Shown here piece after piece: positions 1-64,000 of a stretch of DNA of 64,000 nt; position 1 is the first letter of the stretch; each line of letters starts with the position of its first letter. The notes beneath the pieces are model-generated. The model searched no databases and was not told the origin of the DNA. It saw only the letters and a list, made by a program, of their open reading frames with translations. The translations under genes were made by a program, and so were the position numbers. Source of the stretch: Psychroflexus salis (GTDB lineage Bacteria; Bacteroidota; Bacteroidia; Flavobacteriales; Flavobacteriaceae); assembly GCF_014640175.1 (NCBI RefSeq), contig NZ_BMGL01000007.1:124001-188000 (forward strand), read 5' to 3'.

Positions 1-21
1 TAATTTTATACTTAATTTTTC

Positions 22-59
22 AAAAAAAAATCCTTGCCTAAGCTTTGCAAGGATTTTTT
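22..59. terminator. Bidirectional hairpin terminator
   Basis: A stem of about 12 bp (26-37 with 47-58, core TCCTTGC/GCAAGGA) is flanked by an A-tract on the left and a T-tract on the right, so it could stop transcription from either side. It lies about 30 bases past the stop codon of the minus-strand thioredoxin-like gene. Confidence 0.8.
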
Positions 60-90
60 ATAATTTACAATTACGATGTATTTAAATAGC

Positions 91-624
91 TTAAAAAGTA
101 GGCTCGAATTTTTGTTGATATTTTTGCCAAGCTTCTTCGGTGGTTAATTCTTTATAATCATCGTTCACCATCATTTTTAAGTACAACTCTAATTGTTGAG
201 GTGTTTTATAACCAACCACAGGAGCAATTACATTTCCTTTTTCATCAAAAAACACCAAGGTTGGATAGGCCGATATTTTTAATGCATTGGCCAAAAAATG
301 TTGCGCATTTCTACCTTTTCTATTGGGGTCGTGGTTAGGATTGGTATATTCAAAATCCTTGTACATAATTTTTTCAGTACCTTCTGCATTAAATTTCACA
401 GGATAAAAATGCTTATTCAAATAAGCTGCTACTTTGGGATGATTCAATGTTTTCTTGTCTAAAGTTTTACAAGGACCGCACCAATCGGTGTAGGCATCCA
501 TAAAAATTTTCTTGGGTTTTTTTTCTTGCGCTGCTAGCGCTTCATTCATGCTCATCCAATTTACGTTTTGGGAAAAAACCCCAATGGTATAAAGCATGGC
601 TATTAAGATTACAAAACTTTTCAT
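91..624 (-). CDS. Secreted thioredoxin-family protein
   Basis: This 177-residue protein has an N-terminal signal peptide (hydrophobic residues 3-18, likely cut after FSQ) and a thioredoxin fold with the redox motif WCGPC (Cys49 and Cys52). A cis-proline region follows at 'AYPTLVFF'. It probably works as a thiol-disulfide reductase or isomerase in the periplasm, but its partner cannot be told from sequence. It follows a POT peptide transporter on the same strand with a gap of 46 bases, so the two may be co-transcribed. It is a short single-domain thioredoxin-like protein of the kind common in Bacteroidota, not a TlpA with an extra N-terminal domain. Family assignment is secure; substrate is unknown. 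Confidence 0.88.
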   Translation of the reverse strand: MKSFVILIAMLYTIGVFSQNVNWMSMNEALAAQEKKPKKIFMDAYTDWCGPCKTLDKKTLNHPKVAAYLNKHFYPVKFNAEGTEKIMYKDFEYTNPNHDPNRKGRNAQHFLANALKISAYPTLVFFDEKGNVIAPVVGYKTPQQLELYLKMMVNDDYKELTTEEAWQKYQQKFEPTF

Positions 625-670
625 TTTTAATTGTCTTTATATACTAACGGGTGTAAATTTAAAATAGTAC

Positions 671-2773
671 TTACCGAACCCCATGCATTAATTTTTTCAA
701 AAGTGGGTTTAGCACAATAGCAAGCAAACCTAACGCAGCTGGAACTAAGGTAAAAATTAAGAAGAAGGTAGTCATGCTATATTCAGCTGTAATTTTATCG
801 ATTTGTCCACCCAAAGTCCCTGCCAATTTGTTGCCAATAGCTATGGCTATATACCAAATACCAAACATCATAGCAATCATCCTTCCTGGCACCAATTTAC
901 TAATGTACGAAAGCGCAACAGGCGACAAACACAATTCTCCTAAGGTATGGAACAGGTAGGCTAAAATTAACCAAATAATACTTACGGAAGCTACCTTTGC
1001 ACCTTGGTCTATTCCTAACGAACCAAAAGCTAAAGCGGCAAAACCCAAACCGAGTAAAATTAAACCTAAGCCATACTTCATCGCTCCAGACGGATTGCGT
1101 TTGCTCTCCCACCATTTCGAAAACAGCGGTGCAAACATAATGATGAAAAGCGAATTGAGAATTAAAAACCAGGTAGCTGGAATTTCAATTTCATTTTCTT
1201 TAATTTGCTTAATCTCTGCATTTACTATTCCTGTACTTTCTCCTTGTTCTGTGGCTTCTCGAATTCTATTTTCAGTAGCTTCATTTAGGTAAATAAAATT
1301 TCCTTTTTTATCTACATCAATTACTTTCATTTTATCTCCAACTTTAAAGTCAATCGGTTCAATAATGGTTACTTCTTTTTGTATAACCTGATCATCAACA
1401 CTCAACTCAAAATCTTCAGTTATCGGAATTATTTCTTTTTTAATACTTCCTTCTTTATCTACAAGTGGCTTCCCATTTTTATCGAGCATTGTTTTTTCAA
1501 CCACTTCATAATTGGCAATGTAAGCTGAAGAATTTAAATCGCGATTAATCATCCAAATCACTAATCCCCAAATTAAAATAAAGCTGATTCCCAAGGTAAT
1601 ATTAGCGATAGGATAATTTTTAAAGGTTTGTTTAAAAAGTAAAATCAACACCCAAGTAATAATACCAATAGGAACAACGGTAATAAGAATATTAGCGATT
1701 AAGAAAACCGTGTACCAATTTCCAGCCATAATTCGGTCGGTATAATCTTTAGCAAAAATCGTCATTGATCCACCAGCTTGCTCAAAACACGTCCAGAAAC
1801 AAACAGTAAATAGCGCAAAGAAAATGATAGCTACCATACGGTCGCGTACTTTTGCTGGATAGCGAATAATTCTTAAGAATAAAACCAATAAAAAGGCAAA
1901 TAAAGCAGTAAGAGCAGTTGCTGTAGATAAATCGGTTTCTCCAAACATTAAAACACTGTTGTTACCAATTATGGAAACCGGGTCGTTAATGATCCAAACC
2001 AATCCTAGCACAACGGCAATTCCGATTAGCAGTTTATCTAAAAAGGTAAACGGATTGAGTTTGTCGCCTTTAAACTCTAATTTAGCAGCCTTATCTTCGT
2101 CTGATTCGTCTTCTTCTTTAGTGGGTTTTAGTCCTGCTTTGCCAAAAATATTTCTAGCAAAATAAAACTGAAGCATACCGAAAAGCATAAAAATTCCGGC
2201 TAGTCCAAAACCAAAACTCCACCCGATTTTTTCGCCTAAATAGCCACAAAGCAAAATTCCTAAAAAAGCCCCTGCATTTACACCCATGTAAAAAATGGTA
2301 TATGCACCGTCTTTTTTATCGGGATGTTTTTGGTATAGTTCTGAAATAATAGATGTGATATTGGGTTTAAAAAAACCATTCCCAATAATCAACAAAGCAA
2401 TTCCTAGATACATGAAAAAATGAGCAAATTCTAGAGCCATAGAAGCATGACCAAGTGTCATAATTATTGCTCCAATAACCACAGCTTTTTGGTAGCCCAT
2501 GTATTTATCGGCTAAATAGCCACCAAGAATAGGTGTTAAATACACCAACGAAGTATACGTTCCATACAATGCTAAAGCGTGTTCGCGGGGCCAATCCCAG
2601 CCACCAAGCCCAAACGAACTGACTAAAAATAAAACTAAAATAGCACGCATTCCATAGTAAGAAAAACGCTCCCACATTTCGGTAAAAAACAACACAAAAA
2701 GTCCCGCAGGATGCCCTAAAACTTGTGTATCGAAAAAATTAAACGGTTGTTGGTGTTCAAGGTTGGTTTTCAT
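671..2773 (-). CDS. POT/PTR family proton-coupled oligopeptide transporter (long form)
   Basis: This is a 700-residue major-facilitator protein of the proton-dependent oligopeptide transporter family. It imports di- and tripeptides across the inner membrane. Diagnostic motifs are ExxERFSYYGMRAIL at residues 32-46, the PTR2 signature FYMGVNAGA at 161-169, and EQAGGS at 331-336. About 120 hydrophilic residues (about 411-532) are inserted between two late membrane segments, which makes it longer than the usual bacterial POT of roughly 450-500 residues. The insert is rich in Lys, Asp and Glu and probably lies outside the membrane. A second POT gene lies upstream on the same strand, separated by a repeat element. 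The cluster with a dipeptidyl peptidase suggests uptake of peptides released outside the cytoplasm. Confidence 0.93.
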   Translation of the reverse strand: MKTNLEHQQPFNFFDTQVLGHPAGLFVLFFTEMWERFSYYGMRAILVLFLVSSFGLGGWDWPREHALALYGTYTSLVYLTPILGGYLADKYMGYQKAVVIGAIIMTLGHASMALEFAHFFMYLGIALLIIGNGFFKPNITSIISELYQKHPDKKDGAYTIFYMGVNAGAFLGILLCGYLGEKIGWSFGFGLAGIFMLFGMLQFYFARNIFGKAGLKPTKEEDESDEDKAAKLEFKGDKLNPFTFLDKLLIGIAVVLGLVWIINDPVSIIGNNSVLMFGETDLSTATALTALFAFLLVLFLRIIRYPAKVRDRMVAIIFFALFTVCFWTCFEQAGGSMTIFAKDYTDRIMAGNWYTVFLIANILITVVPIGIITWVLILLFKQTFKNYPIANITLGISFILIWGLVIWMINRDLNSSAYIANYEVVEKTMLDKNGKPLVDKEGSIKKEIIPITEDFELSVDDQVIQKEVTIIEPIDFKVGDKMKVIDVDKKGNFIYLNEATENRIREATEQGESTGIVNAEIKQIKENEIEIPATWFLILNSLFIIMFAPLFSKWWESKRNPSGAMKYGLGLILLGLGFAALAFGSLGIDQGAKVASVSIIWLILAYLFHTLGELCLSPVALSYISKLVPGRMIAMMFGIWYIAIAIGNKLAGTLGGQIDKITAEYSMTTFFLIFTLVPAALGLLAIVLNPLLKKLMHGVR

Positions 2774-2836
2774 GATTTTTCAATCTTTATTACAAGTTTG
2801 CAAAATAAATCATTTTTGTTAATTATCATCATCTTT

Positions 2837-2945
2837 TGGGCGTGTCCGTTTTCTAAAACGGGACCGGGCTATCCGCTACAAGTCCTCGCTCGTATCTCGC
2901 TGTGGGCTTTTCACTTCTATCCCTCACGCGGAACGCTTGATTTTT
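2837..2945. repeat. Putative interspersed intergenic repeat (REP-like)
   Basis: Between the two POT genes lies a stretch clearly richer in GC than its surroundings. It begins with a short hairpin (CCGTTTT at 2846-2852 with AAAACGG at 2855-2861), followed by GGGCTATCCGCTACAAGTC and then GGGCTTTTCACTTCTATCCC. From memory, closely similar strings recur between genes in many Flavobacteriia genomes. Only this copy and a degenerate relative near 52.3 kb are visible here. The open frame crossing it on the plus strand shows no protein-family features. Confidence 0.6.
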
Positions 2946-3062
2946 CTTAAAAAAGTAAATCTTACAAAAGTTAAACCTCACAAGTTTTTAAAATCTGTGG
3001 GGTTTGTCTTGTTTTTTCAATTCTTAAGAAGAATAGGTTTAAATTTGCATAACTACAAATAC

Positions 3063-4997
3063 CTACTTTACTTCATCATCGGCTAATTCAAAGCCTTCGG
3101 TTTCAAGTCCTTCAATTTCTTTTTCTTCTGCTCCATGGGTTAAGCGTTTTAATGGTTTTAATAACAAAATTACTAAAACACCAAAAGCAACCGTAAAAAT
3201 TACGATACCAGCGAATGTTTTAAATTCTAAGTCGGTTTGAAACTGGTCTACATCTACACGGCCATAGTAGGCACCTTCTTTAAAATCGAATTTTAAATAG
3301 GTAAGTAATGGATTTTCTTGCGTAGGTTTATACTCTTCAATGCGTTCTCTAAGTATATCTTCTGCATTTTTAGATGAAGATACATACGAAAAAACTGAAT
3401 TTACTTGCTTACCTGTTGCAGCTTCAATAAAGCTTAATTGATTATTAGCATTTATAAACAATTCAGTTTTTATAGTAAATGCCTTGTTTTCTGAAAAGAT
3501 TTTATCTGAATTTTCAACAAAAGGACTCAGCTTTTCAGGTGAAGCATCTAGCTTAATTTCGATGCGTTCAGCTTGTGAAGATTCGCCTATTACTCCAGCC
3601 ACCTTATTTCCTAATCCGGTAGCTGCAAAGTAAAGTCCCATCATTAAAGCACCATAACGTAAGGGAGCTAATTTGGTAATGAAGGATAAGGCTACTGGCG
3701 AAGCAGAAAGCTCACCAATGGTATGTAATAAATAAGCAAAAACTAGCCAGTACAAAGCTGCTTCTCCGTTATTTTCATATTCCATGGTAGCAAAAACCAT
3801 AAATACAAAACCCAGTCCCATAATAATTACGCCAACGGCCATTTTAAAGATAGATGAAGCTTCTTTGCCTTTGTTTTTCATCCAAGACCAAAAGAGTGCA
3901 ACCGGAATACCAAATAAGATGATATAAGTTGGATTTAAAGACTGAAAGAAGGCTGCAGGAATTTCCCAACCGGATTCAATAGAAGGTAAGAATGTTAGAA
4001 ATTCGGGTATAATGCGGTCTGTTTTTTGTTCTGCATAAATATTCAATAAACCACCAGCCTGTTCAAAAGCGCCCCAAAACACAATTACAATTAAAAAGGA
4101 AAGCAATAAAACCACAAAACGATCTTTTTCAACTTTACCTGTTAAGTCTTGGTAAACTGTCATCATAAAACCAACTACAATCGACAAGAAAATGAAGAAT
4201 ACAATATAGGCTGCAACTTCAGTTTCCATTAATTGAATAGGGGCAAATACAGAAACAGCCAAGAGTAAAATTAAAACAACTAAAGTTTTTTTGGTGTTTA
4301 ACATTTGGCTAAATATTTCACCAATAGACACCGATTGATCTTGCGTGTTGGTTTTGTCTGGAGCGTTTCCTACATGGGCTAAATATTTTTGGCCAAATAC
4401 ATACACCAATTGTCCTAAGACCATGCCAATGGCAGCTAAGCCAAATCCATAGTGCCAACCGTAAGCATTAGCTACAATACCCACTAAAATGGCAGCTGCA
4501 GCGGCACCTATGTTTATACCGATATAAAAAATGGAGAAACCTTTATCTCTTCTAGGGTCGCCTTCTTTGTACAAACCACCTACCATAGTAGAGATGTTGG
4601 GTTTTAACATACCAACCCCTAAAACAATTAATCCTAAGCCCGTAAAAAACGCCCAATCTTGTTCTATAGAAAGTACGCCATGACCAGCAACCAAAAGCCA
4701 ACCGCCAATCATAACTGATTTTTTTTGACCTAAAATTTTATCGGCTATAATTCCGCCAGGAATGGACACTACATATACCAACATGGTATACCAACCGTAA
4801 ATAGCCAAAGCTTTTCCTTCTTCCCAGCCTAAACCAGGATTTGCTGAGCTTACTTTTGCTAACATGTATAAGGTTAAAATGGCGCGCATACCGTAATACG
4901 AAAAACGCTCCCATAATTCAGTAAAAAACAAAATATAGAGACCAGTTGGGTGTCCAAAAAGTTCTCTTTTGTGTGGAGGGATTAGGGTTTGGTTCAT
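3063..4997 (-). CDS. POT/PTR family proton-coupled oligopeptide transporter
   Basis: A 644-residue paralogue of the neighbouring transporter with the same motifs: ELWERFSYYGMRAIL near residues 27-41, FYIGINIGA for PTR2, and FEQAGG in the later half. It is predicted to import small peptides with protons. Its extra hydrophilic block (about residues 470-590) sits just before the last membrane helix, a different place from the insert in the paralogue, and the C-terminus is acidic. Only about 24 bases separate its start from the small gene upstream, so it is likely in one operon with the dipeptidyl peptidase. Family assignment is secure; peptide preference is not visible. Confidence 0.93.
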   Translation of the reverse strand: MNQTLIPPHKRELFGHPTGLYILFFTELWERFSYYGMRAILTLYMLAKVSSANPGLGWEEGKALAIYGWYTMLVYVVSIPGGIIADKILGQKKSVMIGGWLLVAGHGVLSIEQDWAFFTGLGLIVLGVGMLKPNISTMVGGLYKEGDPRRDKGFSIFYIGINIGAAAAAILVGIVANAYGWHYGFGLAAIGMVLGQLVYVFGQKYLAHVGNAPDKTNTQDQSVSIGEIFSQMLNTKKTLVVLILLLAVSVFAPIQLMETEVAAYIVFFIFLSIVVGFMMTVYQDLTGKVEKDRFVVLLLSFLIVIVFWGAFEQAGGLLNIYAEQKTDRIIPEFLTFLPSIESGWEIPAAFFQSLNPTYIILFGIPVALFWSWMKNKGKEASSIFKMAVGVIIMGLGFVFMVFATMEYENNGEAALYWLVFAYLLHTIGELSASPVALSFITKLAPLRYGALMMGLYFAATGLGNKVAGVIGESSQAERIEIKLDASPEKLSPFVENSDKIFSENKAFTIKTELFINANNQLSFIEAATGKQVNSVFSYVSSSKNAEDILRERIEEYKPTQENPLLTYLKFDFKEGAYYGRVDVDQFQTDLEFKTFAGIVIFTVAFGVLVILLLKPLKRLTHGAEEKEIEGLETEGFELADDEVK

Positions 4998-5021
4998 GAT
5001 GTATAGCTTATTTTTTATTTT

Positions 5022-5228
5022 CTAAGTGTCTTTCAAATCTTTATGAATCAACAAAAAGTTGCCTTTGTTTCTTTCTTCGAAGCTCAATTTACCTTTTGGT
5101 GGAAATAAGGTATTAATTTTTCTAGATAGCTTCAAAAACTGCATAAAGCGATCTTCACCAGAAAGTTTTAAAAATGCTTCTTGTTGTAACTTTTTACTTT
5201 CTTCTTTGGTTTGAAAACAAATTTCCAT
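5022..5228 (-). CDS. Small conserved hypothetical protein
   Basis: This 68-residue soluble, highly charged protein has no signal peptide, membrane segment or motif I can name. Its start codon overlaps the stop codon of the upstream dipeptidyl peptidase by one base (TAATG on the minus strand), and the POT transporter follows 24 bases later. Translational coupling inside a peptide-use operon argues that it is a real gene. Function is unknown. Confidence 0.6.
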   Translation of the reverse strand: MEICFQTKEESKKLQQEAFLKLSGEDRFMQFLKLSRKINTLFPPKGKLSFEERNKGNFLLIHKDLKDT

Positions 5229-7402
5229 TATAAGTTTTCTAAAATAAAATCAGTCATTAAATTATATAAATGCAAGCGTGTGTTACCGCCGTAAATACCG
5301 TGATTCTTGTCAGGATAAATTCTCCAATCAAATTGTTTGTTGGCTTGTATTAAAGCTTCAATGAGTTGCATTGAGTTTTGTACGTGTACATTATCGTCTC
5401 CGCCACCATGAATTAATAAATACTTGCCTTTTAGTTTGTTTACATGGCTTATGGGTGAATTGTTATCGTAACCTGAAGGATTTTCTTGTGGAGTGGTCAT
5501 GTAACGTTCAGTATAAATGGTGTCGTAAAAACGCCAGCTGGTCACTGGAGCAACGGCAATGGCTGTAGAAAAAACATCATTGGATTGAAAAATAGCATTC
5601 GATGCCATAAACCCACCATAACTCCAACCCCAAATACCAATTCGATTAGCATCTATCCAAGGTTTGTTTCCTAAAATTCGAGCGGCTTCGGTTTGGTCTT
5701 CTAATTCAAATTTACCCAATTCCTTTTGCGTAATTTTTTTGAAATCTCTTCCTTTATAGCCTGTTCCGCGTCCGTCTACACAAACTACAATATAACCTTT
5801 ATTAGCAAGCATTTGAAACCAATAATCGTTACTCCCCATAAAGGTGTTGGATACGGATTGAGAGCCTGGACCTGAATATTGATACATGAACAATGGATAT
5901 TTTTTACTCGCATCAAAATCTGTTGGTTTTACCATCCACATATTGAGTTCATTTCCGTTGACTTCTATGCTTGAAATTTCTTTTTCTGAAAAATCGTACT
6001 GACTAATTTTATTTTTCAATTCGTCATTATTTTCTATCAATCGAATTTGATTTCCATTTTTAGCATCATGTAAAGTGTAAACTGGTGGTTGCTCTACATT
6101 TTGATAAGTGTTGATAAAGTAAGTGAAATCTGTTGAAAATGAAGCCGAATTTGTACCTTCTAAAGCAGCTAATTCTTTTTTATACTTACCATTAGTTTTT
6201 GTAGAATACACTCCACGGTTTACGCTTCCATTTTCGGTAGACTGATAAAATATGCGTTTGGAATCGGCATCGTACCCGTAATAATTGGTTACTTCCCAAT
6301 TTCCCTGAGTAATTTGATTTCTTAATTTACCGTCTGCATTGTAGTGATAAATATGGTTCCAACCATCTTTCTCACTCGTCCAAATAAAGCTGTTGTCTGC
6401 TAAAAAGGTTAAATCAAAATCTACATCTACATAAGCTTCATCTTTTTCAGATAGTACAATTTCAGATTTGTAATTTTCAGTGTCTACAAAATGTAAGTTT
6501 ATTTCATTTTGGTGTCTATTGGTAGTTTGCACACTTAAAATTTCAGCATCATTTGTCCATTGCAAACGCGGGATATATTCGTATTCGCCTAAATCGATTG
6601 CTTTGATTTTATTTGAAGCTACATCGTAAATGTGTAAACTTACTTTGGCGTTGGCTTCACCAGCTTTTGGATATTTAAAAATTTCTTGGCTCGGGTACAA
6701 ATCGTTGCCATAGGTACCATACATGTCCATAGAAAATTCGGGCACTTCGGTTTCGTCAAAACGGATAAAAGCTAGTTGACTTCCATCTTTATTCCAATCG
6801 AATGCACGTACTAGCGAAAACTCTTCTTCGTACACCCAATCCGTAACTCCGTTGATAATTTCGTTTATTTTTCCATCTTCGGTTACCTGAGTGGTTTTAT
6901 TTGAAGCTAAATCTTTGTAATATAAGTTGTTGTTTAACACAAAAGCAACTTTTTTGCCATCTGGTGAAAAGTGTGGCGACCGAATTACTTCATTAGCAAC
7001 TGGCGTTAATTTTTTGGAGTTTAAATTGTATACATGATAAATTCCTTTGGTTGATCTTCTAAAAATACGTTGAATTTGATTTCCTAAAAGGACTTTATCT
7101 TCATTTTCACTTAATGTGAAAGTTTGAAAAGCATTTAAACCTTCCATCTCATTTGAAGAAAACAAGGTGCGTACTTTTTCTCCAGTTTTATAATTATAAA
7201 TTTCTACTTTCATTTCTGCAGAAGCGCGATCGTATTCTTGCACAATGTACTCGGTGCCATTGTTTAAAGATTGTAAGGATTGCATGTAATTAGCTCGAAA
7301 AGCTCCGCCCCAAATTTCTTCTAAGCTAACTTGTTTTGTTTGAGCAAAAAGAGAACAGGAAACAATAAAAAGAACGTAAAACCAAACTTGTTTTTTGTAC
7401 AT
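5228..7402 (-). CDS. S9B family dipeptidyl peptidase (DPP-IV type)
   Basis: A 724-residue secreted serine peptidase. It has an N-terminal signal peptide (hydrophobic segment ending FAQ near residue 20), a DPP-IV N-terminal beta-propeller region (about 60-470) with the substrate-binding segment VYEEEF, and a C-terminal alpha/beta-hydrolase domain with the nucleophile motif GWSYGG. The catalytic Asp lies near GGGDDNVH and the His in DKNHG. DPP-IV enzymes remove N-terminal Xaa-Pro or Xaa-Ala dipeptides. The small protein and a POT transporter lie directly downstream, which fits periplasmic release of dipeptides followed by import. Length is normal for the family. Confidence 0.93.
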   Translation of the reverse strand: MYKKQVWFYVLFIVSCSLFAQTKQVSLEEIWGGAFRANYMQSLQSLNNGTEYIVQEYDRASAEMKVEIYNYKTGEKVRTLFSSNEMEGLNAFQTFTLSENEDKVLLGNQIQRIFRRSTKGIYHVYNLNSKKLTPVANEVIRSPHFSPDGKKVAFVLNNNLYYKDLASNKTTQVTEDGKINEIINGVTDWVYEEEFSLVRAFDWNKDGSQLAFIRFDETEVPEFSMDMYGTYGNDLYPSQEIFKYPKAGEANAKVSLHIYDVASNKIKAIDLGEYEYIPRLQWTNDAEILSVQTTNRHQNEINLHFVDTENYKSEIVLSEKDEAYVDVDFDLTFLADNSFIWTSEKDGWNHIYHYNADGKLRNQITQGNWEVTNYYGYDADSKRIFYQSTENGSVNRGVYSTKTNGKYKKELAALEGTNSASFSTDFTYFINTYQNVEQPPVYTLHDAKNGNQIRLIENNDELKNKISQYDFSEKEISSIEVNGNELNMWMVKPTDFDASKKYPLFMYQYSGPGSQSVSNTFMGSNDYWFQMLANKGYIVVCVDGRGTGYKGRDFKKITQKELGKFELEDQTEAARILGNKPWIDANRIGIWGWSYGGFMASNAIFQSNDVFSTAIAVAPVTSWRFYDTIYTERYMTTPQENPSGYDNNSPISHVNKLKGKYLLIHGGGDDNVHVQNSMQLIEALIQANKQFDWRIYPDKNHGIYGGNTRLHLYNLMTDFILENL

Positions 7403-7595
7403 ATTTAAAAAATAAATAATTGAAGTTCAATTTTACTAAAAAAAGCTAAAACAACAGCCTTTAAATTGAATTAATCCTAATCGGCTTAAAATTTTGCTTC
7501 GAGATTATTTTTAGGTTTACTTCAAACCTTCACGTAAACCATCAATTTGGTGTTAAAAAAATCCACTAAATACCAATGTTATTTAAAAATATCAA

Positions 7596-8450
7596 CTAAA
7601 GACTTTGTTGTAAATCTAACAAGCTTTTTTCCCATTCTTTAATTTCATAATTGAAAGCGGACGAAATTTTATTAGTTTGCATCACGCTAAAAGCAGGACG
7701 TTTAGCTGGAGTTTTGTAAAAATCAGTAGAAGATAAATTTACGCTGTCTAGTGCATTTGCATTTTTAAAAATAGCTTGTGCAAAATCGAACCAAGTAGCA
7801 GCACCAGAATTGCAGAAATGATAAACTCCAAATGCATCATTGTCGGCAGCAATAATCTTCAAAATTACTTTTGCAAGGTCGTTGGCATTGGTTGGGCAAC
7901 CCACTTGGTCGGTGGTAATTTTCAACTCCATGCCGCTTCCAATTTTGTTGCACATCGATTTATAAAAATTGTGTCCAAATTGAGAATACAACCACGAAGT
8001 ACGAATTATATAATGTGCTTGAAGTTGTTTTTGTATGGCTTCTTCTCCTGCTAATTTTGATGCTCCGTAAATGTTTATAGGGTCAGTAGCATCGGTTTCC
8101 TTATACGGGTTTTTAGCTGCTCCATTAAATACATAATCAGTTGAAATATGGACTAATTTGGCTTCGTACTCGCTACATAATTTCGCGATAGATTCAACCG
8201 CTTCTGCATTTACGGCAAAGGCTTTTTCTTTTTCATGTTCAGCTAAGTCAACTTGCGTATAAGCGGCAGCATTGATTACAAATTGGGGTTGGTGTTTTTT
8301 AAAAGTTTCAACTAAATTTTCAATTTGGGTAATATTACACTCTTTTGAGCTTAAAAACACGAAGTTATACTTGCTGAAATGTTTTGCCATTTCTTGCAAG
8401 CATTGCCCTAATTGTCCATTTGCACCAAAAACGATGATTTTTTCTTGCAT
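7596..8450 (-). CDS. rfbD: dTDP-4-dehydrorhamnose reductase
   Basis: A 284-residue NAD(P)-dependent short-chain reductase. It has the nucleotide-binding motif GANGQLGQ at residues 9-16, STDYVFNG, and the YxxxK pair in YGASKLAGE. It catalyses the last step of dTDP-L-rhamnose synthesis for surface polysaccharide. It follows rfbA on the same strand with a gap of 32 bases. rfbB and rfbC are not in this window, so the pathway must be completed elsewhere. Confidence 0.93.
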   Translation of the reverse strand: MQEKIIVFGANGQLGQCLQEMAKHFSKYNFVFLSSKECNITQIENLVETFKKHQPQFVINAAAYTQVDLAEHEKEKAFAVNAEAVESIAKLCSEYEAKLVHISTDYVFNGAAKNPYKETDATDPINIYGASKLAGEEAIQKQLQAHYIIRTSWLYSQFGHNFYKSMCNKIGSGMELKITTDQVGCPTNANDLAKVILKIIAADNDAFGVYHFCNSGAATWFDFAQAIFKNANALDSVNLSSTDFYKTPAKRPAFSVMQTNKISSAFNYEIKEWEKSLLDLQQSL

Positions 8451-8482
8451 AAATTCAGTAAAAGATAGATGCTATTTCTTCG

Positions 8483-9337
8483 TTATTTAACTTGTATGTT
8501 TTTGCCGTAGCCACTTTTCATTAAAGGTTGGATTATTTCTTTTAATTGCGCTTTAGAAATGTATCCCATTTTGTAGGCTGTATGTTCTGGTGAACCGATT
8601 TTTAAACCTTGGCGTTCTTCAATAACTTCAACAAATTGGGCAGCTTGCATTAAAGAAGTAAAAGTTCCTGTATCGAGCCAAGCTGTTCCATGGTCTAAAA
8701 TACTCACGTTTAGTTTGCCATTTTGTAAATAGGCATTGTTAAGGTCGGTAATTTCTAATTCGCCACGATCGCTTGGTTTAATATTTTTAGCAATTTTTAC
8801 CACATCGTTATCGTAAAAGTAAATTCCGGGTACTGCGTAGTTCGATTTTGGATGTTTGGGTTTTTCTTCGATAGAAAGTACTTTGCCGTTTTCGTCGAAA
8901 TCTACAACTCCATATCGGCCTGGATCGTGAACGTGGTAGGCGTAAATTATTCCGCCATCGGGATCGTTGTTTTGTTGAAGTAGTTTATCTAATCCTGAAC
9001 CATAAAAAATATTATCGCCCAAAATTAAAGCTACCTTGTCTTTACCGATAAATTCTTCACCAATAATAAAAGCTTCTGCAAGTCCATTAGGATTTTCCTG
9101 CACTGCATATTCAAATTGGCAACCCAATTTAGAGCCGTCGCCGAGTAATTTTTCAAATAAAGGTAAATCTACTGGTGTTGAAATGATTAATATTTCGCGA
9201 ATTCCAGCAGACATTAGAGTAGAAAGTGGATAATAAATCATCGGTTTATCATACACGGGCATTAATTGTTTGCTTACTGTTAGCGTTAAAGGATGCAGTC
9301 GTGTTCCGCTTCCACCAGCCAAAATAATTCCTTTCAT
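8483..9337 (-). CDS. rfbA: Glucose-1-phosphate thymidylyltransferase
   Basis: This 284-residue nucleotidyltransferase begins [18 protein letters not shown], the signature of RmlA/RfbA. It also shows [17 protein letters not shown] and the metal-binding segment LGDNIF. It joins glucose-1-phosphate and dTTP to make dTDP-glucose, the first step of dTDP-rhamnose synthesis. The next gene on the strand, rfbD, catalyses the final step. A -7-like box (TACATTTG on the minus strand, 9364-9371) lies just upstream, inside the end of the preceding gene's spacer. The length is typical. Confidence 0.95.
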
Positions 9338-9376
9338 ATTCGTATAAGATTAATTAGTTACTTCAAATGTATAATT

Positions 9377-10276
9377 TTAAACCCAATCTTGTGGGTTTTG
9401 TAAGATTTTTATCAACTTTTCTTCATCAGCATTTTTTGGCTTGTGGTCGTACTTCCACTGAACATGTGGAGGTAAACTCATTAAAATACTTTCAATTCTG
9501 CCGTTGGTTTTAAGTCCAAACAAGGTTCCTTTATCGTGCACTAAATTAAATTCAACATATCTGCCACGGCGTATTTCTTGCCAATTTCGCTGCTCTTTTG
9601 TATAGTTTAGTTTTTTTCTTTTTTCAACAATGGGTAAGTAGGCTTCAAGAAATTGATTGCCTACTTGCGTTACAAAGTTGTACCAATCTTTCATGCTTTT
9701 GTTTTCTGTTGCTTTGCAATAATCAAAAAATAAGCCTCCAATTCCACGGGCTTCATCGCGATGTGAATTCCAGAAATATTCGTCGCATTTATTCTTATAT
9801 TTCGGGTAGAAAGATTGGTCGTGTGCATCGCAAGCCTTTTTACACACTTGATGAAAATGCGTAGCATCTTCTTCAAAAATGTAATACGGAGTTAAATCTA
9901 AACCCCCGCCAAACCATTGGTCTACGATGTTTTGATTTTGGTCGTACATTTCAAAATATCTAAAATTGGCATGTACGGTAGGTACTAGTGGAGATGTTGG
10001 ATGTAAAACCAAACTGATGCCGCAGGCAAAAAAATCGCAGTCTTTTACCTTAAAGTAATTTTGCATGGATTGAGGTAAAGCACCATGAACAGCAGAAATA
10101 TTAACACCACCTTTTTCAAAAACATTTCCATTTTCAATGACGCGAGTTCTGCCTCCACCACCTTCATTTCTTTCCCAAACGTCTTCTTTAAATTTTGCTT
10201 TTCCGTCTGATTTTTCGATTGCAGAGGTTATTTCTTCTTGTAATTTTTGTATGTAGGCGTAAAATTCTTTTTTCAT
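9377..10276 (-). CDS. hemF: Oxygen-dependent coproporphyrinogen III oxidase
   Basis: A 299-residue cytosolic enzyme of haem synthesis that oxidatively decarboxylates coproporphyrinogen III to protoporphyrinogen IX using oxygen. Family landmarks are the WERNEGGGGRTRV segment, NFRYFEM, WFGGGLDLTPYY, the GGLFFDY segment and the C-terminal RRGRYVEFNLVHDKGT. The presence of the aerobic form fits an aerobic flavobacterium. It is transcribed away from the cystathionine gamma-synthase gene and has a recognisable promoter just upstream. Full length, no oddities. Confidence 0.96.
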   Translation of the reverse strand: MKKEFYAYIQKLQEEITSAIEKSDGKAKFKEDVWERNEGGGGRTRVIENGNVFEKGGVNISAVHGALPQSMQNYFKVKDCDFFACGISLVLHPTSPLVPTVHANFRYFEMYDQNQNIVDQWFGGGLDLTPYYIFEEDATHFHQVCKKACDAHDQSFYPKYKNKCDEYFWNSHRDEARGIGGLFFDYCKATENKSMKDWYNFVTQVGNQFLEAYLPIVEKRKKLNYTKEQRNWQEIRRGRYVEFNLVHDKGTLFGLKTNGRIESILMSLPPHVQWKYDHKPKNADEEKLIKILQNPQDWV

Positions 10277-10290
10277 TTTTAAATTTTAAA

Positions 10291-10320
10291 CAAATATATC
10301 ATTCTTTATGCACACCAAAA
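10291..10320 (-). promoter_or_regulatory. Putative hemF promoter
   Basis: On the minus strand a -7 box TATATTTG (10291-10298) is preceded, 17 bases upstream, by a TTTTG -33 element (10316-10320). This matches the primary sigma consensus known in Bacteroidota. The box lies 14 bases from the hemF start codon, which implies a very short leader. Confidence 0.55.
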
Positions 10321-10362
10321 GAATGACTGCCTAGTGTTAAAGCTATGGTAAAGCATTTTAAA

Positions 10363-10397
10363 TTTGAAGGTCAGCCTTTTTATAAACTTTACATTTG
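10363..10397 (+). promoter_or_regulatory. Putative promoter of cystathionine gamma-synthase
   Basis: TTTG at 10363-10366 and TACATTTG at 10390-10397 resemble the -33 and -7 elements, with a somewhat long 23-base spacing. The box lies 17 bases upstream of the ATG at 10415 and inside the longer possible reading frame. This argues that translation begins at 10415, not at the TTG at 10364. Confidence 0.55.
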
Positions 10398-10414
10398 TTA
10401 CAAAATATTTACTA

Positions 10415-11557
10415 ATGAAATTTAATACAAAAACTATACACGGTGGCCAACATAACATAGATCCAGCTTACGGAGCTGTAATGCCGCCTATTTACCAAAC
10501 TTCTACTTACTCGCAAACGAGTCCTGGAGCACACAAAGGCTTTGAATATTCTAGAAGTGCTAACCCAACACGAACGGCTTTAGAAAACTCATTAGCCAGT
10601 ATTGAAAATGGGAAATTTGGACTTGCCTTTGGTTCTGGCCTTGCTGCTATCGATGCCGTTTTAAAATTATTGAAACCTGGAGACGAAGTGATTTCTACTA
10701 ACGATTTGTATGGTGGGTCGTATCGTTTATTTACTTCTATTTTTGAAGATTTAGGTATAAAGTTTCATTTTGTAGGAATGGAAAATACGAAAGCAGTTGA
10801 AGCTAAAATTAACTCCAATACAAAGTTAATTTGGGCAGAAACGCCAACTAATCCTATGATGAATGTAATAGATATTGAAGCTCTAGCTAAGCTATCTAAA
10901 AAACACAATTTACTTTTAGCAGTAGACAATACTTTTGCTACTGCCTATTTACAACAACCTTTAAATTTAGGTGCAGATCTTGTAATGCACAGTGCAACTA
11001 AGTATTTAGGTGGTCACAGCGATGTAGTTATGGGGTCGCTTGTAGTAAAAGATAAAGCTTTGGCCGATAAGTTATATTTTATTCAAAATGCAAGTGGTGC
11101 CATAGCTGGACCTATGGATAGTTTCTTGGTTTTACGTGGAATTAAAACGTTGCATTTGCGTATGCAGCGCCATTCTGAAAATGGAAGAGCAGTTGCTGAA
11201 TATTTAAATACACACCCAAAAGTTGAAAAAGTTTATTGGCCAGGATTAGAAAATCATCCTAATCATGCAATTGCTAAAAAACAAATGAAAGATTTTGGCG
11301 GAATGGTTTCGTTTACCACTAAGGGAAATAATTATGAAGACGCTATCAAATTCACAGAAAAAGTAAAGGTGTTTACCTTAGCAGAATCACTTGGTGGTGT
11401 AGAATCTTTGGCAGGCCATCCTGCAAGCATGACGCATGCAAGTATTCCTAAAGAAGAACGAGAAAAAACAGGAGTTGTAGATTCTTTAATTCGTTTAAGT
11501 GTTGGAATAGAAGATGAAACCGATTTAATTGAAGACTTAAAACAAGCTTTAGGCTAG
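10415..11557 (+). CDS. metB: Cystathionine gamma-synthase/gamma-lyase family PLP enzyme
   Basis: A 380-residue trans-sulfuration enzyme of the Cys/Met metabolism PLP family. The PLP lysine is Lys196 in SATKYLGGHSD. Other family landmarks are the EYSRSANPTR segment, FGSGLAA and AETPTNPMM. It probably joins an O-acylhomoserine with cysteine to give cystathionine, or cleaves cystathionine; sequence alone does not separate synthase from lyase. I chose the ATG at 10415, because the upstream TTG start would put a promoter-like element inside the gene and add a 17-residue tail unlike the family. It stands alone, facing an outer-membrane gene across a bidirectional terminator. Confidence 0.9.
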   Translation: MKFNTKTIHGGQHNIDPAYGAVMPPIYQTSTYSQTSPGAHKGFEYSRSANPTRTALENSLASIENGKFGLAFGSGLAAIDAVLKLLKPGDEVISTNDLYGGSYRLFTSIFEDLGIKFHFVGMENTKAVEAKINSNTKLIWAETPTNPMMNVIDIEALAKLSKKHNLLLAVDNTFATAYLQQPLNLGADLVMHSATKYLGGHSDVVMGSLVVKDKALADKLYFIQNASGAIAGPMDSFLVLRGIKTLHLRMQRHSENGRAVAEYLNTHPKVEKVYWPGLENHPNHAIAKKQMKDFGGMVSFTTKGNNYEDAIKFTEKVKVFTLAESLGGVESLAGHPASMTHASIPKEEREKTGVVDSLIRLSVGIEDETDLIEDLKQALG

Positions 11558-11580
11558 GCTTAGTTTATGGTGGATATTAT

Positions 11581-11617
11581 AAAAAAGGCGTGATTTTGTT
11601 TAATCACGCCTTTTTTT
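11581..11617. terminator. Bidirectional terminator between convergent genes
   Basis: A nine-base-pair GC-containing stem (GGCGTGATT at 11587-11595 with AATCACGCC at 11602-11610) has A-runs to the left and T-runs to the right. It serves the converging metB-like gene and the outer-membrane gene. Confidence 0.9.
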
Positions 11618-11631
11618 AAACTATTTAAACC

Positions 11632-12444
11632 TTAATCAAAATAATAAGCAAAGCCAACTTTTAAGAAAAACATCCAATCGTTGACTTTGTTATTAGGATT
11701 TCTAGGATTTAATCCATCTACAAAATCTGAAAAGTAATAATGCCATCTTGCTTCAATAAACAAATCTACATCTTCATTTACACGATAGCGAGTACCTGTT
11801 TGAAAGTTTACAGCTGCAGTTAATTCAGAAGAATTTGAAATACGCTCTTTACCTCCGTTTGGACCAGGTAAAAATGTGCCCCAAGTATTTCTAATAGATC
11901 CTATTCTACCAGGAAGACTTGTGTCCACTTCTGGATTAAAATAAACTAAGTTAATTCCAAAACCAGCATAAGGTTGAAATATTTCTACTTGGCGTTCGTA
12001 GTCGCGTATGGTATTCCAGTTCCAATCTAAACCTGTACCAATTTCGATAACTGTAGCTTTACCAGACATGTTTTCTAGGGTAGGGCCTATTCTTGGATCA
12101 CTTGGATCTATAGTTTGTTCTAAAAAAGCTTGGGATTCATTTCTAACCCATCTTCCGAAATGGTTTAGGTTAGTTTGGTGTAATGTAAATTGGTTTCTTA
12201 ATTTAAAATGTTTGTGAAAATATTTGTAAGAGTTTCTACCGTAAGCAAAATTAGCAAAATGAACTGCAGTTACACCAAAGCCGGTGTTTCCTAAGTTTGA
12301 ACTCGAATCTCCACGCTCGCCCCAATCACCTCTAAAGTTGACGGGCCCAACTCCAAAACCAACTTCATGGTAAACTTGCTGTGCAAAAACTGGTGAATTG
12401 AGAAATATAATTAACAGCAGTATGTAATTAAACCTGATTTTCAT
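11632..12444 (-). CDS. Predicted outer-membrane beta-barrel protein (THC0290_0291-like)
   Basis: A 270-residue protein with a clear signal peptide (cut after VFAQ) and alternating aromatic and polar strands typical of a small outer-membrane barrel. It ends in FAYYFD, the aromatic C-terminus expected for barrel assembly. The 'EVGFGVGPVNFRGDWGER' opening resembles a Flavobacteriia family I know as THC0290_0291, but I give that as a tentative match. Substrate or role is unknown. It faces the metB-like gene across a shared terminator. Confidence 0.7.
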   Translation of the reverse strand: MKIRFNYILLLIIFLNSPVFAQQVYHEVGFGVGPVNFRGDWGERGDSSSNLGNTGFGVTAVHFANFAYGRNSYKYFHKHFKLRNQFTLHQTNLNHFGRWVRNESQAFLEQTIDPSDPRIGPTLENMSGKATVIEIGTGLDWNWNTIRDYERQVEIFQPYAGFGINLVYFNPEVDTSLPGRIGSIRNTWGTFLPGPNGGKERISNSSELTAAVNFQTGTRYRVNEDVDLFIEARWHYYFSDFVDGLNPRNPNNKVNDWMFFLKVGFAYYFD

Positions 12445-12627
12445 ATTGTTAGTTATCTAGTAAGCAAATATATAAAAACATAGTTAGCAAAGAAATTATT
12501 TTTCAAACTTGACCTATAAAAGTAGTTTTTTTGAAAAAATTCTACTTTTTAAATCATAAAAGACTTAATTATTAAGTTTTTTTATTTTGAGCATTTAATA
12601 ATTTTAGGCTTAAAATCGATTATATTA

Positions 12628-12660
12628 TTGCGATATCTTGAATTATAAATTTTATATTTG
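12628..12660 (+). promoter_or_regulatory. Putative gdhA promoter
   Basis: TTG at 12628-12630 and TATATTTG at 12653-12660, with 22 bases between them, match the Bacteroidota -33/-7 pattern. The gdhA ATG follows 26 bases downstream. Confidence 0.6.
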
Positions 12661-12686
12661 TAAAATACTTAAACAAGTTATAAAAT

Positions 12687-14030
12687 ATGGAAGTAAACAT
12701 TAAGTCTTTCTTAGCTAAGGTTGAACAGGCAAATCCGCATCAACCTGAATTTCTTCAAGCGGTAGAAGAAGTTGCAGAAACTATTATTCCGTTTATTGAA
12801 GAAAATAAAAAATATCAAAACCATTGTTTGTTAGAACGAATGGTAGAACCTGAACGTGTAATTATGTTCCGAGTAACCTGGATAGACGACCAAGGAAGTA
12901 TACAGGTAAATCGTGGCTATCGTATTCAAATGAATTCAGCCATTGGTCCATATAAAGGTGGTTTACGGTTTCACCCATCGGTTAATTTAAGTATCTTAAA
13001 GTTTTTAGCTTTCGAACAAGTTTTCAAAAATAGTTTAACAACACTTCCAATGGGAGGTGGCAAAGGTGGATCAGACTTCAATCCAAAAGGAAAATCGGAT
13101 AGTGAAGTGATGCGTTTCTGCCAAAGTTTTATTACAGAATTGTACAGACATATTGGTCCCAATACCGATGTTCCAGCTGGAGATATTGGTGTTGGTGCTC
13201 GAGAAGTAGGTTATATGTTTGGTCAATACAAGCGTATACAAAATGAATTTACAGGAATTTTAACTGGCAAAGGCTTGTCTTTCGGTGGTTCTTTAGTTCG
13301 CCCTGAAGCCACAGGTTATGGCAATGTATACTTTGCACAATGCATGTTAGAACGTAAAGGAGATAGTTTACAGGGAAAATCTGTATTAATTTCTGGCTCA
13401 GGAAACGTTGCTCAGTATGCAGCAGAAAAAGCTACAGAACTAGGTGCTAAAGTTATTACCATGTCAGATTCTAGTGGTTATATAGTAGACCAAGAAGGTA
13501 TTGATGAAGAGAAGTTGGCATTTATTATGGAAATTAAAAACGAAAGACGTGGTCGAATAAATGAATATGTAGATCAATATCCTAATGCCACTTTCCATGA
13601 AGGCAAAACACCTTGGGGAGAAAAAGGCGATATTGCTATGCCTTGTGCTACACAAAATGAATTGTTTAAAGAAGATGCACAAAAACTAGTAGATAATGGT
13701 TGTATTTTAGTGGGCGAAGGTGCAAATATGCCTTGTACACCCGATGCAGTTGAAGTATTTCAAAAATCTAAGATTTTATTTTCGCCAGGGAAAGCTTCAA
13801 ATGCTGGAGGAGTAGCTACTTCTGGTTTAGAAATGTCTCAAAATTCTTTACGTTTAAATTGGCCAGCCGAAAAAGTAGACGACAAATTGAAAACCATTAT
13901 GAAAGATATTCACGATGCTTGTGTGCAATATGGCCAAACTACCGATGGATATGTAGATTACGTAAAAGGAGCAAATATTGCAGGTTTTGTAAAAGTAGCC
14001 GATGCAATGATTGCTCAAGGAGCGGTATAA
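12687..14030 (+). CDS. gdhA: NADP-specific glutamate dehydrogenase
   Basis: A 447-residue hexameric-type glutamate dehydrogenase. It interconverts 2-oxoglutarate plus ammonium and glutamate, and is a major route for ammonium assimilation or release. Landmarks are GPYKGGLRFHP (Lys90), PMGGGKGGSDF with catalytic Lys126, DVPAGDIGVG, and the nucleotide-binding ISGSGNVAQYA in the C-terminal domain. Length and motif order match the approximately 450-residue NADP-dependent class. It has its own promoter and terminator, so it is probably monocistronic. No anomalies. Confidence 0.96.
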   Translation: MEVNIKSFLAKVEQANPHQPEFLQAVEEVAETIIPFIEENKKYQNHCLLERMVEPERVIMFRVTWIDDQGSIQVNRGYRIQMNSAIGPYKGGLRFHPSVNLSILKFLAFEQVFKNSLTTLPMGGGKGGSDFNPKGKSDSEVMRFCQSFITELYRHIGPNTDVPAGDIGVGAREVGYMFGQYKRIQNEFTGILTGKGLSFGGSLVRPEATGYGNVYFAQCMLERKGDSLQGKSVLISGSGNVAQYAAEKATELGAKVITMSDSSGYIVDQEGIDEEKLAFIMEIKNERRGRINEYVDQYPNATFHEGKTPWGEKGDIAMPCATQNELFKEDAQKLVDNGCILVGEGANMPCTPDAVEVFQKSKILFSPGKASNAGGVATSGLEMSQNSLRLNWPAEKVDDKLKTIMKDIHDACVQYGQTTDGYVDYVKGANIAGFVKVADAMIAQGAV

Positions 14031-14054
14031 AATATTTTATTCTAAATACAGTTT

Positions 14055-14087
14055 AAAAGCTTGGATTCACTTCCAAGCTTTTATTTT
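14055..14087 (+). terminator. gdhA terminator
   Basis: An 11-bp perfect stem (AAAAGCTTGGA at 14055-14065 with TCCAAGCTTTT at 14072-14082) is followed by a T-rich tract, 25 bases past the gdhA stop codon. Confidence 0.85.
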
Positions 14088-14131
14088 TGGTATATATTTG
14101 AATAATAATTTTAAATAGCATATATATTTTT

Positions 14132-16432
14132 ATGAAAAAGATTAACTTATTCCTTTTGCTATTTGCCTGCTCATTCAGCATAATTGCTCAAGAGTTTCCG
14201 GCATGGCAAGGTCACTTCTCATATTTAAATATCGGTGGTTTATCTCAAGGAAATGGTAAAATAGTGGCATCGGCAGAAAACGCTTTTTTTAATTATGAAC
14301 CTAATTTAGATTTTACTACTACATTTAATAGTGTTAATGGTTTGTCTGGAAAGGCAATATCAGCCATTCATTATTCTGAAGAATTTGAGTTAACTATTAT
14401 CGGTTTCGAAAATGGTTTATTGCAAATAGTAAGAGATCATCGTAGCCGCATACTTAACTTTGTAGACATTGTAAACCGAGTAACCATAGCTCCAAACCAA
14501 AAACAAATTAATCATATATTAGAGCATAATGGAGTTGCTTATTTGTCAACCGATTTTGGTGTTGTAACTTTTAATTTGTCTAATCGAGAGTTTGGCGACA
14601 CCTATTTTATTGGGGATGGCGGTACACAGTTGGCGGTTAATCAAACTACCGTTAATAATAATATTATTTATGCTGCAACAAACTTGGGATTGTTTGCAGG
14701 AAATTTAAATAACCCAAATCTAATTGATTTTAACAACTGGTTACAGATAGATTCTACTACATTTAGAACCATTACATCTTTTAATAACCAAGTTTTTTTA
14801 ACTAATTCGGCTAATTCACTTTTTGTTTTAAGCGAGTTAAATAACACACTTAACTTTGTTAATTCATTTAGTACAAACATTCGTGATTTACGCGTTTCTG
14901 CAAATCAACTTTTAGTTGTTACTCGCAATCAGGTTTTTTCGTACGATGAGAACTTAAACGAAGAAATCCCTGTTTTTGAAATCGACAACTTAGCGCTAAA
15001 TCTTAATACAGCTATTGTATTTAATGAAACTTTTTATTTAGCAGATGCTAATTTAGGTTTATTAGAGTTTAACGCGAATTCGGGTATTCCAACAGCAGAA
15101 TTTTTAAGCCCGAATGGTCCGTTACTTAATCGTGTTTTTAGTTTAGCTGCAAGTACAAATCAGTTATGGGTTACGTATGGAGAATACAACGAACTCTTTA
15201 ATCCATTTCCTTTAAATACCCGAGGTGTAAGTCATTTAGTTGAAGAAAATTGGACGAACATACAAGCATCTGATTTAGACAATGCAAGGGTGTTAACCCA
15301 CACGAGCATTGACCCTAATAATCCAAATCGAGCATATATTAGTAGCTATATTGATGGTTTATTGATTGTAGAAAATGAAACATTAGTAACTCGATTAAGT
15401 CAAGCTAACTCTGGAATTGAAGGTGTTGGTGGAAATTTAAGCGATAACCGAATTGGAGCTTCTGTCTTTACTCCTAATGGAGATTTATATTTTTCTAATT
15501 CCATTACAGAAAACCCACTAAAAAAACTAACCCCAGATGGAAGTGTAGAAACAATTAATTTGTCTTCGGTAATTACCAATCCAACTTCTTTTAGTTCGGC
15601 AAAAATTGCTACCGACGCTCAAGGCAATGTATACTTAGGCACTCGTCCTGCTGGAGTTTTAGCTTATCAGCCATCTACCAACACAGCTGGAAGAATTAGC
15701 AGTGAAATTACTGGAGTAGATTTTCCAGAAGTAACCAATGCCAACCCTGCTATAAATGCATTAGCCGTAGACAATTCTAACCGTTTATGGATTGGTACTT
15801 CAGATGGTTTGCGAGTAATGTTTAATCCCGCTTCTTTGTTTACTTCTAACACAAACATAAATGTATCACCTATTATTATTGTAGAAGACGATGGAGTAGC
15901 ACAAGAATTGCTTTTTGAACAAGCCATAACCGATATTGTTGTAGATGGCGCAAATAATAAATGGATTGGCACCGCCGATTCTGGAATTTTTCAAGTTTCA
16001 TCAAATGGGCAAGATGTGTTAAATCAATTCACCATTGCTAATTCACCTTTGCCTAGCAATAATATAACCAGTATAGCAATCGATGGAAGTAATGGAGAAG
16101 TTTACATAGGCACAACCAACGGTTTGGTTTCTTTTAATAGTAAAATTACCGATGCCAATGAAGACCTATCCGATGTTCGTGTTTTTCCAAATCCTGTACG
16201 GCCTAATTATACAGGCGAAGTTACTGTAGATGGGTTAACCGAAAATGCGAATGTTAAAATAACCGATATTACAGGTAATTTAGTTTTTGAGCAATTTGCT
16301 AGTGGCGGGAGTATTCGTTGGGACACTTCTGCTTTCGGAAAACACAAAGTAGCTTCGGGTGTGTACCTTGTGTTAATTACCGGGAGTGACGAAGTAGAAA
16401 CTGAAGTCAAAAAAATAATGATTGTACGCTAA
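14132..16432 (+). CDS. porZ: PorZ-like type IX secretion beta-propeller protein
   Basis: A 766-residue secreted protein. It has a signal peptide (to IIAQ, about residue 19), then two predicted beta-propeller regions with repeated 'IYAATNLGLF', 'LWIGTSDGLRV', 'KWIGTADSGIF' and 'VYIGTTNGLVSF' blades, and a C-terminal T9SS type A sorting domain (from FPNPV, about residue 690, to KIMIVR). The architecture and length match PorZ of the type IX secretion attachment complex (776 residues in Porphyromonas gingivalis), which handles anionic lipopolysaccharide for cargo anchoring on the cell surface. Its stop codon overlaps the recO start (TAATG), so the two are translationally coupled. A TATATTTG box lies at 14093-14100. 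Confidence 0.85.
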   Translation: MKKINLFLLLFACSFSIIAQEFPAWQGHFSYLNIGGLSQGNGKIVASAENAFFNYEPNLDFTTTFNSVNGLSGKAISAIHYSEEFELTIIGFENGLLQIVRDHRSRILNFVDIVNRVTIAPNQKQINHILEHNGVAYLSTDFGVVTFNLSNREFGDTYFIGDGGTQLAVNQTTVNNNIIYAATNLGLFAGNLNNPNLIDFNNWLQIDSTTFRTITSFNNQVFLTNSANSLFVLSELNNTLNFVNSFSTNIRDLRVSANQLLVVTRNQVFSYDENLNEEIPVFEIDNLALNLNTAIVFNETFYLADANLGLLEFNANSGIPTAEFLSPNGPLLNRVFSLAASTNQLWVTYGEYNELFNPFPLNTRGVSHLVEENWTNIQASDLDNARVLTHTSIDPNNPNRAYISSYIDGLLIVENETLVTRLSQANSGIEGVGGNLSDNRIGASVFTPNGDLYFSNSITENPLKKLTPDGSVETINLSSVITNPTSFSSAKIATDAQGNVYLGTRPAGVLAYQPSTNTAGRISSEITGVDFPEVTNANPAINALAVDNSNRLWIGTSDGLRVMFNPASLFTSNTNINVSPIIIVEDDGVAQELLFEQAITDIVVDGANNKWIGTADSGIFQVSSNGQDVLNQFTIANSPLPSNNITSIAIDGSNGEVYIGTTNGLVSFNSKITDANEDLSDVRVFPNPVRPNYTGEVTVDGLTENANVKITDITGNLVFEQFASGGSIRWDTSAFGKHKVASGVYLVLITGSDEVETEVKKIMIVR

Positions 16433-17154
16433 TGTACACTAAAACCCAAGCTTTTGTTATTTCAACAATAAAATATGCGGATGCCGACTTAATTGTAAAA
16501 TGTTACACCAACAGTCACGGCATGTTAAGTTTTATGCTCAAAGGAATTCGGAAGCAAAAGCGGGGAAAATTAAACGTTTCTTTTTTTCAAGCTTTAAGCT
16601 ACTTAGACGTAGAATTTACGTACAGAGCGAACAAAAATTTATTGTTTTTTAACGAAGTTCGTGTCCGTGATCCGTTCAATGCACTACAACGTAATATTTA
16701 TAAATCTACCCTCAGTCTTTTTTTAGCTGAAGTACTTCAAGCCTGTATACAAGAAGAAGAAGCTAACAAAGATCTTTTTTATTTTATTGAAACCAGCTTA
16801 ACACATTTAAATGAAACTGAAAAGTTTGGACATTTTCATATTTTGTTTTTGCTTCAACTGAGTAAACATTTAGGTTTTTATCCAAATATGGACAAACAAG
16901 CTTTTGGTTATTTTAATTTAGTAGACGGAGTTTTTCAACTAAAAGAAACCAATCGGTATTGTTTCTCTGGAAAAGAAATAGAAAATTTAAAATTGTTATT
17001 GAAGCATTCTTACAAAACACAAGCTGAACTTAGCTTAAAAAAACATGAACGCACACAATTGTTAGAGTTGCTTTTGCTGTATTTTGAAATTCAAATACAA
17101 GGCTTTAAAAAGCCCATGTCTTATCAGGTATTACAAGATGTATTTACTTATTAA
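16432..17154 (+). CDS. recO: DNA repair protein RecO
   Basis: A 240-residue RecO. The N-terminal OB-fold contains 'QAFVISTIKYADADLIVKCYT' style strands with the basic loop KGIRKQKRGKL, followed by a helical C-terminal domain. It loads RecA on SSB-coated DNA together with RecR. The C-terminal domain shows no clear zinc-cysteine cluster, as is common in Bacteroidota. It starts inside the porZ stop codon, and its end overlaps the converging DUF2807 gene by 11 bases. Confidence 0.9.
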   Translation: MYTKTQAFVISTIKYADADLIVKCYTNSHGMLSFMLKGIRKQKRGKLNVSFFQALSYLDVEFTYRANKNLLFFNEVRVRDPFNALQRNIYKSTLSLFLAEVLQACIQEEEANKDLFYFIETSLTHLNETEKFGHFHILFLLQLSKHLGFYPNMDKQAFGYFNLVDGVFQLKETNRYCFSGKEIENLKLLLKHSYKTQAELSLKKHERTQLLELLLLYFEIQIQGFKKPMSYQVLQDVFTY

Positions 17155-17833
17155 CGACCACTCGTTTTACAATTCCTCCTAATTTGGTAGTTTCTTCTAA
17201 AGAAGCTGGATTTCCAAAAACACTCACTTCTCCACCTGCTATAACGGTTGCTGTACAAGACTCCGAAGCAAAGACCTCGGCTATGCCCTTGTAGCTAATT
17301 TCTACATTTGTGGTTTTTGTTTTTAATAATTCACCATAATATTCAGCACCTGTTTTAATAATAACATGTTGCACTTTAGCTTTACCATGTAAACGGATGC
17401 TTCCGCCAGTTAAAAGGTATAATTCAAGTTTTTCAACATCAATTTCGGCATCTATACTTGCCATTTCTACGGCTTTCATAGAAATTTTATTTTGATTTAT
17501 AAGTCCTTTAATTTGTAACTCTGCACTGCTGGTAGCTTCAATCTCTTGTATAGATTTTACATAAATATCTATTTGTGTATCTGAGTTCGAAAACAAATGG
17601 TTTAGAGGTAAACTAACGCGTAATTCATCCCTTCTAAACCGCACATCTACTTCTGTTTTGTCTAAGCCGTCAATTACAACTTTATTTTCGTTTGCATTTA
17701 TATGGATGTTGGCTATAATATTGCTAGAAACCTTTATTTTATTAAAATCTTCTTCAATTTTTTCAATGCGTTTCTGCGCATAAATATGCGTTGAAAAGAG
17801 CAAGATAAACAAAAACATAAAAGGCTTACGCAT
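17144..17833 (-). CDS. DUF2807 (GIN domain) secreted protein
   Basis: A 229-residue protein with a signal peptide ending IYAQ and a beta-helical domain typical of DUF2807, the putative autotransporter-head or 'GIN' domain. Strand repeats such as 'ELQIKGLI', 'ASIDAEIDVEKLELYLLTGGSIRLHG' and 'VFASESCTATVIAGGEVSVFGNP' resemble the right-handed helix of this family. Its role is unknown; such proteins are widespread in Bacteroidota envelopes. The gene converges with recO, sharing 11 bases at the stops. Confidence 0.8.
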   Translation of the reverse strand: MRKPFMFLFILLFSTHIYAQKRIEKIEEDFNKIKVSSNIIANIHINANENKVVIDGLDKTEVDVRFRRDELRVSLPLNHLFSNSDTQIDIYVKSIQEIEATSSAELQIKGLINQNKISMKAVEMASIDAEIDVEKLELYLLTGGSIRLHGKAKVQHVIIKTGAEYYGELLKTKTTNVEISYKGIAEVFASESCTATVIAGGEVSVFGNPASLEETTKLGGIVKRVVVNK

Positions 17834-18005
17834 GCCAAAATTATTTGGGTGTAAATGTATTTAATATTTTCAAAGATATCTATAATTTACTGAATAGTAT
17901 CCTTATAAAGCATTCCTATAAAACTAATTTTCCTTTCTAGATAAGTGTTTTCATAAGTTTTAATAAACAATAGCCATGCCTAATACAAGGTTTTACGCAA
18001 AAATG

Positions 18006-18013
18006 TATATTTG
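18006..18013 (+). promoter_or_regulatory. Putative lpxH -7 box
   Basis: TATATTTG lies 18 bases before the lpxH start codon. I see no convincing TTG element at the expected distance upstream, so only the -7 half is supported. Confidence 0.45.
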
Positions 18014-18031
18014 GCGTACTAATAATTCAGC

Positions 18032-18793
18032 ATGAAAATTCCTGAAGGAAAAAAAGTTTACTTTGCGAGCGATAATCACTTAGGTGCGCCTACGCAAAAA
18101 GAAAGCTTGGCGCGAGAGAAAAAGTTTGTACGCTGGTTAGCTTCTATAGAAAATGATGCAGCTGCTATTTTTTTATTAGGCGATTTATTCGACTTTTGGT
18201 TTGAATATAAACAAGTAGTCCCAAAGGGTTTTGTGCGAATATTAGGGAAATTAGCTCAGCTTACCGATGCAGGAATTCCTATTTATTTTTTTGTTGGAAA
18301 TCACGATTTGTGGATGCATTCTTATTTTCAAGAAGAATTAAATATTCCTGTTTTTCATCAACCTAAAGTTTTTCAGTTTAACGACAAACAATTTTTTATT
18401 GGTCATGGCGACGGCTTAGGCCCACACGACAAAGGGTATAAACGCATGAAAAAAGTTTTTGTGCATCCTTTTTCTAAGTGGCTGTACCGTTGGTTACATC
18501 CCGATATTGGCGTTAAATTAGCTAAGCATCTTTCAGTTAAAAACAAATTAATTTCTGGAGACGAAGATGCTAAATTTTTAGGTGAAGAAAACGAATGGCT
18601 TGTGCAGTATGCCAAACGTAAATTAGAAAAACAACACTACGATTATTTTTTGTTTGGGCATCGACATTTACCGATGGAAATTCAATTGAATGAAAAGTCG
18701 GTTTACATTAATACGGGTGATTGGATTACATATTTTACCTATGCTGTTTTTGATGGTTTAGAACTTAATTTAAAAACCTATAAGGAAACTTAA
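18032..18793 (+). CDS. lpxH: UDP-2,3-diacylglucosamine diphosphatase (LpxH-type)
   Basis: A 253-residue calcineurin-like metallophosphoesterase. The metal-binding motifs are in order: SDNHLG (near residue 14), GDLFDFWFEY, GNHDLW, GHGDGLG and GHRH. This set and length match LpxH, which hydrolyses UDP-2,3-diacylglucosamine to lipid X and UMP in lipid A synthesis at the inner membrane. It stands alone between divergent and unrelated neighbours. Confidence 0.9.
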   Translation: MKIPEGKKVYFASDNHLGAPTQKESLAREKKFVRWLASIENDAAAIFLLGDLFDFWFEYKQVVPKGFVRILGKLAQLTDAGIPIYFFVGNHDLWMHSYFQEELNIPVFHQPKVFQFNDKQFFIGHGDGLGPHDKGYKRMKKVFVHPFSKWLYRWLHPDIGVKLAKHLSVKNKLISGDEDAKFLGEENEWLVQYAKRKLEKQHYDYFLFGHRHLPMEIQLNEKSVYINTGDWITYFTYAVFDGLELNLKTYKET

Positions 18794-18934
18794 AAAACAC
18801 AAATTCTTAATTTATTAGCCTAGTAAGCTTTTTTAATTTGAAGCTCTATTTCTAAAACAGTCTTCATAATAAAACTTTTTTCTATCTACACACCAATTTA
18901 TTTCGTATTTTTAGAAAGTAATAAAATAAACATC

Positions 18935-19870
18935 ATGGGAAGTATTTTAAGCGTTGTAGCAATAATCTTAGTAGTGCTATTTATCATTTCATCAGTTTTT
19001 GTTGTAAAGCAGCAAACATCTGCTATTTTAGAACGTTTTGGGCGTTATTTAAGCATACGTAATTCGGGTTTGCAATTTAAAATTCCATTGGTAGATAAAG
19101 TTGCTGGACGTATTAATTTAAAGGTGCAACAACTAGATGTTTTTGTTGAAACTAAAACCAAAGATGATGTCTTTGTGGGTTTAAAAGTTTCTGTACAATA
19201 CCAAGTAGTTAGAGATCGAGTTTACGATGCTTTTTACAAGTTAGAAAGTCCGAGTGCGCAAATTACTTCGTATGTGTTTGATGTTGTTCGAGCTGAGGTT
19301 CCTAAAATGAAACTCGACGATGTTTTTGAGCGTAAAGATGATATTGCCAATGCTGTAAAAGCTGAACTAAATGATGCAATGCAAGATTATGGATACGATA
19401 TTATTAAAACCTTAGTAACGGATATTGACCCAGACGAGCAAGTTAAAGAAGCCATGAATAGAATTAATGCTTCTGAACGTGAAAAAGTTGCAGCCGAGTT
19501 TGAAGCTGAAGCAGAACGTATTAAAATTGTTGCTAAAGCTCGCGCTGAAGCTGAAAGTAAGCGATTACAAGGACAAGGTATTGCCGACCAACGTAGAGAA
19601 ATTGCTCGCGGTTTAGAAGAAAGTGTAGATGTTTTAAACAATGTGGGAATTAACTCTCAAGAAGCTTCTGCTTTAATTGTAGTAACACAACATTACGACA
19701 CCTTACAATCCATAGGAGGCGAATCGAATTCTAACTTAATTTTATTACCTAATTCTCCACAGGCTGGAAGTGAAATGCTGAACAATATGATTGCGTCTTT
19801 TACAGCATCAAGCCAAATTGGTGAACAAATGAAAAAACAAAACGAGAAAAAAGAACTCGATAAAAAATAG
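18935..19870 (+). CDS. SPFH/Band 7 (stomatin/HIR-like) membrane protein
   Basis: A 311-residue protein with one N-terminal membrane segment (about residues 4-24), then an SPFH domain (QQTSAILERFGRYLSI... to about residue 190), an Ala/Glu-rich coiled coil (about 170-230) and a C-terminal segment. It resembles the stomatin/hypersensitive-induced-reaction branch of the family more than HflK/HflC, because there is no paired gene. Such proteins oligomerise at the inner membrane and scaffold other proteins. There is no operon partner: the next gene converges on it. Confidence 0.85.
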   Translation: MGSILSVVAIILVVLFIISSVFVVKQQTSAILERFGRYLSIRNSGLQFKIPLVDKVAGRINLKVQQLDVFVETKTKDDVFVGLKVSVQYQVVRDRVYDAFYKLESPSAQITSYVFDVVRAEVPKMKLDDVFERKDDIANAVKAELNDAMQDYGYDIIKTLVTDIDPDEQVKEAMNRINASEREKVAAEFEAEAERIKIVAKARAEAESKRLQGQGIADQRREIARGLEESVDVLNNVGINSQEASALIVVTQHYDTLQSIGGESNSNLILLPNSPQAGSEMLNNMIASFTASSQIGEQMKKQNEKKELDKK

Positions 19871-19884
19871 ATTTTTAGTAAGAT

Positions 19885-20328
19885 TTAGTTTTTTAAAATC
19901 ATGTTTACATGCGGAATACCATCTTCTAAATAGCCTTGACCATCAACCTTAAAACCGTGTTTTTGGTAGAAAGCTATTAAATATTGCTGTGCAGAAATAC
20001 GTATATTTTTCTCTTTTAGCGTAAAGTTGATGTAATTGATAGAATAGTCTAGTAATCGGTGTCCTACATCTTTTTTTCTATATTCAGCCTTTACAATAAT
20101 TCTTCCAATACTAGCTTCTTTAAAATAATCACCTTTATTAAAAATTCGTGCGTAGGCTATAAGTTTGTTTTTTTCAAAACCCAAAACATGATATGCAAGT
20201 TGGTCTTTGCCGTCAATGTCTTGATAAACACAATCTTGCTCTACAACAAAAACTTCAGAACGCAGTTGTAGTAAACTATATAATTCGTTTAGTGTAAGTT
20301 GTTTGTATGTTTTTACTTTCCATTCCAT
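19885..20328 (-). CDS. ElaA-type GNAT N-acetyltransferase
   Basis: A 147-residue acyltransferase beginning MEWKVKTYKQLTLNELYSLL. It has the ElaA-like segment LRSEVFVVEQDCVYQDIDGKD and the acetyl-CoA motif around 'IGRIIVKAEYRKKDVGHRLLDY'. The substrate is unknown. I chose the ATG at 20328 because it starts one base after the stop codon of the upstream CDF gene and matches the family N-terminus; an in-frame ATG 15 bases earlier lies inside that gene. The two are probably co-transcribed. Confidence 0.82.
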   Translation of the reverse strand: MEWKVKTYKQLTLNELYSLLQLRSEVFVVEQDCVYQDIDGKDQLAYHVLGFEKNKLIAYARIFNKGDYFKEASIGRIIVKAEYRKKDVGHRLLDYSINYINFTLKEKNIRISAQQYLIAFYQKHGFKVDGQGYLEDGIPHVNMILKN

Positions 20329-20329
20329 T

Positions 20330-21229
20330 TTAATCTTGTACAATTATGTTTTTGTTATCGGGTTTTTGGTACTCCGGCTGAATGTTAATATGGTTAATAC
20401 CATAATCTTTAACGGCAATAGCTTCAATTTGTTCTAAAATATCATCAAATTCAGATAAAGCAATATCTTCTTCAAAATCTACATGTGCTTCTAAATGTAC
20501 TTCATTATCGTTCAATTGCCAAATATGTACATGGTGCATGTGTTTAACTTTAGGTAGTTTGTTTACTTTTAAAAGTAAATCATCTAAGTCAATATCGCTT
20601 GGTTTAAAAAGCATTAACACTTCAAAAGCTTTTTTTACCAATTGAAAACCCACAATTAGTAAATAAATGGCGATAATTAAAGTTAGCACTCCATCCACCC
20701 AGTAAATACCAAAAAAATACATAAGGAGTCCGCCAATTAGTACAGCAAACGAGCCGAGCAAATCGGTAAGTAAATGAAGATAAGACGACCGAATATTCAT
20801 ATTGTTTTTTGCGTCTGAATGTAAAATCCAGACACTAATCCCATTTCCTAAGATTGCTATGATTGAAAGCCAAATGACTAAACTAGCATCGATAATTTCA
20901 GGCTTAAAAAAGCGTTCTGTAGCTTCGATAATTAAAAAAACACCGATGACTAAAAGTGTAATTGCATTTACAAATGCAGCTATAATTTCAGCTCTTTTAT
21001 AGCCAAAGGTTTTATTTTCTGAAGCTTTTTTGTTAGAAAGAAAAGATGCGATGTAACTAATAAAAAGCGAAACCACATCCGAAAAATTATGCAATGCATC
21101 TGAAAGTAACGCCAAACTCCCACTGATTATTCCGCCTATAATTTGCGCTAAGGTTATGAGCACATTCAAAATAATGGTAAGCAGCAAATTTTTTTGTTTG
21201 CTTTTGTATGTAGTGTGGGTGTGACTCAA
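20330..21229 (-). CDS. Cation diffusion facilitator (CDF) metal exporter
   Basis: A 299-residue inner-membrane protein with six predicted membrane helices. The two CDF metal-site motifs are DALHNFSDV (helix 2) and HLLTDLLGS (helix 5), followed by a cytoplasmic C-terminal domain with HMHHVHIWQL, HLEAHVDF and GINHINIQPE. It most resembles the CzcD/ZitB group that exports zinc and related divalent cations in exchange for protons. The N-terminal His-rich segment is short (SHTHTTY). The ElaA-type gene follows with a one-base gap. Confidence 0.92.
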   Translation of the reverse strand: MSHTHTTYKSKQKNLLLTIILNVLITLAQIIGGIISGSLALLSDALHNFSDVVSLFISYIASFLSNKKASENKTFGYKRAEIIAAFVNAITLLVIGVFLIIEATERFFKPEIIDASLVIWLSIIAILGNGISVWILHSDAKNNMNIRSSYLHLLTDLLGSFAVLIGGLLMYFFGIYWVDGVLTLIIAIYLLIVGFQLVKKAFEVLMLFKPSDIDLDDLLLKVNKLPKVKHMHHVHIWQLNDNEVHLEAHVDFEEDIALSEFDDILEQIEAIAVKDYGINHINIQPEYQKPDNKNIIVQD

Positions 21230-21328
21230 ATTGAATTATTTATGTCCCGTTTTAATTTTTGCTATTTTCTCTCATCTTGAGAAAGTTTAATGGAGTGATA
21301 ACTGCAATTGAAGAATGTCTATAATCTT

Positions 21329-21760
21329 TTATGTGCAACTTATTTTATTCACTCTGTTTTGGTGTCTGCCGCCTTCAAAATCTGTGTTTAAGAAAACATC
21401 TACAAATTTTAAAGCATCTTCTTCGCTTACAAACCGAGCAGGAATACTTAAAATGTTGGCATTGTTGTGTTGCCGAGCTAAAGCCACAATTTCTGAGTTC
21501 CAGCACAAGGCAGAACGAATTTCTTGGTGTTTGTTTGCGGTCATGTTTGCCCCATTACCAGAGCCACAAATAATAATTCCAAAACTCGCTTTACCATCGC
21601 TCACATCTTTTGCTACGGGATGAATAAAATCGGGATAGTCTACACTTTCATTACTATCTGTACCGTGATTGATAACTGTATGTCCTGCTGCTTCTAGTTT
21701 TTTTGTAATTTTTTCTTTGTATTCGGTACCAGCGTGGTCGTTTCCTATTGCTATTTGCAT
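21329..21760 (-). CDS. rpiB: Ribose-5-phosphate isomerase B
   Basis: A 143-residue RpiB/LacAB-family enzyme. Landmarks are the N-terminal IGNDHAG, the active-site CGSGNGANMTANK and the segment PARFVSE. It interconverts ribose-5-phosphate and ribulose-5-phosphate in the pentose phosphate pathway. A -7-like TAATTTTG box lies at 21788-21795 on the minus strand. Length is standard. Confidence 0.93.
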   Translation of the reverse strand: MQIAIGNDHAGTEYKEKITKKLEAAGHTVINHGTDSNESVDYPDFIHPVAKDVSDGKASFGIIICGSGNGANMTANKHQEIRSALCWNSEIVALARQHNNANILSIPARFVSEEDALKFVDVFLNTDFEGGRHQNRVNKISCT

Positions 21761-21830
21761 TTTATTGTTGGGATTTAAGTTGTACTACAAAATTAAGTTT
21801 TTAGACGGCTTAATTAACTTGTTTTTAAAA

Positions 21831-21870
21831 TAAAAAAAGCCTGTACAATAAAAATTACACAGGCTTGTTT
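21831..21870 (-). terminator. nrdBA terminator
   Basis: An 8-bp stem (AAGCCTGT at 21837-21844 with ACAGGCTT at 21859-21866), read on the minus strand, is followed by seven T residues, about 30 bases past the nrdA stop codon. Confidence 0.85.
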
Positions 21871-21896
21871 AATTGGGTTGGTTGGTTTATGATTTA

Positions 21897-24338
21897 TTAA
21901 GAACCGCACATTAAACAGTCGTCACCTTCCGCATCTTTAGATTGTTGAATAAGTGCTTTCAATTCTTCTGGTGATAACGAAGTATCGTCTGATATTTTAG
22001 CAGCTTTTACTTCCTGCATTTTTTGTGCATTTTTAGCAGGCAAGCTTTCTGCTGGAGTTTCTTGCTTTGCTTCTTTTTTTAAAGTAAACTTGATAGCATC
22101 TACAGCAGATTTGGTACGCAGATAATACATTCCTGTTTTTAAGCCACTCTTCCAAGCATAAAAATGCATAGAAGTAAGTTTTGCAAACGTAGCTCCTTCC
22201 ATAAATAAGTTTAAAGATTGCGATTGATCGATAAAATAACCACGGTGTCTAGACATGTCTATAATATCTTTCATAGACAATTCCCAAACTGTTTTGTACA
22301 ATTCTTTAATATCGTCTGGAATAATATCGATGTTTTGTACAGAACCATTGGCACGTAAAATAGCATCTTTTACATCGTCAGTCCATAAGTTACGTTCTAC
22401 TAAATCTTCTAGTAAATGCTTATTAACTACAATAAATTCTCCAGATAGCACTCGGCGTGTATAAATGTTAGAAGTATACGGCTCAAATGCTTCATTATTA
22501 CCTAAAATTTGAGAAGTAGAAGCTGTTGGCATTGGTGCGAGTAACAAAGAGTTTCTTACACCATGTTTTACTACATCTTCACGAAGTTTAGCCCAATTCC
22601 ATCTTCCGCTTAAATCTTCATCTTTCAATCCCCACATATTGTATTGAAATTCTCCTTGGCTAATTGGAGAACCTTCAAAAGTAGAGTATGGGCCTTCCGT
22701 TTGTGCTAATTCCATTGAAGCAGTAACAGATGCAAAATATAAAGTTTCAAAAATTTCTTGATTTACTTTTTTTGCTTCATCGCAGGTAAATGGTAAGCGC
22801 ATTTTAATAAACGTATCTGCTAAGCCTTGTATTCCTAAACCAACTGGACGATGGCGCATATTTGAATTTTCAGCTTCTTTTACTGGATAATAATTGCGAT
22901 CGATTACTTTGTTTAAATTTTTAATTACTCTTTTGGTAATTTTATATAATTCTTTGTGATCGAATTCTTGGTTTTTTACAAATTTTGGCAGCGCAATAGA
23001 TGCTAAATTGCATACTGCAATTTCATCTGGGCTTGTATATTCTAAAATTTCAGTACATAAGTTAGAAGAACGAATAGTTCCTAAATTCTTTTGATTCGAT
23101 TTACGGTTGGCTGCATCTTTATACAACATGTATGGTGTACCCGTTTCAATTTGCGATTCTAAGATTTTTTCCCAAAGTTGTCTTGCCTTTATGGTTTTTC
23201 TTCCTTTACCTTCCGCTTCGTATTTTTCGTAGGTTTTATCGAATTCTTCGCCATACATATCGAATAATCCAGGACATTCGTTAGGACACATTAAGGTCCA
23301 TTCTGCATTTTGTTCAACTCGTTTCATGAATAAATCTGGAATCCACATAGCGTAGAACAGATCTCTTGCTCTTAATTCTTCTGCTCCGTGATTTTTTTTC
23401 AAATCTAAAAAGCTCATAATATCCGCATGCCAAGGTTCTACATACATGGCAAACGAACCCTTTCTTTTCCCGCCGCCTTGGTCTACATAGCGTGCTGTAT
23501 CGTTAAATACTTTTAGCATGGGTACAATTCCGTTAGAAGTACCGTTTGTACCAGCAATATAAGATCCTGTTGAGCGAATATTGTGGATAGACAATCCAAT
23601 TCCACCCGCAGATTGAGAAATTTTAGCAGTTTGTTTTAAGGTATCGTAAATGCCGTCGATGCTATCGTCTTTCATGGTTAATAAAAAGCAAGATGACATT
23701 TGTGGCTTTGGTGTACCCGAATTAAATAGTGTTGGCGTAGCGTGAGTAAACATCATTTTAGACATGAGCTCATAAGTTTCGAGTGCACTTTCTAAGTCGT
23801 CTACGTGTATACCAACTGCAACACGCATAAGCATGTGTTGTGGTCTTTCGGCTACTTCACCATTTAATTTTAACAGATAAGAGCGCTCTAAAGTTTTGAA
23901 TCCAAAATAGTCGTAATTAAAATCACGGCTATAAATTATTCTAGAATCTAATAAGTCTTTGTTTTCAATAATTACATTATAAACATCGTCTGCTAATAAT
24001 GGGGCTTTCTTGCCCGTTCTTGGATTTACATATTCATATAAATCGGTCATTACTTCACTAAATGTTTTTTTGGTGTTTTTATGTAAATTCGAAACTGAAA
24101 TTCGGGCAGCTAAGTGTGCATAATCTGGGTGAGTTGTAGTCATGGTTGCAGCAACTTCTGCAGCTAGATTGTCTAATTCACTTGTGGTAACTCCATCGTA
24201 TAAACCTTCAATAACGCGCATGGCTACTTTGGTAGGAACGACCAACGGATTTAAACCGTAACAAAGTTTACGAACTCTTGCTGTTATTTTATCGAACATT
24301 ACGGGCTCTTTATGGCCATCTCTTTTTACTACGTACAT
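21897..24338 (-). CDS. nrdA: Class Ia ribonucleotide reductase, large subunit
   Basis: An 813-residue alpha subunit. It opens with an ATP-cone regulatory domain ([29 protein letters not shown]) and continues through the ten-stranded barrel. Visible landmarks are the SSCFLL segment with an active-site Cys, the radical-site loop NLCTEI and the [19 protein letters not shown] segment. It ends with the flexible tail CLMCGS, whose CxxC pair re-reduces the active site. It makes deoxyribonucleotides from NDPs under aerobic conditions together with NrdB. It lies 122 bases downstream of nrdB and is probably in one transcript with it. Confidence 0.96.
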
Positions 24339-24460
24339 AATCTAAAAGTTTATTTTGTGAATTCTATGGTTGCTGTTGTTTCTGATTTCAGTCCTAAAGT
24401 AATAGTAGTGACTTAGCGTAAATAGCATTTATAATCAAAGTTTGTATTAAAAATTTTCGA

Positions 24461-25441
24461 TTAAAAATCGGCGTCAAAACTAATTTTATTGTCTTTTTCT
24501 TTGTCCTTGTTCATTACTCCAGCCTTTTGGTATTCGCCTACGCGTTTTTCGAAAAAGTTAGTTTTTCCTTGTAGGTTAATCATATCCATAAAATCGAATG
24601 GATTAGAAACGTTGTATTCTTTTTCACAATCTAATTCGACTAAGAGTCGATCGGTTACAAATTCTAAATACTGCGTCATTAAAGTAGAATTCATTCCGAT
24701 TAAACTAGCTGGAAGCGATTCAGTTATAAATTCGCGTTCTATGTTTAATGCATCGACAATAATTTCTTTAATTCGTTCTTTAGGAACTTTATTTACTAAA
24801 TGATTGTTATGCAAGTGAACGGCATAATCGCAATGCAAGCCTTCATCGCGAGAAATTAATTCATTACTAAAAGTCAATCCCGGCATTAGTCCACGTTTTT
24901 TTAACCAAAAAATAGAGCAAAATGCACCTGAAAAGAATATTCCTTCTACGGCAGCAAAGGCAATAAGACGTTCAGCAAAACTAGGACTTTCAATCCACTT
25001 TAATGCCCAATCTGCCTTCTTCTTAATGGCAGGGAAATTTTCAATAGCTTTAAAAAGCACATTTTTTTCTTCTTCATCTTTTACATAGGTATCTATTAAT
25101 AAAGAGTAGGTTTCCGAATGAATATTTTCCATCATGATTTGGAAACCGTAGAAAAATTTAGCTTCGGTATATTGTACTTCATTTACAAAATTTTCAGCTA
25201 GATTTTCGTTAACAATTCCATCTGAAGCTGCAAAAAACGCAAGAATATGTTTTATGAAATATTGTTCGTCTGCACTTAATTTATTTTCCCAATCACTTGT
25301 GTCTTGATGCAAATCGATTTCTTCGGCCGTCCAAAAACTGGCTTCTTGTTTTTTGTACCATTCCCAAAGGTCTTGATGTTTTATTGGGAATACTACAAAT
25401 CGGTCTTTGTTTTCTTCTAAAATGGGTTCTTGTTGTGCCAT
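24461..25441 (-). CDS. nrdB: Class Ia ribonucleotide reductase, small subunit
   Basis: A 326-residue ferritin-like R2 subunit that holds the diiron-tyrosyl radical. Metal-ligand helices are seen around [11 protein letters not shown], '[12 protein letters not shown]', '[16 protein letters not shown]' and '[14 protein letters not shown]'. It precedes nrdA in the unusual order B then A, which is common in Bacteroidota. The 266-base leader before it holds a GC-richer stretch and two copies of TGTTGAAAAC on its coding strand, which may be regulatory. No NrdR-type box was recognised. Confidence 0.95.
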
Positions 25442-25707
25442 ATTATGCTGTTTTTTTGGAGTTAAAAGTTTGTTTTTGGGACTAACAAATATGTAAAATT
25501 ATTCAGCATGATTTCGAAAAATTCGTCAAAGGTTTTCAACATAGTTTTCAACAGTCTTGAAAGCTAGGCTAACAGGGCGATTCCGGTAACCCTTTGGCAT
25601 CCAGTTTTTTATATGTTATTCAACATTAAAAACCCTTTAAAATGGGGTGTTTCAAAAGATGTGTAGGATGTGTTTTGTTGGGGTGAGAATTTAAAATTAA
25701 GAAGTGT
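25442..25707 (-). promoter_or_regulatory. nrdB leader with repeated TGTTGAAAAC and a GC-rich block
   Basis: On the coding (minus) strand this region carries two direct copies of TGTTGAAAAC, 12 bases apart (plus-strand TTTTCAACA at 25533-25541 and 25545-25553), and a third, degenerate one near 25612-25620. A GC-richer block at 25561-25604 contains complementary AGGG and CCCT. A near-consensus -7 box CATATTTG lies at 25486-25493. It could hold a DnaA-like or repressor-binding site, or a structured leader; none is proven. Confidence 0.4.
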
Positions 25708-26994
25708 TTAATCTTCGATTAATTTTAATTCTACTGTTTCAATTTTAGTATTAGAAGTTTTTAGGATTTTAATTAAGAATTGTTCAATTTCTAACCGTTC
25801 GCCTTCTACGGGTATTTCTTCCGTAAAGTTTACAATAAAGCCACCTAAAGTTTCATATTGTTCGCTTTTAGGAATATTTAGTTTATAGGTTTCATTGAGG
25901 TAATCAACTTCTAGTCTAGCCGAAAAAATAAAGGTGTTGCTGTTTATTTGTTTTTCGTTAAGTTGAACAGGATCGTGCTCGTCTTCAATTTCTCCAAAGA
26001 GTTCTTCAACAATATCTTCTACAGTCATCATTCCGCTCGTGCCTCCGTATTCATCAATTACTACAGCAATGCTTTTTCTTTTTTTAATTAGCATATTAAG
26101 CACATCTTTAACTCTTGCAGATTCTGGCACATACACTACCGAGTGTAAGATATCTTTAATTTTTTCTGGCTTTTTAAACATGTCGAAGGAGTGCACATAT
26201 CCAATAATATCATCTCTATTTTCTTTATAAACTAGCAATTTAGAAAAGCCAGTCTCTGAAAATAGTTGGATAAGTTGGTCTAGGTTTTCTTCTTCTTCAA
26301 CAGCAATAATTTCATTTCTAGGTATCATTGCTTCTCTAGATTTTACATCTGAAAAATCTAAAGCGTTCTGAAAAAGCTGAATTTCGGAGTCAATCTCTTC
26401 ATTTTCTTCTGCCACTTCCATTTGTTCGTTTATGTAGTTCCCTAGCTCTACTTTGCTAAAGGAAAGCTGAACTTGGTCGCCTTGAATTTTAAAAAACTTA
26501 TTTAAAACTAAATCGGAAATCCACATTACAAAGCTGGAAAGAAAACTAAAAACGATATAGAAGAAATAGGCTGGGATGGAAAATATTTTAACTAAATTAT
26601 TGGCATAGATTTGAAAAAACACTTTAGGAAAAAATTCTGCTGTAAATAAAATAATTAGTGTGGATATGAGTGTTTGTGTAAAGAGTTTAGCTTCGTCGAA
26701 AAAAAAATTAATTAGACCAAAGTCTGGATTTGCAAAGCTATTAAGTTTAAACATTAAAAAATCTCCCATGTAAAAACCGTATACAACTAGTGCAATATTG
26801 TTGCCAATAAGCATGGTTGCAATAAATTTTGATGGTTTTTTGGTAATTAGCCTTAGGACTTTTGCAATTAGATTATTTTGTTTTTTTTCTAATTCTATAT
26901 ATACTTTGTTGGCCGAAATAAAGGCGATTTCCATGCCTGAAAAAAAGGCAGAAAAAATAAGCGTTAAAACAATAACAAGTAGTTGGTTGTCCAT
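25708..26994 (-). CDS. CNNM/CBS/CorC-domain 'hemolysin family' membrane protein
   Basis: A 428-residue protein with an N-terminal CNNM transmembrane domain (about residues 1-190, with membrane segments at 5-25, 60-80, 105-125 and 140-165), a CBS pair (about 205-330) and a C-terminal CorC/HlyC domain (about 345-425). CNNM proteins are linked to magnesium and cation transport, and the label 'hemolysin' is historical. GldE of gliding motility is a paralogue of the same family, but the neighbours here are not the usual gldE context. It closes the coaX-lptC operon, 11 bases after the small membrane protein. Confidence 0.85.
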   Translation of the reverse strand: MDNQLLVIVLTLIFSAFFSGMEIAFISANKVYIELEKKQNNLIAKVLRLITKKPSKFIATMLIGNNIALVVYGFYMGDFLMFKLNSFANPDFGLINFFFDEAKLFTQTLISTLIILFTAEFFPKVFFQIYANNLVKIFSIPAYFFYIVFSFLSSFVMWISDLVLNKFFKIQGDQVQLSFSKVELGNYINEQMEVAEENEEIDSEIQLFQNALDFSDVKSREAMIPRNEIIAVEEEENLDQLIQLFSETGFSKLLVYKENRDDIIGYVHSFDMFKKPEKIKDILHSVVYVPESARVKDVLNMLIKKRKSIAVVIDEYGGTSGMMTVEDIVEELFGEIEDEHDPVQLNEKQINSNTFIFSARLEVDYLNETYKLNIPKSEQYETLGGFIVNFTEEIPVEGERLEIEQFLIKILKTSNTKIETVELKLIED

Positions 26995-27005
26995 TTATTG
27001 ACTTT

Positions 27006-27203
27006 TTAGTCTTCTCTTTTTTTACGAAACCTTCTTTTAAAAACGAACATGAATAAGGCTGCTAGTGCAAGCCCCAGCATTAACCAAACTTTGCTAGATT
27101 GTTCTTGATAAGCAAGATAAGCTTCAACTATAAACAAGGCACATATTACAAGGTAAGCATATTCAAAAAATTGTAAAAATTTTGGGGGCTTATTATTTTT
27201 CAT
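27006..27203 (-). CDS. Small membrane protein in the lptC operon
   Basis: A 65-residue protein, MKNNKPPKFLQFFEYAYLV..., with two hydrophobic segments (about residues 14-27 and 37-52) separated by a short loop, and a strongly basic tail (KRRFRKKRED). I chose the ATG at 27203: a longer in-frame version would overlap lptC by more than 150 bases and lose the membrane-protein character. Its start overlaps the end of lptC by 11 bases. Function unknown; conserved position suggests an envelope role. Confidence 0.7.
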   Translation of the reverse strand: MKNNKPPKFLQFFEYAYLVICALFIVEAYLAYQEQSSKVWLMLGLALAALFMFVFKRRFRKKRED

Positions 27204-27750
27204 CGATGTATTGTATTCCTGTGTTTGTTCTCGAGTTGAAGGTATCAAAATTTTGATTAGCATCAAAACTTTCACCATCATTAACAGCACCATTTGGCAT
27301 TTGTATGGTGTATGGTTGGTCTGTAAAAAGCCATCCTTCGCTTTCATCCCAATACAATTGTTGTGAGTTTAAGACGGCAGAATCGGCGGTTACTATTTTT
27401 ACATTACCCCGTAAATCGATGATATCGGTTAATGTATAGATAATGGCATAGTCTGAAATTATTGTGTTTTTGGTAGAATCTTTTTTAAAGAAATCTACTT
27501 CAACTCCAATAGGAAACTCTCTGTACGGAAAAGTTTCGTTCGAAAAATCCAGCATTTTTGGGCTTTTTAAGTTGGCTTGTACCTTTCCACTATCGGTGTA
27601 AAATAAATTGATATCCTTGGTGGTGGATTGTGGACCAGAAAGCTCATTATTCATTTGCTTTACTTCGTCTAGGTTTCCATCACAAGCAAAAAGCATTGCT
27701 GTAAAAATGAATACAGCAATGCTTTTAAAAAGAATATGTTTTACTTTCAT
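27193..27750 (-). CDS. lptC: LPS export ABC transporter periplasmic protein LptC
   Basis: A 185-residue lipoprotein-like protein starting MKVKHILFKSIAVFIF, with a lipobox-like LFAC (Cys near residue 21) followed by the LptC/OstA-like beta-jellyroll ('LFYTDSGKVQANLKSPKMLDF', 'VEVDFFKKDSTKNTIISDYAIIY', 'LRGNVKIVTADSAVLNSQQLYWDE'). It passes lipopolysaccharide from the inner-membrane LptBFG to LptA. The start at 27750 lies one base after the stop of the TPR gene; the longer in-frame start lies inside that gene. Confidence 0.85.
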   Translation of the reverse strand: MKVKHILFKSIAVFIFTAMLFACDGNLDEVKQMNNELSGPQSTTKDINLFYTDSGKVQANLKSPKMLDFSNETFPYREFPIGVEVDFFKKDSTKNTIISDYAIIYTLTDIIDLRGNVKIVTADSAVLNSQQLYWDESEGWLFTDQPYTIQMPNGAVNDGESFDANQNFDTFNSRTNTGIQYIDEK

Positions 27751-27751
27751 A

Positions 27752-29122
27752 TTAAATGCTAGGTACGGTAACGCTTTCACCAATCCAGCATGAGTTATAA
27801 GTAATTTTTTCACCTTGTCTTCCAGATTGGAATACATCTTTAGTTTGCGGTGCTCTTCCTCTATAACTTTTAGCGGTTTGATTTGCGTTTTCTTTTAAAG
27901 CTGGAGAAACTCTTCCTGCTCTTTCGGCATAATCTGCAGCTAACCAATACACGGCTTGCTTTTCGAATAAATCAGCTCCACAATTGTTGGCAGAGTTTGC
28001 ATACATGTCGGCAATTTTTAAATAAGCACGACCTAAAGAAGGTTGATTATCGAGTGCTTTTCTGTAATATGTTCTAGCATTTGAATAACTGTTTTTTGCT
28101 TTGTATGAATTAGCAATATTATAGTATACTTTTGCTTTATCTGCTGGTTTGGTTTCAAGTTCAGCCGATTGCTTATAATATTCTAAAGCTTTATTCAAGT
28201 CTCCAGAACGTTCTGCTAAACGTCCGATGTAAAGGGCAGATTTAGCAGATGGTTCTAACTCGTGTTGTTGCTCAACCAATTTCACAAATAATTCAGTGTC
28301 TGTACATTCTTTGGAGTATAACCTTCCGGCCGCTCTTTTAACCCATTCAATATCTCCTTTATTTTGTTCGTAATCTTTTTCAAATAATGGCACTAAATTA
28401 TCGCAATCTGCGCGTGTACCAATTACCCCATTAACTGCACCTCGAATTACGTCGTAATTTTTAAGTCTTAATTCTGCATTTTTTAATAAACGTTGTTCCT
28501 TTTTACTTAATTCTTCTTTAGCTTCTTGTCTCTCGATAAGTGGTGCTGCTACCTTTGCTTGGTCATTTTCTAAATTTTCGATGTGTAGCAATACTTCATC
28601 ATATTTTTCAAATACACTTTGTAAGCTTACTTTTTCGTTATCTAACAAGTTTACCATTAATAAAAAATACTCATAAATGGCTTTTGGATTGGTAAAGTTT
28701 TCTTGGTCTTCTGTCCAAGCTTCGTCAAATAAATTGAATTGATCTTCAACGCTTCCGAGTTTTGCATCATACATAACCATTGCGTTTGCAGACTTTATAG
28801 ATCCTACATCAGTTTTTTCAGGGAAAAACTCGAGTCTTGCATTGTTATTGGCAATTAACTTTTTAGCAATTTCTTTTTGTTTTTCGGGGTCTGTTTCTTT
28901 TTCTAGAAGATCGTCAAACATAATGGCACCGCGTTGATATAATGCTATAGATGCATCTTTACAGTTTTCTATTAAGTCCTTGTAATGAATCATTGCTTCG
29001 TCGTAGTTTTTAACCTTAGCTGCTTCAGCAAAAAAAGATAATGAACGGCTACAGTCTTGAGCTAAAGATGAACTTATGCTAGTAAATAATGCGACCGTAA
29101 AAACTAAAAATTTAAATTTCAT
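27752..29122 (-). CDS. Secreted tetratricopeptide-repeat protein
   Basis: A 456-residue protein with a signal peptide (MKFKFLVFTVALFTSISSSLAQ) and TPR repeats toward the C-terminal half, such as 'ALYIGRLAERSGDLNKALEYYKQSAEL', 'AKVYYNIANSYKAKNSYSNARTYYRKAL' and 'GRAYLKIADMYANSANNC'. TPRs bind other proteins, so it may be a periplasmic assembly factor. It lies between a barrel protein and lptC in a conserved flavobacterial envelope operon. The start at 29122 gives a clean signal peptide; 13 extra residues upstream would spoil it. Confidence 0.82.
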   Translation of the reverse strand: MKFKFLVFTVALFTSISSSLAQDCSRSLSFFAEAAKVKNYDEAMIHYKDLIENCKDASIALYQRGAIMFDDLLEKETDPEKQKEIAKKLIANNNARLEFFPEKTDVGSIKSANAMVMYDAKLGSVEDQFNLFDEAWTEDQENFTNPKAIYEYFLLMVNLLDNEKVSLQSVFEKYDEVLLHIENLENDQAKVAAPLIERQEAKEELSKKEQRLLKNAELRLKNYDVIRGAVNGVIGTRADCDNLVPLFEKDYEQNKGDIEWVKRAAGRLYSKECTDTELFVKLVEQQHELEPSAKSALYIGRLAERSGDLNKALEYYKQSAELETKPADKAKVYYNIANSYKAKNSYSNARTYYRKALDNQPSLGRAYLKIADMYANSANNCGADLFEKQAVYWLAADYAERAGRVSPALKENANQTAKSYRGRAPQTKDVFQSGRQGEKITYNSCWIGESVTVPSI

Positions 29123-29133
29123 AATGTTTTTTT

Positions 29134-30384
29134 TTAATTGAATCTTCTTTCTACAAACCATTTATCGTTAAATGAGAAACTTATAAATATACTTAAAAAG
29201 TCTTCTTGAATAAGTGAGTTAGCTTTCGTTCCTCTTCTACCATACTCAATACCAAAGTTGGCATTAGTAAAGTATCGGCCTGCAGGAACACCTACTCCAA
29301 AAGATATGCCAAACTCATCAATGGTTTGACCGTTAATGCGCATATTGGTGTCTTGGTAACGCAATCCGGCTCGATAAGTTAAGCGGTTATAAAAGCCGCG
29401 AGGCGAATTGTATCTTGGTGTAAAAAAGCCACCAATTTTAAACTCATTAGCATCTTCGTAACTTACATTGTTTGGGACATTAAAATTTAAAGCTGTAAAA
29501 TCTGGCGCAGTCCTAATGTTGTATTCGGCTCCAACAAACCACTTGAGTTGCTCTCCAAAACCAACACCAATAGATGTTGTTCCTGCTAGATTTACATCTG
29601 CATTAATGTCATTAATAATAATTTCATCGACTGCAATTTCAGTACCATCACTAGCTATTACAATGCTAGACGCACTCCGCGTACTTTCTGCGCTTAAAGC
29701 TGAGCCTGTTTGATGTCTTGCAGAAAGTCGGATATATTTATGCTTACTAATATAATAATCATACAATCCGCCAAAATCGAATGAAAAACCATTAATATTA
29801 CTTTCGTTAAAATCTCTTGAACCATATTGCACTTGGCTTCTAAAAACCAAAGATTTATTTTCTATCGTACCAAAATTATAATTAGCCGTAGCACCAATCT
29901 TCAAGTTTTTTATTAATTCGTAACCCCAGCTTAAGTAAGTTGTATTTAAGCCACCACGACCTTGGAGAACAGAATTTTGATTTTCTAAGCTTTCGCTTAT
30001 TTCATAGCCTACAGCAGTAGTTGGTCTTAAACCAATTCCAAATCCACCAATTTTTGTTGGAATTCCAATAGCAAAATAATCTATGGTTGTGTATCTATAA
30101 TTGTCGCTTTGATTTTCGGATGCATAATCTACACTATTTACAGTAATTCCACCTGTAAATGTGGTAAGTTTTAAATCGCCATATGCAGCAGGGTTTTGTA
30201 AATTTAAGTGAATACTATCTGAGTAAACGCTTAAGCCAGCCATAGATCGATTTTCTGCAGTTGCTTTAAAGCTTTGTGAACCAACGCCATAAAAGGAATA
30301 AGGTGAATATGTGCCTCGTTGTGCATTTACAGAAAGGCTAATAAAAACAACGATTATAAGTGCAAGACTACTTTTTATGTGCAT
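29134..30384 (-). CDS. Predicted outer-membrane barrel protein of the lptC operon
   Basis: A 416-residue protein with a signal peptide ending VNAQ, followed by 'GTYSPYSFYGVGSQSFKATAENRSMAGLSVYSDSIHLNLQNPAAYGDL', which recalls the N-terminal plug region of FadL/OmpP1-like porins, and many amphipathic strands. The last residues 'SFNDKWFVERRFN' give an aromatic C-terminus. Substrate unknown. The ATG at 30384 overlaps the end of coaX by 17 bases; the longer start reads back into coaX. Confidence 0.78.
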   Translation of the reverse strand: MHIKSSLALIIVVFISLSVNAQRGTYSPYSFYGVGSQSFKATAENRSMAGLSVYSDSIHLNLQNPAAYGDLKLTTFTGGITVNSVDYASENQSDNYRYTTIDYFAIGIPTKIGGFGIGLRPTTAVGYEISESLENQNSVLQGRGGLNTTYLSWGYELIKNLKIGATANYNFGTIENKSLVFRSQVQYGSRDFNESNINGFSFDFGGLYDYYISKHKYIRLSARHQTGSALSAESTRSASSIVIASDGTEIAVDEIIINDINADVNLAGTTSIGVGFGEQLKWFVGAEYNIRTAPDFTALNFNVPNNVSYEDANEFKIGGFFTPRYNSPRGFYNRLTYRAGLRYQDTNMRINGQTIDEFGISFGVGVPAGRYFTNANFGIEYGRRGTKANSLIQEDFLSIFISFSFNDKWFVERRFN

Positions 30385-31117
30385 TTGAATTATAAATAAG
30401 TATTTGATGTAAACCAAACAACTGAAAATTTGAGTTGGCAAAGATGCTATTTTTTACTCGCTCAGCCAAAACTTGTGCGTTACCTCCTGTTAAAACTAGT
30501 GTTAAATCTTTATAATCAGCTATATACTGATTGTAAAATCCTTCAATTTCATGAACTACAGCTTGAAAAACACCAATTTTTAAAGATTCTTCAGTTGTTT
30601 GTCCTATATAATTTTGTGGAATACGATCCAACATAGTAATTAACGGTAATTTTTCTGTAAAATTATGCATGGCTTTAAATCGCATATCAATTCCAGCTGA
30701 AATTGCACCACCTAAATACACGCCAGACTGCAATATAAAATCGTAGGTAATGCAAGTTCCTAAGTCTACAATTAAACAATTTTTTTTAGGATAAATAAAG
30801 TTTGCGGCTACTGCAAGTGCAATCCGATCCACTCCTAAACTATGTTTAGTTTGGTACTGATTCTGTATTGGAATTGCTGTCTTATGGCTAAATTCTATAC
30901 AATTGGTATTTTTATTTAACAGGCTTAACCAATTGATGTCGACTTTTCCTGATGCAGAAACAATCGAATTTTGAATTTTAGGATATGCTTCAAAGATATG
31001 ATCAAGTTGCTTTTTAAAAAGTTGATGTGACTCTGCTTTGCTGACTATTAGTTTTTTAGACTCATTAAATAGAGCATATTTAACTTTTGTATTTCCAACA
31101 TCAATTACTAAATCCAT
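30368..31117 (-). CDS. coaX: Type III pantothenate kinase
   Basis: A 249-residue ASKHA-fold kinase. It shows the phosphate motif MDLVIDVGNTKVKYALF, GVDRIALAVAA, and IVDLGTCITYDFI with the catalytic Asp. It phosphorylates pantothenate, the first step of coenzyme A synthesis, and needs a monovalent cation. It is first in a five-to-six gene minus-strand operon whose other members act in the envelope, an arrangement I recall from other Flavobacteriia. Confidence 0.93.
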   Translation of the reverse strand: MDLVIDVGNTKVKYALFNESKKLIVSKAESHQLFKKQLDHIFEAYPKIQNSIVSASGKVDINWLSLLNKNTNCIEFSHKTAIPIQNQYQTKHSLGVDRIALAVAANFIYPKKNCLIVDLGTCITYDFILQSGVYLGGAISAGIDMRFKAMHNFTEKLPLITMLDRIPQNYIGQTTEESLKIGVFQAVVHEIEGFYNQYIADYKDLTLVLTGGNAQVLAERVKNSIFANSNFQLFGLHQILIYNSNAHKK

Positions 31118-31167
31118 AGATATAAATAAAAACGAAATTACAAAATTGAAATTTTTACTAGTTATTT

Positions 31168-31197
31168 TTGGTTAATAAATAAATGAGATTATATTTG
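31168..31197 (+). promoter_or_regulatory. tRNA-Phe promoter
   Basis: TTG at 31168-31170, 19 bases, then TATATTTG at 31190-31197. This is the clearest match to the Bacteroidota primary promoter consensus in the window. The tRNA begins 15 bases past the -7 box. Confidence 0.85.
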
Positions 31198-31211
31198 CAG
31201 CCGCAATCAAC

Positions 31212-31284
31212 GGTGCCTTAGCTCAGTTGGTAGAGCAAAGGACTGAAAATCCTTGTGTCCCTGGTTCGATTCCTGGAGGCACCA
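31212..31284 (+). tRNA. tRNA-Phe (GAA)
   Basis: A 73-base cloverleaf. The acceptor stem GGTGCCT pairs with AGGCACC and has discriminator A. The D-loop sequence AGCTCAGTTGGTAGAGC, the anticodon arm AAGGA-CTGAAAA-TCCTT with anticodon GAA, and the T-arm CTGG-TTCGATT-CCTGG are all intact. The CCA end is not encoded. A strong terminator follows at 31291. Confidence 0.97.
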
Positions 31285-31290
31285 CATTGC

Positions 31291-31322
31291 AAGCCGCATC
31301 CTTACAAGGTTGCGGCTTTTCT
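31291..31322 (+). terminator. tRNA-Phe terminator
   Basis: A long stem (AAGCCGCA-T-CCTT with AAGG-T-TGCGGCTT, 31291-31318) closed by a three-base loop and followed by TTTTC, seven bases after the tRNA. Confidence 0.85.
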
Positions 31323-31610
31323 ATTTAATTAAAATTCAATTTTTTGAAGACTCATATTATTTGTACATCATTTTAAGCAAGGTGTTGGATAAATATTTAG
31401 TAAGTGAATCTAAAAACAAGAGCAGAAGATTACAGCTTCATAATGAGCATTATTTTAAAAAATCATACACTAAATCTGCAACTGATTGGGTTTTGAAACT
31501 AGTGTTTGAATGTGAAAACAAACTCAAAGCTCAGAAATTAGAAAGGTTTGTTAAGCGAATGAAATCAAGAACGTTTATTGAAAAAGTAGCACTGAAATTC
31601 AGAAACAAAA

Positions 31611-31636
31611 AATCCCGATGCTTTTGCATCAGGATT
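31611..31636. terminator. Hairpin next to left att site
   Basis: AATCCCGATGC (31611-31621) and GCATCAGGATT (31626-31636) form a stem with one mismatch around a TTTT loop. The same hairpin, with a compensating base-pair change, lies beside the right att site at 50628-50653. There it is the terminator of tRNA-Asn. Confidence 0.7.
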
Positions 31637-31642
31637 TTGTTG

Positions 31643-31667
31643 GCTCCCCCTCAAAGACTCGAACTTT
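31643..31667. repeat. Left attachment site (attL)
   Basis: A 25-bp exact copy of the 3' end of tRNA-Asn, starting GCTCCCCCTCAAAGACTCG. The following sequence (TTTACTTAAT) no longer matches the tRNA, which marks the crossover limit. Confidence 0.9.
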
Positions 31668-31715
31668 TTTACTTAATATATTCATTTTTAAATAGTTGTT
31701 GACTCGTTAACTTAA

Positions 31716-31736
31716 TTGGTTACCGAATTGTATACC
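31716..31736. repeat. Left terminal repeat (possible integrase arm site)
   Basis: A 21-bp sequence beginning TTGGTTACCGAATTGTATAC recurs with one mismatch at 50459-50479 near the other end of the island, in the same orientation. Subterminal repeats of this kind often bind the integrase arm domain. Confidence 0.6.
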
Positions 31737-31777
31737 TTTTAATTAATTTATTTAAAATTTTATTTTTCAGTTTATAT

Positions 31778-32641
31778 CTATTTGTAACCGAATGACCTTG
31801 TTAATTTCTCTTTATTGAACTTGTCATTAAAAACCTTTATTTTTCCTTTGAGTTTTACTTTTGAAAAATCAAAATTGTCTAACTGACTTTTAGAAACTAA
31901 TATATTACCACCAACTTTTTTTAATGATGACACATCATGACAAGTAGTCTTTCGTAAGTTTAGATTGCCTTTAACTTCTTCCAAAGATGCTAAAGATACA
32001 TGTGTGTTCTTTAAATTTAAATCTCCATAAACTTTATTTAATGGATTAATGGAATTTAAATTTTCTTGATACACGTGATTAGAAAACCATAAATCTCCAA
32101 TCACTTCGGTTAAGCTACCAAAGTCATTTAATTGAGTATCAATTCCTAGAGTACCTTTAATTTTTTTTATTTGTCCAAATGATTTAATAAAATTTTCTTG
32201 TAATAACCCATTACGATTATGGTATTTATCTCTAACAATTATGTTACCATGGATAATTTGAGTTGCGAGCACTAAAAAATATTTTTTATTGTCTCTTTCA
32301 ACCTGCAATAAAAAAGGATTTCTGTTCAATTCTGGTAATTCGAAAAGTGTTTTAAATTCTTCAACTATATAACCTGTGGTATCTTTTAGCCAGTTAATGG
32401 CAATTTCTTCCTGAGCTTTTTGAGTTAGATTAAACTTACTAGGAAAATCAGGTACTTTTACATCAGGATGTTTGTGAGTAGATATTATCAGCTCTCCTTT
32501 TTTTATGATTTTGTCTGTTGTTTCGTCAGCTTCAATCTCTAATCTTTTTAAAATATCATCTTCTTGAACTCTAACTGAAATATTTGTAAGTGTTTTAAAA
32601 GGAATACCGTTTTGATCTATGTAGTTGTAAATTTTAAACAT
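31778..32641 (-). CDS. Hypothetical protein with short solenoid (L-x-V-x-G-(D/N)-L) repeats
   Basis: A 287-residue cytosolic protein of unknown function. After about 150 residues without a recognisable domain, the C-terminal part has at least five units of about 20-22 residues: 'IKKIKGTLGIDTQ', 'LTEVIGDLWFSNH', 'LNKVYGDLNLKNT', 'LEEVKGNLNLRKT' and 'LKKVGGNILVSKS'. Similar leucine-rich-like solenoids occur in phage and island proteins and usually mediate binding. It is the last gene at the left edge of the island, 179 bases after hsdM, and may belong to the same cargo block. I do not recognise an enzymatic domain. Confidence 0.6.
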   Translation of the reverse strand: MFKIYNYIDQNGIPFKTLTNISVRVQEDDILKRLEIEADETTDKIIKKGELIISTHKHPDVKVPDFPSKFNLTQKAQEEIAINWLKDTTGYIVEEFKTLFELPELNRNPFLLQVERDNKKYFLVLATQIIHGNIIVRDKYHNRNGLLQENFIKSFGQIKKIKGTLGIDTQLNDFGSLTEVIGDLWFSNHVYQENLNSINPLNKVYGDLNLKNTHVSLASLEEVKGNLNLRKTTCHDVSSLKKVGGNILVSKSQLDNFDFSKVKLKGKIKVFNDKFNKEKLTRSFGYK

Positions 32642-32820
32642 CTAGGTTATTTAAAGTATTCAACATACTAGATAATATTTTTTATAATTTCTTACTCATT
32701 ATAATATTCAAAAGCATCAACTCTTTTTTTAAAAGGAAACTTTAAACAATTTTCTATAATAAAAAATGACTTATAGTTTTAGTACTATGAATATTGAGCT
32801 CCAACTAGTCGTATTTTATT

Positions 32821-34344
32821 TTACTTTTTATCTTCTTGAATTACATCAACAATGCTTCTAAAGCTATTTAGTCCAGATTCTAGGTTTTCCATAATCTCAT
32901 TGGCTAAAATATCGGGGTCAGGTAAATTTTCTAAATCAGTTAAGCTTTTATCTCTCAACCAAAATATGTCTAGGCTTGTCTTATCTCTGGCAATGACTTC
33001 GTCGTAAGTATATTTTTTCCATCTACCATCTTGATTATCTTCGCTCCAAGTTTCTTCCCTTTTAGCAATATTTTTTCCATTATAGAGCTCAACAAATTCT
33101 TTCAGATGCTCTTCACGCATTGGACTTTTCTTTGGGGTATGATGTACGTTTGTTCTGTAATCATAAAACCAGATTTCTTTTGTCCAAGCTTCTTTACTTG
33201 CTGGTTTATTAGTAAAAAACAACACATTGGCTTTCACGCCTTGTGCATAAAAAATCCCAGTTGGTAGTCTTAGTATGGTATGTAAGTTAGTTGTTTTTAA
33301 TAATTGCTTTCTCACTTCCTCACCAGCACCTCCCTCAAACAATACATTATCAGGAAGAACAACAGCTGCTTCGCCATTAATTTTTAATTGTGTTTTTATG
33401 TGCTGTAAAAAGTTTAGTTGTTTATTTGAAGTAGTCTCCCAAAAATCCTGACGATTATAACTTAAATCTTCTTTTTCAACATCACCCTGCTCATTCGTAG
33501 AAGTCATGGTGCTTTTCTTTCCAAAAGGTGGATTAGCTAGTACATAATCATATCGAGTGCCATCATCTGATACAAGAGCATCATTTGGACTTATAAATGA
33601 TTCTCCGTCAATCTCTCCAATGTTATGTAAATACATATTCATTAAACACATTCTACGGGTGTTGGCAACTATTTCGTTACCATAAAAAGTTTTGTTTTTA
33701 ATGAATTCTTTTTCTTCTCGGTCTAGGCTGTGATTCTCTACTATCCAGTCATAAGCAGCTAAAAAGAAACCACCTGTACCACATGCGGGATCTGATATGG
33801 TTTTTAAAGGTTTAGGCTGAACACAGGCTACCATTGTTCTTATCAATGCTCTAGGGGTAAAGTATTGACCTGCGCCACTTTTAGTGTCTTCTGCATTTTT
33901 CTCTAGAAGTCCTTCATAGATTTTCCCTTTTATGTCAGCTCCCATCATCGACCAATCTTCCTTGTCTATAAGATTGATGACTTTTAAAAGTTTAGCTGGG
34001 TCTTGTATCTTATTTTGACTTTTGGTAAAAATCTGCCCTAATGTTCCTTTTTCTGTAGATAAAGTCCTTAGTAATTGAACATAAAAAGATTCTAGCTCTG
34101 CTCCTCGTTTGCTAGATAGGGTTTCCCAATTAGCAACTTCTGCGTCTTCAACTTCATTGCCTTCTACATCTTTTAGCTTAGGAAACTCTAAACCCTTATT
34201 GTATGGTGGCTTGTTGAGTTCATCTGCCATCTTTAGAAATAACAAATAGGTAATTTGCTCTAAGTAATCTCCATAGCCTACACCATCGTCACGTAGTACG
34301 CTGGCAAGGTTCCATATTTTTGATATTATTGTTGAGTCTGTCAT
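32821..34344 (-). CDS. hsdM: Type I restriction-modification methyltransferase HsdM
   Basis: A 507-residue N6-adenine methyltransferase subunit. The N-terminal HsdM helical domain (about 5-130) is followed by the SAM-binding motif DPACGTGG (185-192) and the catalytic NPPF (271-274). With HsdS it methylates the recognition sequence, and with HsdR it forms the restriction complex. The gene is full length with both motifs intact. It starts two bases after the RhuM-Fic gene, so the fusion protein sits inside the hsd operon between hsdS and hsdM. Confidence 0.95.
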   Translation of the reverse strand: MTDSTIISKIWNLASVLRDDGVGYGDYLEQITYLLFLKMADELNKPPYNKGLEFPKLKDVEGNEVEDAEVANWETLSSKRGAELESFYVQLLRTLSTEKGTLGQIFTKSQNKIQDPAKLLKVINLIDKEDWSMMGADIKGKIYEGLLEKNAEDTKSGAGQYFTPRALIRTMVACVQPKPLKTISDPACGTGGFFLAAYDWIVENHSLDREEKEFIKNKTFYGNEIVANTRRMCLMNMYLHNIGEIDGESFISPNDALVSDDGTRYDYVLANPPFGKKSTMTSTNEQGDVEKEDLSYNRQDFWETTSNKQLNFLQHIKTQLKINGEAAVVLPDNVLFEGGAGEEVRKQLLKTTNLHTILRLPTGIFYAQGVKANVLFFTNKPASKEAWTKEIWFYDYRTNVHHTPKKSPMREEHLKEFVELYNGKNIAKREETWSEDNQDGRWKKYTYDEVIARDKTSLDIFWLRDKSLTDLENLPDPDILANEIMENLESGLNSFRSIVDVIQEDKK

Positions 34345-34346
34345 CT

Positions 34347-35318
34347 TTATTTATTTCTATTTAATACGCTAATTACTAACCGTTTTACGATTTCCATTTC
34401 TTCTGATTTGCTTGAAGCTATAAAAAGGGTTAAACTGGCTAGTGTATCATTACTAATTATAGGTTGATTTTTTGTGTTGAAAAGCATGTGATTTTGTTGT
34501 AAAAACTTAAGAAAACAGGCGGCTGCAATTCTTTTATTACCATCTACAAATGAATGGTTTTTTACAATTAAATATAAAAGCATTGCTGCTTTTTCTTCTA
34601 AGCTTGGATAAAAGTCAACTTCACCAAAGCCTTTGGTAATTTGCGCTACAGAACTTTGAAAGCCTTTATCTTTTTCTTTGCCAAATACATCAGTGTCAAA
34701 TTCGGTGAGCATTTGACGAATTAGCTTTTCATAATCGTCTAAACTTGGGTATTTGGCTTCTTTGGTTGTGAGTCCTTGCGTGTCTAGTTGTTCGTGGTCG
34801 TAATCGTCTAACAAACTTAAACCTTTAGAAAATTTTGTTAGCCATTCATTATCTGCTGCTTTCTCTTCAATGGCTCTGCTTAAGATTTGAATGCCACTTT
34901 TTAGTAGCTGAACTTCTTGTTCTTTTTGCGCCAAACGTTTTTCGTTAACGGCATATCCTTTTACCAAATAGTCTTTTAAAACACGATTTGCCCAGATTCG
35001 AAATTGTGTTGCACGTTTAGATTTTACACGGTAACCCACCGAGATTATGGAATCTAAGTTATAGTGTAGCTGCTTTCGTTTTACGGTTCTTGTTCCTTCT
35101 TTTCGAACTTGTAAGAAATCCTTACAAGTTGCTTTTTCATCCAATTCTTGGTCTTTGTACACACTTTTTAGATGCATTGTAATATTTTGAGGTGTAGTCT
35201 CAAAAAGTTCTGCCATTTGTGCTTGAGTAAGCCAAACCGTATCCTGCTCAAATTGTACGTTAATTTGAGTAGTACCATCATTGGCTTTGTAAATCTCTAT
35301 TTGGTTTTGTTTATCCAT
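34347..35318 (-). CDS. RhuM-Fic/Doc fusion protein in the hsd operon
   Basis: A 323-residue two-domain protein. Residues about 1-125 form a RhuM-type domain ('VQFEQDTVWLTQAQMAELFETTPQNITMHLKSVY', then 'LHYNLDSIISVGYRVKSKRATQFRIWAN'). Residues about 185-320 are a Fic/Doc domain with the motif HSFVDGNKR at 255-263 (His255), a Doc-type form of HxFx(D/E)GNxxR. Fic enzymes transfer AMP or phosphate to target proteins. Such fusions are often found in type I restriction operons, but their role there is not settled. It starts 38 bases after hsdS and ends two bases before hsdM. No separate antitoxin (inhibitory SxxxEGN helix) gene is seen next to it. Confidence 0.88.
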   Translation of the reverse strand: MDKQNQIEIYKANDGTTQINVQFEQDTVWLTQAQMAELFETTPQNITMHLKSVYKDQELDEKATCKDFLQVRKEGTRTVKRKQLHYNLDSIISVGYRVKSKRATQFRIWANRVLKDYLVKGYAVNEKRLAQKEQEVQLLKSGIQILSRAIEEKAADNEWLTKFSKGLSLLDDYDHEQLDTQGLTTKEAKYPSLDDYEKLIRQMLTEFDTDVFGKEKDKGFQSSVAQITKGFGEVDFYPSLEEKAAMLLYLIVKNHSFVDGNKRIAAACFLKFLQQNHMLFNTKNQPIISNDTLASLTLFIASSKSEEMEIVKRLVISVLNRNK

Positions 35319-35356
35319 TTATTTTTTTCCAACTATTGCAATTTTTACACAAGTTG

Positions 35357-36757
35357 CTACTTCTTTTTCTCTTTTTTTATTTTTTCCAACAACACACTAG
35401 CTGGCTCATAATCGGGCTGAGCTTTGCATTGAGCAATTTCTTCTTCACTTAACAATTTACCTTCAAAAGCTTTTTTAAGAATGCTCTGGCGCAAGGCTTT
35501 AGCTTTTTCCAAGCTCTCACTAATATTTTGCTCTACAGCATCACAAACCGATAAACGAGATTCTATTTCTTTGACGATTTGGTGTTGTTCTGTCATTGTT
35601 GGAACTTGTATTGGATAAAGTGCAATTTGGTCAAATTTAACTCGCGGTTTGTCTCCAGCGGATTGGTTATTTGACCAATGAACAAAATCTTGCTGATGTA
35701 ATATAAGTTTTAAATAATTAGGATTAAAACCTTTAATCGTTTCTAAAATTATAAATTCCCCTGAAGCAACACCTTCATATTCTGCTTGATAAACTTTGTT
35801 TAGGTAAGGTCTTAAACGACCATATAAAACGTGATTCGTATTGAACCAATTTCCTGCACTTTTAAATTCCTTGAATTTGTATGTAAAATAAGGTTTAAGA
35901 GCATTTTTTTCTAAACAGTCCATACCAATAAACGGAAATTCTGGTGCTTCTTCAGGCATCATTTTGTTTGAAATTTGGAAAACTAATTCACCCAAGTTTA
36001 AAATAGGTAATGTGCTTGATTGTTCAATTTCTGGGTAATCAATGAGCTTTTTAGGTTTCTTTGGCTTTATTCCTACTTCTTGATTTTTCTCCCAAGCTTT
36101 AACAGCTTCTTTCCAAACAGTTAATTGTTGTTCATAGTGCTTTTGTCGTTCTTCTTTTATCTTATCTAACAATTCTTCAGCAGAAGGTAAGTTTGTTTGT
36201 TTTTCTCTCCATTCTTTCGTCAACTCCCCCTCAAACGCTTTTTTCAACACCGCTTGTCTATAAATTTTGAGTTGCTCTTGTGCTTTTTTAAGGTCGGCTA
36301 TGCCATGGTCTAAATCTGAAAATAAGGCTTCTATTTTTTTGACGATTGCTTTTTGGATGGGAACAGATTTTAATGGAAAGTATTCTTTTTCAATATGTTG
36401 ATAATGTCTTGCATATCCATTATCCTTTATTTTGAATACTAAAACTTCTGTTATATAAGATAAATATTTGGGTGATATATGCTTTTTTGGTTGTAAAACT
36501 TTTGTTCCATCTGCTCCTGGTGCAAAGGGAAAACTAACAAGTTTTACATTTTTTGTGTGGTCTCCAAATACAATTACTGGTAATTTACATTCGAGAATTT
36601 TATCTTTATCATTAGTATATCCTCCTATAACATTTTGACCTTGGTCAATAACAGGTATTTCTCCAATCTTCAAATACTCTTTCTGCTTTAATTTTTGTTT
36701 TGTAGTGGAAATTTTAAAAACAGCATCTTTATAATTTATTAGGCAATCTTCTTCCAT
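35357..36757 (-). CDS. hsdS: Type I restriction specificity subunit HsdS
   Basis: A 466-residue specificity protein with two target-recognition domains (about residues 15-135 and 245-395), each followed by a conserved helical spacer. The spacers share the repeated segment 'LKKAFEGEL' (171-179) and 'LKKAFEGKL' (427-435), the usual internal symmetry of HsdS. It sets the bipartite DNA sequence recognised by the complex. The recognition site cannot be read from sequence. No short DNA repeats or inverted partial copies that would suggest phase variation were noticed. It starts 12 bases after the 276-residue protein. Confidence 0.92.
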   Translation of the reverse strand: MEEDCLINYKDAVFKISTTKQKLKQKEYLKIGEIPVIDQGQNVIGGYTNDKDKILECKLPVIVFGDHTKNVKLVSFPFAPGADGTKVLQPKKHISPKYLSYITEVLVFKIKDNGYARHYQHIEKEYFPLKSVPIQKAIVKKIEALFSDLDHGIADLKKAQEQLKIYRQAVLKKAFEGELTKEWREKQTNLPSAEELLDKIKEERQKHYEQQLTVWKEAVKAWEKNQEVGIKPKKPKKLIDYPEIEQSSTLPILNLGELVFQISNKMMPEEAPEFPFIGMDCLEKNALKPYFTYKFKEFKSAGNWFNTNHVLYGRLRPYLNKVYQAEYEGVASGEFIILETIKGFNPNYLKLILHQQDFVHWSNNQSAGDKPRVKFDQIALYPIQVPTMTEQHQIVKEIESRLSVCDAVEQNISESLEKAKALRQSILKKAFEGKLLSEEEIAQCKAQPDYEPASVLLEKIKKEKKK

Positions 36758-36769
36758 TATGCTGCTTAT

Positions 36770-37600
36770 TTAAAATAATTTAGTTTGAATATCTTTTTTA
36801 GGGTAAAATACGCCTATAATGACAAAAGGATTTTTTGACCTTCGGGTGTGCCACTCTTTGGTAGTTCCCAAGAATAGGTAGATGTCTTTGTTGTTGATAA
36901 AGTTGGTTTCGTATTGTTGGCGTACTTTTTCTAAAGCAATGGTTTCATCATTATTGGAATTTTTTAAGCAATTCCAATAGAGCTGCCCAATTTCCCAATC
37001 TTCTATCATCAAATTTCGTTTTTTACCTGTTTCATCTTCAAATTCGTACTTAAACTTATAAGGCACTTTTGGGAAAGCTTTTTCAGGTGTTTGCTTTTCA
37101 TCTGCAAACAAATCCATTTGGTTTTGCAGTGCTTGCCACACAGGTTTCCATTCGGATTCGTCTTTTTCTATAAGTAAACGATGAATTTTTGCAGGTTTAA
37201 ATGTAGCTAAGGATTTGTTTTGGGGAGCTTTGCTTTCTTCAATTAATGTATTCATGTTGGTATATACATTATTGAGACAATAGTTTTTTCGCAACTGCCA
37301 ATTTTGTTTTGTATCTAAGGTTTCACCTACTGCTAAATCTTGAAACTCATAATCTTTAGGAGAATAACTTTCTGGTCTAAAATCGTCTGTACGTTTTTTT
37401 AAATCAAGTTCAATCCAGGTGTATTTTGTTTGTTTTACTTTTCCTTCTTTTTTTAAACCTTTCAGAAAACTTAAAGGCATAGGATAAATTCTTATCCATT
37501 CACCATTCTCTAAAACTCCTGCTGTACAAACCAGTTCATCATAACTTCTTGAAGGAAGTGGGTAAGTGGTTACGGTGAGCAAGACTTTTTTTACTGGCAT
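36770..37600 (-). CDS. Uncharacterised protein paired with a DUF488 protein
   Basis: A 276-residue soluble protein I cannot assign. It begins MPVKKVLLTVTTYPLPSRSYDELVCTAG, then GEWIRIYPMPL, a pattern that reminds me of OB-fold nucleic-acid-binding proteins of the 'dual-OB' kind; this is tentative. The middle contains a charged region (about 165-200) and the end has 'IYLFLGTTKEWHTRRSKNPFVIIGVFYPK', which looks like another beta-rich strand set. There is no signal peptide or membrane segment. It starts two bases after the DUF488 protein and ends 12 bases before hsdS. It is therefore an integral part of the hsd operon and probably works with the DUF488 protein. Confidence 0.6.
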   Translation of the reverse strand: MPVKKVLLTVTTYPLPSRSYDELVCTAGVLENGEWIRIYPMPLSFLKGLKKEGKVKQTKYTWIELDLKKRTDDFRPESYSPKDYEFQDLAVGETLDTKQNWQLRKNYCLNNVYTNMNTLIEESKAPQNKSLATFKPAKIHRLLIEKDESEWKPVWQALQNQMDLFADEKQTPEKAFPKVPYKFKYEFEDETGKKRNLMIEDWEIGQLYWNCLKNSNNDETIALEKVRQQYETNFINNKDIYLFLGTTKEWHTRRSKNPFVIIGVFYPKKDIQTKLF

Positions 37601-37602
37601 TT

Positions 37603-38487
37603 TTACAGATGGATTAATTCGTATTTAAATTCTGGCAACCCACAGATGGCTTCAGCTAAATGTTTTCGGTGACATTGGCAGATGTCTTTTTCAAAACAAG
37701 TAATGGCAACACGGTCATGTTTTTTAATTAAGTCATGAATTTGTTCTTGTTGACTTATCGTTTTTGGAATCACAGTTTTTTTGTACTCTTCAAATAAAAT
37801 ATCGTAGTCTTTTTGGGTATTTAGTTCTTTTCTTTTATCAGAAAGAATCCCCACTTCTGGAACATGTAGAAACTGAATCCCTACGCCTTCACAAGCCATT
37901 TTTAACTGAGATTTATTGAATCCGTATTTCATGCTAAACGAATTCTTCCTTACATCACATAGAACTTTCACATCAGCTTTCAACAATTTATTGATATATT
38001 GTTCAATGCTTATTCCTTCATAACCAATTGTAAAAAGCGCATTTTTCGAAGATTTTGGAATTTGCTTTTTCACCTTTTTCAATTCATCACTATTTAATAC
38101 TTGATGAGCTATTTTACTATTAATAGCGTAATAAGGAAAGTTACGGTATGTGTGTTTTATTAAATATTCAGATGATTTATCAGTAAAATGTTTTTTTAGC
38201 TCAATCAATGCTAATTTGTCATTTTGTTTTAATTCATTGATGTAGGATTGCGTTGTAGTTCTTTTCCATGATTTAACATCTTCAGTTACCCATTCATATT
38301 TACGCATGGTAGATAAATCTGCATTAGCTTGAAATGAAAAGCAACCATATTTATAGGGTACAAAATAGTAACTTGGTTTTTCTTGTTGCAAACCTAAAAG
38401 CATCAATAGTTTTTGAAGCTGAAATTTTTCAAGTTCATCATCAAATAATTCAAGCATTGACAATATAATTTTTCTTCTATAAAACAT
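37603..38487 (-). CDS. Panacea/DUF4065-like plus DUF488 two-domain protein
   Basis: A 294-residue protein with two parts. Residues about 1-140 contain 'LQKLLMLLGLQ...YYFVPYKYGCFSF', a pattern I associate with the Panacea (DUF4065/SocA-like) antitoxin domain; this match is by eye. Residues about 150-292 are a DUF488 domain with TIGYEGIS, LCDVRKNSFS, FLHVPEVGI and the cysteine cluster CFEKDICQCHR (Cys264, 270 and 272). DUF488 has been linked to type I restriction and nucleotide-related islands, but no biochemical role is known to me. It lies 57 bases after hsdR and two bases before the 276-residue partner. The fusion is unusual and is treated as a finding. Confidence 0.65.
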   Translation of the reverse strand: MFYRRKIILSMLELFDDELEKFQLQKLLMLLGLQQEKPSYYFVPYKYGCFSFQANADLSTMRKYEWVTEDVKSWKRTTTQSYINELKQNDKLALIELKKHFTDKSSEYLIKHTYRNFPYYAINSKIAHQVLNSDELKKVKKQIPKSSKNALFTIGYEGISIEQYINKLLKADVKVLCDVRKNSFSMKYGFNKSQLKMACEGVGIQFLHVPEVGILSDKRKELNTQKDYDILFEEYKKTVIPKTISQQEQIHDLIKKHDRVAITCFEKDICQCHRKHLAEAICGLPEFKYELIHL

Positions 38488-38544
38488 TTTCTAATTTTAA
38501 GTAATATGCAAAAATAACAATTTGTTATGTGCATATCATGATAC

Positions 38545-41358
38545 CTAAGCTACTAATACTTTATTCAATTCATCGATTACTATTTCCATGTCATTTCCAA
38601 ACAGTTGATACATTTTACCTCTGCCACCTTGGTTATCGAAAGGCGTATAATCTAAATCGTCAATCTCGATATGATAACTACTCACAATATGGTCTTTTAT
38701 CATTCGTAACCATTGCATTTGCTCTTTGTTGAATCTATTGTGTTTTCCTGCATTTTGTTTAAAAATCCAGTTTTTAAAGTTTTCATCGATAGTTTTATCA
38801 AAGGCTACAAGTTTACTGTCAATTCCGCATGCTCTTCTAATTAAAGATACTAGGGCAGTGAGTTCATCTTTAGGCTGCTTGCTTTTCACCTCTTCAATTT
38901 GTGAATAGGCATCCCAAACATAATCTGGTGCTAATAAAGGTTTTTCCAACTTCATTTTTTCCATTACCTCTTTAATCATTTTGAAGGTGATTTCCCTTCT
39001 GTTATAAGGTTGATTATAAAAGATGCTCAAGGCTTTTATTTCATCTTTGTTGGCTTCTAAATACGCATTAAAATCTTTAATTACTGCTTTGGCTTTATCT
39101 ACAGAATTGGTGTCCCATTCACTTTTAGTCACCGTATCTATATTGACATGGTCAATAATTTGTTCGTGAATTTTTCTAACATTTTCAAGGTAGTCATTAA
39201 ATTCTCCATTAAACGTTTTGCTGGCTTCATTTATTAATTCTTCCTGAGCTTTCTTTTTGGTTTCTTCAACTCGTGTTGGTGTTCTGTCCTCAATAGGAAT
39301 TTTATCAATTTTAGTTTGGGCTTTCTCATTAATGGCGTCCTGGTCAAAAGCTGTGATGAGCTCTTTTGTAATTTGCTTTAGGTTTTTACCTTTAGATAAT
39401 TCAAGAATTTTATCTTTCTCTTTATCTGTAATTTGCTTTTCCAGACGTATCAAACGATTGGCTAAAGACAAAAACAAATCTTCTTCTGCCACACCCATTG
39501 TAATGGCGCCAAGTAAATCCTTCATCGCAACACTTGGTTGGCGTTCTAAGGGTCTGCTATCTGTTTTCTTGGATTTGGTGGCACCTACAGCATCTACAAT
39601 AACAAAGTGTGTTTTACTATTTGCCGTTCGGGATACCAATTGTAGTGAATCTTTATTAATGGTTCTAGTTCCTCTCCCTTTCATCTGCTCAAAGTAGTTG
39701 ACACTTTTTACATCACGCATAAAGAGCAGTACTTCTAAAGGCTTTACATCTGTTCCTGTAGCTATCATATCTACTGTCACTGCAATACGTGGATGATAAG
39801 AATTTCTAAATCTATTTAAGACTGACTTGGGATCTTCTTCAATTTTATAAGTTACTTTTTTACAAAAATCATTGCCTTCATCAAATTCTTCACGGATGAT
39901 TTTTATAATGTCATCTGCATGACTATCGGTTTTGGCAAAAACTAAAGTTTTTGGTACTTCATAGTCTCCGTTTTCATCACTTCTATTTGGGAAAATTGTG
40001 GTTTTTAAAGCTCTTTTATATTCACGTATTATATTCCTGATCTGACTAGGATTGACTACTTTTTTATCTAAATCGTTGCGTTTATACTCGGTATCTTCAT
40101 CTTCTTGTTGCCACCTTTTCTTTCTAGTTAGCTTATCCCGCCTATCTACAAACCAACCTGCTTTAACAGTCTCTCCCTTTTGAGAAATTTCAGTTTCAAT
40201 TGTATAGACATCATAGGGTACATTTACTCCATCAGTCACAGATTCTTCATAAGTATATTGGCTTACTACATTTTCATTGAAGAATCCAAACGTTCTTTTA
40301 TCAGGAGTAGCGGTTAATCCTATAAGGAATGCATCAAAATAATCTAAGACTTGCTTCCATAAATTATAAATGGAACGGTGAGCTTCATCTATTACAATAA
40401 AGTCAAATTGTTCAATAGGCACTCTTGGCGTATATTCCACAGGAATAGCCTTCTTTTCAGACATTTTACTTTTCAGCCAACTACTTTCATTAGGATTATC
40501 TTGTTCAGCACTTTCTTCTAGTTCTTCTCCCTTTAAGATAGAATATAGGCGTTGTATGGTAGAAATAGAGACTTGGCTATCAGTCGCTATATAACTTGAA
40601 GTTAATCGCTGTACGTTGTATAATTCAGTAAATTTTCGGTTATCATCATTGGGCTGAAAAGTCATAAATTCTTGCTCAGCTTGTTCACCTAAATTTTTGG
40701 TATCTACCAAAAACAAGATTCGTTTAGCATCTGCATGCTTCAGCAATCTATATACAAAAGTAGCAGCTGTAAATGTTTTCCCAGCTCCTGTAGCCATCTG
40801 GATAAGAGCTTTTGGTCTGTTTTTTTTGAAAGAATGCTCAAGGTTATTTATAGCAACTATTTGAGCAGGTCTTAATCCAGTTTCATCCAAGGCAGGCATT
40901 GAGCGCAATCTCGCTCTAAGGCTTTTCTCTTTTTTAAGCCATTCTGCAATTGTTTCAGGCTTATGAAACCAAAATACTGCTCTACCTCTGGGTTTTGGGT
41001 CTCTATAATCCGTAAAACGAGTTATAGTACCAGTGCTTTCGTACACAAAAGGCAAAGGGTCGTTGTTTAAATATTTTAGTTTTGCGTTTGCGTATTTAGA
41101 AGATTGTTCCTCAACAACTGTAAATCTATGTCCTTCATCTTCTCTTTTGGCTTCAATTATACCAACAGGCTTCTTATCTACAAAAAGCACATAGTCAGCA
41201 GGTCCAACATCAGTTTGATATTCTCTAACTGCTACACCTTTACCTGCAAATAAATCTATTTCATTTTTAGATTGAACCAACCATCCAGAATGAACTAACA
41301 TTTTATCGATTCTATCTCTCGCTATTTGTTCAGGGTTTTGGTTTATATTTATGGACAT
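38545..41358 (-). CDS. hsdR: Type I restriction endonuclease/translocase HsdR
   Basis: A 937-residue motor-nuclease subunit. The N-terminal PD-(D/E)xK nuclease core is visible as D55, then E69-A-K71 ('VGIIEAKRE'). The superfamily 2 helicase follows with Walker A ATGAGKT (189-195), DEAH box (324-327), 'GTDVKPLEVLLFM' and 'QMKGRGTRT' motif VI, and then an EcoEI-type C-terminal domain. It translocates DNA and cuts unmethylated invaders after HsdS-directed recognition. It is first in the cargo operon, hsdR to hsdM, and all catalytic motifs look intact. Confidence 0.95.
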   Translation of the reverse strand: MSININQNPEQIARDRIDKMLVHSGWLVQSKNEIDLFAGKGVAVREYQTDVGPADYVLFVDKKPVGIIEAKREDEGHRFTVVEEQSSKYANAKLKYLNNDPLPFVYESTGTITRFTDYRDPKPRGRAVFWFHKPETIAEWLKKEKSLRARLRSMPALDETGLRPAQIVAINNLEHSFKKNRPKALIQMATGAGKTFTAATFVYRLLKHADAKRILFLVDTKNLGEQAEQEFMTFQPNDDNRKFTELYNVQRLTSSYIATDSQVSISTIQRLYSILKGEELEESAEQDNPNESSWLKSKMSEKKAIPVEYTPRVPIEQFDFIVIDEAHRSIYNLWKQVLDYFDAFLIGLTATPDKRTFGFFNENVVSQYTYEESVTDGVNVPYDVYTIETEISQKGETVKAGWFVDRRDKLTRKKRWQQEDEDTEYKRNDLDKKVVNPSQIRNIIREYKRALKTTIFPNRSDENGDYEVPKTLVFAKTDSHADDIIKIIREEFDEGNDFCKKVTYKIEEDPKSVLNRFRNSYHPRIAVTVDMIATGTDVKPLEVLLFMRDVKSVNYFEQMKGRGTRTINKDSLQLVSRTANSKTHFVIVDAVGATKSKKTDSRPLERQPSVAMKDLLGAITMGVAEEDLFLSLANRLIRLEKQITDKEKDKILELSKGKNLKQITKELITAFDQDAINEKAQTKIDKIPIEDRTPTRVEETKKKAQEELINEASKTFNGEFNDYLENVRKIHEQIIDHVNIDTVTKSEWDTNSVDKAKAVIKDFNAYLEANKDEIKALSIFYNQPYNRREITFKMIKEVMEKMKLEKPLLAPDYVWDAYSQIEEVKSKQPKDELTALVSLIRRACGIDSKLVAFDKTIDENFKNWIFKQNAGKHNRFNKEQMQWLRMIKDHIVSSYHIEIDDLDYTPFDNQGGRGKMYQLFGNDMEIVIDELNKVLVA

Positions 41359-41500
41359 TGCTTTCTGGTTATTGTATTTGCAAAATACATAAATTAAATG
41401 AAATGTTTATTTAGGCAAAGCTTAGGATTTTAAACTAATGTAGTTTTAAAGTAAATATCGATTAAATCTAACTAAGAATAACCAATGTCCAACAACAAAA

Positions 41501-41532
41501 AAGGCTAGCAAATCAATGCTAACCTTCTTTTT
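41501..41532 (-). terminator. Terminator of the replication block
   Basis: AAGGCTAGCA (41501-41510) and TGCTAACCTT (41517-41526) form a stem with one mismatch. Read on the minus strand it is followed by six T residues, about 25 bases past the homing-endonuclease stop. It separates the replication genes from the restriction operon. Confidence 0.75.
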
Positions 41533-41550
41533 TAATCTATTTATTAGGTA

Positions 41551-42198
41551 TTATTTAAAAATCCATTTATACCCCCCTGCAGATTTACGCTCATTTCTGC
41601 ATACTTTGGCAATACAGGATTTGTTTATTCCAGTTGATCTAGAAGCTTCAGCAATAGATTCAAAGATTTCTACTCCATAACCATCAAGTGTTAATTGTAT
41701 TATTTTCTTTTTTCTTGAATCTTCTCTCTGTAAAACTTCATATAAATCATATGACCAATAAAAATCTCCTGCTGTATTAGCATAACCTAAGCAAGCGTTG
41801 CTTATAGCATTCTTAGTTAATCCAACTGATGCTGCTGCAGCTTCTAATGATTTAAATTGACTTACTAATTCTCCTGTTTTAATATTGTATTGATAGACGG
41901 ATTTTTTTATACCGCCACCCCTATCTGAATTATAACCGTTCTCAACGCAATTGTACTCTAATATGTACTTTGATTCTTTTCTAGCAAGTTCATCTACTGA
42001 GCTTGCTGTATCAATGGTTTCCCATTCAAATGCATCTTCTCCATAAGTTGCAATAGCTTCATAAAATTTACCATCTTCGTTTCTATTAGCTCTTTCTGTA
42101 TGGTCTAGCTTTCTCTGTTCTACTGAATAAGTAGTAGCTCCAATATAGCTTTCGTTAGTAAACTTGTTTGTTGTTTTGTAAATTTTAAATTTTCTCAT
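41551..42198 (-). CDS. GIY-YIG homing endonuclease with NUMOD repeats
   Basis: A 215-residue protein beginning MRKFKIYKTTNKFTNESYIGAT, a GIY-YIG nuclease domain (about 1-85, with Glu in 'ARKESKYILEYNC'). Two NUMOD-type DNA-binding repeats follow: 'VYQYNIKTGELVSQFKSLEAAAASVGLTKNAISNACLG' and 'IIQLTLDGYGVEIFESIAEASRSTGINKSCIAKVCRN'. Such free-standing homing endonucleases spread themselves by cutting sequences that lack them. The ATG at 42198 fits the domain start; the longer frame reads back into the helicase gene. It overlaps the helicase end by 14 bases. Confidence 0.88.
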   Translation of the reverse strand: MRKFKIYKTTNKFTNESYIGATTYSVEQRKLDHTERANRNEDGKFYEAIATYGEDAFEWETIDTASSVDELARKESKYILEYNCVENGYNSDRGGGIKKSVYQYNIKTGELVSQFKSLEAAAASVGLTKNAISNACLGYANTAGDFYWSYDLYEVLQREDSRKKKIIQLTLDGYGVEIFESIAEASRSTGINKSCIAKVCRNERKSAGGYKWIFK

Positions 42199-43657
42199 TT
42201 GCTTGGGTTTTAATAAAAAATTTTCTATAATTAGGTAGAAAATTAATTTTACTAATAATCGAGAATTTATTAACTCCACCAGAAGACGTGGAAATATATT
42301 TGTATTTATTGCCTAAATATTCTGAATAATTTTTTAAAAATTTATGGAACATACTTGTTGAGATTTCACTACCACTTTCTAGTGTTTTATTGTATTTGTC
42401 CTTCAACTTGTTTTTATCATAAATAGTTCCTATTTTGATATTTCGCATCGCAAAATTAGGGAAATTATGGCTTGTCTTATCTTTTAAAATACTTAACGCC
42501 AAATTATCATCCTTAAATTCAAGTCTGCCGTTTTTCAAATAGCTAGAAACACATTTCATCATAAACACATAAAATAAATTCCATTCTTTACTACTCCAGT
42601 GATCTTCAAAAAATAAATTACCAAATTCATCTTCAGGTGTATATTTATCATCAAAATAATTTTCAAGCTCAAACTCCCATCTCCTTCTTCTGTCCGATGA
42701 TCCGCCTGTTCCGTTTACGTAATGATTTGATGAAATCAGCATTTTAGGAGCCAAATGCTTAGGTATTATGAACGCGGATTTACGCTTCTTTTCTACTTCT
42801 ATATCTCCAGTGATTACAGAGAAAAAATCATTTAAATTAACCCCTTTCTTTAGGTCATCATATATGATTATATCTGATGTAATATCAAGTCTTTGATTTT
42901 TAAAGAAACTTCCTTTTTTAATTTCCTTACCATCGAATTGAATAGCTTGTCTGCATTTTCCAATTGCATCTTGAATTAAAGATTTACCAGAACCACCATT
43001 TGCAAGATTATTCTCTCTCATTTTAGCGTCATAAAAAATCACACATCTTCCCGCTTCTTTTCTTCGGTTTCTATGCATTAAATAACCGAGAATAGTCTGA
43101 AAAGAATTGAATTTTTTTTCTATTTCACCTGATATTTTTTTACAAAACTTCTCAAATTGACCAATTTCTTGAGTTTTTAAATAATCACTTTTAAATTCAT
43201 GTTTAATAAGTCTACTTTTCCATATGCAAAATTTCAATTCAGCATATTTTTTAAATACTATTTCGTTTTTATCAATTTCACAAAAACCATTTAAAAAGAA
43301 AAATCTAGAATTATATATTTCATCTCTATCTGAATTTATTTTTACAGGTTTAAGAAAATTCAGTTTACTTTTATTAATATATGATCCTATTCCTTCTATT
43401 AATTTTTGAAGTACTTCTTCTTCATTAATTGCTGTTAGGTGCTCTCTTAAAAAATAGGTAATCTCTTCTATACTAGAAGCATTAATAAGGTTATTATCTA
43501 TTCTTACAATTTCTTCATTTATAACTTTATCTGAACACCTGTAAAATCCATTTAATTCTAAAAAATTTATAAGCTTCATATTGTTAATTTTGATTTTTCC
43601 TTGGGTTTTCTCCCAAAATTTAATTTTTTTCATTTTTAAATTTTTTATTTTGCCCAT
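42185..43657 (-). CDS. SF3-like replicative helicase (phage/plasmid primase-helicase type)
   Basis: A protein of up to 490 residues with a P-loop NGGSGKS (220-226), a Walker B-like IIIYDDL, the sensor segment MLISSNHYVNG and the arginine finger SSDRRRRWEFE. This order is typical of SF3 or D5-family helicases that replicate phages, satellites and plasmids. No primase catalytic motif was recognised in the first 200 residues, so it may be a helicase-only subunit. The start is uncertain: ATGs lie at 43657, 43633 and 43579, and the last gives the compact N-terminus MKLINFLELNGFYRC. The homing endonuclease gene follows. Confidence 0.78.
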   Translation of the reverse strand: MGKIKNLKMKKIKFWEKTQGKIKINNMKLINFLELNGFYRCSDKVINEEIVRIDNNLINASSIEEITYFLREHLTAINEEEVLQKLIEGIGSYINKSKLNFLKPVKINSDRDEIYNSRFFFLNGFCEIDKNEIVFKKYAELKFCIWKSRLIKHEFKSDYLKTQEIGQFEKFCKKISGEIEKKFNSFQTILGYLMHRNRRKEAGRCVIFYDAKMRENNLANGGSGKSLIQDAIGKCRQAIQFDGKEIKKGSFFKNQRLDITSDIIIYDDLKKGVNLNDFFSVITGDIEVEKKRKSAFIIPKHLAPKMLISSNHYVNGTGGSSDRRRRWEFELENYFDDKYTPEDEFGNLFFEDHWSSKEWNLFYVFMMKCVSSYLKNGRLEFKDDNLALSILKDKTSHNFPNFAMRNIKIGTIYDKNKLKDKYNKTLESGSEISTSMFHKFLKNYSEYLGNKYKYISTSSGGVNKFSIISKINFLPNYRKFFIKTQANEKI

Positions 43658-43776
43658 TTATCAGCAGGGCTTTAACTGTTGTGCTCCTAATTTCTTCGGA
43701 TAAATTGAAACACAACACAAAAATACCACAACAACAGACAGTTAGAAGGGGTCAAAAAAAGTCCCCTACTATTCAA

Positions 43777-44532
43777 TCACCGAAATAAAGCTTCGTAAAA
43801 GTCATCTTCCTTAAAAATTTCCTTTAACCTTGTGTAAGCTTTTTCAAAAGATCTAGAAGAGTTCTTAATTTCTCCTATTTTTTTTCTTGAGTTTTTGTAG
43901 GCTTGATGTTCACCGTTTTTAGAATTATAATAAGAAAAATTTTCGTCAATAATTAATCCTAATTCTGCATCTGTGATACTCGGATCAATATGCTTATTTT
44001 CTCTTAGTAGAGTCATTAAAATTAAAAAATCTGATTTACGCCATTTTAGAACAATCCTTTTTTTAAGCATTATTGAATTTGTCATTCTTTTTGACGAATA
44101 GTAGTCTATAACACTATTAAGTTCATTTTTTAGTAAGGCTTTTACATCTGTTGGAAGGTGTTGAGATGTTTCTAATTTTAATAACAAGCCTTGGTAATAC
44201 TTGATTTTTTGTTCAGAATATTTTTCCAAAGATTCATCACCATATATTCCATTAAGTTTAATTTTTGATTTATCAGTTTCAATGTAATATGCACTGAGTT
44301 TTTTTAATTTAGGTTTTAAAAAATCTTTGTAAAAGAACTTTTCAACATATTGATCTTTTGAACTATCTTCAAAATTTGGCTTTTTAATAATGGTAGAAAA
44401 TTCTACTAAAATAGGTTTAGTCAATTTTGTATATTTATCTCTTTCGCTTAACATGTAAAAGTCTTCTTGAACTCTTATAAATTTTTTTTCATTGATTAAC
44501 TTTTGCAAATTAAGTTTTACTGCATGTATCAT
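43777..44532 (-). CDS. Hypothetical island protein
   Basis: A 251-residue, Lys-rich, mostly helical protein of unknown function. The C-terminal third ('KWRKSDFLILMTLLRENKHIDPSITDAELGLIIDENFSYYN...AYKNSRKKIGEIKNSSRSFEKAYTRL') looks like a DNA-binding module with a helix-turn-helix-like segment, but I cannot name a family. It lies just upstream of the replicative helicase gene with a 119-base gap, which suggests a replication or control role such as an initiator or accessory. Confidence 0.55.
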   Translation of the reverse strand: MIHAVKLNLQKLINEKKFIRVQEDFYMLSERDKYTKLTKPILVEFSTIIKKPNFEDSSKDQYVEKFFYKDFLKPKLKKLSAYYIETDKSKIKLNGIYGDESLEKYSEQKIKYYQGLLLKLETSQHLPTDVKALLKNELNSVIDYYSSKRMTNSIMLKKRIVLKWRKSDFLILMTLLRENKHIDPSITDAELGLIIDENFSYYNSKNGEHQAYKNSRKKIGEIKNSSRSFEKAYTRLKEIFKEDDFYEALFR

Positions 44533-44577
44533 ATTTCTATATTTTGTTGACTTGTTAACTTATTTTTCAAAAATAAT

Positions 44578-44609
44578 AAGCCTTACCTATAATTATAGTA
44601 AGGCTTTTT
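44578..44609. terminator. Hairpin between replication sub-operons
   Basis: AAGCCTTAC (44578-44586) pairs with GTAAGGCTT (44598-44606), with an AT-rich self-complementary loop. Plus-strand reading ends in five T residues; minus-strand reading ends in a weaker T-rich tract. It lies between the 81-residue and the 251-residue protein genes. Confidence 0.6.
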
Positions 44610-44703
44610 ACTTCTTACCATTTTCAGTGGTTTTTTTAAGGCTAAAAACCGTCTCAAAAGGTTTGCACCAAAATACAGCATAAAACCTAATATTATATAG
44701 CTA

Positions 44704-44949
44704 TTAGATGATTTCAAAGTGATAATAGTAATAGGGCTTTCCATTAATAATAAAAACAGTGATAAAGCTTTCAGTAACTTTTACTGATTCAACTATGACC
44801 AATTGATTTTTTTTTAAGCTGTTTATATCTCTTTTTACTTTTACTTTAAATGGGCAGATTCTAGTATCAAGTTGATTTGTTTCATCTACAATATAAATTT
44901 GATTAGGCGAGCAAAACTTCAAAATAAAGGCTAGTCTTTTCTTTTTCAT
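44704..44949 (-). CDS. Small hypothetical island protein
   Basis: An 81-residue basic protein with beta-strand character ('QIYIVDETNQLDTRICPFKVKVKRD', 'QLVIVESVKVTESFITVFIINGKPYYYYHF'). It may be a small OB-like or SH3-like fold, but this is a guess. It follows the DUF3871 gene on the same strand with a 43-base gap and ends before a hairpin. Function unknown. Confidence 0.5.
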   Translation of the reverse strand: MKKKRLAFILKFCSPNQIYIVDETNQLDTRICPFKVKVKRDINSLKKNQLVIVESVKVTESFITVFIINGKPYYYYHFEII

Positions 44950-44992
44950 TTAGGTGGATATAAAGTATTACAATCAATAAACAGCTATATTA

Positions 44993-45979
44993 TTAATTTG
45001 GTAAGTACCAAGAAAACTCATCAAATTGCTCTGAATTTGCGATATGCCTTATTATCTCATAAGCATTTACGTTTCGTTCAATATTGTTATCTATATAGGT
45101 GGTCTTATTTGCTTCTGTAAAAAGATTGTACAAGTTCCACAACGAAATATTATTATTTGCATCTCTTTTGAAATTTGGACACTCATAATATTGTTTTACC
45201 GCATGGTTTATTTGCCCATCGTTTAAAAGCATCGGATGTATTCTTGCCTTATCTTTTTTTGATAAATGCTGATACATCCTTGCCTTACCAATAAAATGAG
45301 CAAAAGATTCTTCATCTAACTGAAGTTTAGAAAAACTTTCTAAGGTTGTTAAGTGTTGGTCTTTATCATAAGATTGAAAAAGTTCTATCATTTTATTTTC
45401 TAAATCATCAACTGAACCAACTCTTATTTCATTTGAAAACCCATCTGTTGAAACACAAAGATTTAAGCACACTTTATTTTGAAAACCTATAAAGATTTTG
45501 AATTTTTCTAAGTTCTTTCTACTGTATAGATTTTCTTGATTGTAAGCTCTTACTCCACCTATTGACAAGGTTAGTGGATTACCTGAAATACTTTCTTCAA
45601 TTTGAGTTAGCTCCATTAAAAAAGCACAACGTTCATAATAGATAGTTTTTTCATGCTCCTGGAGCTCTTTTACTGGCTTTCCAATAGCTGTTGGAACTCT
45701 TCCTTTGATTTGATGAGAAACTCTAATATTTGGCTCTGAAACATCAAATCCATTAAACAAATCTGCTATAACATCTTTAGCTTTTTTAATAAATTGATAA
45801 TGTGAAATGGTGGTTTCATTATCTTTTGAAAACACAGGAATTATACAATCATTTTTTAAATGATTAAGCTCTACACTTCTTGTTCTTCCACCTATAAATT
45901 CACTTTTATTTTTAGTTGGGTTGGAATGATTTTCTAAAGCTATATTGGGTGTTTCTTTTTCTACTTTAATTAACTCCAT
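44993..45979 (-). CDS. DUF3871 family protein
   Basis: A 328-residue protein I recognise as DUF3871, a family found mainly in Bacteroidota phages and integrative elements. Recognisable segments are 'IRVSHQIKGRVPTAIGKPVKELQEHEKTIYYERCAFLMEL' and 'NPLTLSIGGVRAYNQENLYSRK'. No enzymatic motif is visible. It follows the Sak4-like ATPase with a 9-base gap, so both probably act in island DNA replication or recombination. Confidence 0.78.
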   Translation of the reverse strand: MELIKVEKETPNIALENHSNPTKNKSEFIGGRTRSVELNHLKNDCIIPVFSKDNETTISHYQFIKKAKDVIADLFNGFDVSEPNIRVSHQIKGRVPTAIGKPVKELQEHEKTIYYERCAFLMELTQIEESISGNPLTLSIGGVRAYNQENLYSRKNLEKFKIFIGFQNKVCLNLCVSTDGFSNEIRVGSVDDLENKMIELFQSYDKDQHLTTLESFSKLQLDEESFAHFIGKARMYQHLSKKDKARIHPMLLNDGQINHAVKQYYECPNFKRDANNNISLWNLYNLFTEANKTTYIDNNIERNVNAYEIIRHIANSEQFDEFSWYLPN

Positions 45980-45988
45980 AATATCTAG

Positions 45989-46834
45989 TTATTTTACAAT
46001 TTGACCTTGTTCTACAATTTGTTCTATTTCATTTTTTTTCTCCATAATAAATGGCTGTATTTGGGATCTTAATCCTGAATATTTTTTGTAAATACTTCTA
46101 AGTTCTTCTAGAGTTTTACAAGTATCTATTTCATTTTCTACATCTTCAAGAGAAATTCCTTCACTGCACCATTCAATTAATTTTTTACCTGTTGATTGAT
46201 TGATTACAAACTCTGGCTGATTCATAAATAAACCTGTTCTATCCTTGGATGCCTTAGCTAAATGATTGTCATTAATCAATTCAAAATTTACCGTAAGCTC
46301 ATATTCATAGCCTTCTCTGGTAACTTCTTTAGTTCCATGTTTAATTACTCTAGTTTTTCCACCCATATTAGAATCTAGTGAGTAGTCTATTTTTCTTCTA
46401 ACTGTAGTAATTAAATGAGCCTTAGAATTAATAATTTTATCTATAAAAGAATTGTGAAGTGGTGTAACTTTAGCCCAATCTTGAAATCTACCACCTAGTT
46501 TTTCATGTATTTCTAAACATCCACCCTTACCAGACCACTCGTGTGTAATGCTATCTACAATTATTACTTTCATACCTGCTTTCTCACAGGTTTCTATTGC
46601 TTTAATATATCTTTCAGGACTAAATGGCTCTCTGATACTTAAAACATTAAAATCTCCTAGATGTGCATATAAGTTGGCGCTGTTGTTTTCAGTATCAATT
46701 ATTGCTATTTTAGACCAGTCATTTGTCATACCATATGCCAAAAGCAATGCACTGTACGATTTTCCAAAACCACTTGCTCCACTTAAACCTACTCTTAGTT
46801 TGACTTGATGTCTTTTTGCTTTTTGTAATTCCAT
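45989..46834 (-). CDS. Sak4-like RecA-fold ATPase (phage AAA_24 type)
   Basis: A 281-residue protein with Walker A GASGFGKS at residues 19-26, a Walker B-like 'MKVIIVDSITHEW', and the segment 'LITTVRRKIDYSL' after it. This is the layout of phage-encoded RecA-like ATPases of the AAA_24/Sak4 group, which promote single-strand annealing during recombination. The C-terminal 60 residues form a charged helical tail. It is first in a short operon with DUF3871, and a terminator lies just upstream of it. Confidence 0.82.
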   Translation of the reverse strand: MELQKAKRHQVKLRVGLSGASGFGKSYSALLLAYGMTNDWSKIAIIDTENNSANLYAHLGDFNVLSIREPFSPERYIKAIETCEKAGMKVIIVDSITHEWSGKGGCLEIHEKLGGRFQDWAKVTPLHNSFIDKIINSKAHLITTVRRKIDYSLDSNMGGKTRVIKHGTKEVTREGYEYELTVNFELINDNHLAKASKDRTGLFMNQPEFVINQSTGKKLIEWCSEGISLEDVENEIDTCKTLEELRSIYKKYSGLRSQIQPFIMEKKNEIEQIVEQGQIVK

Positions 46835-46892
46835 AGTTAAATATTAAGGGTTATCATTTTAAAAATTATAAAGTGTAATCTTGATTATTAAT

Positions 46893-46924
46893 TAAAAAAA
46901 GGGAACTCATTTAAGAATTCCCTT
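46893..46924 (-). terminator. Terminator after the 114-residue protein gene
   Basis: AAAGGGAA (46897-46904) pairs with TTCCCTTT (46917-46924); the minus-strand transcript would end in seven T residues. It separates the 114-residue gene from the Sak4-like gene downstream. Confidence 0.8.
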
Positions 46925-46932
46925 TGCAAGTT

Positions 46933-47277
46933 CTAAGCAACTGATTGCTGTTCTACAACTTGATCTTTAATTACTGCATCTTCTTCGTCTAGGTAGCGCC
47001 AACTGTAATTCATTTCGATAACTTCACCTGTACTAGGCACAATATACTCGTAAGGTTCAACTTGAACTTTACTAACTTCACCAGGTAACTCCGTACCCAC
47101 TAAACCTTTACAAGTTATTTCATCAAAAGTACATGCTACCCTAGCTTTTCTTACCGTTAAATAGCTTCTTCCTGTTTCTTTACTAGTTACTTTTTCAACT
47201 CCACCTTGAACAATTAGTGAACAAAACTCTTCTCCTTTGTTGTTTTCGTTTACAACATAATCTACAATTTTAACCAT
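46933..47277 (-). CDS. Small acidic island protein, possible DNA-binding accessory
   Basis: A 114-residue acidic protein with many short strands ('VKIVDYVVNENNKGEEFCSLIVQGGVEKV', 'SYLTVRKARVACTFDEITCKGLVG') and an acidic C-terminus (LDEEDAVIKDQVVEQQ). The beta-rich body with an acidic tail recalls single-strand DNA-binding proteins of phages, though I see no firm family match. It lies just before the Sak4-like ATPase but is separated from it by a strong terminator, so it may be transcribed in excess. A GGGG-TATAT-CCCC hairpin (47309-47321) sits in its leader. Confidence 0.55.
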   Translation of the reverse strand: MVKIVDYVVNENNKGEEFCSLIVQGGVEKVTSKETGRSYLTVRKARVACTFDEITCKGLVGTELPGEVSKVQVEPYEYIVPSTGEVIEMNYSWRYLDEEDAVIKDQVVEQQSVA

Positions 47278-47426
47278 AGTTTTATAAATTTTTTAGATTA
47301 AACAATAAGGGGTATATCCCCAAAACTCAAAAAGAGTGGGGGTTGATAGTTAATTATAGAGCATAACCGTTTAAAAAAAAATTCTGAAAAAATTCTGAAA
47401 AAAAAATTCAAAGCTTACTCAAAAAA

Positions 47427-47453
47427 AAAGGCAGAGATAAAATCTCTACCTTT
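47427..47453 (-). terminator. Terminator after the SH3-domain protein gene
   Basis: AAAGGCAGAGAT (47427-47438) and ATCTCTACCTTT (47442-47453) form a stem with one mismatch; the minus strand continues in a T-run. It lies about 58 bases past the stop codon. Confidence 0.75.
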
Positions 47454-47510
47454 AATTGTTTGTAAGATGGGTAATATGTTAACCCAAATTTCTATATAAG
47501 TAATTCATAA

Positions 47511-48125
47511 TTAATCAATAATTAAAAAAGCCTTTGATATAAATCCAGTATAATCTTTAATCTTAACTTTGTAGTAATGATCAGATACCTTTTTTAAGAC
47601 CTGAACTTTTTCTCCGTCATTTGGCTCATATATCACATCCGCTTTAACAGTAGGTTTGTTTCTAAGTTTTGGTTTTATTGCTTCTTGTTTAATGAAGGTC
47701 GTAAACATGGCATCACCAGATTTTTCTCTAATATATTTATTACCAATTTCTTCTTGAACTTGATTATAAATACTAATAATTTCATTCAAAAATTCTGTAG
47801 TTTTATTTTCACTCATAAAGACCCTATCATCGTAATTGGAAATAAAATCTCTATACCTTTTCTCAAAAACATATAGTATTTCGTCTCTCAAGTTTTCATC
47901 ACTAACACTATTTGCATGATTTACTATCTTATCAATTAACCTACTGAAGCGAGCAGAATTTCGATCTTGATAATCTTGATTCTCTTTTGCTTGTTTAGCA
48001 ACATTCATCATCTCATTTAGAGATCTAGATTTGTATTGACTAGGTTCTATATTTGTATTTTGATTGACTGTCTGAGAATAATTTAATATTGGAAATATTA
48101 GAAAGATTAATATTGATTTTTTCAT
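47511..48125 (-). CDS. Secreted protein with C-terminal bacterial SH3 domain
   Basis: A 204-residue protein with a signal peptide (MKKSILIFLIFPILNYSQT), a helical middle ('MNVAKQAKENQDYQDRNSARFSRLIDKIVNHAN', 'FEKRYRDFISNYDDRVF') and a C-terminal SH3b-like domain (about residues 155-203: 'ADVIYEPNDGEKVQVLKKVSDHYYKVKIKDYTGFISKAFLI'). SH3b domains in secreted bacterial proteins usually bind the cell wall or other proteins. It and the repeat protein next to it form a two-gene secreted set on the island, with no known link to replication. Function unknown. Confidence 0.7.
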   Translation of the reverse strand: MKKSILIFLIFPILNYSQTVNQNTNIEPSQYKSRSLNEMMNVAKQAKENQDYQDRNSARFSRLIDKIVNHANSVSDENLRDEILYVFEKRYRDFISNYDDRVFMSENKTTEFLNEIISIYNQVQEEIGNKYIREKSGDAMFTTFIKQEAIKPKLRNKPTVKADVIYEPNDGEKVQVLKKVSDHYYKVKIKDYTGFISKAFLIID

Positions 48126-48180
48126 TTTATTAGTTTTATTAGTAGTTTTATTGGTTGCTATTGTACAGTTAATAGCCTTT

Positions 48181-48615
48181 TCAGTATTTGTTCGGATAGT
48201 AAACTAATTTACCATTATAGTCTTTTTTATAAGTGCCTAAAATATTTCCGTATTCGTCCTTCTTTACAATATTGCCGTTAAAGTCTTTAGATAAAGTGTA
48301 TAAAATATTTCCATATTTATCCTTAACAACCTCATTACCATTAAAATCAGTCGATTGTGTGCTTTGGGTATTACCATAATTATCTTTTGAAACCTTATTC
48401 CCATTAAAGTCTTTTGATTCTGTTTTAATAACATTTCCGTATTTGTCTTTCCATACGAAGTTCCCGTTGAAGTCTTCTGAACCTGTTGCTACTATGTTCC
48501 CATATTGATCTTTTGCAATTGTATTTCCATTATAGTCCTTTGAATAGCTAATTTGCTGTGAAGAACATAAAGTCGTAATAAAGGTAAATACTAGCAAGAA
48601 TAATAATTTTTTCAT
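48181..48615 (-). CDS. Secreted protein of 21-residue tandem repeats
   Basis: A 144-residue protein with a signal peptide (to CSSQ, residue 20), followed by five full repeats of 21 residues (residues 26-130) and a partial sixth. The consensus is KDFNGNxVxKDxYGNIxxTxS. The repeat is rich in Asn, Gly, Asp and Tyr and likely forms an extended or solenoid structure, possibly calcium-binding through the Asp/Asn loops. I do not recognise a named family. It is the gene nearest the XRE regulator and its palindrome, so it may be under that control. Confidence 0.65.
   Translation of the reverse strand: MKKLLFLLVFTFITTLCSSQQISYSKDYNGNTIAKDQYGNIVATGSEDFNGNFVWKDKYGNVIKTESKDFNGNKVSKDNYGNTQSTQSTDFNGNEVVKDKYGNILYTLSKDFNGNIVKKDEYGNILGTYKKDYNGKLVYYPNKY
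48226..48540 (-). repeat. 63-bp tandem repeat array inside the secreted repeat gene
   Basis: Five in-frame units of 63 bases encode the five full 21-residue repeats. The DNA copies have drifted in third positions while the encoded NGN and YGN cores are kept, which suggests selection on the protein. Confidence 0.75.
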
Positions 48616-48930
48616 TTTATTTAGATTTTAATTTGCTTACTCTGAATCAGTTTTCAGCATCCCTGTTTTATTAAAGTTTTAAGCATTGGTTTTTTTATAC
48701 TATAGATTAATTAAATTTATTTTGTCATTTCTTGTTTAGCTTGTTTCTAAATGGGTCGATATAGTACTTACCAAAAGAGTATTTTCCATAAAAATTATTT
48801 TTCCCATCTAAAATCAAGAATTTTTATCCGATTTATTTCAAATTAAAAATGACATAATTAATGATAAATTTTAACAAATATAAGCATATATGCTTATATA
48901 GTATCATTAATTGTTACGGTATTTTGTTTT
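48616..48930. other. Divergent control region of the island
   Basis: This 315-base AT-rich region lies between the secreted repeat gene (minus) and the XRE regulator (plus), whose start is a GTG at 48931. Apart from the 22-bp palindrome at 48878-48899, I see no gene or other clear structure in it. Confidence 0.6.
48878..48899. promoter_or_regulatory. 22-bp perfect palindrome, candidate XRE operator
   Basis: A perfect palindrome centred at 48888/48889, with inner 18 bases ATAAGCATATATGCTTAT. It lies 31 bases upstream of the GTG start of the XRE regulator, the usual place for an autoregulatory operator read by an XRE dimer. Confidence 0.65.
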
Positions 48931-49161
48931 GTGGCAAATATTTCAAACAAAGAATTCCTTAAAAATTTTGGTAACAGACTTAGAAAGCATAGAGTTTTGA
49001 ATGGTTTCACTCAGGCTCAACTTGCTTCTGAACTAAATGTAGAAATTTCTCAAATTAGCAGAATTGAGAGAGGTTTAATAAATACTTCTGTTGTCAACCT
49101 TTACAAGATATGTGAAACATTAGGAATATCACCTAAAGTCCTTATTTTCGATGATAATTAA
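48931..49161 (+). CDS. XRE-family HTH transcriptional regulator
   Basis: A 76-residue Cro/CI-type helix-turn-helix protein. The HTH core is 'LRKHRVLNGFTQAQLASELNVEISQISRIERGLINTSVVNLYKICETLGI' (about residues 17-66), with no extra domain. The start is a GTG at 48931, because no in-frame ATG precedes the domain. It is the only plus-strand gene of the island and its stop overlaps the integrase stop (shared TTAA). It is probably the master repressor or switch, and may bind the palindrome just upstream. Confidence 0.88.
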   Translation: MANISNKEFLKNFGNRLRKHRVLNGFTQAQLASELNVEISQISRIERGLINTSVVNLYKICETLGISPKVLIFDDN

Positions 49162-50393
49162 TTTTTCAAATTTTCCATTAATTTACGCATCTCTCTACTC
49201 ACGCTCTGTTTCAAAACTTTTCCATAAGAATCCTGAGTAGTTTTAATACTAGAGTGTCCTAAAAGCTCACTTACTATTTCTATTGGCACATTATTATAAA
49301 GCAAGACAGTAGTTGCAAATGTTTTTCGTGCAATATGATGGGTAAGTCTTTTTTCAATTCCAACTATATCAGCAATCTCCTTGAGATATGAATTAAATCT
49401 TTGATTTGATATTGTTGGCAAAATATATTCACCGTCAGTAATATATTTATCAATTATTGACTTTGCTTTTGGTAGAAGTGGAATAAATACTTCTCGCTGA
49501 GTTTTTTGTCTAACTGTTTTTATCCAAATTTTTTTATCAAACCCTTTTTCTAAATTAGAGTGTTTAAGGTTTTTCATTTCCGAATAAGCTAAGCCAGTAT
49601 AACAGCAGAATACAAACATGTCCCTAACTTTAGCCAATCTTGGTTGCTGTAATTTACAGTTCTCAAGATTATTTAACTCTTCTTCGTTTAAAAAAACAAT
49701 GCTTTTTTTGACTTTTTTAGGTCTGTGATTAACAAAAGGATCTACTTCCAAATATCCATCAATTACTGCGTTTTTAATGGGCTCTTTAAAGCGTTGTAGT
49801 GACTTATTTATAGTGATTTGCTGGTTGTTTTTTTTAACCTTTAAGAAGTACTCAAATTCATTAATAAAAGTTGTGTTTAAATCTTTTAGTGGGATATCTT
49901 TCTTCTTTAGATAGGAATTGACGAACTCTTTCACATGATCGAAAACATACTTAAATTTATTAAAGGTAATCTGCTTTATATCTTTACCTATCAGTTTTCT
50001 TTTTTTCTCTAAATACTCGTCTAAATACTTTAAAAGTGAGTGTTCTTTTTTGAAAACCTTCCCTTTATATTTATCAATAATATCTTGAGCTGTGAAAAAG
50101 TTTTCCTGAACTTTTAATTGCAACACAATTCTATCAAGCTTATTTTTAATTAACTCAAGTTCTGAATTAATACTCCCAGAATGATTACTACTTATTTGTT
50201 TAGATGGCATCCATTCATGTGGCTTGATAAATATGCCTGTTGAGAATTGTGCACGATTGCCTTGGTGTGTAATTCTACAAAATATAGGACACAAATTCTG
50301 CTTGTTTTTTTTAGATTTAATCATGATAAACCTAATACTCATTTCATTTTGACTCATACTTCCAATTATTTTAGTTAAACAATTGGCATACAA
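49158..50393 (-). CDS. Tyrosine recombinase (integrase) of the island
   Basis: A protein of up to 411 residues. It has an N-terminal arm-binding domain (about 15-105), a SAM-like core-binding domain (about 115-215) and a catalytic domain (about 230-400). Catalytic residues visible are Lys297 region (RQKTQREVFIPL), His353 and Arg356 (HHIARKTFAT), His380 (LLGHSS) and nucleophile Tyr390. The usual first arginine (TGLR...) is Ala269 in CYTGLAYSEM, as in several Bacteroidota integrases. It integrates the island at tRNA-Asn, whose intact copy lies 266 bases away. The start may be at 50393 or at the ATG at 50357 (MSQNEMSIRF). Confidence 0.92.
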   Translation of the reverse strand: MYANCLTKIIGSMSQNEMSIRFIMIKSKKNKQNLCPIFCRITHQGNRAQFSTGIFIKPHEWMPSKQISSNHSGSINSELELIKNKLDRIVLQLKVQENFFTAQDIIDKYKGKVFKKEHSLLKYLDEYLEKKRKLIGKDIKQITFNKFKYVFDHVKEFVNSYLKKKDIPLKDLNTTFINEFEYFLKVKKNNQQITINKSLQRFKEPIKNAVIDGYLEVDPFVNHRPKKVKKSIVFLNEEELNNLENCKLQQPRLAKVRDMFVFCCYTGLAYSEMKNLKHSNLEKGFDKKIWIKTVRQKTQREVFIPLLPKAKSIIDKYITDGEYILPTISNQRFNSYLKEIADIVGIEKRLTHHIARKTFATTVLLYNNVPIEIVSELLGHSSIKTTQDSYGKVLKQSVSREMRKLMENLKN

Positions 50394-50458
50394 TTCTGGG
50401 CAAATAGTGTTTTTCCTTTATCCATAGTATCTCAAGTAGTGTACCTCGAAAAAATTAG

Positions 50459-50479
50459 TTGGTTACCGAATTGTGTACC
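50459..50479. repeat. Right terminal repeat (possible integrase arm site)
   Basis: A near-identical copy (20 of 21 bases) of the left-end sequence at 31716-31736. It overlaps the second of two direct GTGTACCTCG motifs (50439-50448 and 50473-50482), 34 bases apart, upstream of the integrase. Confidence 0.6.
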
Positions 50480-50627
50480 TCGTAATACTAATTTTTATGT
50501 TAAAAAAGGGGGGGGCAAGAAAACACTATAAAAAAGTAAACAAGCTAACAACTTACTTTTAAAAATTGTAATTGCAGTAATAGCGCAGTATTTGAGAAAT
50601 TTCAATTGAAACTTATTAAAAACAAAA

Positions 50628-50653
50628 AATCCCGATACTTGCGTATCAGGATT
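50628..50653 (-). terminator. tRNA-Asn terminator
   Basis: AATCCCGATAC (50628-50638) with GTATCAGGATT (50643-50653) around a TTGC loop. The minus-strand transcript of tRNA-Asn would run into this stem six bases past the tRNA and then a T-run. Confidence 0.8.
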
Positions 50654-50658
50654 AATTT

Positions 50659-50683
50659 GCTCCCCCTCAAAGACTCGAACTTT
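50659..50683. repeat. Right attachment site (attR) within tRNA-Asn
   Basis: A 25-bp exact match to attL at 31643-31667. It spans the discriminator, acceptor 3' strand and T-arm of tRNA-Asn, so the gene stays intact after integration. Confidence 0.9.
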
Positions 50684-50733
50684 GGACCCTCTGATTAACA
50701 GTCAGATGCTCTAACCAACTGAGCTAAGGGGGA
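50660..50733 (-). tRNA. tRNA-Asn (GTT)
   Basis: A 74-base cloverleaf on the minus strand. The acceptor TCCCCCT pairs with AGGGGGA and the discriminator is G. The D-arm AGCTCAGTTGGTTAGAGC, anticodon arm TCTGA-CTGTTAA-TCAGA with anticodon GTT, and T-arm with TTCGAGT are intact. CCA is not encoded. It is the integration target of the island. Confidence 0.97.
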
Positions 50734-50762
50734 TTGTTTTTACTTATTTTACTAGGCGGATG

Positions 50763-50793
50763 CAAATATAAAGCTAATTTTAATTTCGCAAAA
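50763..50793 (-). promoter_or_regulatory. tRNA-Asn promoter
   Basis: On the minus strand a TTTTG -33 element (50789-50793) is followed, 18 bases on, by TATATTTG (50763-50770). The tRNA begins 29 bases downstream. Confidence 0.7.
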
Positions 50794-50823
50794 TATTTTC
50801 ATGTAAAAAAAGTAAAAATAATT

Positions 50824-52140
50824 TTATTCAAATAGCCAACGGTACACATCATTGCCGTTTGCAAATAATACCAAAGCAATTAATAAGAAAAAGCCTACCA
50901 TTTGGGCATATTCCATAACCTTTTCGTTGGGTTTTCTACCACTAATCATTTCGTATAATAAAAACATCACGTGTCCACCATCTAATGCGGGAATGGGTAA
51001 GATGTTCATAAAAGCTAAAATTATTGAAATTAAAGCCGTTGCCATCCAGAAACCTTGCCAATCCCAACCACTTGGAAATAAGCTTCCTATGGCTCCAAAA
51101 CCACCAACTTGGGTTGCGCCTTTTTCAGTAAATACATATTTAAATTGAGTAATATAATCTTTCAAGGTCCAGTAACCATAATCAAAACCAGCAGTAATAC
51201 TTTCAGCAAAACCATAAGTTTTAGTTTCTACTTTAAGGTTGCTTCCATAAATAATACCAATTTTATCATCTTCATTAGGAGTAATACTTAAAGTCTTAAA
51301 GTTGCCATTGCGAGCAATTTTAAATTCTACCGTAGCATTACCGTTGTCTTGCATCAATTGGCTTAAACTTACTTGGTTTAAAATTTCTTCACCATTTAAT
51401 TCATAAATTACATCACCTTTTGCCAAGCCGGCTTTTCCAGCAGGACTATCGGTCAAGACACTATCAATTTTCGGTTTAATTATAGGAAAAAAGGCCATTT
51501 CAATTTCACCAGCTTCAAACAATTGCATACCAATATTTTCAGGAAGAGCAATAGTAGTGTAATTGCCATCTCGTAAAACAGAAATTTCCTGAATATTTCT
51601 GAGTAGTAAATGCCGATTAATATCTATCGGATTTTCAAATTCTTTTCCGTTAACTTTAATAATTTGGTCGCCATCTTCAAAGCCTAAATCTTCCATAATT
51701 GGCGAAACTGTAAAACCTTCAGACAAGCTATTTGGGCTCACATAATTTTGTCCCCAAACAAACAATACCATCATATAAATTAAAAAACCCAATACAATGT
51801 TTACGGTAACACCGCCCAACATAATAATAAGACGCTGCCAAGCTGGTTTGCTTCTAAACTCCCAAGGTTGCGGTGGTTTAGCCATTTGCTCCTTGTCCAT
51901 GCTTTCATCGATCATTCCAGCAATTTTAACGTAGCCGCCTAGTGGTAACCAACCAATCCCATACACGGTATCGCCAATTTTTTTCTTAAACAAAGAAAAT
52001 TTCACATCAAAAAACAAGTAAAATTTTTCAACGCGTGTTTTAAATAATTTAGCGGGAATAAAGTGTCCTAATTCGTGTAAGACAATCAATAACGACAAGC
52101 TCAACAATAATTGTATAGCTTTTATAAAAAATGGATCCAT
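50824..52140 (-). CDS. rseP: Site-2 intramembrane metalloprotease RseP
   Basis: A 438-residue inner-membrane protease. It shows the zinc motif HELGH at 22-26 in the first membrane helix, two PDZ regions (about 130-200 and 215-290) and the second-metal-ligand segment 'IPALDGGHVMFLL' near the C-terminus, which supplies the Asp. It cleaves membrane proteins such as anti-sigma factors during envelope stress. A -7-like box, TACTTTTG, lies at 52168-52175 on the minus strand. Full length. Confidence 0.93.
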   Translation of the reverse strand: MDPFFIKAIQLLLSLSLLIVLHELGHFIPAKLFKTRVEKFYLFFDVKFSLFKKKIGDTVYGIGWLPLGGYVKIAGMIDESMDKEQMAKPPQPWEFRSKPAWQRLIIMLGGVTVNIVLGFLIYMMVLFVWGQNYVSPNSLSEGFTVSPIMEDLGFEDGDQIIKVNGKEFENPIDINRHLLLRNIQEISVLRDGNYTTIALPENIGMQLFEAGEIEMAFFPIIKPKIDSVLTDSPAGKAGLAKGDVIYELNGEEILNQVSLSQLMQDNGNATVEFKIARNGNFKTLSITPNEDDKIGIIYGSNLKVETKTYGFAESITAGFDYGYWTLKDYITQFKYVFTEKGATQVGGFGAIGSLFPSGWDWQGFWMATALISIILAFMNILPIPALDGGHVMFLLYEMISGRKPNEKVMEYAQMVGFFLLIALVLFANGNDVYRWLFE

Positions 52141-52255
52141 GTAGACTATTTCAATTCAAAAAACATGCAAAAGTAAGCTTTTAAGTAGAGATAAAAAACT
52201 TCAACCTTTCTACTTCCATACATTTAGCTTTTGTTTGTGTTTCGCCCAATTGTTT

Positions 52256-52500
52256 TTAAAGCCAGGAACCTGCTTTTCGTTTCAAGTCCGCAGTTTTCAT
52301 CCTACAAAACATCGGTGTACCAAGAGCTCCCGCTGGTCGCTTTGGTACTTGTGTTTTGCAAGCTTCAAACTTTGCGGGTTTTCCACTACAATCAGGGCTA
52401 GAGATAAATTCTAATTTCATACAAAATTGCCAAGATGTAATTACAATTGTAGAGCTTCCAACATCGCTTTTCACTTTGAATTCACAAAATGCCATATTTC
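52256..52500. repeat. Degenerate interspersed intergenic repeat
   Basis: In the 530-base gap between rseP and dgt a GC-richer stretch carries AGCTCCCGCTGGTCGCTTTG and then GCGGGTTTTCCACTACAATC, the latter similar to the GGGCTTTTCACTTCTATCCC block at 2.9 kb. An open frame of 79 codons crosses it on the minus strand and one of 71 codons on the plus strand; neither looks like a protein family. I read it as a decayed member of the same interspersed family. The rest of the gap is AT-rich and holds the dgt promoter region only. Confidence 0.45.
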
Positions 52501-52646
52501 ATATCAATCTAGTTTTTCTTCTAAAAACACACCCATCTCCCGTCTTCTCTCATAGGGAAGAAGCTTATTAATATGAATGTATATTTTCACATTATTACAT
52601 TAGATTATTAACAGATTAGCAAGTTCACTCGTTAATCAATTTTCGC

Positions 52647-52654
52647 TACTTTTG
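52647..52654 (+). promoter_or_regulatory. Putative dgt -7 box
   Basis: TACTTTTG lies 18 bases before the dgt ATG pair and overlaps the alternative TTG start at 52652. This supports translation from 52673. No convincing -33 element was found. Confidence 0.45.
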
Positions 52655-52672
52655 AAATCAAATTTTAAGCTT

Positions 52673-54022
52673 ATGATGCAGTGGGAACAACTTTTGTCTT
52701 TAAGAAAGCAAGGCGACAGAAATAAAAGACTCCGAAAGGAACAAGACGAAACACGTTTAGGATTCGAAGTAGATTACGATCGTATAATTTTTTCTTCTGC
52801 GTTTAGGAGCTTGCAAGACAAAACTCAAGTTATTCCCTTAAGTAAAACCGATTTCGTGCATACTCGCTTAACCCATTCCTTAGAAGTTTCGGTAGTTGGG
52901 CGTTCGTTAGGCAGAAAAGTAGGGCAGCAATTGTTGCATAAACACCCACATTTATCGGCAACGCATGGCTATCACTATCACGATTTTGGCGCGATTGTAG
53001 CTGCTGCTGCCCTGGCACACGATATCGGAAATCCACCCTTCGGACATTCAGGAGAAAAGGCTATTGGCGAGTTTTTTACAACAGGTAAAGGCCAAATTTA
53101 TAAAGACAAACTTACGCTTTCTCAATGGCAAGACTTAACCCATTTTGAAGGTAATGCCAATGGTTTTAAATTACTAACCGAAGACAAAGAAGGCGCTCCC
53201 GGTGGATTGAGAATTTCGTATGCAACTTTAGGTGCATTTACTAAATATCCCAAAGCTAGCCTACCATACAAACCCACTAAAAAAATAGCCGATAAAAAGT
53301 TTGGATATTTCCAAGAACAGGCTCATTTTTTTAATGAAGTAGCCAGCGAACTCGGTATGCTTGTAACATCTGCAAAGGGAGAAGAAAAACGCTATGCGCG
53401 CCATCCGCTTGCATTTTTGGTGGAAGCTGCAGACGATATTTGTTACACGGTAATCGATTTTGAAGATGGTATTAATCTAGGTTTAATTGAAGAAGATAAG
53501 GCTTTAGAATACCTTTCTAAAATTATAGCTCAACGCATTAATACAGAAAAATACAGCCAATTAAAACACACCAAAGATCGAATGAATTATTTGCGTTCCT
53601 TGGCAATTGGATCGTTAATTGACGAAGCTGTGCGTATTTTCCTAGAAAATGAAGATGCTATTTTAAAAGGTGAGTTTCATCAAGCTTTGCTTGATGCCTC
53701 TAAATATAAAGCACAAATAAACGATATTATAGATATCAGCATCAAAAAAATATACCAAAGTCGTGAGGTCTTAGAAAAGGAAATTTCGGGATATAAAATT
53801 TTATCTACCCTATTAAACACCTTTATTTCTGCTGCAATCAACTACAAAAATGGAAACGAAAACAACTACGATAAATTAATTATTAAAAGTTTTTTAAGTG
53901 AGTATGATTTTGAAAAGATGTCGACCTATCAAATACTGTTAGAAATTTGTTCGCTCATCGCTTCTATGACAGATGGAAATGCTCTGCGGGTTTTTAAAAA
54001 ATTAGAAATGGGGAGTGTGTAA
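52673..54022 (+). CDS. dgt: dGTPase-type deoxynucleoside triphosphate triphosphohydrolase
   Basis: A 449-residue HD-domain enzyme beginning MMQWEQLLSLRKQGDR. Landmarks are 'FSSAFRSLQDKTQVIPLSKTDFVHTRLTHSLEVSVVGRSLG' with the metal-binding His, 'AALAHDIGNPPFGHSGEKAI' (HD pair) and 'EAADDICYTVIDFEDGI'. It hydrolyses dGTP and other dNTPs to nucleoside and triphosphate. Such enzymes balance dNTP pools and can limit phage replication. The ATG at 52673 (or 52676) is preferred to the TTG at 52652. It has its own promoter-like box. Confidence 0.92.
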   Translation: MMQWEQLLSLRKQGDRNKRLRKEQDETRLGFEVDYDRIIFSSAFRSLQDKTQVIPLSKTDFVHTRLTHSLEVSVVGRSLGRKVGQQLLHKHPHLSATHGYHYHDFGAIVAAAALAHDIGNPPFGHSGEKAIGEFFTTGKGQIYKDKLTLSQWQDLTHFEGNANGFKLLTEDKEGAPGGLRISYATLGAFTKYPKASLPYKPTKKIADKKFGYFQEQAHFFNEVASELGMLVTSAKGEEKRYARHPLAFLVEAADDICYTVIDFEDGINLGLIEEDKALEYLSKIIAQRINTEKYSQLKHTKDRMNYLRSLAIGSLIDEAVRIFLENEDAILKGEFHQALLDASKYKAQINDIIDISIKKIYQSREVLEKEISGYKILSTLLNTFISAAINYKNGNENNYDKLIIKSFLSEYDFEKMSTYQILLEICSLIASMTDGNALRVFKKLEMGSV

Positions 54023-54189
54023 AGTTCAAATTCTAATTGCATGACTTCATTTAAATTGATAGCTTATAAAATTATACTTGTATCAATTTTCAACTTTAGT
54101 TTGTTGCTTTAAAGTTTTAACCTTCATTAAAGGTGTATTCTCTATTTATTAATGAAGATTAACTTCATCTTATATACATTTTACTAAAA

Positions 54190-54852
54190 TCACTCTAGTA
54201 AAATCATAAACTTTTTATTGGGTTTTTGTATACTCTTTAAAGTATAAGTACAAACATTTCCGTTGTGGTCTATCTCATCTCGTTGAACCATATTTCCTAA
54301 TAGCGGGAAACCTTCTTTGCGCATTTCTTCATAAAATCCTTCGTGAAAACTAAAAGTAACTCCGCTGCTACTGTGGTCAATATAATAGATTATTTGTTTA
54401 GCTCTAGAAAAGTTTTTCACTTTAAATGTATAAGCATTTAACATGCGGTGATCTCTAATTACATTCTCTTTTTTTAAATAACTTAACTTACTATTGTTTT
54501 TGGGCAAATGCTCAACATCGTTTATACTTTTCATATCAGTAATCAACAATTCTACTACAGATGCAGCATTAAATTGACTTAAAGCAAATAGCTCATAATC
54601 AATTACCTTATGCTGATTAACTAGGTATAAAATTATTTTTTCATCACTAAAGGAGTTCAGGTTATAAAATGCATACTTAGTTTCATTATAAAAGTTTTGA
54701 TAAATTACATGGTATTTATTCTGAAAATTATCTTTTGAGCAGTTTTCATTTTCGTAGTATAACATTTGGTGTACTTCAAATGCAGTTTTATTTTGCTGAG
54801 CAAAGAATATCTGAATAGAAAAAAGAAGTAAAAATAGAATTGTGTTTTCCAT
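54190..54852 (-). CDS. Secreted hypothetical protein
   Basis: A 220-residue protein with a signal peptide (MENTILFLLLFSIQIFFAQ) and no domain I can name. The body is rich in Asn, Tyr and Lys, with strands such as 'VIYQNFYNETKYAFYNL', 'AYTFKVKNFSRAKQIIYYIDHSS' and 'NVCTYTLKSIQKPNKKFMILL'. It resembles small secreted flavobacterial proteins without defined roles. Upstream on the minus strand a -7-like TAAGTTTG lies at 54862-54869. It diverges from the prolyl oligopeptidase gene. Confidence 0.6.
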   Translation of the reverse strand: MENTILFLLLFSIQIFFAQQNKTAFEVHQMLYYENENCSKDNFQNKYHVIYQNFYNETKYAFYNLNSFSDEKIILYLVNQHKVIDYELFALSQFNAASVVELLITDMKSINDVEHLPKNNSKLSYLKKENVIRDHRMLNAYTFKVKNFSRAKQIIYYIDHSSSGVTFSFHEGFYEEMRKEGFPLLGNMVQRDEIDHNGNVCTYTLKSIQKPNKKFMILLE

Positions 54853-54939
54853 AAAATTTTACAAACTTATAGTAAATATGCATTAAAATAGCCAACCCAT
54901 CTTAATCTAATTCTATATTTTTACTAAAATTTTATTTCT

Positions 54940-57069
54940 ATGAAAAATTATTTAATGTTAGCAATTACTGCTTCTGTTTTAATGGCTTGCAGTATCGATA
55001 AACAAGAACCCCAAACTATGCTATATCCCGAAACACGAATGGATGAAACCGTCGACACCTATTTTGATCGAGAAGTGAAAGATCCCTATCGTTGGTTGGA
55101 AGACGACCGTAGCGAAGAAACCGAGGCTTGGGTAAAAGCTCAAAACAAAGTAACTTTCGATTACCTTAGTAAAATCCCTTATCGGGAACAACTTGAAAAA
55201 CGACTTACCGAAATTTGGAATTACGAAAAAGTAAGCGCTCCTTTTAAACGTGGCGATTACACCTATTTTTATAAAAACGACGGACTCCAAAATCAGTCCG
55301 TTTTGTACCGTTATCCAAACGATGGAAATATTGAAAATGCCAAGGTGTTTTTGAATCCTAACGAGTTTAGTAAAGACGGAACTACTTCTTTGGCTGGTTT
55401 AAGCTTTACTAAAGATGGAAAAACCGCAGCCTATTCTATTTCTGAGGGTGGAAGCGATTGGCGAAAAATAATTGTTATCGATGCAGAAACACGTACACAA
55501 AAAGAAGACACTTTAGTAGATGTAAAATTTAGTGGTGTTTCTTGGTTTAAGGATGAAGGTTTTTATTATTCAAGTTACGATAAACCCGAAGGAAGCGAAC
55601 TTTCAGCAAAAACAGATCAACATAAATTATACTATCATAAATTAGGAACACCCCAAAAAGAAGACCCTGTTATTTATGGCGCTCTTCCAGAAGAAAAACA
55701 TCGTTATGTTGGTGGAAGTGTAACCGAAGACAATCGGTATTTAATCATTTCTGCTTCAAAATCTACTTCAGGAAATCGGTTGTTTATTAAAGATTTAACC
55801 CAAAAAGATGCAGATTTAGTTGCTGTTATAACGCATTACGACAATGATGTGTATGTGTTGGATAATGAAGAAGATAAACTTTTTTTAGTAACCGATTTAG
55901 ATGCGCCTAACAAAAAAGTAGTTCAGGTAAGTGCAAACAATCCCACCCCAGAAAATTGGGTAGATTTTATTCCTGAAACCGAACATGTTTTATCGCCATC
56001 TACCGCTGGCGGCTATTTTTTTGCAAATTATATAGTCGATGCTGTTTCGCAAGTAAAGCAATTTGATAAACAAGGAAAATTAGTACGTACAGTAGAATTA
56101 CCAGGAGTAGGTTCTGCTGGAGGCTTTGGTGCAAAAGATGAAGAAACCGAATTGTATTTCTCCTTTACCAACTATACCACACCAGGCAGCATTTACAAAT
56201 ACGAAATAGAATCTGGAAATTCTGAATTATACATTCAGCCAGAAATTGATTTTAATCCTGAAGCCTACGAAAGCAAGCAGGTATTTTACACATCAAAAGA
56301 CGGTACGAAAGTGCCGATGATTATTACCCACAAAAAAGGAGTCGAACTCAACGGTAAAAATCTAACCATGCTCTATGGATATGGCGGTTTCAATATTTCG
56401 TTAACTCCTTCATTTAGCACGGCTAATGTAGCATGGTTAGAAAATGGCGGAGTTTACGCCGTTGCTAACTTACGCGGTGGTGGCGAATATGGAAAAGATT
56501 GGCACAATGCAGGAACAAAAATGAAAAAGCAAAATGTGTTTGACGATTTTATCGCTGCAGCGGAATTTTTAATCGATGAAAAATACACTTCATCAGAAAA
56601 ATTAGCCATTCGTGGTGGCTCCAATGGAGGCTTGTTAGTTGGAGCTTGTATGACGCAACGTCCAGAATTATTTCAAGTGGCGCTACCCGCAGTTGGTGTT
56701 TTAGACATGTTGCGTTACCATACATTTACCTCGGGTGCTGGTTGGGCTTACGATTATGGAACATCTGCAGATAGTCCTGAAATGTTTGAATACTTACTTA
56801 ATTATTCGCCAGTTCACAATGTAAAAGAAGATGTTGAATACCCAGCAACCTTAGTAACCACAGGCGATCATGACGACCGCGTTGTGCCAGCGCACAGTTT
56901 TAAGTTTGCTGCTGCTTTACAAAGTAAACAAACAGGAAACAATCCAACCTTAATTCGTATTGAAACCGATGCTGGACATGGTGCGGGAAAACCTACTTCA
57001 AAAATTATTGAAGAATATGCCGATATTTTTGCATTTACCTTTTACAATATGGGTGTAGAAAAGCTATAA
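54940..57069 (+). CDS. S9A prolyl oligopeptidase (lipoprotein)
   Basis: A 709-residue serine peptidase. Residues 1-17 form a lipoprotein-type signal with lipobox LMAC (Cys17). The N-terminal seven-bladed propeller (about 80-420) is followed by the alpha/beta-hydrolase domain. The nucleophile is Ser561 in RGGSNGG, the Asp lies in GDHDDRV (642-648) and the His is His680 in AGHGAGK. It cleaves short peptides after proline. Together with the DPP-IV and POT genes at the other end of the window it points to a protein-degrading lifestyle. Confidence 0.93.
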
Positions 57070-57095
57070 ATAACTTAACATTTTTTGACTGAAAA

Positions 57096-57111
57096 TACCC
57101 GTTAACGGGTA
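57096..57111. promoter_or_regulatory. 16-bp perfect palindrome upstream of barrel genes
   Basis: TACCCGTTAACGGGTA lies 27 bases after the prolyl oligopeptidase stop and 53 bases before the first barrel gene. It could be an operator or a short hairpin. A partial relative, TAACGGGT, lies just upstream of the thioredoxin-like gene at 646-653. Confidence 0.5.
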
Positions 57112-57164
57112 GCTGATTTTTCTTTGGATAGTTTATCTTTATGTAAATTTTAAAAAACAAAATA

Positions 57165-57800
57165 ATGAAAAAAACAATACTCTTAATTGTATTACTCATA
57201 GCAACATCTAGCATAGCTCAAACTGTTAAATATGGTATTCGTGGAGGTTTAAATTTAACCAATGTAGATTTCGAAGTTTCAAGTGGTGGAGCTTCTCTTG
57301 GTGTTGATACTGATTCAAGAACTTCTTTTTATGTGGGAGGCTTTGCTGAATTTTCATTACCCGACTCAGAACATAAAATACAAACAGGTTTAGGCTACCA
57401 CGCTAATGGGTTTAAATATAATTTTGCTGAAGAAAAGGGGAGCTTTTTAATCTCTCAGATTAATATTCCAGCTTTATTTAAATTTAATGCAGCCAATGGT
57501 TTATACATTAATGGCGGTGCTTATGTAGGAATAATTGTAGCAGCTGAAGCCGAAGTTGAATACTACGATTTTTTTGAAGATCGAACCATTAAAGAAACTG
57601 AAGATGTTGGTGATGCGTTTAACACTTTAGACTTAGGACTTTCCGTAGGAGCTGAATATAATTTAGAAAATGGAATCTTTTTCGATTTAAGATACAACTA
57701 TGGTTTATTAGATATTGCAACTGACGAAGAAGGATTTGATGGCGAAACGCTGGAAATTAAAAACCGCGCTTTCATGCTTGGTTTAGGATATAAGTTTTAG
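57165..57800 (+). CDS. Small outer-membrane beta-barrel protein (porin/PorT-like family)
   Basis: A 211-residue protein with a signal peptide ending SIAQ and about eight amphipathic strands: 'KYGIRGGLNLTNVDFEV', 'FYVGGFAEFSL', 'KIQTGLGYHANGFKYNF', 'LYINGGAYVGIIVAAEAEVEY', 'FDLRYNYGLLDI' and the C-terminal 'RAFMLGLGYKF'. This is the outer-membrane protein beta-barrel domain of Bacteroidota. Substrate unknown. It is followed by a clear paralogue on the same strand. Confidence 0.8.
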   Translation: MKKTILLIVLLIATSSIAQTVKYGIRGGLNLTNVDFEVSSGGASLGVDTDSRTSFYVGGFAEFSLPDSEHKIQTGLGYHANGFKYNFAEEKGSFLISQINIPALFKFNAANGLYINGGAYVGIIVAAEAEVEYYDFFEDRTIKETEDVGDAFNTLDLGLSVGAEYNLENGIFFDLRYNYGLLDIATDEEGFDGETLEIKNRAFMLGLGYKF

Positions 57801-57877
57801 TAAAGCTTTTAAATATAAATCCATTTAAAAGCTAGTGAAACCTAAAAATTGATATTTTTACGGAAAATTAAACAAAC

Positions 57878-58504
57878 ATGAAAAATATTTTTATTGCATT
57901 CTTAATTGTTTTTTCAACATGCACCTTTGCACAAGAAACATTCAGCGGTGTTAAAGGTGGGTTTAATTATGCAACCGCAGATTTTAGTTCGAATAGTATA
58001 GATATCGATAACAGCTTTATCGCTTCATTTTATGGTGGCTTATTTGCCGAGTTTGGTCTAAAAAAATCGGAAGATAAATTAGAATTAGGCTTAATTTACC
58101 ATAGAAACGGTACCGACTATAAAGTTACTACTGAAGGAGAAGCTTCAGAAAAAGGCTTGGTTTATGTAAACCAAATTAATTTACCACTTACTTACAAAAA
58201 GAGCATTAACGAAAATTTATTTTTAACGGGAGGAGCTTATTTAGGAGTTATACTTTATGCCGATGTACAATACGAAGTAAGCAATACCAATTTTTCAGAA
58301 ACCATCGAAATTACTGATGATTTCGAAATGTTTGAAGCTGGATTAAGTCTAGGAGTAGAATACAATTTCAATTTTGGTGGATTTGTAGAGCTTAAATACA
58401 ACTACGGGCTTACTAACACTTATAAAGACGAACCTGATACTTTTGAAGGTGAAGCGGACTTTAAAAATCGATTTTTTCTTCTAGGTGTAGGATACCGATT
58501 TTAA
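57878..58504 (+). CDS. Small outer-membrane beta-barrel protein, paralogue
   Basis: A 208-residue paralogue of the preceding gene with the same pattern: signal peptide ending TFAQ, 'VKGGFNYATADFSS', 'FYGGLFAEFGLKKSEDKLELGLIYHRNGTDYKV', 'FLTGGAYLGVILYADVQYEV', 'VELKYNYGL' and the terminal 'FFLLGVGYRF'. Tandem duplication is the simplest origin. It ends before a strong terminator, so the two genes may form one unit. Confidence 0.8.
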   Translation: MKNIFIAFLIVFSTCTFAQETFSGVKGGFNYATADFSSNSIDIDNSFIASFYGGLFAEFGLKKSEDKLELGLIYHRNGTDYKVTTEGEASEKGLVYVNQINLPLTYKKSINENLFLTGGAYLGVILYADVQYEVSNTNFSETIEITDDFEMFEAGLSLGVEYNFNFGGFVELKYNYGLTNTYKDEPDTFEGEADFKNRFFLLGVGYRF

Positions 58505-58526
58505 ACATTTTTTTAAACTCATTTAT

Positions 58527-58558
58527 AAAGACTCTTTTATTTTAAAAGAGTCTTTTTT
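58527..58558 (+). terminator. Terminator after the barrel pair
   Basis: A 12-bp perfect stem (AAAGACTCTTTT at 58527-58538 with AAAAGAGTCTTT at 58544-58555) is followed by further T residues, 23 bases past the second barrel gene. Confidence 0.88.
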
Positions 58559-58794
58559 ATGTAAAATGACAAAATTAGTACTCTCCCAAATAGTTAAATT
58601 CCCCAATTAGCATATTAGTACATTATTCTTCACAATCAATTAAGCCTTGTTTTAACAACTTTAGCTAAAAAATAATTTATTTTTGATAACTAAAGCTAAT
58701 TATTATTTTAAATACATCTCAGGCTTTTCAGAATGTTTAAAATATATTTGGGTGTTATACCATTGTAAGTTATAAATAAGATAAGTTAATAAAC

Positions 58795-59931
58795 ATGATT
58801 AACAAACGGCTTTTAATTAAAAACTTACTAGCGCATAACGACGAGAATAGTTTTTACGATAAAAAGCTGAAACTGAATATTATTACACAAGAAGGGAAAG
58901 CTAAATTTTTAAAGCATATCTGTTCTTTAAGCAATAGCAATCCTACCAACAATGCCTATTTGGTAATAGGTGTTCAAGATGAAGATAACCATATTGTAGG
59001 AGTCGATTTTTTTGATGATGCTAAGATCCAAAATTTAGTAAATGCTTATTTAGAAAACCCGCCTTTGGTGGCTTATGAAAATATACCATTTCCACATCTT
59101 ACAGAAAATAAAGTAATTGGTTTAGTAAGTATTCGTCCTAAAAACAACTTTAGCATTTGTTCCTTGCGAAAAAACATTTGGAAATACTATGGTGGTACTG
59201 TCTTTATGCGCGAAGGTAGCATAAGTAAACCCAGAGCATTCGATATTGAAATTAAGGCAACTAATGAAGATTTTGTGTCAGCTATTGAAAAACATTCTGA
59301 AAATAATATTGAATATACCTTAGATGGTGTTTTCGAGTTTATGAAAAAAAATGAAGCATACCAACCTCAATATTTCGTTTTTAAGGAATATTTTGTGTTG
59401 TGTTGGGCAGGAAAAAAGAAACAAAAAAACGATAAAACCTTCTTCTCTAGAGTAAATATTGAATTGGTGAATGAACAAGTTAAACTCTTTTATTCTAATT
59501 ACGATGAGGTTGAAATTGAAATTGGAAAAAATCACTTCGAAATTTTAGAATATGTGCATCTAGGTCTAGAAAAAAGCTTTAAATACTATCCTTTAGAGAA
59601 AGTAAAAATTGAATTTAAAAACAATATGTCCTACGATATTTCATCGCAGTTGGTTTTTCAACCACCTGTTTACGAATCAAAATCACTACATCATTACTAC
59701 AATGCAACAAATGTTTTGCTTCAAAAATTAAAAAAAGAAATTCTGTTAAACGAAATAGAAAAAAAAGACTTAGTAAATTTACCATCCCTATATTTAATTA
59801 GTCATTTAAATGGATTTAGTGAAGCACTAACAAAATTAGAAGAAGCAAAACCTTATTTAAGAAAATACCCCATTGCTTACAAAAAATATAAAGAAAACAT
59901 GCGAATTTTACGTAAAATCAAGTACAATTAA
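58795..59931 (+). CDS. AlbA_2 (Schlafen-like) domain protein
   Basis: A 378-residue protein whose N-terminal 150 residues match the AlbA_2 domain of the Schlafen group ('AKFLKHICSLSNSNPTNNAYLVIGVQDEDNHIVGVDFFDDAKIQNLVNAYLENPP', then 'KYYGGTVFMREGSISKPRAFDIEIK'). The remaining 220 residues are a helical and beta-rich region I cannot name. AlbA_2 proteins are annotated as ATP- or nucleic-acid-binding; some relatives act in RNA cleavage or phage defence, but no such role is shown here. It starts 45 bases after a TATATTTG box (58743-58750). The phosphatase gene follows with a 2-base gap. Confidence 0.8.
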   Translation: MINKRLLIKNLLAHNDENSFYDKKLKLNIITQEGKAKFLKHICSLSNSNPTNNAYLVIGVQDEDNHIVGVDFFDDAKIQNLVNAYLENPPLVAYENIPFPHLTENKVIGLVSIRPKNNFSICSLRKNIWKYYGGTVFMREGSISKPRAFDIEIKATNEDFVSAIEKHSENNIEYTLDGVFEFMKKNEAYQPQYFVFKEYFVLCWAGKKKQKNDKTFFSRVNIELVNEQVKLFYSNYDEVEIEIGKNHFEILEYVHLGLEKSFKYYPLEKVKIEFKNNMSYDISSQLVFQPPVYESKSLHHYYNATNVLLQKLKKEILLNEIEKKDLVNLPSLYLISHLNGFSEALTKLEEAKPYLRKYPIAYKKYKENMRILRKIKYN

Positions 59932-59933
59932 CT

Positions 59934-60671
59934 ATGGCAAATTCTAATAGAACCCTAGTTATTGGCGATATTCATGGTGGTTTAAAAGCGCTACAACAAA
60001 TTTTAAAACGCGCAGCAGCAACTACCAACGACCAGCTTATTTTTTTAGGAGATTACGTAGATGGATGGTCAGACTCCGCAGAAGTAATTAATTTTTTAAT
60101 TCAGTTAAAAGCCGACTACAACTGCCGATTTATTCGAGGAAATCACGATGCCTTAGTAAACAATTGGTTAAAAACTGGAGAAGCTAACGAAAAATGGATG
60201 CAACACGGCGGTCAAAGTACAAAAGATGCCTACCAAGAAATCGACCAAGGTACCATAAAATTGCACATTCAATTTATGGACGATTTAGAAAATTATTATG
60301 TAAACGAGCAAAATAAATTATTTTTACATGCGGGTTTTTCCAATTTACACGGCCCCGATTACGAATGGTACAAACACGTGGTGTATTGGGATAGAACACT
60401 TTGGGAAATGGTAATTTGTATGGATCCTAAAATCGATGAAAATCACGATTTATATCCAGCCCGATTAAAATTATTTAAAGAAATTTACATCGGTCATACG
60501 CCCACTACGCGAATAGGATTTAATGAGCCGGTTAACTTCCAAAACGTTTGGAATATAGACACTGGAGCAGCATTTAAAGGTGCTTTAAGCATCATGGATA
60601 TTGACACTAAACAAGTTTGGCAGAGCGACCCTGTTTACCAATTATATCCGAACGAAAGTGGAAGAAATTAA
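59934..60671 (+). CDS. PPP-family metallophosphoesterase (serine/threonine phosphatase-like)
   Basis: A 245-residue protein with the PPP motif series GDIHGG (residues 11-16), GDYVDGW (near 40), RGNHDALV (near 65), a His in 'LFLHAGFS', and 'IGHTPTTR'. This set is typical of small bacterial PPP phosphatases, which may remove phosphate from proteins or from dinucleoside polyphosphates. The gene lies two bases after the AlbA_2 gene, so the two are probably made together. Confidence 0.88.
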   Translation: MANSNRTLVIGDIHGGLKALQQILKRAAATTNDQLIFLGDYVDGWSDSAEVINFLIQLKADYNCRFIRGNHDALVNNWLKTGEANEKWMQHGGQSTKDAYQEIDQGTIKLHIQFMDDLENYYVNEQNKLFLHAGFSNLHGPDYEWYKHVVYWDRTLWEMVICMDPKIDENHDLYPARLKLFKEIYIGHTPTTRIGFNEPVNFQNVWNIDTGAAFKGALSIMDIDTKQVWQSDPVYQLYPNESGRN

Positions 60672-60741
60672 AGCAGCTTTTTAGTATAAAACCACATCTT
60701 TTTTTATTTTTTTAAAATTTTTCACATCTCATTTTAAAAAT

Positions 60742-60776
60742 CAAGTTGTGCTGAGCTTGCCGAAGCGCAGGCTTCA
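60742..60776. repeat. Possible short interspersed GC-rich repeat
   Basis: A GC-rich block with TTGTGCTGAGCTTGCCGAAGC, containing the small inverted pair GAAGC/GCTTC, stands out in an AT-rich spacer between the phosphatase and yicC genes. From memory, related CTGAGC/GCCGAAGC strings occur between genes in many bacteria. Only one copy is visible here. Confidence 0.4.
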
Positions 60777-60816
60777 CTCTTTTGTTGCAGTAGACTAATT
60801 TTAAATCACTACATCA

Positions 60817-60847
60817 TTGCTTAATCCTTGTAACTCAATTAACTTTG
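60817..60847 (+). promoter_or_regulatory. Putative yicC-gmk-nadD promoter
   Basis: TTG at 60817-60819, 20 bases, then TAACTTTG at 60840-60847, a good match to the Bacteroidota consensus. The yicC start codon follows 18 bases later. Confidence 0.7.
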
Positions 60848-60865
60848 CGACTTAAATTATAGTTC

Positions 60866-61732
60866 ATGATTCATTCTATGACGGGTTTTGGAAAATCTAC
60901 TGTTCAACTCCCCAACAAAAAAATTAGTGTAGAAATCAAGTCTTTAAACTCTAAAAACTTAGATGTAAACACTCGAATGCCATCGCAATACCGAGCAAAA
61001 GAACTTGTAATGCGAAAAATGATTGCAGAAAAAATTGGTCGTGGCAAAGTAGATTTCACCCTTCAAGTTGAAGTTACTGGCGATGAAACTTCGACAAAAA
61101 TTAATCACGAAATTGTAAAAGCTTATATGTACGAGCTTCGAGATTTGGCTAGCATTAGTAGTGCAGAAAATGCTAAATTATTAGAAATAGCATTATCCTT
61201 ACCCGATGCCGTTTCTACTGATGCTGCAGAAGTAGATGAATCTGAATTTAAAGCCATTCAAAATGCAATTAACGAAGCCTTAATCAATTTAAATTCGTAC
61301 AGAAAAGATGAAGGTTTAGCTATGGAAAAAGATTTTAAACACCGTATAGAACAACTTCAGCTTTTATTAAAAGAAGTTATAGAAGTTGACCCTGAACGCA
61401 TGCAAAATTTACGCACAAAGCTCGAAACAGCGGTAGAAGATTTAAAATCTAAAGTAGACGAAGACCGATTTGAACAAGAACTCGTATTTTATATTGAAAA
61501 ATACGATATTACAGAAGAAAAAGTTCGTTTAGCAAATCACTTAAGTTATTTTATTGAAACCTTAAACGCGAAGGAGTCTGGTGGAAAGAAATTAGGATTT
61601 ATAAGTCAGGAAATGGGTAGAGAAATCAATACCATTGGTAGTAAATCAAACTTCGCACCCATGCAAAAATTAGTCGTGCAGATGAAGGATGAATTAGAAA
61701 AAATTAAAGAACAAATGCTGAATATACTCTAA
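60866..61732 (+). CDS. yicC: YicC family protein (stress-linked endoribonuclease family)
   Basis: A 288-residue protein beginning MIHSMTGFGKST, the hallmark of the YicC/YloC family. The C-terminal DUF1732 region contains 'FIETLNAKESGGKKLGFISQEMGREINTIGSKS'. Members have been reported to cleave RNA. The stop codon overlaps the gmk start (TAATG), a neighbour relation conserved across many bacteria. Confidence 0.92.
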   Translation: MIHSMTGFGKSTVQLPNKKISVEIKSLNSKNLDVNTRMPSQYRAKELVMRKMIAEKIGRGKVDFTLQVEVTGDETSTKINHEIVKAYMYELRDLASISSAENAKLLEIALSLPDAVSTDAAEVDESEFKAIQNAINEALINLNSYRKDEGLAMEKDFKHRIEQLQLLLKEVIEVDPERMQNLRTKLETAVEDLKSKVDEDRFEQELVFYIEKYDITEEKVRLANHLSYFIETLNAKESGGKKLGFISQEMGREINTIGSKSNFAPMQKLVVQMKDELEKIKEQMLNIL

Positions 61733-62307
61733 TGAAAAAGCAAGGTAAACTCATCGTCTTTTCAGCTCCTTCAGGCTCAGGTAAAACCACCATAGTTCAC
61801 TATTTATTAAGCAAACCTGAACTCGATTTAGACTTTTCTATTTCGGCAACTTCGCGCGCACCACGCGGGCATGAAAAACATGGAGAAGATTATTATTTTA
61901 TGAGCTTAAAAGAATTTAAGCAACACATTAAAAATGATGATTTTTTAGAATGGGAAGAAGTGTACCGCGATAATTTTTACGGTACTTTAAAAGCAGAAGT
62001 AGAACGCATTTGGGAAATGGGAAAACACGTGGTTTTTGATATCGATGTGGTCGGTGGATTAGACATTAAACAAATTTATCCTGAACAGACCTTAGCGGTT
62101 TTTGTAAAACCACCAAGTATAGAAGAATTAAAAATTAGGCTAAAAAAACGCAAAACCGAAACTGACGACAAAATAAATATGCGTGTAGCTAAGGCTTCGA
62201 TTGAATTAGCTACAGCTCCGCAATTTGACCATATCATCGTTAATAACGAATTGAGTGAGGCTTTAGAAGAAGCCTATGATTTAGTTAAAGAATTTATTGA
62301 AAAATAA
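61732..62307 (+). CDS. gmk: Guanylate kinase
   Basis: A 191-residue kinase with the P-loop APSGSGKTT (residues 12-20), 'SATSRAPRGHEKHGEDYYF' binding GMP, and the lid 'RLKKRKTETDDKINMRV'. It phosphorylates GMP or dGMP to the diphosphate. It overlaps yicC by one base and nadD follows after six bases, so all three form one transcript. Confidence 0.95.
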   Translation: MKKQGKLIVFSAPSGSGKTTIVHYLLSKPELDLDFSISATSRAPRGHEKHGEDYYFMSLKEFKQHIKNDDFLEWEEVYRDNFYGTLKAEVERIWEMGKHVVFDIDVVGGLDIKQIYPEQTLAVFVKPPSIEELKIRLKKRKTETDDKINMRVAKASIELATAPQFDHIIVNNELSEALEEAYDLVKEFIEK

Positions 62308-62313
62308 ATTAAA

Positions 62314-62898
62314 ATGAAGAAAAACATCGGTTTGTATTTTGGAAGCTTTAATCCTATTCATATTGGGCATTTAATCATTGCAAATTACTTAGCTGAATTT
62401 ACAGATTTAGATGAAGTTTGGCTCGTAATTTCACCCCAAAGTCCCTTTAAGAAAAAAGCTAGTTTGTTGGAGAATCACCACCGTTATGAATTGGTTTATA
62501 GAGCGCTAGAAAATTTTGATAAACTAAAAGCATCGAATATAGAATTCGATTTACCCACACCTAATTACACATCAAAAACCTTAGCAGTTTTAGCAGAAAA
62601 ACATCCCGAATATAGCTTCAACTTAATTATGGGAGAAGATAATTTGCGAAGCTTTCATAAATGGAAAAACTACGAATTTATTTTAGAAAACCACAAAATT
62701 TATGTGTGTCCACGTTTAGGCGATGGGAAAATAAATGAAGACTTTCAAAGCCATAAAAATATTCATTTTACCAACACCCCAATTATGCATATTTCAGCTA
62801 GTTTAATTCGCGATTCAATTCAAAAGAGCAAGAATATTCGCCCTATGTTACCCAATGCAGTTTGGCAATACATCGACGAAATGAACTTTTACCGCTAA
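62314..62898 (+). CDS. nadD: Nicotinate-nucleotide adenylyltransferase
   Basis: A 194-residue nucleotidyltransferase with GSFNPIHIGHL (the (H/T)xGH motif) at residues 10-20 and the C-terminal ISASLIRDSI (ISxxxxR). It adenylates nicotinate mononucleotide in NAD synthesis. It is third in the yicC-gmk-nadD operon. Confidence 0.94.
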   Translation: MKKNIGLYFGSFNPIHIGHLIIANYLAEFTDLDEVWLVISPQSPFKKKASLLENHHRYELVYRALENFDKLKASNIEFDLPTPNYTSKTLAVLAEKHPEYSFNLIMGEDNLRSFHKWKNYEFILENHKIYVCPRLGDGKINEDFQSHKNIHFTNTPIMHISASLIRDSIQKSKNIRPMLPNAVWQYIDEMNFYR

Positions 62899-62982
62899 GA
62901 TTACTGTTTTTAAACTATATTTTTTAAAAAGCTTTCAGTCAAATTGCCTATTTTTGATTGAATTTTGAAAAAATGATAATTC

Positions 62983-63990
62983 ATGCAAGATCAGCATCCA
63001 AATATTTCAGTCATTGGAGGAGGAAGTTGGGCAACAGCAATAGTGAAAATTCTTACGGAGAACCTACCTAAGATTACTTGGTATATGCGTAATGAAGAAA
63101 GTATTGCTCATATTAAATCTCAACAACATAACCCTAATTACCTAAGTTCTGTAGAGTTTGAAGTTGAACAATTAGATTTAACCAATAATATTAATTATGC
63201 TATACAAAAGGCAGATATTGTAATATTTGTTGTGCCTTCTGCTTTTTTAACGGCAGAATTAAGCTCTTTAACAGTAGCTTTAGACGATAAAATTGTGTTT
63301 TCTGCCATTAAAGGAATTGTACCCGAATCGTATTTAATAGTCGGTGAACACTTTAACGAAAAATACAATGTTCCTTTCGAAAATATAGGTGTAATTACAG
63401 GACCTTGCCACGCAGAAGAAGTAGCCTTAGAGCGACTTTCTTATTTAACCATTGCTTCTGCTACAGAAGCACACGCTTTGCTTATTTCAAAATATATGAG
63501 TAGCGAATATATAAAATGCAAAGTAACCGAAGACGTTATTGGGACTGAATACGCAGCTGTTTTAAAAAACATCTATGCCATTGCAGCTGGTATTGCACAT
63601 GGCTTGGGCTATGGAGATAATTTTCAAAGTGTGTTAATGAGCAATTCTATTCGTGAGATGAAACGCTTTATTAAAAAACGCTATAAAATGAAACGCAATA
63701 TTAACGACTCTGCTTATTTAGGCGATTTGTTAGTAACAGGTTATTCAGTTTTTTCGCGTAATCGTTTTTTTGGAAATATGATTGGTAAAGGATACACGGT
63801 TAGAAGCGCGCAAATGGAAATGAATATGATTGCCGAAGGATACTATGCAGTAAAAAGTGCTTATAAAATTAACGAAGACAGTGGAAAACGAAAGACAAAA
63901 ACACCAATTATTAATGCAGTACACAAAGTACTTTACGAAGGAAAAAATCCACGTAAAGTGTTTACCAAATTAGCCGATAAGCTAGATTAA
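62983..63990 (+). CDS. gpsA: NAD(P)H-dependent glycerol-3-phosphate dehydrogenase
   Basis: A 335-residue enzyme with the nucleotide-binding IGGGSWATAIVKIL near residues 10-23, 'VITGPCHAEEVA' and the catalytic Lys in 'AAVLKNIYAIAAGIAHGLGYGDN'. It reduces dihydroxyacetone phosphate to glycerol-3-phosphate for phospholipid synthesis. A TATTTTTG box (62949-62956) lies 26 bases before the start. The gene ends 10 bases before the window does and is complete. Confidence 0.94.
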   Translation: MQDQHPNISVIGGGSWATAIVKILTENLPKITWYMRNEESIAHIKSQQHNPNYLSSVEFEVEQLDLTNNINYAIQKADIVIFVVPSAFLTAELSSLTVALDDKIVFSAIKGIVPESYLIVGEHFNEKYNVPFENIGVITGPCHAEEVALERLSYLTIASATEAHALLISKYMSSEYIKCKVTEDVIGTEYAAVLKNIYAIAAGIAHGLGYGDNFQSVLMSNSIREMKRFIKKRYKMKRNINDSAYLGDLLVTGYSVFSRNRFFGNMIGKGYTVRSAQMEMNMIAEGYYAVKSAYKINEDSGKRKTKTPIINAVHKVLYEGKNPRKVFTKLADKLD

Positions 63991-64000
63991 TCTGTTTATA

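Follow-up and report, generated by a model that had tools for sequence, protein, structure and literature searches.

A predicted type I restriction operon with two cargo slots in Psychroflexus salis, and a possible clamp-docking PDC-M19 module among its cargo

The stretch of DNA analyzed here (64,000 nucleotides, hereafter the window) carries a six-ORF operon on the minus strand. All six ORFs are intact, and they occur in the order hsdR, a gene encoding a Panacea-DUF488 protein (M19A), a gene encoding a 276-residue protein (M19B), hsdS, RhuM-Fic, and hsdM, with intergenic gaps of 57, 2, 12, 38, and 2 bases in the direction of transcription. The original prediction gave exactly this order and these gaps, and its family labels agree with Pfam; its coordinates, 34347-38487, lie inside the operon and cover only part of it, the full span being 32821-41358. 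The features of the locus are as follows:

31644-50683, no strand: putative integrative element carrying the operon, repeat spacing 19,016 bp (24-bp perfect direct repeats)
32821-34344, minus strand: hsdM, 507 aa, type I N6-adenine methyltransferase, last in the operon (N6_Mtase 1.2e-71; PADLOC MTase_I 4.6e-190)
34347-35318, minus strand: RhuM-Fic, 323 aa, PDC-S23, Fic/Doc core HSFVDGNKR (PADLOC PDC-S23 9.2e-127)
35357-36757, minus strand: hsdS, 466 aa, type I specificity subunit (Methylase_S 5.7e-10; PADLOC Specificity_I 6.9e-66)
36770-37600, minus strand: PDC-M19B, 276 aa, proposed clamp-docking partner (PADLOC PDC-M19B 1.7e-116; AF2 mean pLDDT 84.1, pTM 0.84)
36773-36787, minus strand: C-terminal QTKLF, M19B residues 272-276, sliding-clamp-binding-like motif (motif counts; pLDDT <50)
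37106-37120, minus strand: internal QMDLF, M19B residues 161-165, second clamp-binding-like motif (motif counts, Q161 conservation)
37603-38487, minus strand: PDC-M19A, 294 aa, Panacea-like domain and DUF488 (PADLOC PDC-M19A 3.9e-124; DUF488 3e-23; AF2 mean pLDDT 92.3)
37648-38010, minus strand: DUF488 domain of PDC-M19A, residues 160-280 (Pfam; alignment of 23 sequences)
38122-38469, minus strand: Panacea-like half of PDC-M19A, residues 7-122 (116 columns aligned by hhalign, E 4.2e-9)
38545-41358, minus strand: hsdR, 937 aa, EcoEI-like type I restriction subunit, first in the operon (Pfam ResIII 1.2e-39, EcoEI_R_C 5.4e-40)
49158-50393, minus strand: tyrosine recombinase of the island (Phage_integrase 4.2e-17, Arm-DNA-bind_5 1.9e-12)
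50659-50733: tRNA-Asn

The presence of hsdR, hsdM, and hsdS within one operon is what defines a predicted type I restriction-modification (RM) system, and HsdM shows both the N6_Mtase and HsdM_N domains in Pfam. The spacing of the genes suggests that the accessory genes share the hsd transcript. The 24-bp repeats are located at 31644-31667 and 50660-50683, the second of them in the 3' end of the tRNA-Asn gene, and the island sequence past the att region is absent from the tRNA-Asn stretches of the same genus in all 6 cases read (of 18 other genomes with a match). The type I operon is carried on what these features delineate as a 19-kb tRNA-Asn integrative element.

Judging from gene content, the locus is a type I operon with two cargo slots, the first between hsdR and hsdS and the second between hsdS and hsdM, which are occupied in the window by PDC-M19A/B and by the RhuM-Fic protein PDC-S23, respectively. 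Among the matches listed, 40 stretches fetched with hsdM contained 20 complete hsdR-hsdS-hsdM operons, 8 of which come from one genus (g114) and three of which have hsdR in pieces (L129, L137, and L146): slot 1 was filled in 14 of these 20, slot 2 in 9, and neither in 2, this tally leaving out 5 operons reached via M19A or RhuM. The hsdM matches listed at E 8.1e-119 or better numbered 49, including the window, 44 of which were read (G442, G306, G303:C51, and two of G445 were left out). The cargo, of which one member was scanned per cluster, includes Piwi and SIR2 (L015), GmrSD_N with a PD-(D/E)XK nuclease (L136), AbiEii in an operon with the order hsdM-hsdS (L158), a YhcG nuclease (L133), Schlafen AlbA_2 (L147), a cluster of Fic_N-Fic proteins in 6 loci, and one of DUF5131 proteins in 11 loci. 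The accessory genes had been expected to be inherited together with the hsd genes, but among the hsd relatives these slots contain different cargo or are empty.

Both accessory modules had been taken for defence genes, and both are already PADLOC candidates. The two genes of slot 1, which are adjacent and separated by 2 bases, match the models of the candidate pair PDC-M19A and PDC-M19B over their full length, in agreement with the PADLOC definition of PDC-M19, an entry which has no description or mechanism. The RhuM-Fic protein likewise matches PDC-S23 full-length, without any difference being seen. No paper naming PDC-M19 or PDC-S23 was found in open-access PMC, where a search for "DUF488" with "type I restriction" also returned nothing on the subject, and the passages on DUF488 in PMC12704722 and PMC9674854 have no bearing on the pair. 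What is new here is the Panacea assignment, the clamp motifs, and the ssDNA-binding-like lead for PDC-M19.

In the case of M19A, the label "Panacea-like", given by eye in the original prediction, was borne out by profile comparison: a profile built from residues 1-146 of the 294-aa family matched that of 22 SocA/Panacea proteins with an hhalign probability of 96% (E 4.2e-9), yet no direct Pfam Panacea (PF13274) match was obtained up to E 0.1. With the same SocA/Panacea profile, the DUF488 half and M19B gave probabilities of only 0.06% and 0.09%. The GPV signature, which is described as critical to Panacea neutralization in a passage of PMC8832971, is absent from M19A: the corresponding residues are GCF in the window, GCY or GCF in 22 of the 23 aligned rows, and GGI in L018. 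In the DUF488 domain, residues D178, R180, C264, E266, C272, H273, and R274 are invariant in the alignment of 23 sequences. The top Foldseek matches of the whole M19A model were two chains of 187-188 aa from the Mtb DarTG complex (7yk3), with a probability of 1.00 and TM-scores by target of 0.52-0.53, and this match appears to fall on the Panacea-like half. Judging from their length, we take these chains to be the DarG part. Membership of the DarTG family was nevertheless rejected, as Pfam showed neither a macrodomain nor DarT and the NCBIfam DarG model scored 14.1 bits versus a cut-off of 250; kinship of M19A with DarG was not supported either, the hhalign probability against 11 DarG proteins being 0.6-0.9%. 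The remaining Foldseek matches are generic (SRP GTPases, methyltransferases, phosphatases), and for this reason no activity is claimed for DUF488. A comparison with PDB sequences yielded a single weak match (E 0.98).

M19B belongs to no Pfam family, the best match, SU10_MCP, having been dropped since its E value of 0.041 did not pass the cut-off. In 32/39 members of the M19B family, versus 0/678 background ORFs, the strict motif Q..[LM]F occurs among the nine C-terminal residues; inside the protein it occurs in 36/39 versus 64/678 (anywhere inside), near-copies being included among the 39 family members. Q161 is invariant in 21 aligned sequences, and the internal QxxLF is present in 12/12 bacterial or phage homologues versus 0/2 archaeal ones, the latter being two related Sulfolobales plasmid proteins which are 78% identical. 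No relative of the archaeal M19B was found in the viral contigs scanned with it. Of 15 M19B proteins from viral contigs with a length of 215 aa or more, only 5 have the strict C-terminal motif and 11 the internal one, while L220 and L225 have neither QxxLF motif. In the AF2 model, the C-terminal motif lies in residues of very low pLDDT, whereas residues 153-164 are helical, so that only part of the internal motif falls in an unstructured region. According to passages of a review (PMC9690074), QL(S/D)LF at the C-terminus is the consensus of bacterial clamp binders, and the other clamp clients include repair proteins such as MutS and MutL. A peptide of this type in a flexible stretch, which would mark a clamp client, is present in M19B, and the pattern is weaker in viral contigs. 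These motifs suggest that M19B probably binds the sliding clamp (DnaN) via its QxxLF peptides. The terms "clamp-binding motif", "phage defense", and "toxin" were not found together in any open-access PMC paper.

The first fold matches of the M19B model in Foldseek were Teb1, RPA, and MCM10 chains, and its comparison with baculovirus LEF-3 gave a best E of 6.8e-4 and a probability of 0.97. All four are presumably ssDNA-binding OB-fold proteins. Since the TM-scores by query of these matches are 0.2-0.3 and the lists include unrelated folds, the model can be said to resemble ssDNA-binding proteins only weakly; no PDB structure matched at E 0.001, the fold not being assigned with confidence, and no PDB sequence matched up to E 1.

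The prediction that the 294-aa and 276-aa genes belong together was confirmed: M19A and M19B are a genuine pair. M19B lies downstream of M19A in 26 of the 28 named loci, and adjoins an M19A or DUF488 match in 21/21 genomes with an M19B match. All 12 bacterial or phage M19B homologue loci read have a DUF488 neighbour, which is a separate gene in all of them, and the Panacea half was not found among the genes tested in 14 plasmid and phage M19B loci (14 read of 29 records); restraint by a Panacea domain is therefore unlikely to be the ancestral arrangement. The plasmid neighbours of M19B include SSB and RadC at L212 and RecT with a PD-(D/E)XK nuclease-like gene at L201. Broken copies were found for M19B in 6/21 cases versus 0/20 for M19A (p = 0.02), or in 4/19 versus 0/18 when cases from the same genus were merged (p = 0.105). 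The idea that this is a toxin-antitoxin-like pair in which M19B is the harmful part is tentative, at somewhat less than even odds.

The RhuM-Fic protein combines Virulence_RhuM (1.3e-26) and Fic (3.3e-11) in Pfam. Its HSFVDGNKR agrees with the Fic core HxFxxGNxR, and the core is present in 32/32 family members scoring above 400. Among the matches listed, an hsd gene is found no more than 300 bp from the RhuM gene in 9/34 cases and no more than 5 kb from it in 13/34, the 34 genes corresponding to 31 full-length matches plus G276, together with two weaker second copies (L094 and L119); 5 of the 21 RhuM genes without hsd genes are close to the end of a stretch.

M19A occurs immediately downstream of hsdR in 7 of the 28 named loci, including L012 with its edge-truncated hsdR (the map-based count within 300 bp is 6/28), and no hsd gene was detected within 5 kb of it in 20/28, 5 of these 20 loci ending within about 3 kb of M19A. 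In a sample of 395 genomes, 4 of the 21 other full-length copies lie at most 300 bp from an hsd gene, one of the four (L075, G257) being on the same contig as the named locus L013, counted in the 21 and excluded from the tree. Within 5 kb, hsd genes were detected for 9/21 of these phylum-sample copies, or 7/21 without L079 and L083, whose "hsdM" neighbours score low and, at 1,039-1,055 aa, are probably methylases of another kind; the profiles used for detection were built from relatives of the window genes and may miss distant type I families. On the M19A tree (49 rows), the hsd-adjacent versus stand-alone states require 4 label changes, at least 4 being forced by the starred branches (bootstrap 4-4; shuffled mean 10.1). 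By eye, the tree shows a clade of eight hsdR neighbours with the stand-alone L017 inside it, L076 next to the stand-alone L081, and L073/L074, whose neighbour is a different type I operon; L017 appears, from its position, to have left an hsd operon.

These data bear on the proposal in the original prediction that a single functional unit, co-evolved as a layered system, comprises restriction, the DUF488 pair, and RhuM-Fic. The tight spacing in a single direction would suit this proposal, the idea of layered RM and RhuM/Doc defence has been in print since 2013 (in passages of PMC3710099), and L084 combines an M19 pair with an hsd operon which contains a RhuM gene, runs in the opposite direction, and lies 4.4 kb away. 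However, the scatter which the original prediction had named as its refutation was observed, hsd genes being undetected near the majority of copies of each module, the same slots are filled by other modules, and the same gene order, when sought elsewhere, was not recovered: only the window and L084 have both M19A and a RhuM gene among 122 maps (121 loci and the window), the two being oppositely oriented and at least 4.4 kb apart in L084, so that the same-operon combination was found only in the window, M19A following hsdR directly in 8 other loci, of which only L018, L034, and L076 are long enough to be read through hsdM. The one-unit proposal is thus highly improbable, and M19A/B and RhuM-Fic are very probably separate, swappable, and independently mobile modules rather than subunits of one machine. 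It is also quite unlikely that the RM complex silences M19AB and/or RhuM-Fic, which would be triggered when a phage blocks restriction, as in the case of PrrC and EcoprrI. Passages of PMC12707154 and PMC3710099 provide the PrrC precedent, the modules do sit inside the hsd operon, and M19AB entered such operons repeatedly; but since hsd genes were not detected near most copies of both modules, the hsd proteins cannot be a generally required inhibitor, and the apparent departure of L017 from an hsd operon also argues against this arrangement.

Several published systems resemble parts of the locus. According to passages of PMC8832971 and PMC9690074, SocA contains a Panacea domain, and the toxin SocB, which inhibits replication, binds the clamp via a clamp-binding motif. 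The window pair resembles SocAB of Caulobacter crescentus in having a Panacea-domain partner and a partner with a clamp-binding motif, M19B being likened to SocB by description, whereas M19A differs in its added DUF488 domain and its lack of the GPV signature. RipAB, a Rosmer toxin-antitoxin system of Streptococcus pneumoniae which provides a second published example of a toxin acting on the sliding clamp, can also be likened by description, its authors reporting no homology of RipA with SocB (in passages of PMC12795458). TgvAB of Vibrio cholerae VPI-2 is a two-gene system embedded among type I RM genes, a position likened in its paper to that of RloF between hsdR and hsdS (PMC11411939, in part); its activity as a GmrSD-like, modification-dependent restriction system has been shown, whereas M19A and M19B, a candidate pair, have no GmrSD-type Pfam match. 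RhuM, which is often fused to DOC, occurs in RM gene clusters and has been proposed to be part of multilevel defence (Anantharaman et al., 2013; PMC3710099, in part); the examples in that part include PrrC/RloC-type HEPN proteins, whereas the companion here is M19AB, and no Pfam match to a HEPN family was found among the six operon proteins.

The explanation which fits best, with a probability of about one half, is that the type I operon of the tRNA-Asn island carries, as cargo, a SocAB-like module which docks on the clamp. M19B would most likely dock on DnaN via its internal and C-terminal QxxLF peptides, and M19A would most likely bind and restrain M19B, by analogy with SocA and other Panacea antitoxins and their toxins, with DUF488 possibly supplying an enzymatic step. 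Infection might disturb M19A or the replication fork, upon which M19B would block replication at the clamp, in the manner of SocB. RhuM-Fic, whose Fic core is intact, would act separately by modifying a target protein. It is less probable, though the strongest of the alternatives, that M19B and DUF488 are a clamp-tethered DNA-processing or repair pair (acting, for example, on ssDNA at forks) which helps the carrier element to replicate or survive and is not a toxin-antitoxin system. The two clamp-like motifs, the first fold matches, and the plasmid neighbours mentioned above would agree with such a role, as would the invariant DUF488 residues, which suggest catalysis, and the retention of DUF488 where Panacea was not found. 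The low TM-scores and mixed fold lists speak against it, however, as do the SIR2-Piwi, AbiEii, GmrSD-like, and Fic cargo held by the slots elsewhere and the fact that PADLOC ranks the pair among defence candidates.

The docking module could also be given a wider and more speculative form, itself rather unlikely, in which PDC-M19 is a clamp-directed immune module of bacteria, phages, and plasmids: an ssDNA-binding-like M19B would grip the clamp via two QxxLF peptides, which could contact one half of the clamp dimer each, and halt or mark replication under the control of a DUF488 enzyme; in Bacteroidota, this enzyme would have acquired a Panacea-like antitoxin domain by fusion, and type I operons would have captured it repeatedly. 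In this wider form, one transcript would guard against incoming DNA both at entry and at the replication fork. With the docking explanation, a nameless pair of defence candidates would gain a concrete molecular target, the sliding clamp, together with a likely partner logic. The gene maps present this type I operon family as a two-slot rack whose defence cargo can be exchanged (Piwi-SIR2, GmrSD-like, AbiE, and Fic modules included), and reading between hsd genes may provide a route to new defence modules.

The type I restriction operon of the window lies on the minus strand and consists of six genes, listed here in the order of transcription:

41358-32821 (whole operon), minus strand, beginning with hsdR, 937 aa (Pfam and PADLOC)
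second gene, after hsdR, minus strand, PDC-M19A, 294 aa, Panacea-like and DUF488 protein (PADLOC 3.9e-124)
third gene, minus strand, PDC-M19B, 276 aa, its partner (PADLOC 1.7e-116)
fourth gene, minus strand, hsdS, 466 aa (Pfam and PADLOC)
fifth gene, minus strand, RhuM-Fic (PDC-S23), 323 aa (PADLOC 9.2e-127)
sixth and last gene, minus strand, hsdM, 507 aa (Pfam and PADLOC)

The gaps between them amount to 57, 2, 12, 38, and 2 bases, and the layout described in the original prediction is therefore real. The hsd-type NCBIfam matches to the operon genes are all below the cut-offs of that database. All three accessory proteins are already present in PADLOC as defence candidates, in entries with no function attached, and no paper using the names PDC-M19 or PDC-S23 was found in the open-access PMC literature. 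A protein of 287 aa (31778-32641), located 179 bases past hsdM, shows weak repeat-type matches (Recep_L_domain, DUF4097) and none in PADLOC, and is possibly further cargo. At 41551-43657, just upstream of hsdR, there is a NUMOD-type ORF, the called start of which overlaps an upstream ORF of 490 aa (phrog_28855).

The region containing the operon is delimited as follows:

31644-31667 and 50660-50683, perfect 24-base direct repeat, the right-hand copy falling within the 3' end of tRNA-Asn
50659-50733, tRNA-Asn, holding the right-hand repeat

These repeats bracket about 19.0 kb (31644-50683), and a tyrosine recombinase adjoins the tRNA-Asn. In six same-genus genomes (six stretches out of 18 other genomes matching the right flank), no island sequence was found at the tRNA-Asn site outside the att region; in four of these genomes, the tRNA-side stretch matches the left repeat of the window along with its terminator. 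The type I operon is therefore the cargo of an integrative element. The island also carries an AAA_24 protein (weak Sak4-like match), a DUF3871 protein, and the phage-family phrog_28855 protein; no structural or conjugation family was detected among the ORFs scanned between 31644 and 50683.

The hsd genes, the DUF488 pair, and RhuM-Fic had been proposed to form one functional unit, a proposal which the distribution of these genes argues against. Scanning one genome per species yielded 28 named M19A loci. M19B follows M19A in 26 of them (broken into two ORFs in L030), which confirms that these two genes form a pair. The hsdR gene is directly upstream of M19A in seven (L012, L013, where it is a remnant, L014, L015, L016, L018, and L034), and in 20 of the 28 no hsd gene was detected up to 5 kb away, five of these 20 being cut short by the end of the stretch. 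In a sample of 395 genomes of the phylum, full-length M19A (E 4.6e-73 or better) occurs in 22, including that of the window, and four of the 21 others have an hsd gene no more than 300 bp away (one of these four shares its contig with L013). RhuM genes of at least 270 aa (34 in 32 fetched loci) have an hsd gene at most 300 bp away in nine cases and at most 5 kb away in 13. M19A and RhuM occur together in only two of the 122 maps, those of the window and L084, and in the latter they belong to separate operons, the M19 pair and the RhuM-containing hsd operon being 4.4 kb apart and in opposite orientation; the window is thus the only map in which both are in one operon. Of the eight further loci in which M19A comes immediately after hsdR, only three (L018, L034, and L076) extend as far as hsdM; fewer loci therefore bear on how rare the complete set is than on how readily its parts separate. 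In the tree of M19A (49 rows), four label changes are needed between hsd-adjacent and stand-alone positions, a number that the starred branches force and the bootstrap leaves unchanged; read by eye, these changes correspond to three entries into hsd operons and one exit. In relatives, the accessory genes thus occur largely independently of hsd genes, the pattern named beforehand as refuting a single unit. M19A/B as a pair and RhuM-Fic on its own are the actual units, and here the type I operon carries them.

We also analyzed what occupies the hsdR-hsdS and hsdS-hsdM slots in related operons, taking into account 44 of the best 49 hsdM relatives among the matches listed. Among the 40 stretches retrieved by way of hsdM, 20 contain a complete hsdR-hsdS-hsdM operon; the rest are incomplete, interrupted, or differently ordered. 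Counting ORFs of at least 90 aa, the first slot is filled in 14 of these 20, the second in nine, and neither in two; these counts are not independent because eight of the 20 operons belong to one genus. The cargo, labeled by scanning one member per cluster, includes a DUF5131 cluster (11 loci), a neighboring cluster without family assignment (10 proteins), Fic_N-Fic proteins (six loci, four in the hsdS-hsdM slot, that of RhuM-Fic in the window), GmrSD_N with a PD-(D/E)XK nuclease, Schlafen AlbA_2, YhcG, HTH with an IrrE-like peptidase, and AbiEii. In a Crocinitomicaceae operon (L015:3195-8315), M19A is retained, and a Piwi-domain protein and a SIR2 protein occupy the place expected for M19B. 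In L142-L153, mostly from a single genus (g114), a protein of about 295 aa without family assignment and a DUF5131 protein recur as two-gene hsdR-hsdS cargo. Embedded second systems are already described for type I operons in passages on TgvAB and RloF (PMC11411939) and on PrrC (PMC12707154, PMC3710099).

M19B carries two QxxLF motifs, one at the C-terminus and one near residue 161. In its AF2 model (mean pLDDT 84.1), the former (residues 272-276) is unordered, with pLDDT below 50, and the latter begins in the last residues of a predicted helix (153-164) and enters a low-confidence block (161-170, mean 62). A strict Q..[LM]F occurs within the last nine residues in 32 of 39 family members (near-copies included, fragments below 215 aa and L088 left out) vs. 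0 of 678 background proteins (200-400 aa, encoded in the same loci), shuffling giving an expectation of 0.03 of 39; the strict internal motif occurs in 36/39 vs. 64/678. In 12 homologs from Cyanobacteria, Proteobacteria, Actinobacteria, and one Gordonia phage, the internal motif is always present (11 strict, one QMNIF) and the strict C-terminal one in seven, that of the phage protein being located 11 residues from the end. The 15 viral-contig proteins count against the clamp-motif reading: the strict motif is present internally in 11 and C-terminally in five, and two have neither. Neither motif was found in two homologs from plasmids of Sulfolobales (L207, L208), where the gene downstream is not matched by the DUF488 profile. 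Sulfolobales hosts use PCNA.

The bacterial clamp-binding consensus is given as a C-terminal QL(S/D)LF in the relevant passages of PMC9690074, which also describe the toxin SocB as binding the clamp through a motif of this type, and SocA is referred to as a Panacea-domain protein in PMC8832971. In the light of this precedent, M19B looks like a protein that docks on the clamp and has a Panacea protein as its partner, an arrangement which recalls SocAB in motif and domain. The Panacea-like domain of M19A matches a profile of 22 PF13274 proteins (hhalign 96%, E 4.2e-9), vs. 0.06% for its DUF488 half and 0.09% for M19B, and in 22 of 23 aligned M19A rows, GCF/GCY stands where Panacea proteins have the GPV signature. 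D178, R180, C264, E266, C272, H273, and R274 are invariant in the DUF488 part. In a structure search, the M19A model (mean pLDDT 92.3) matched best to the DarTG complex 7yk3, of which two chains were hit (probability 1.00, best E 2.8e-3, TM by target 0.52-0.53; the listing does not give the range aligned); sequence profiles, however, give no link to DarG. The first fold matches of M19B were weak, namely Teb1, RPA, and MCM10 chains in the PDB (best E 0.024) and LEF-3 proteins in a viral library (best E 6.8e-4), with TM-scores by query of only 0.2-0.3; all four are ssDNA-binding OB-fold proteins.

In 12 bacterial or phage loci from plasmids and phages, the partner of M19B is a DUF488 protein encoded by a gene of its own (in nine loci convergent), no Panacea half being found among the genes tested, and in 16 of 17 cases on viral contigs a Panacea-DUF488 fusion precedes M19B as in the window. 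The constant partner of M19B is therefore DUF488, not Panacea. In Gordonia phages (L211:3968-5265), M19B and a convergent DUF488 gene are flanked by the immunity repressor on one side and the integrase on the other. Broken or remnant copies were recorded for M19B in 6/21 genomes vs. 0/20 for M19A (p = 0.02, or 0.105 once cases from the same genus are merged), a hint that the cost of the pair may lie with M19B. The most probable reading is that the M19A/B pair would act at the sliding clamp, M19B presumably binding it, possibly with a toxic effect, under the control of M19A, and might serve in phage defence.
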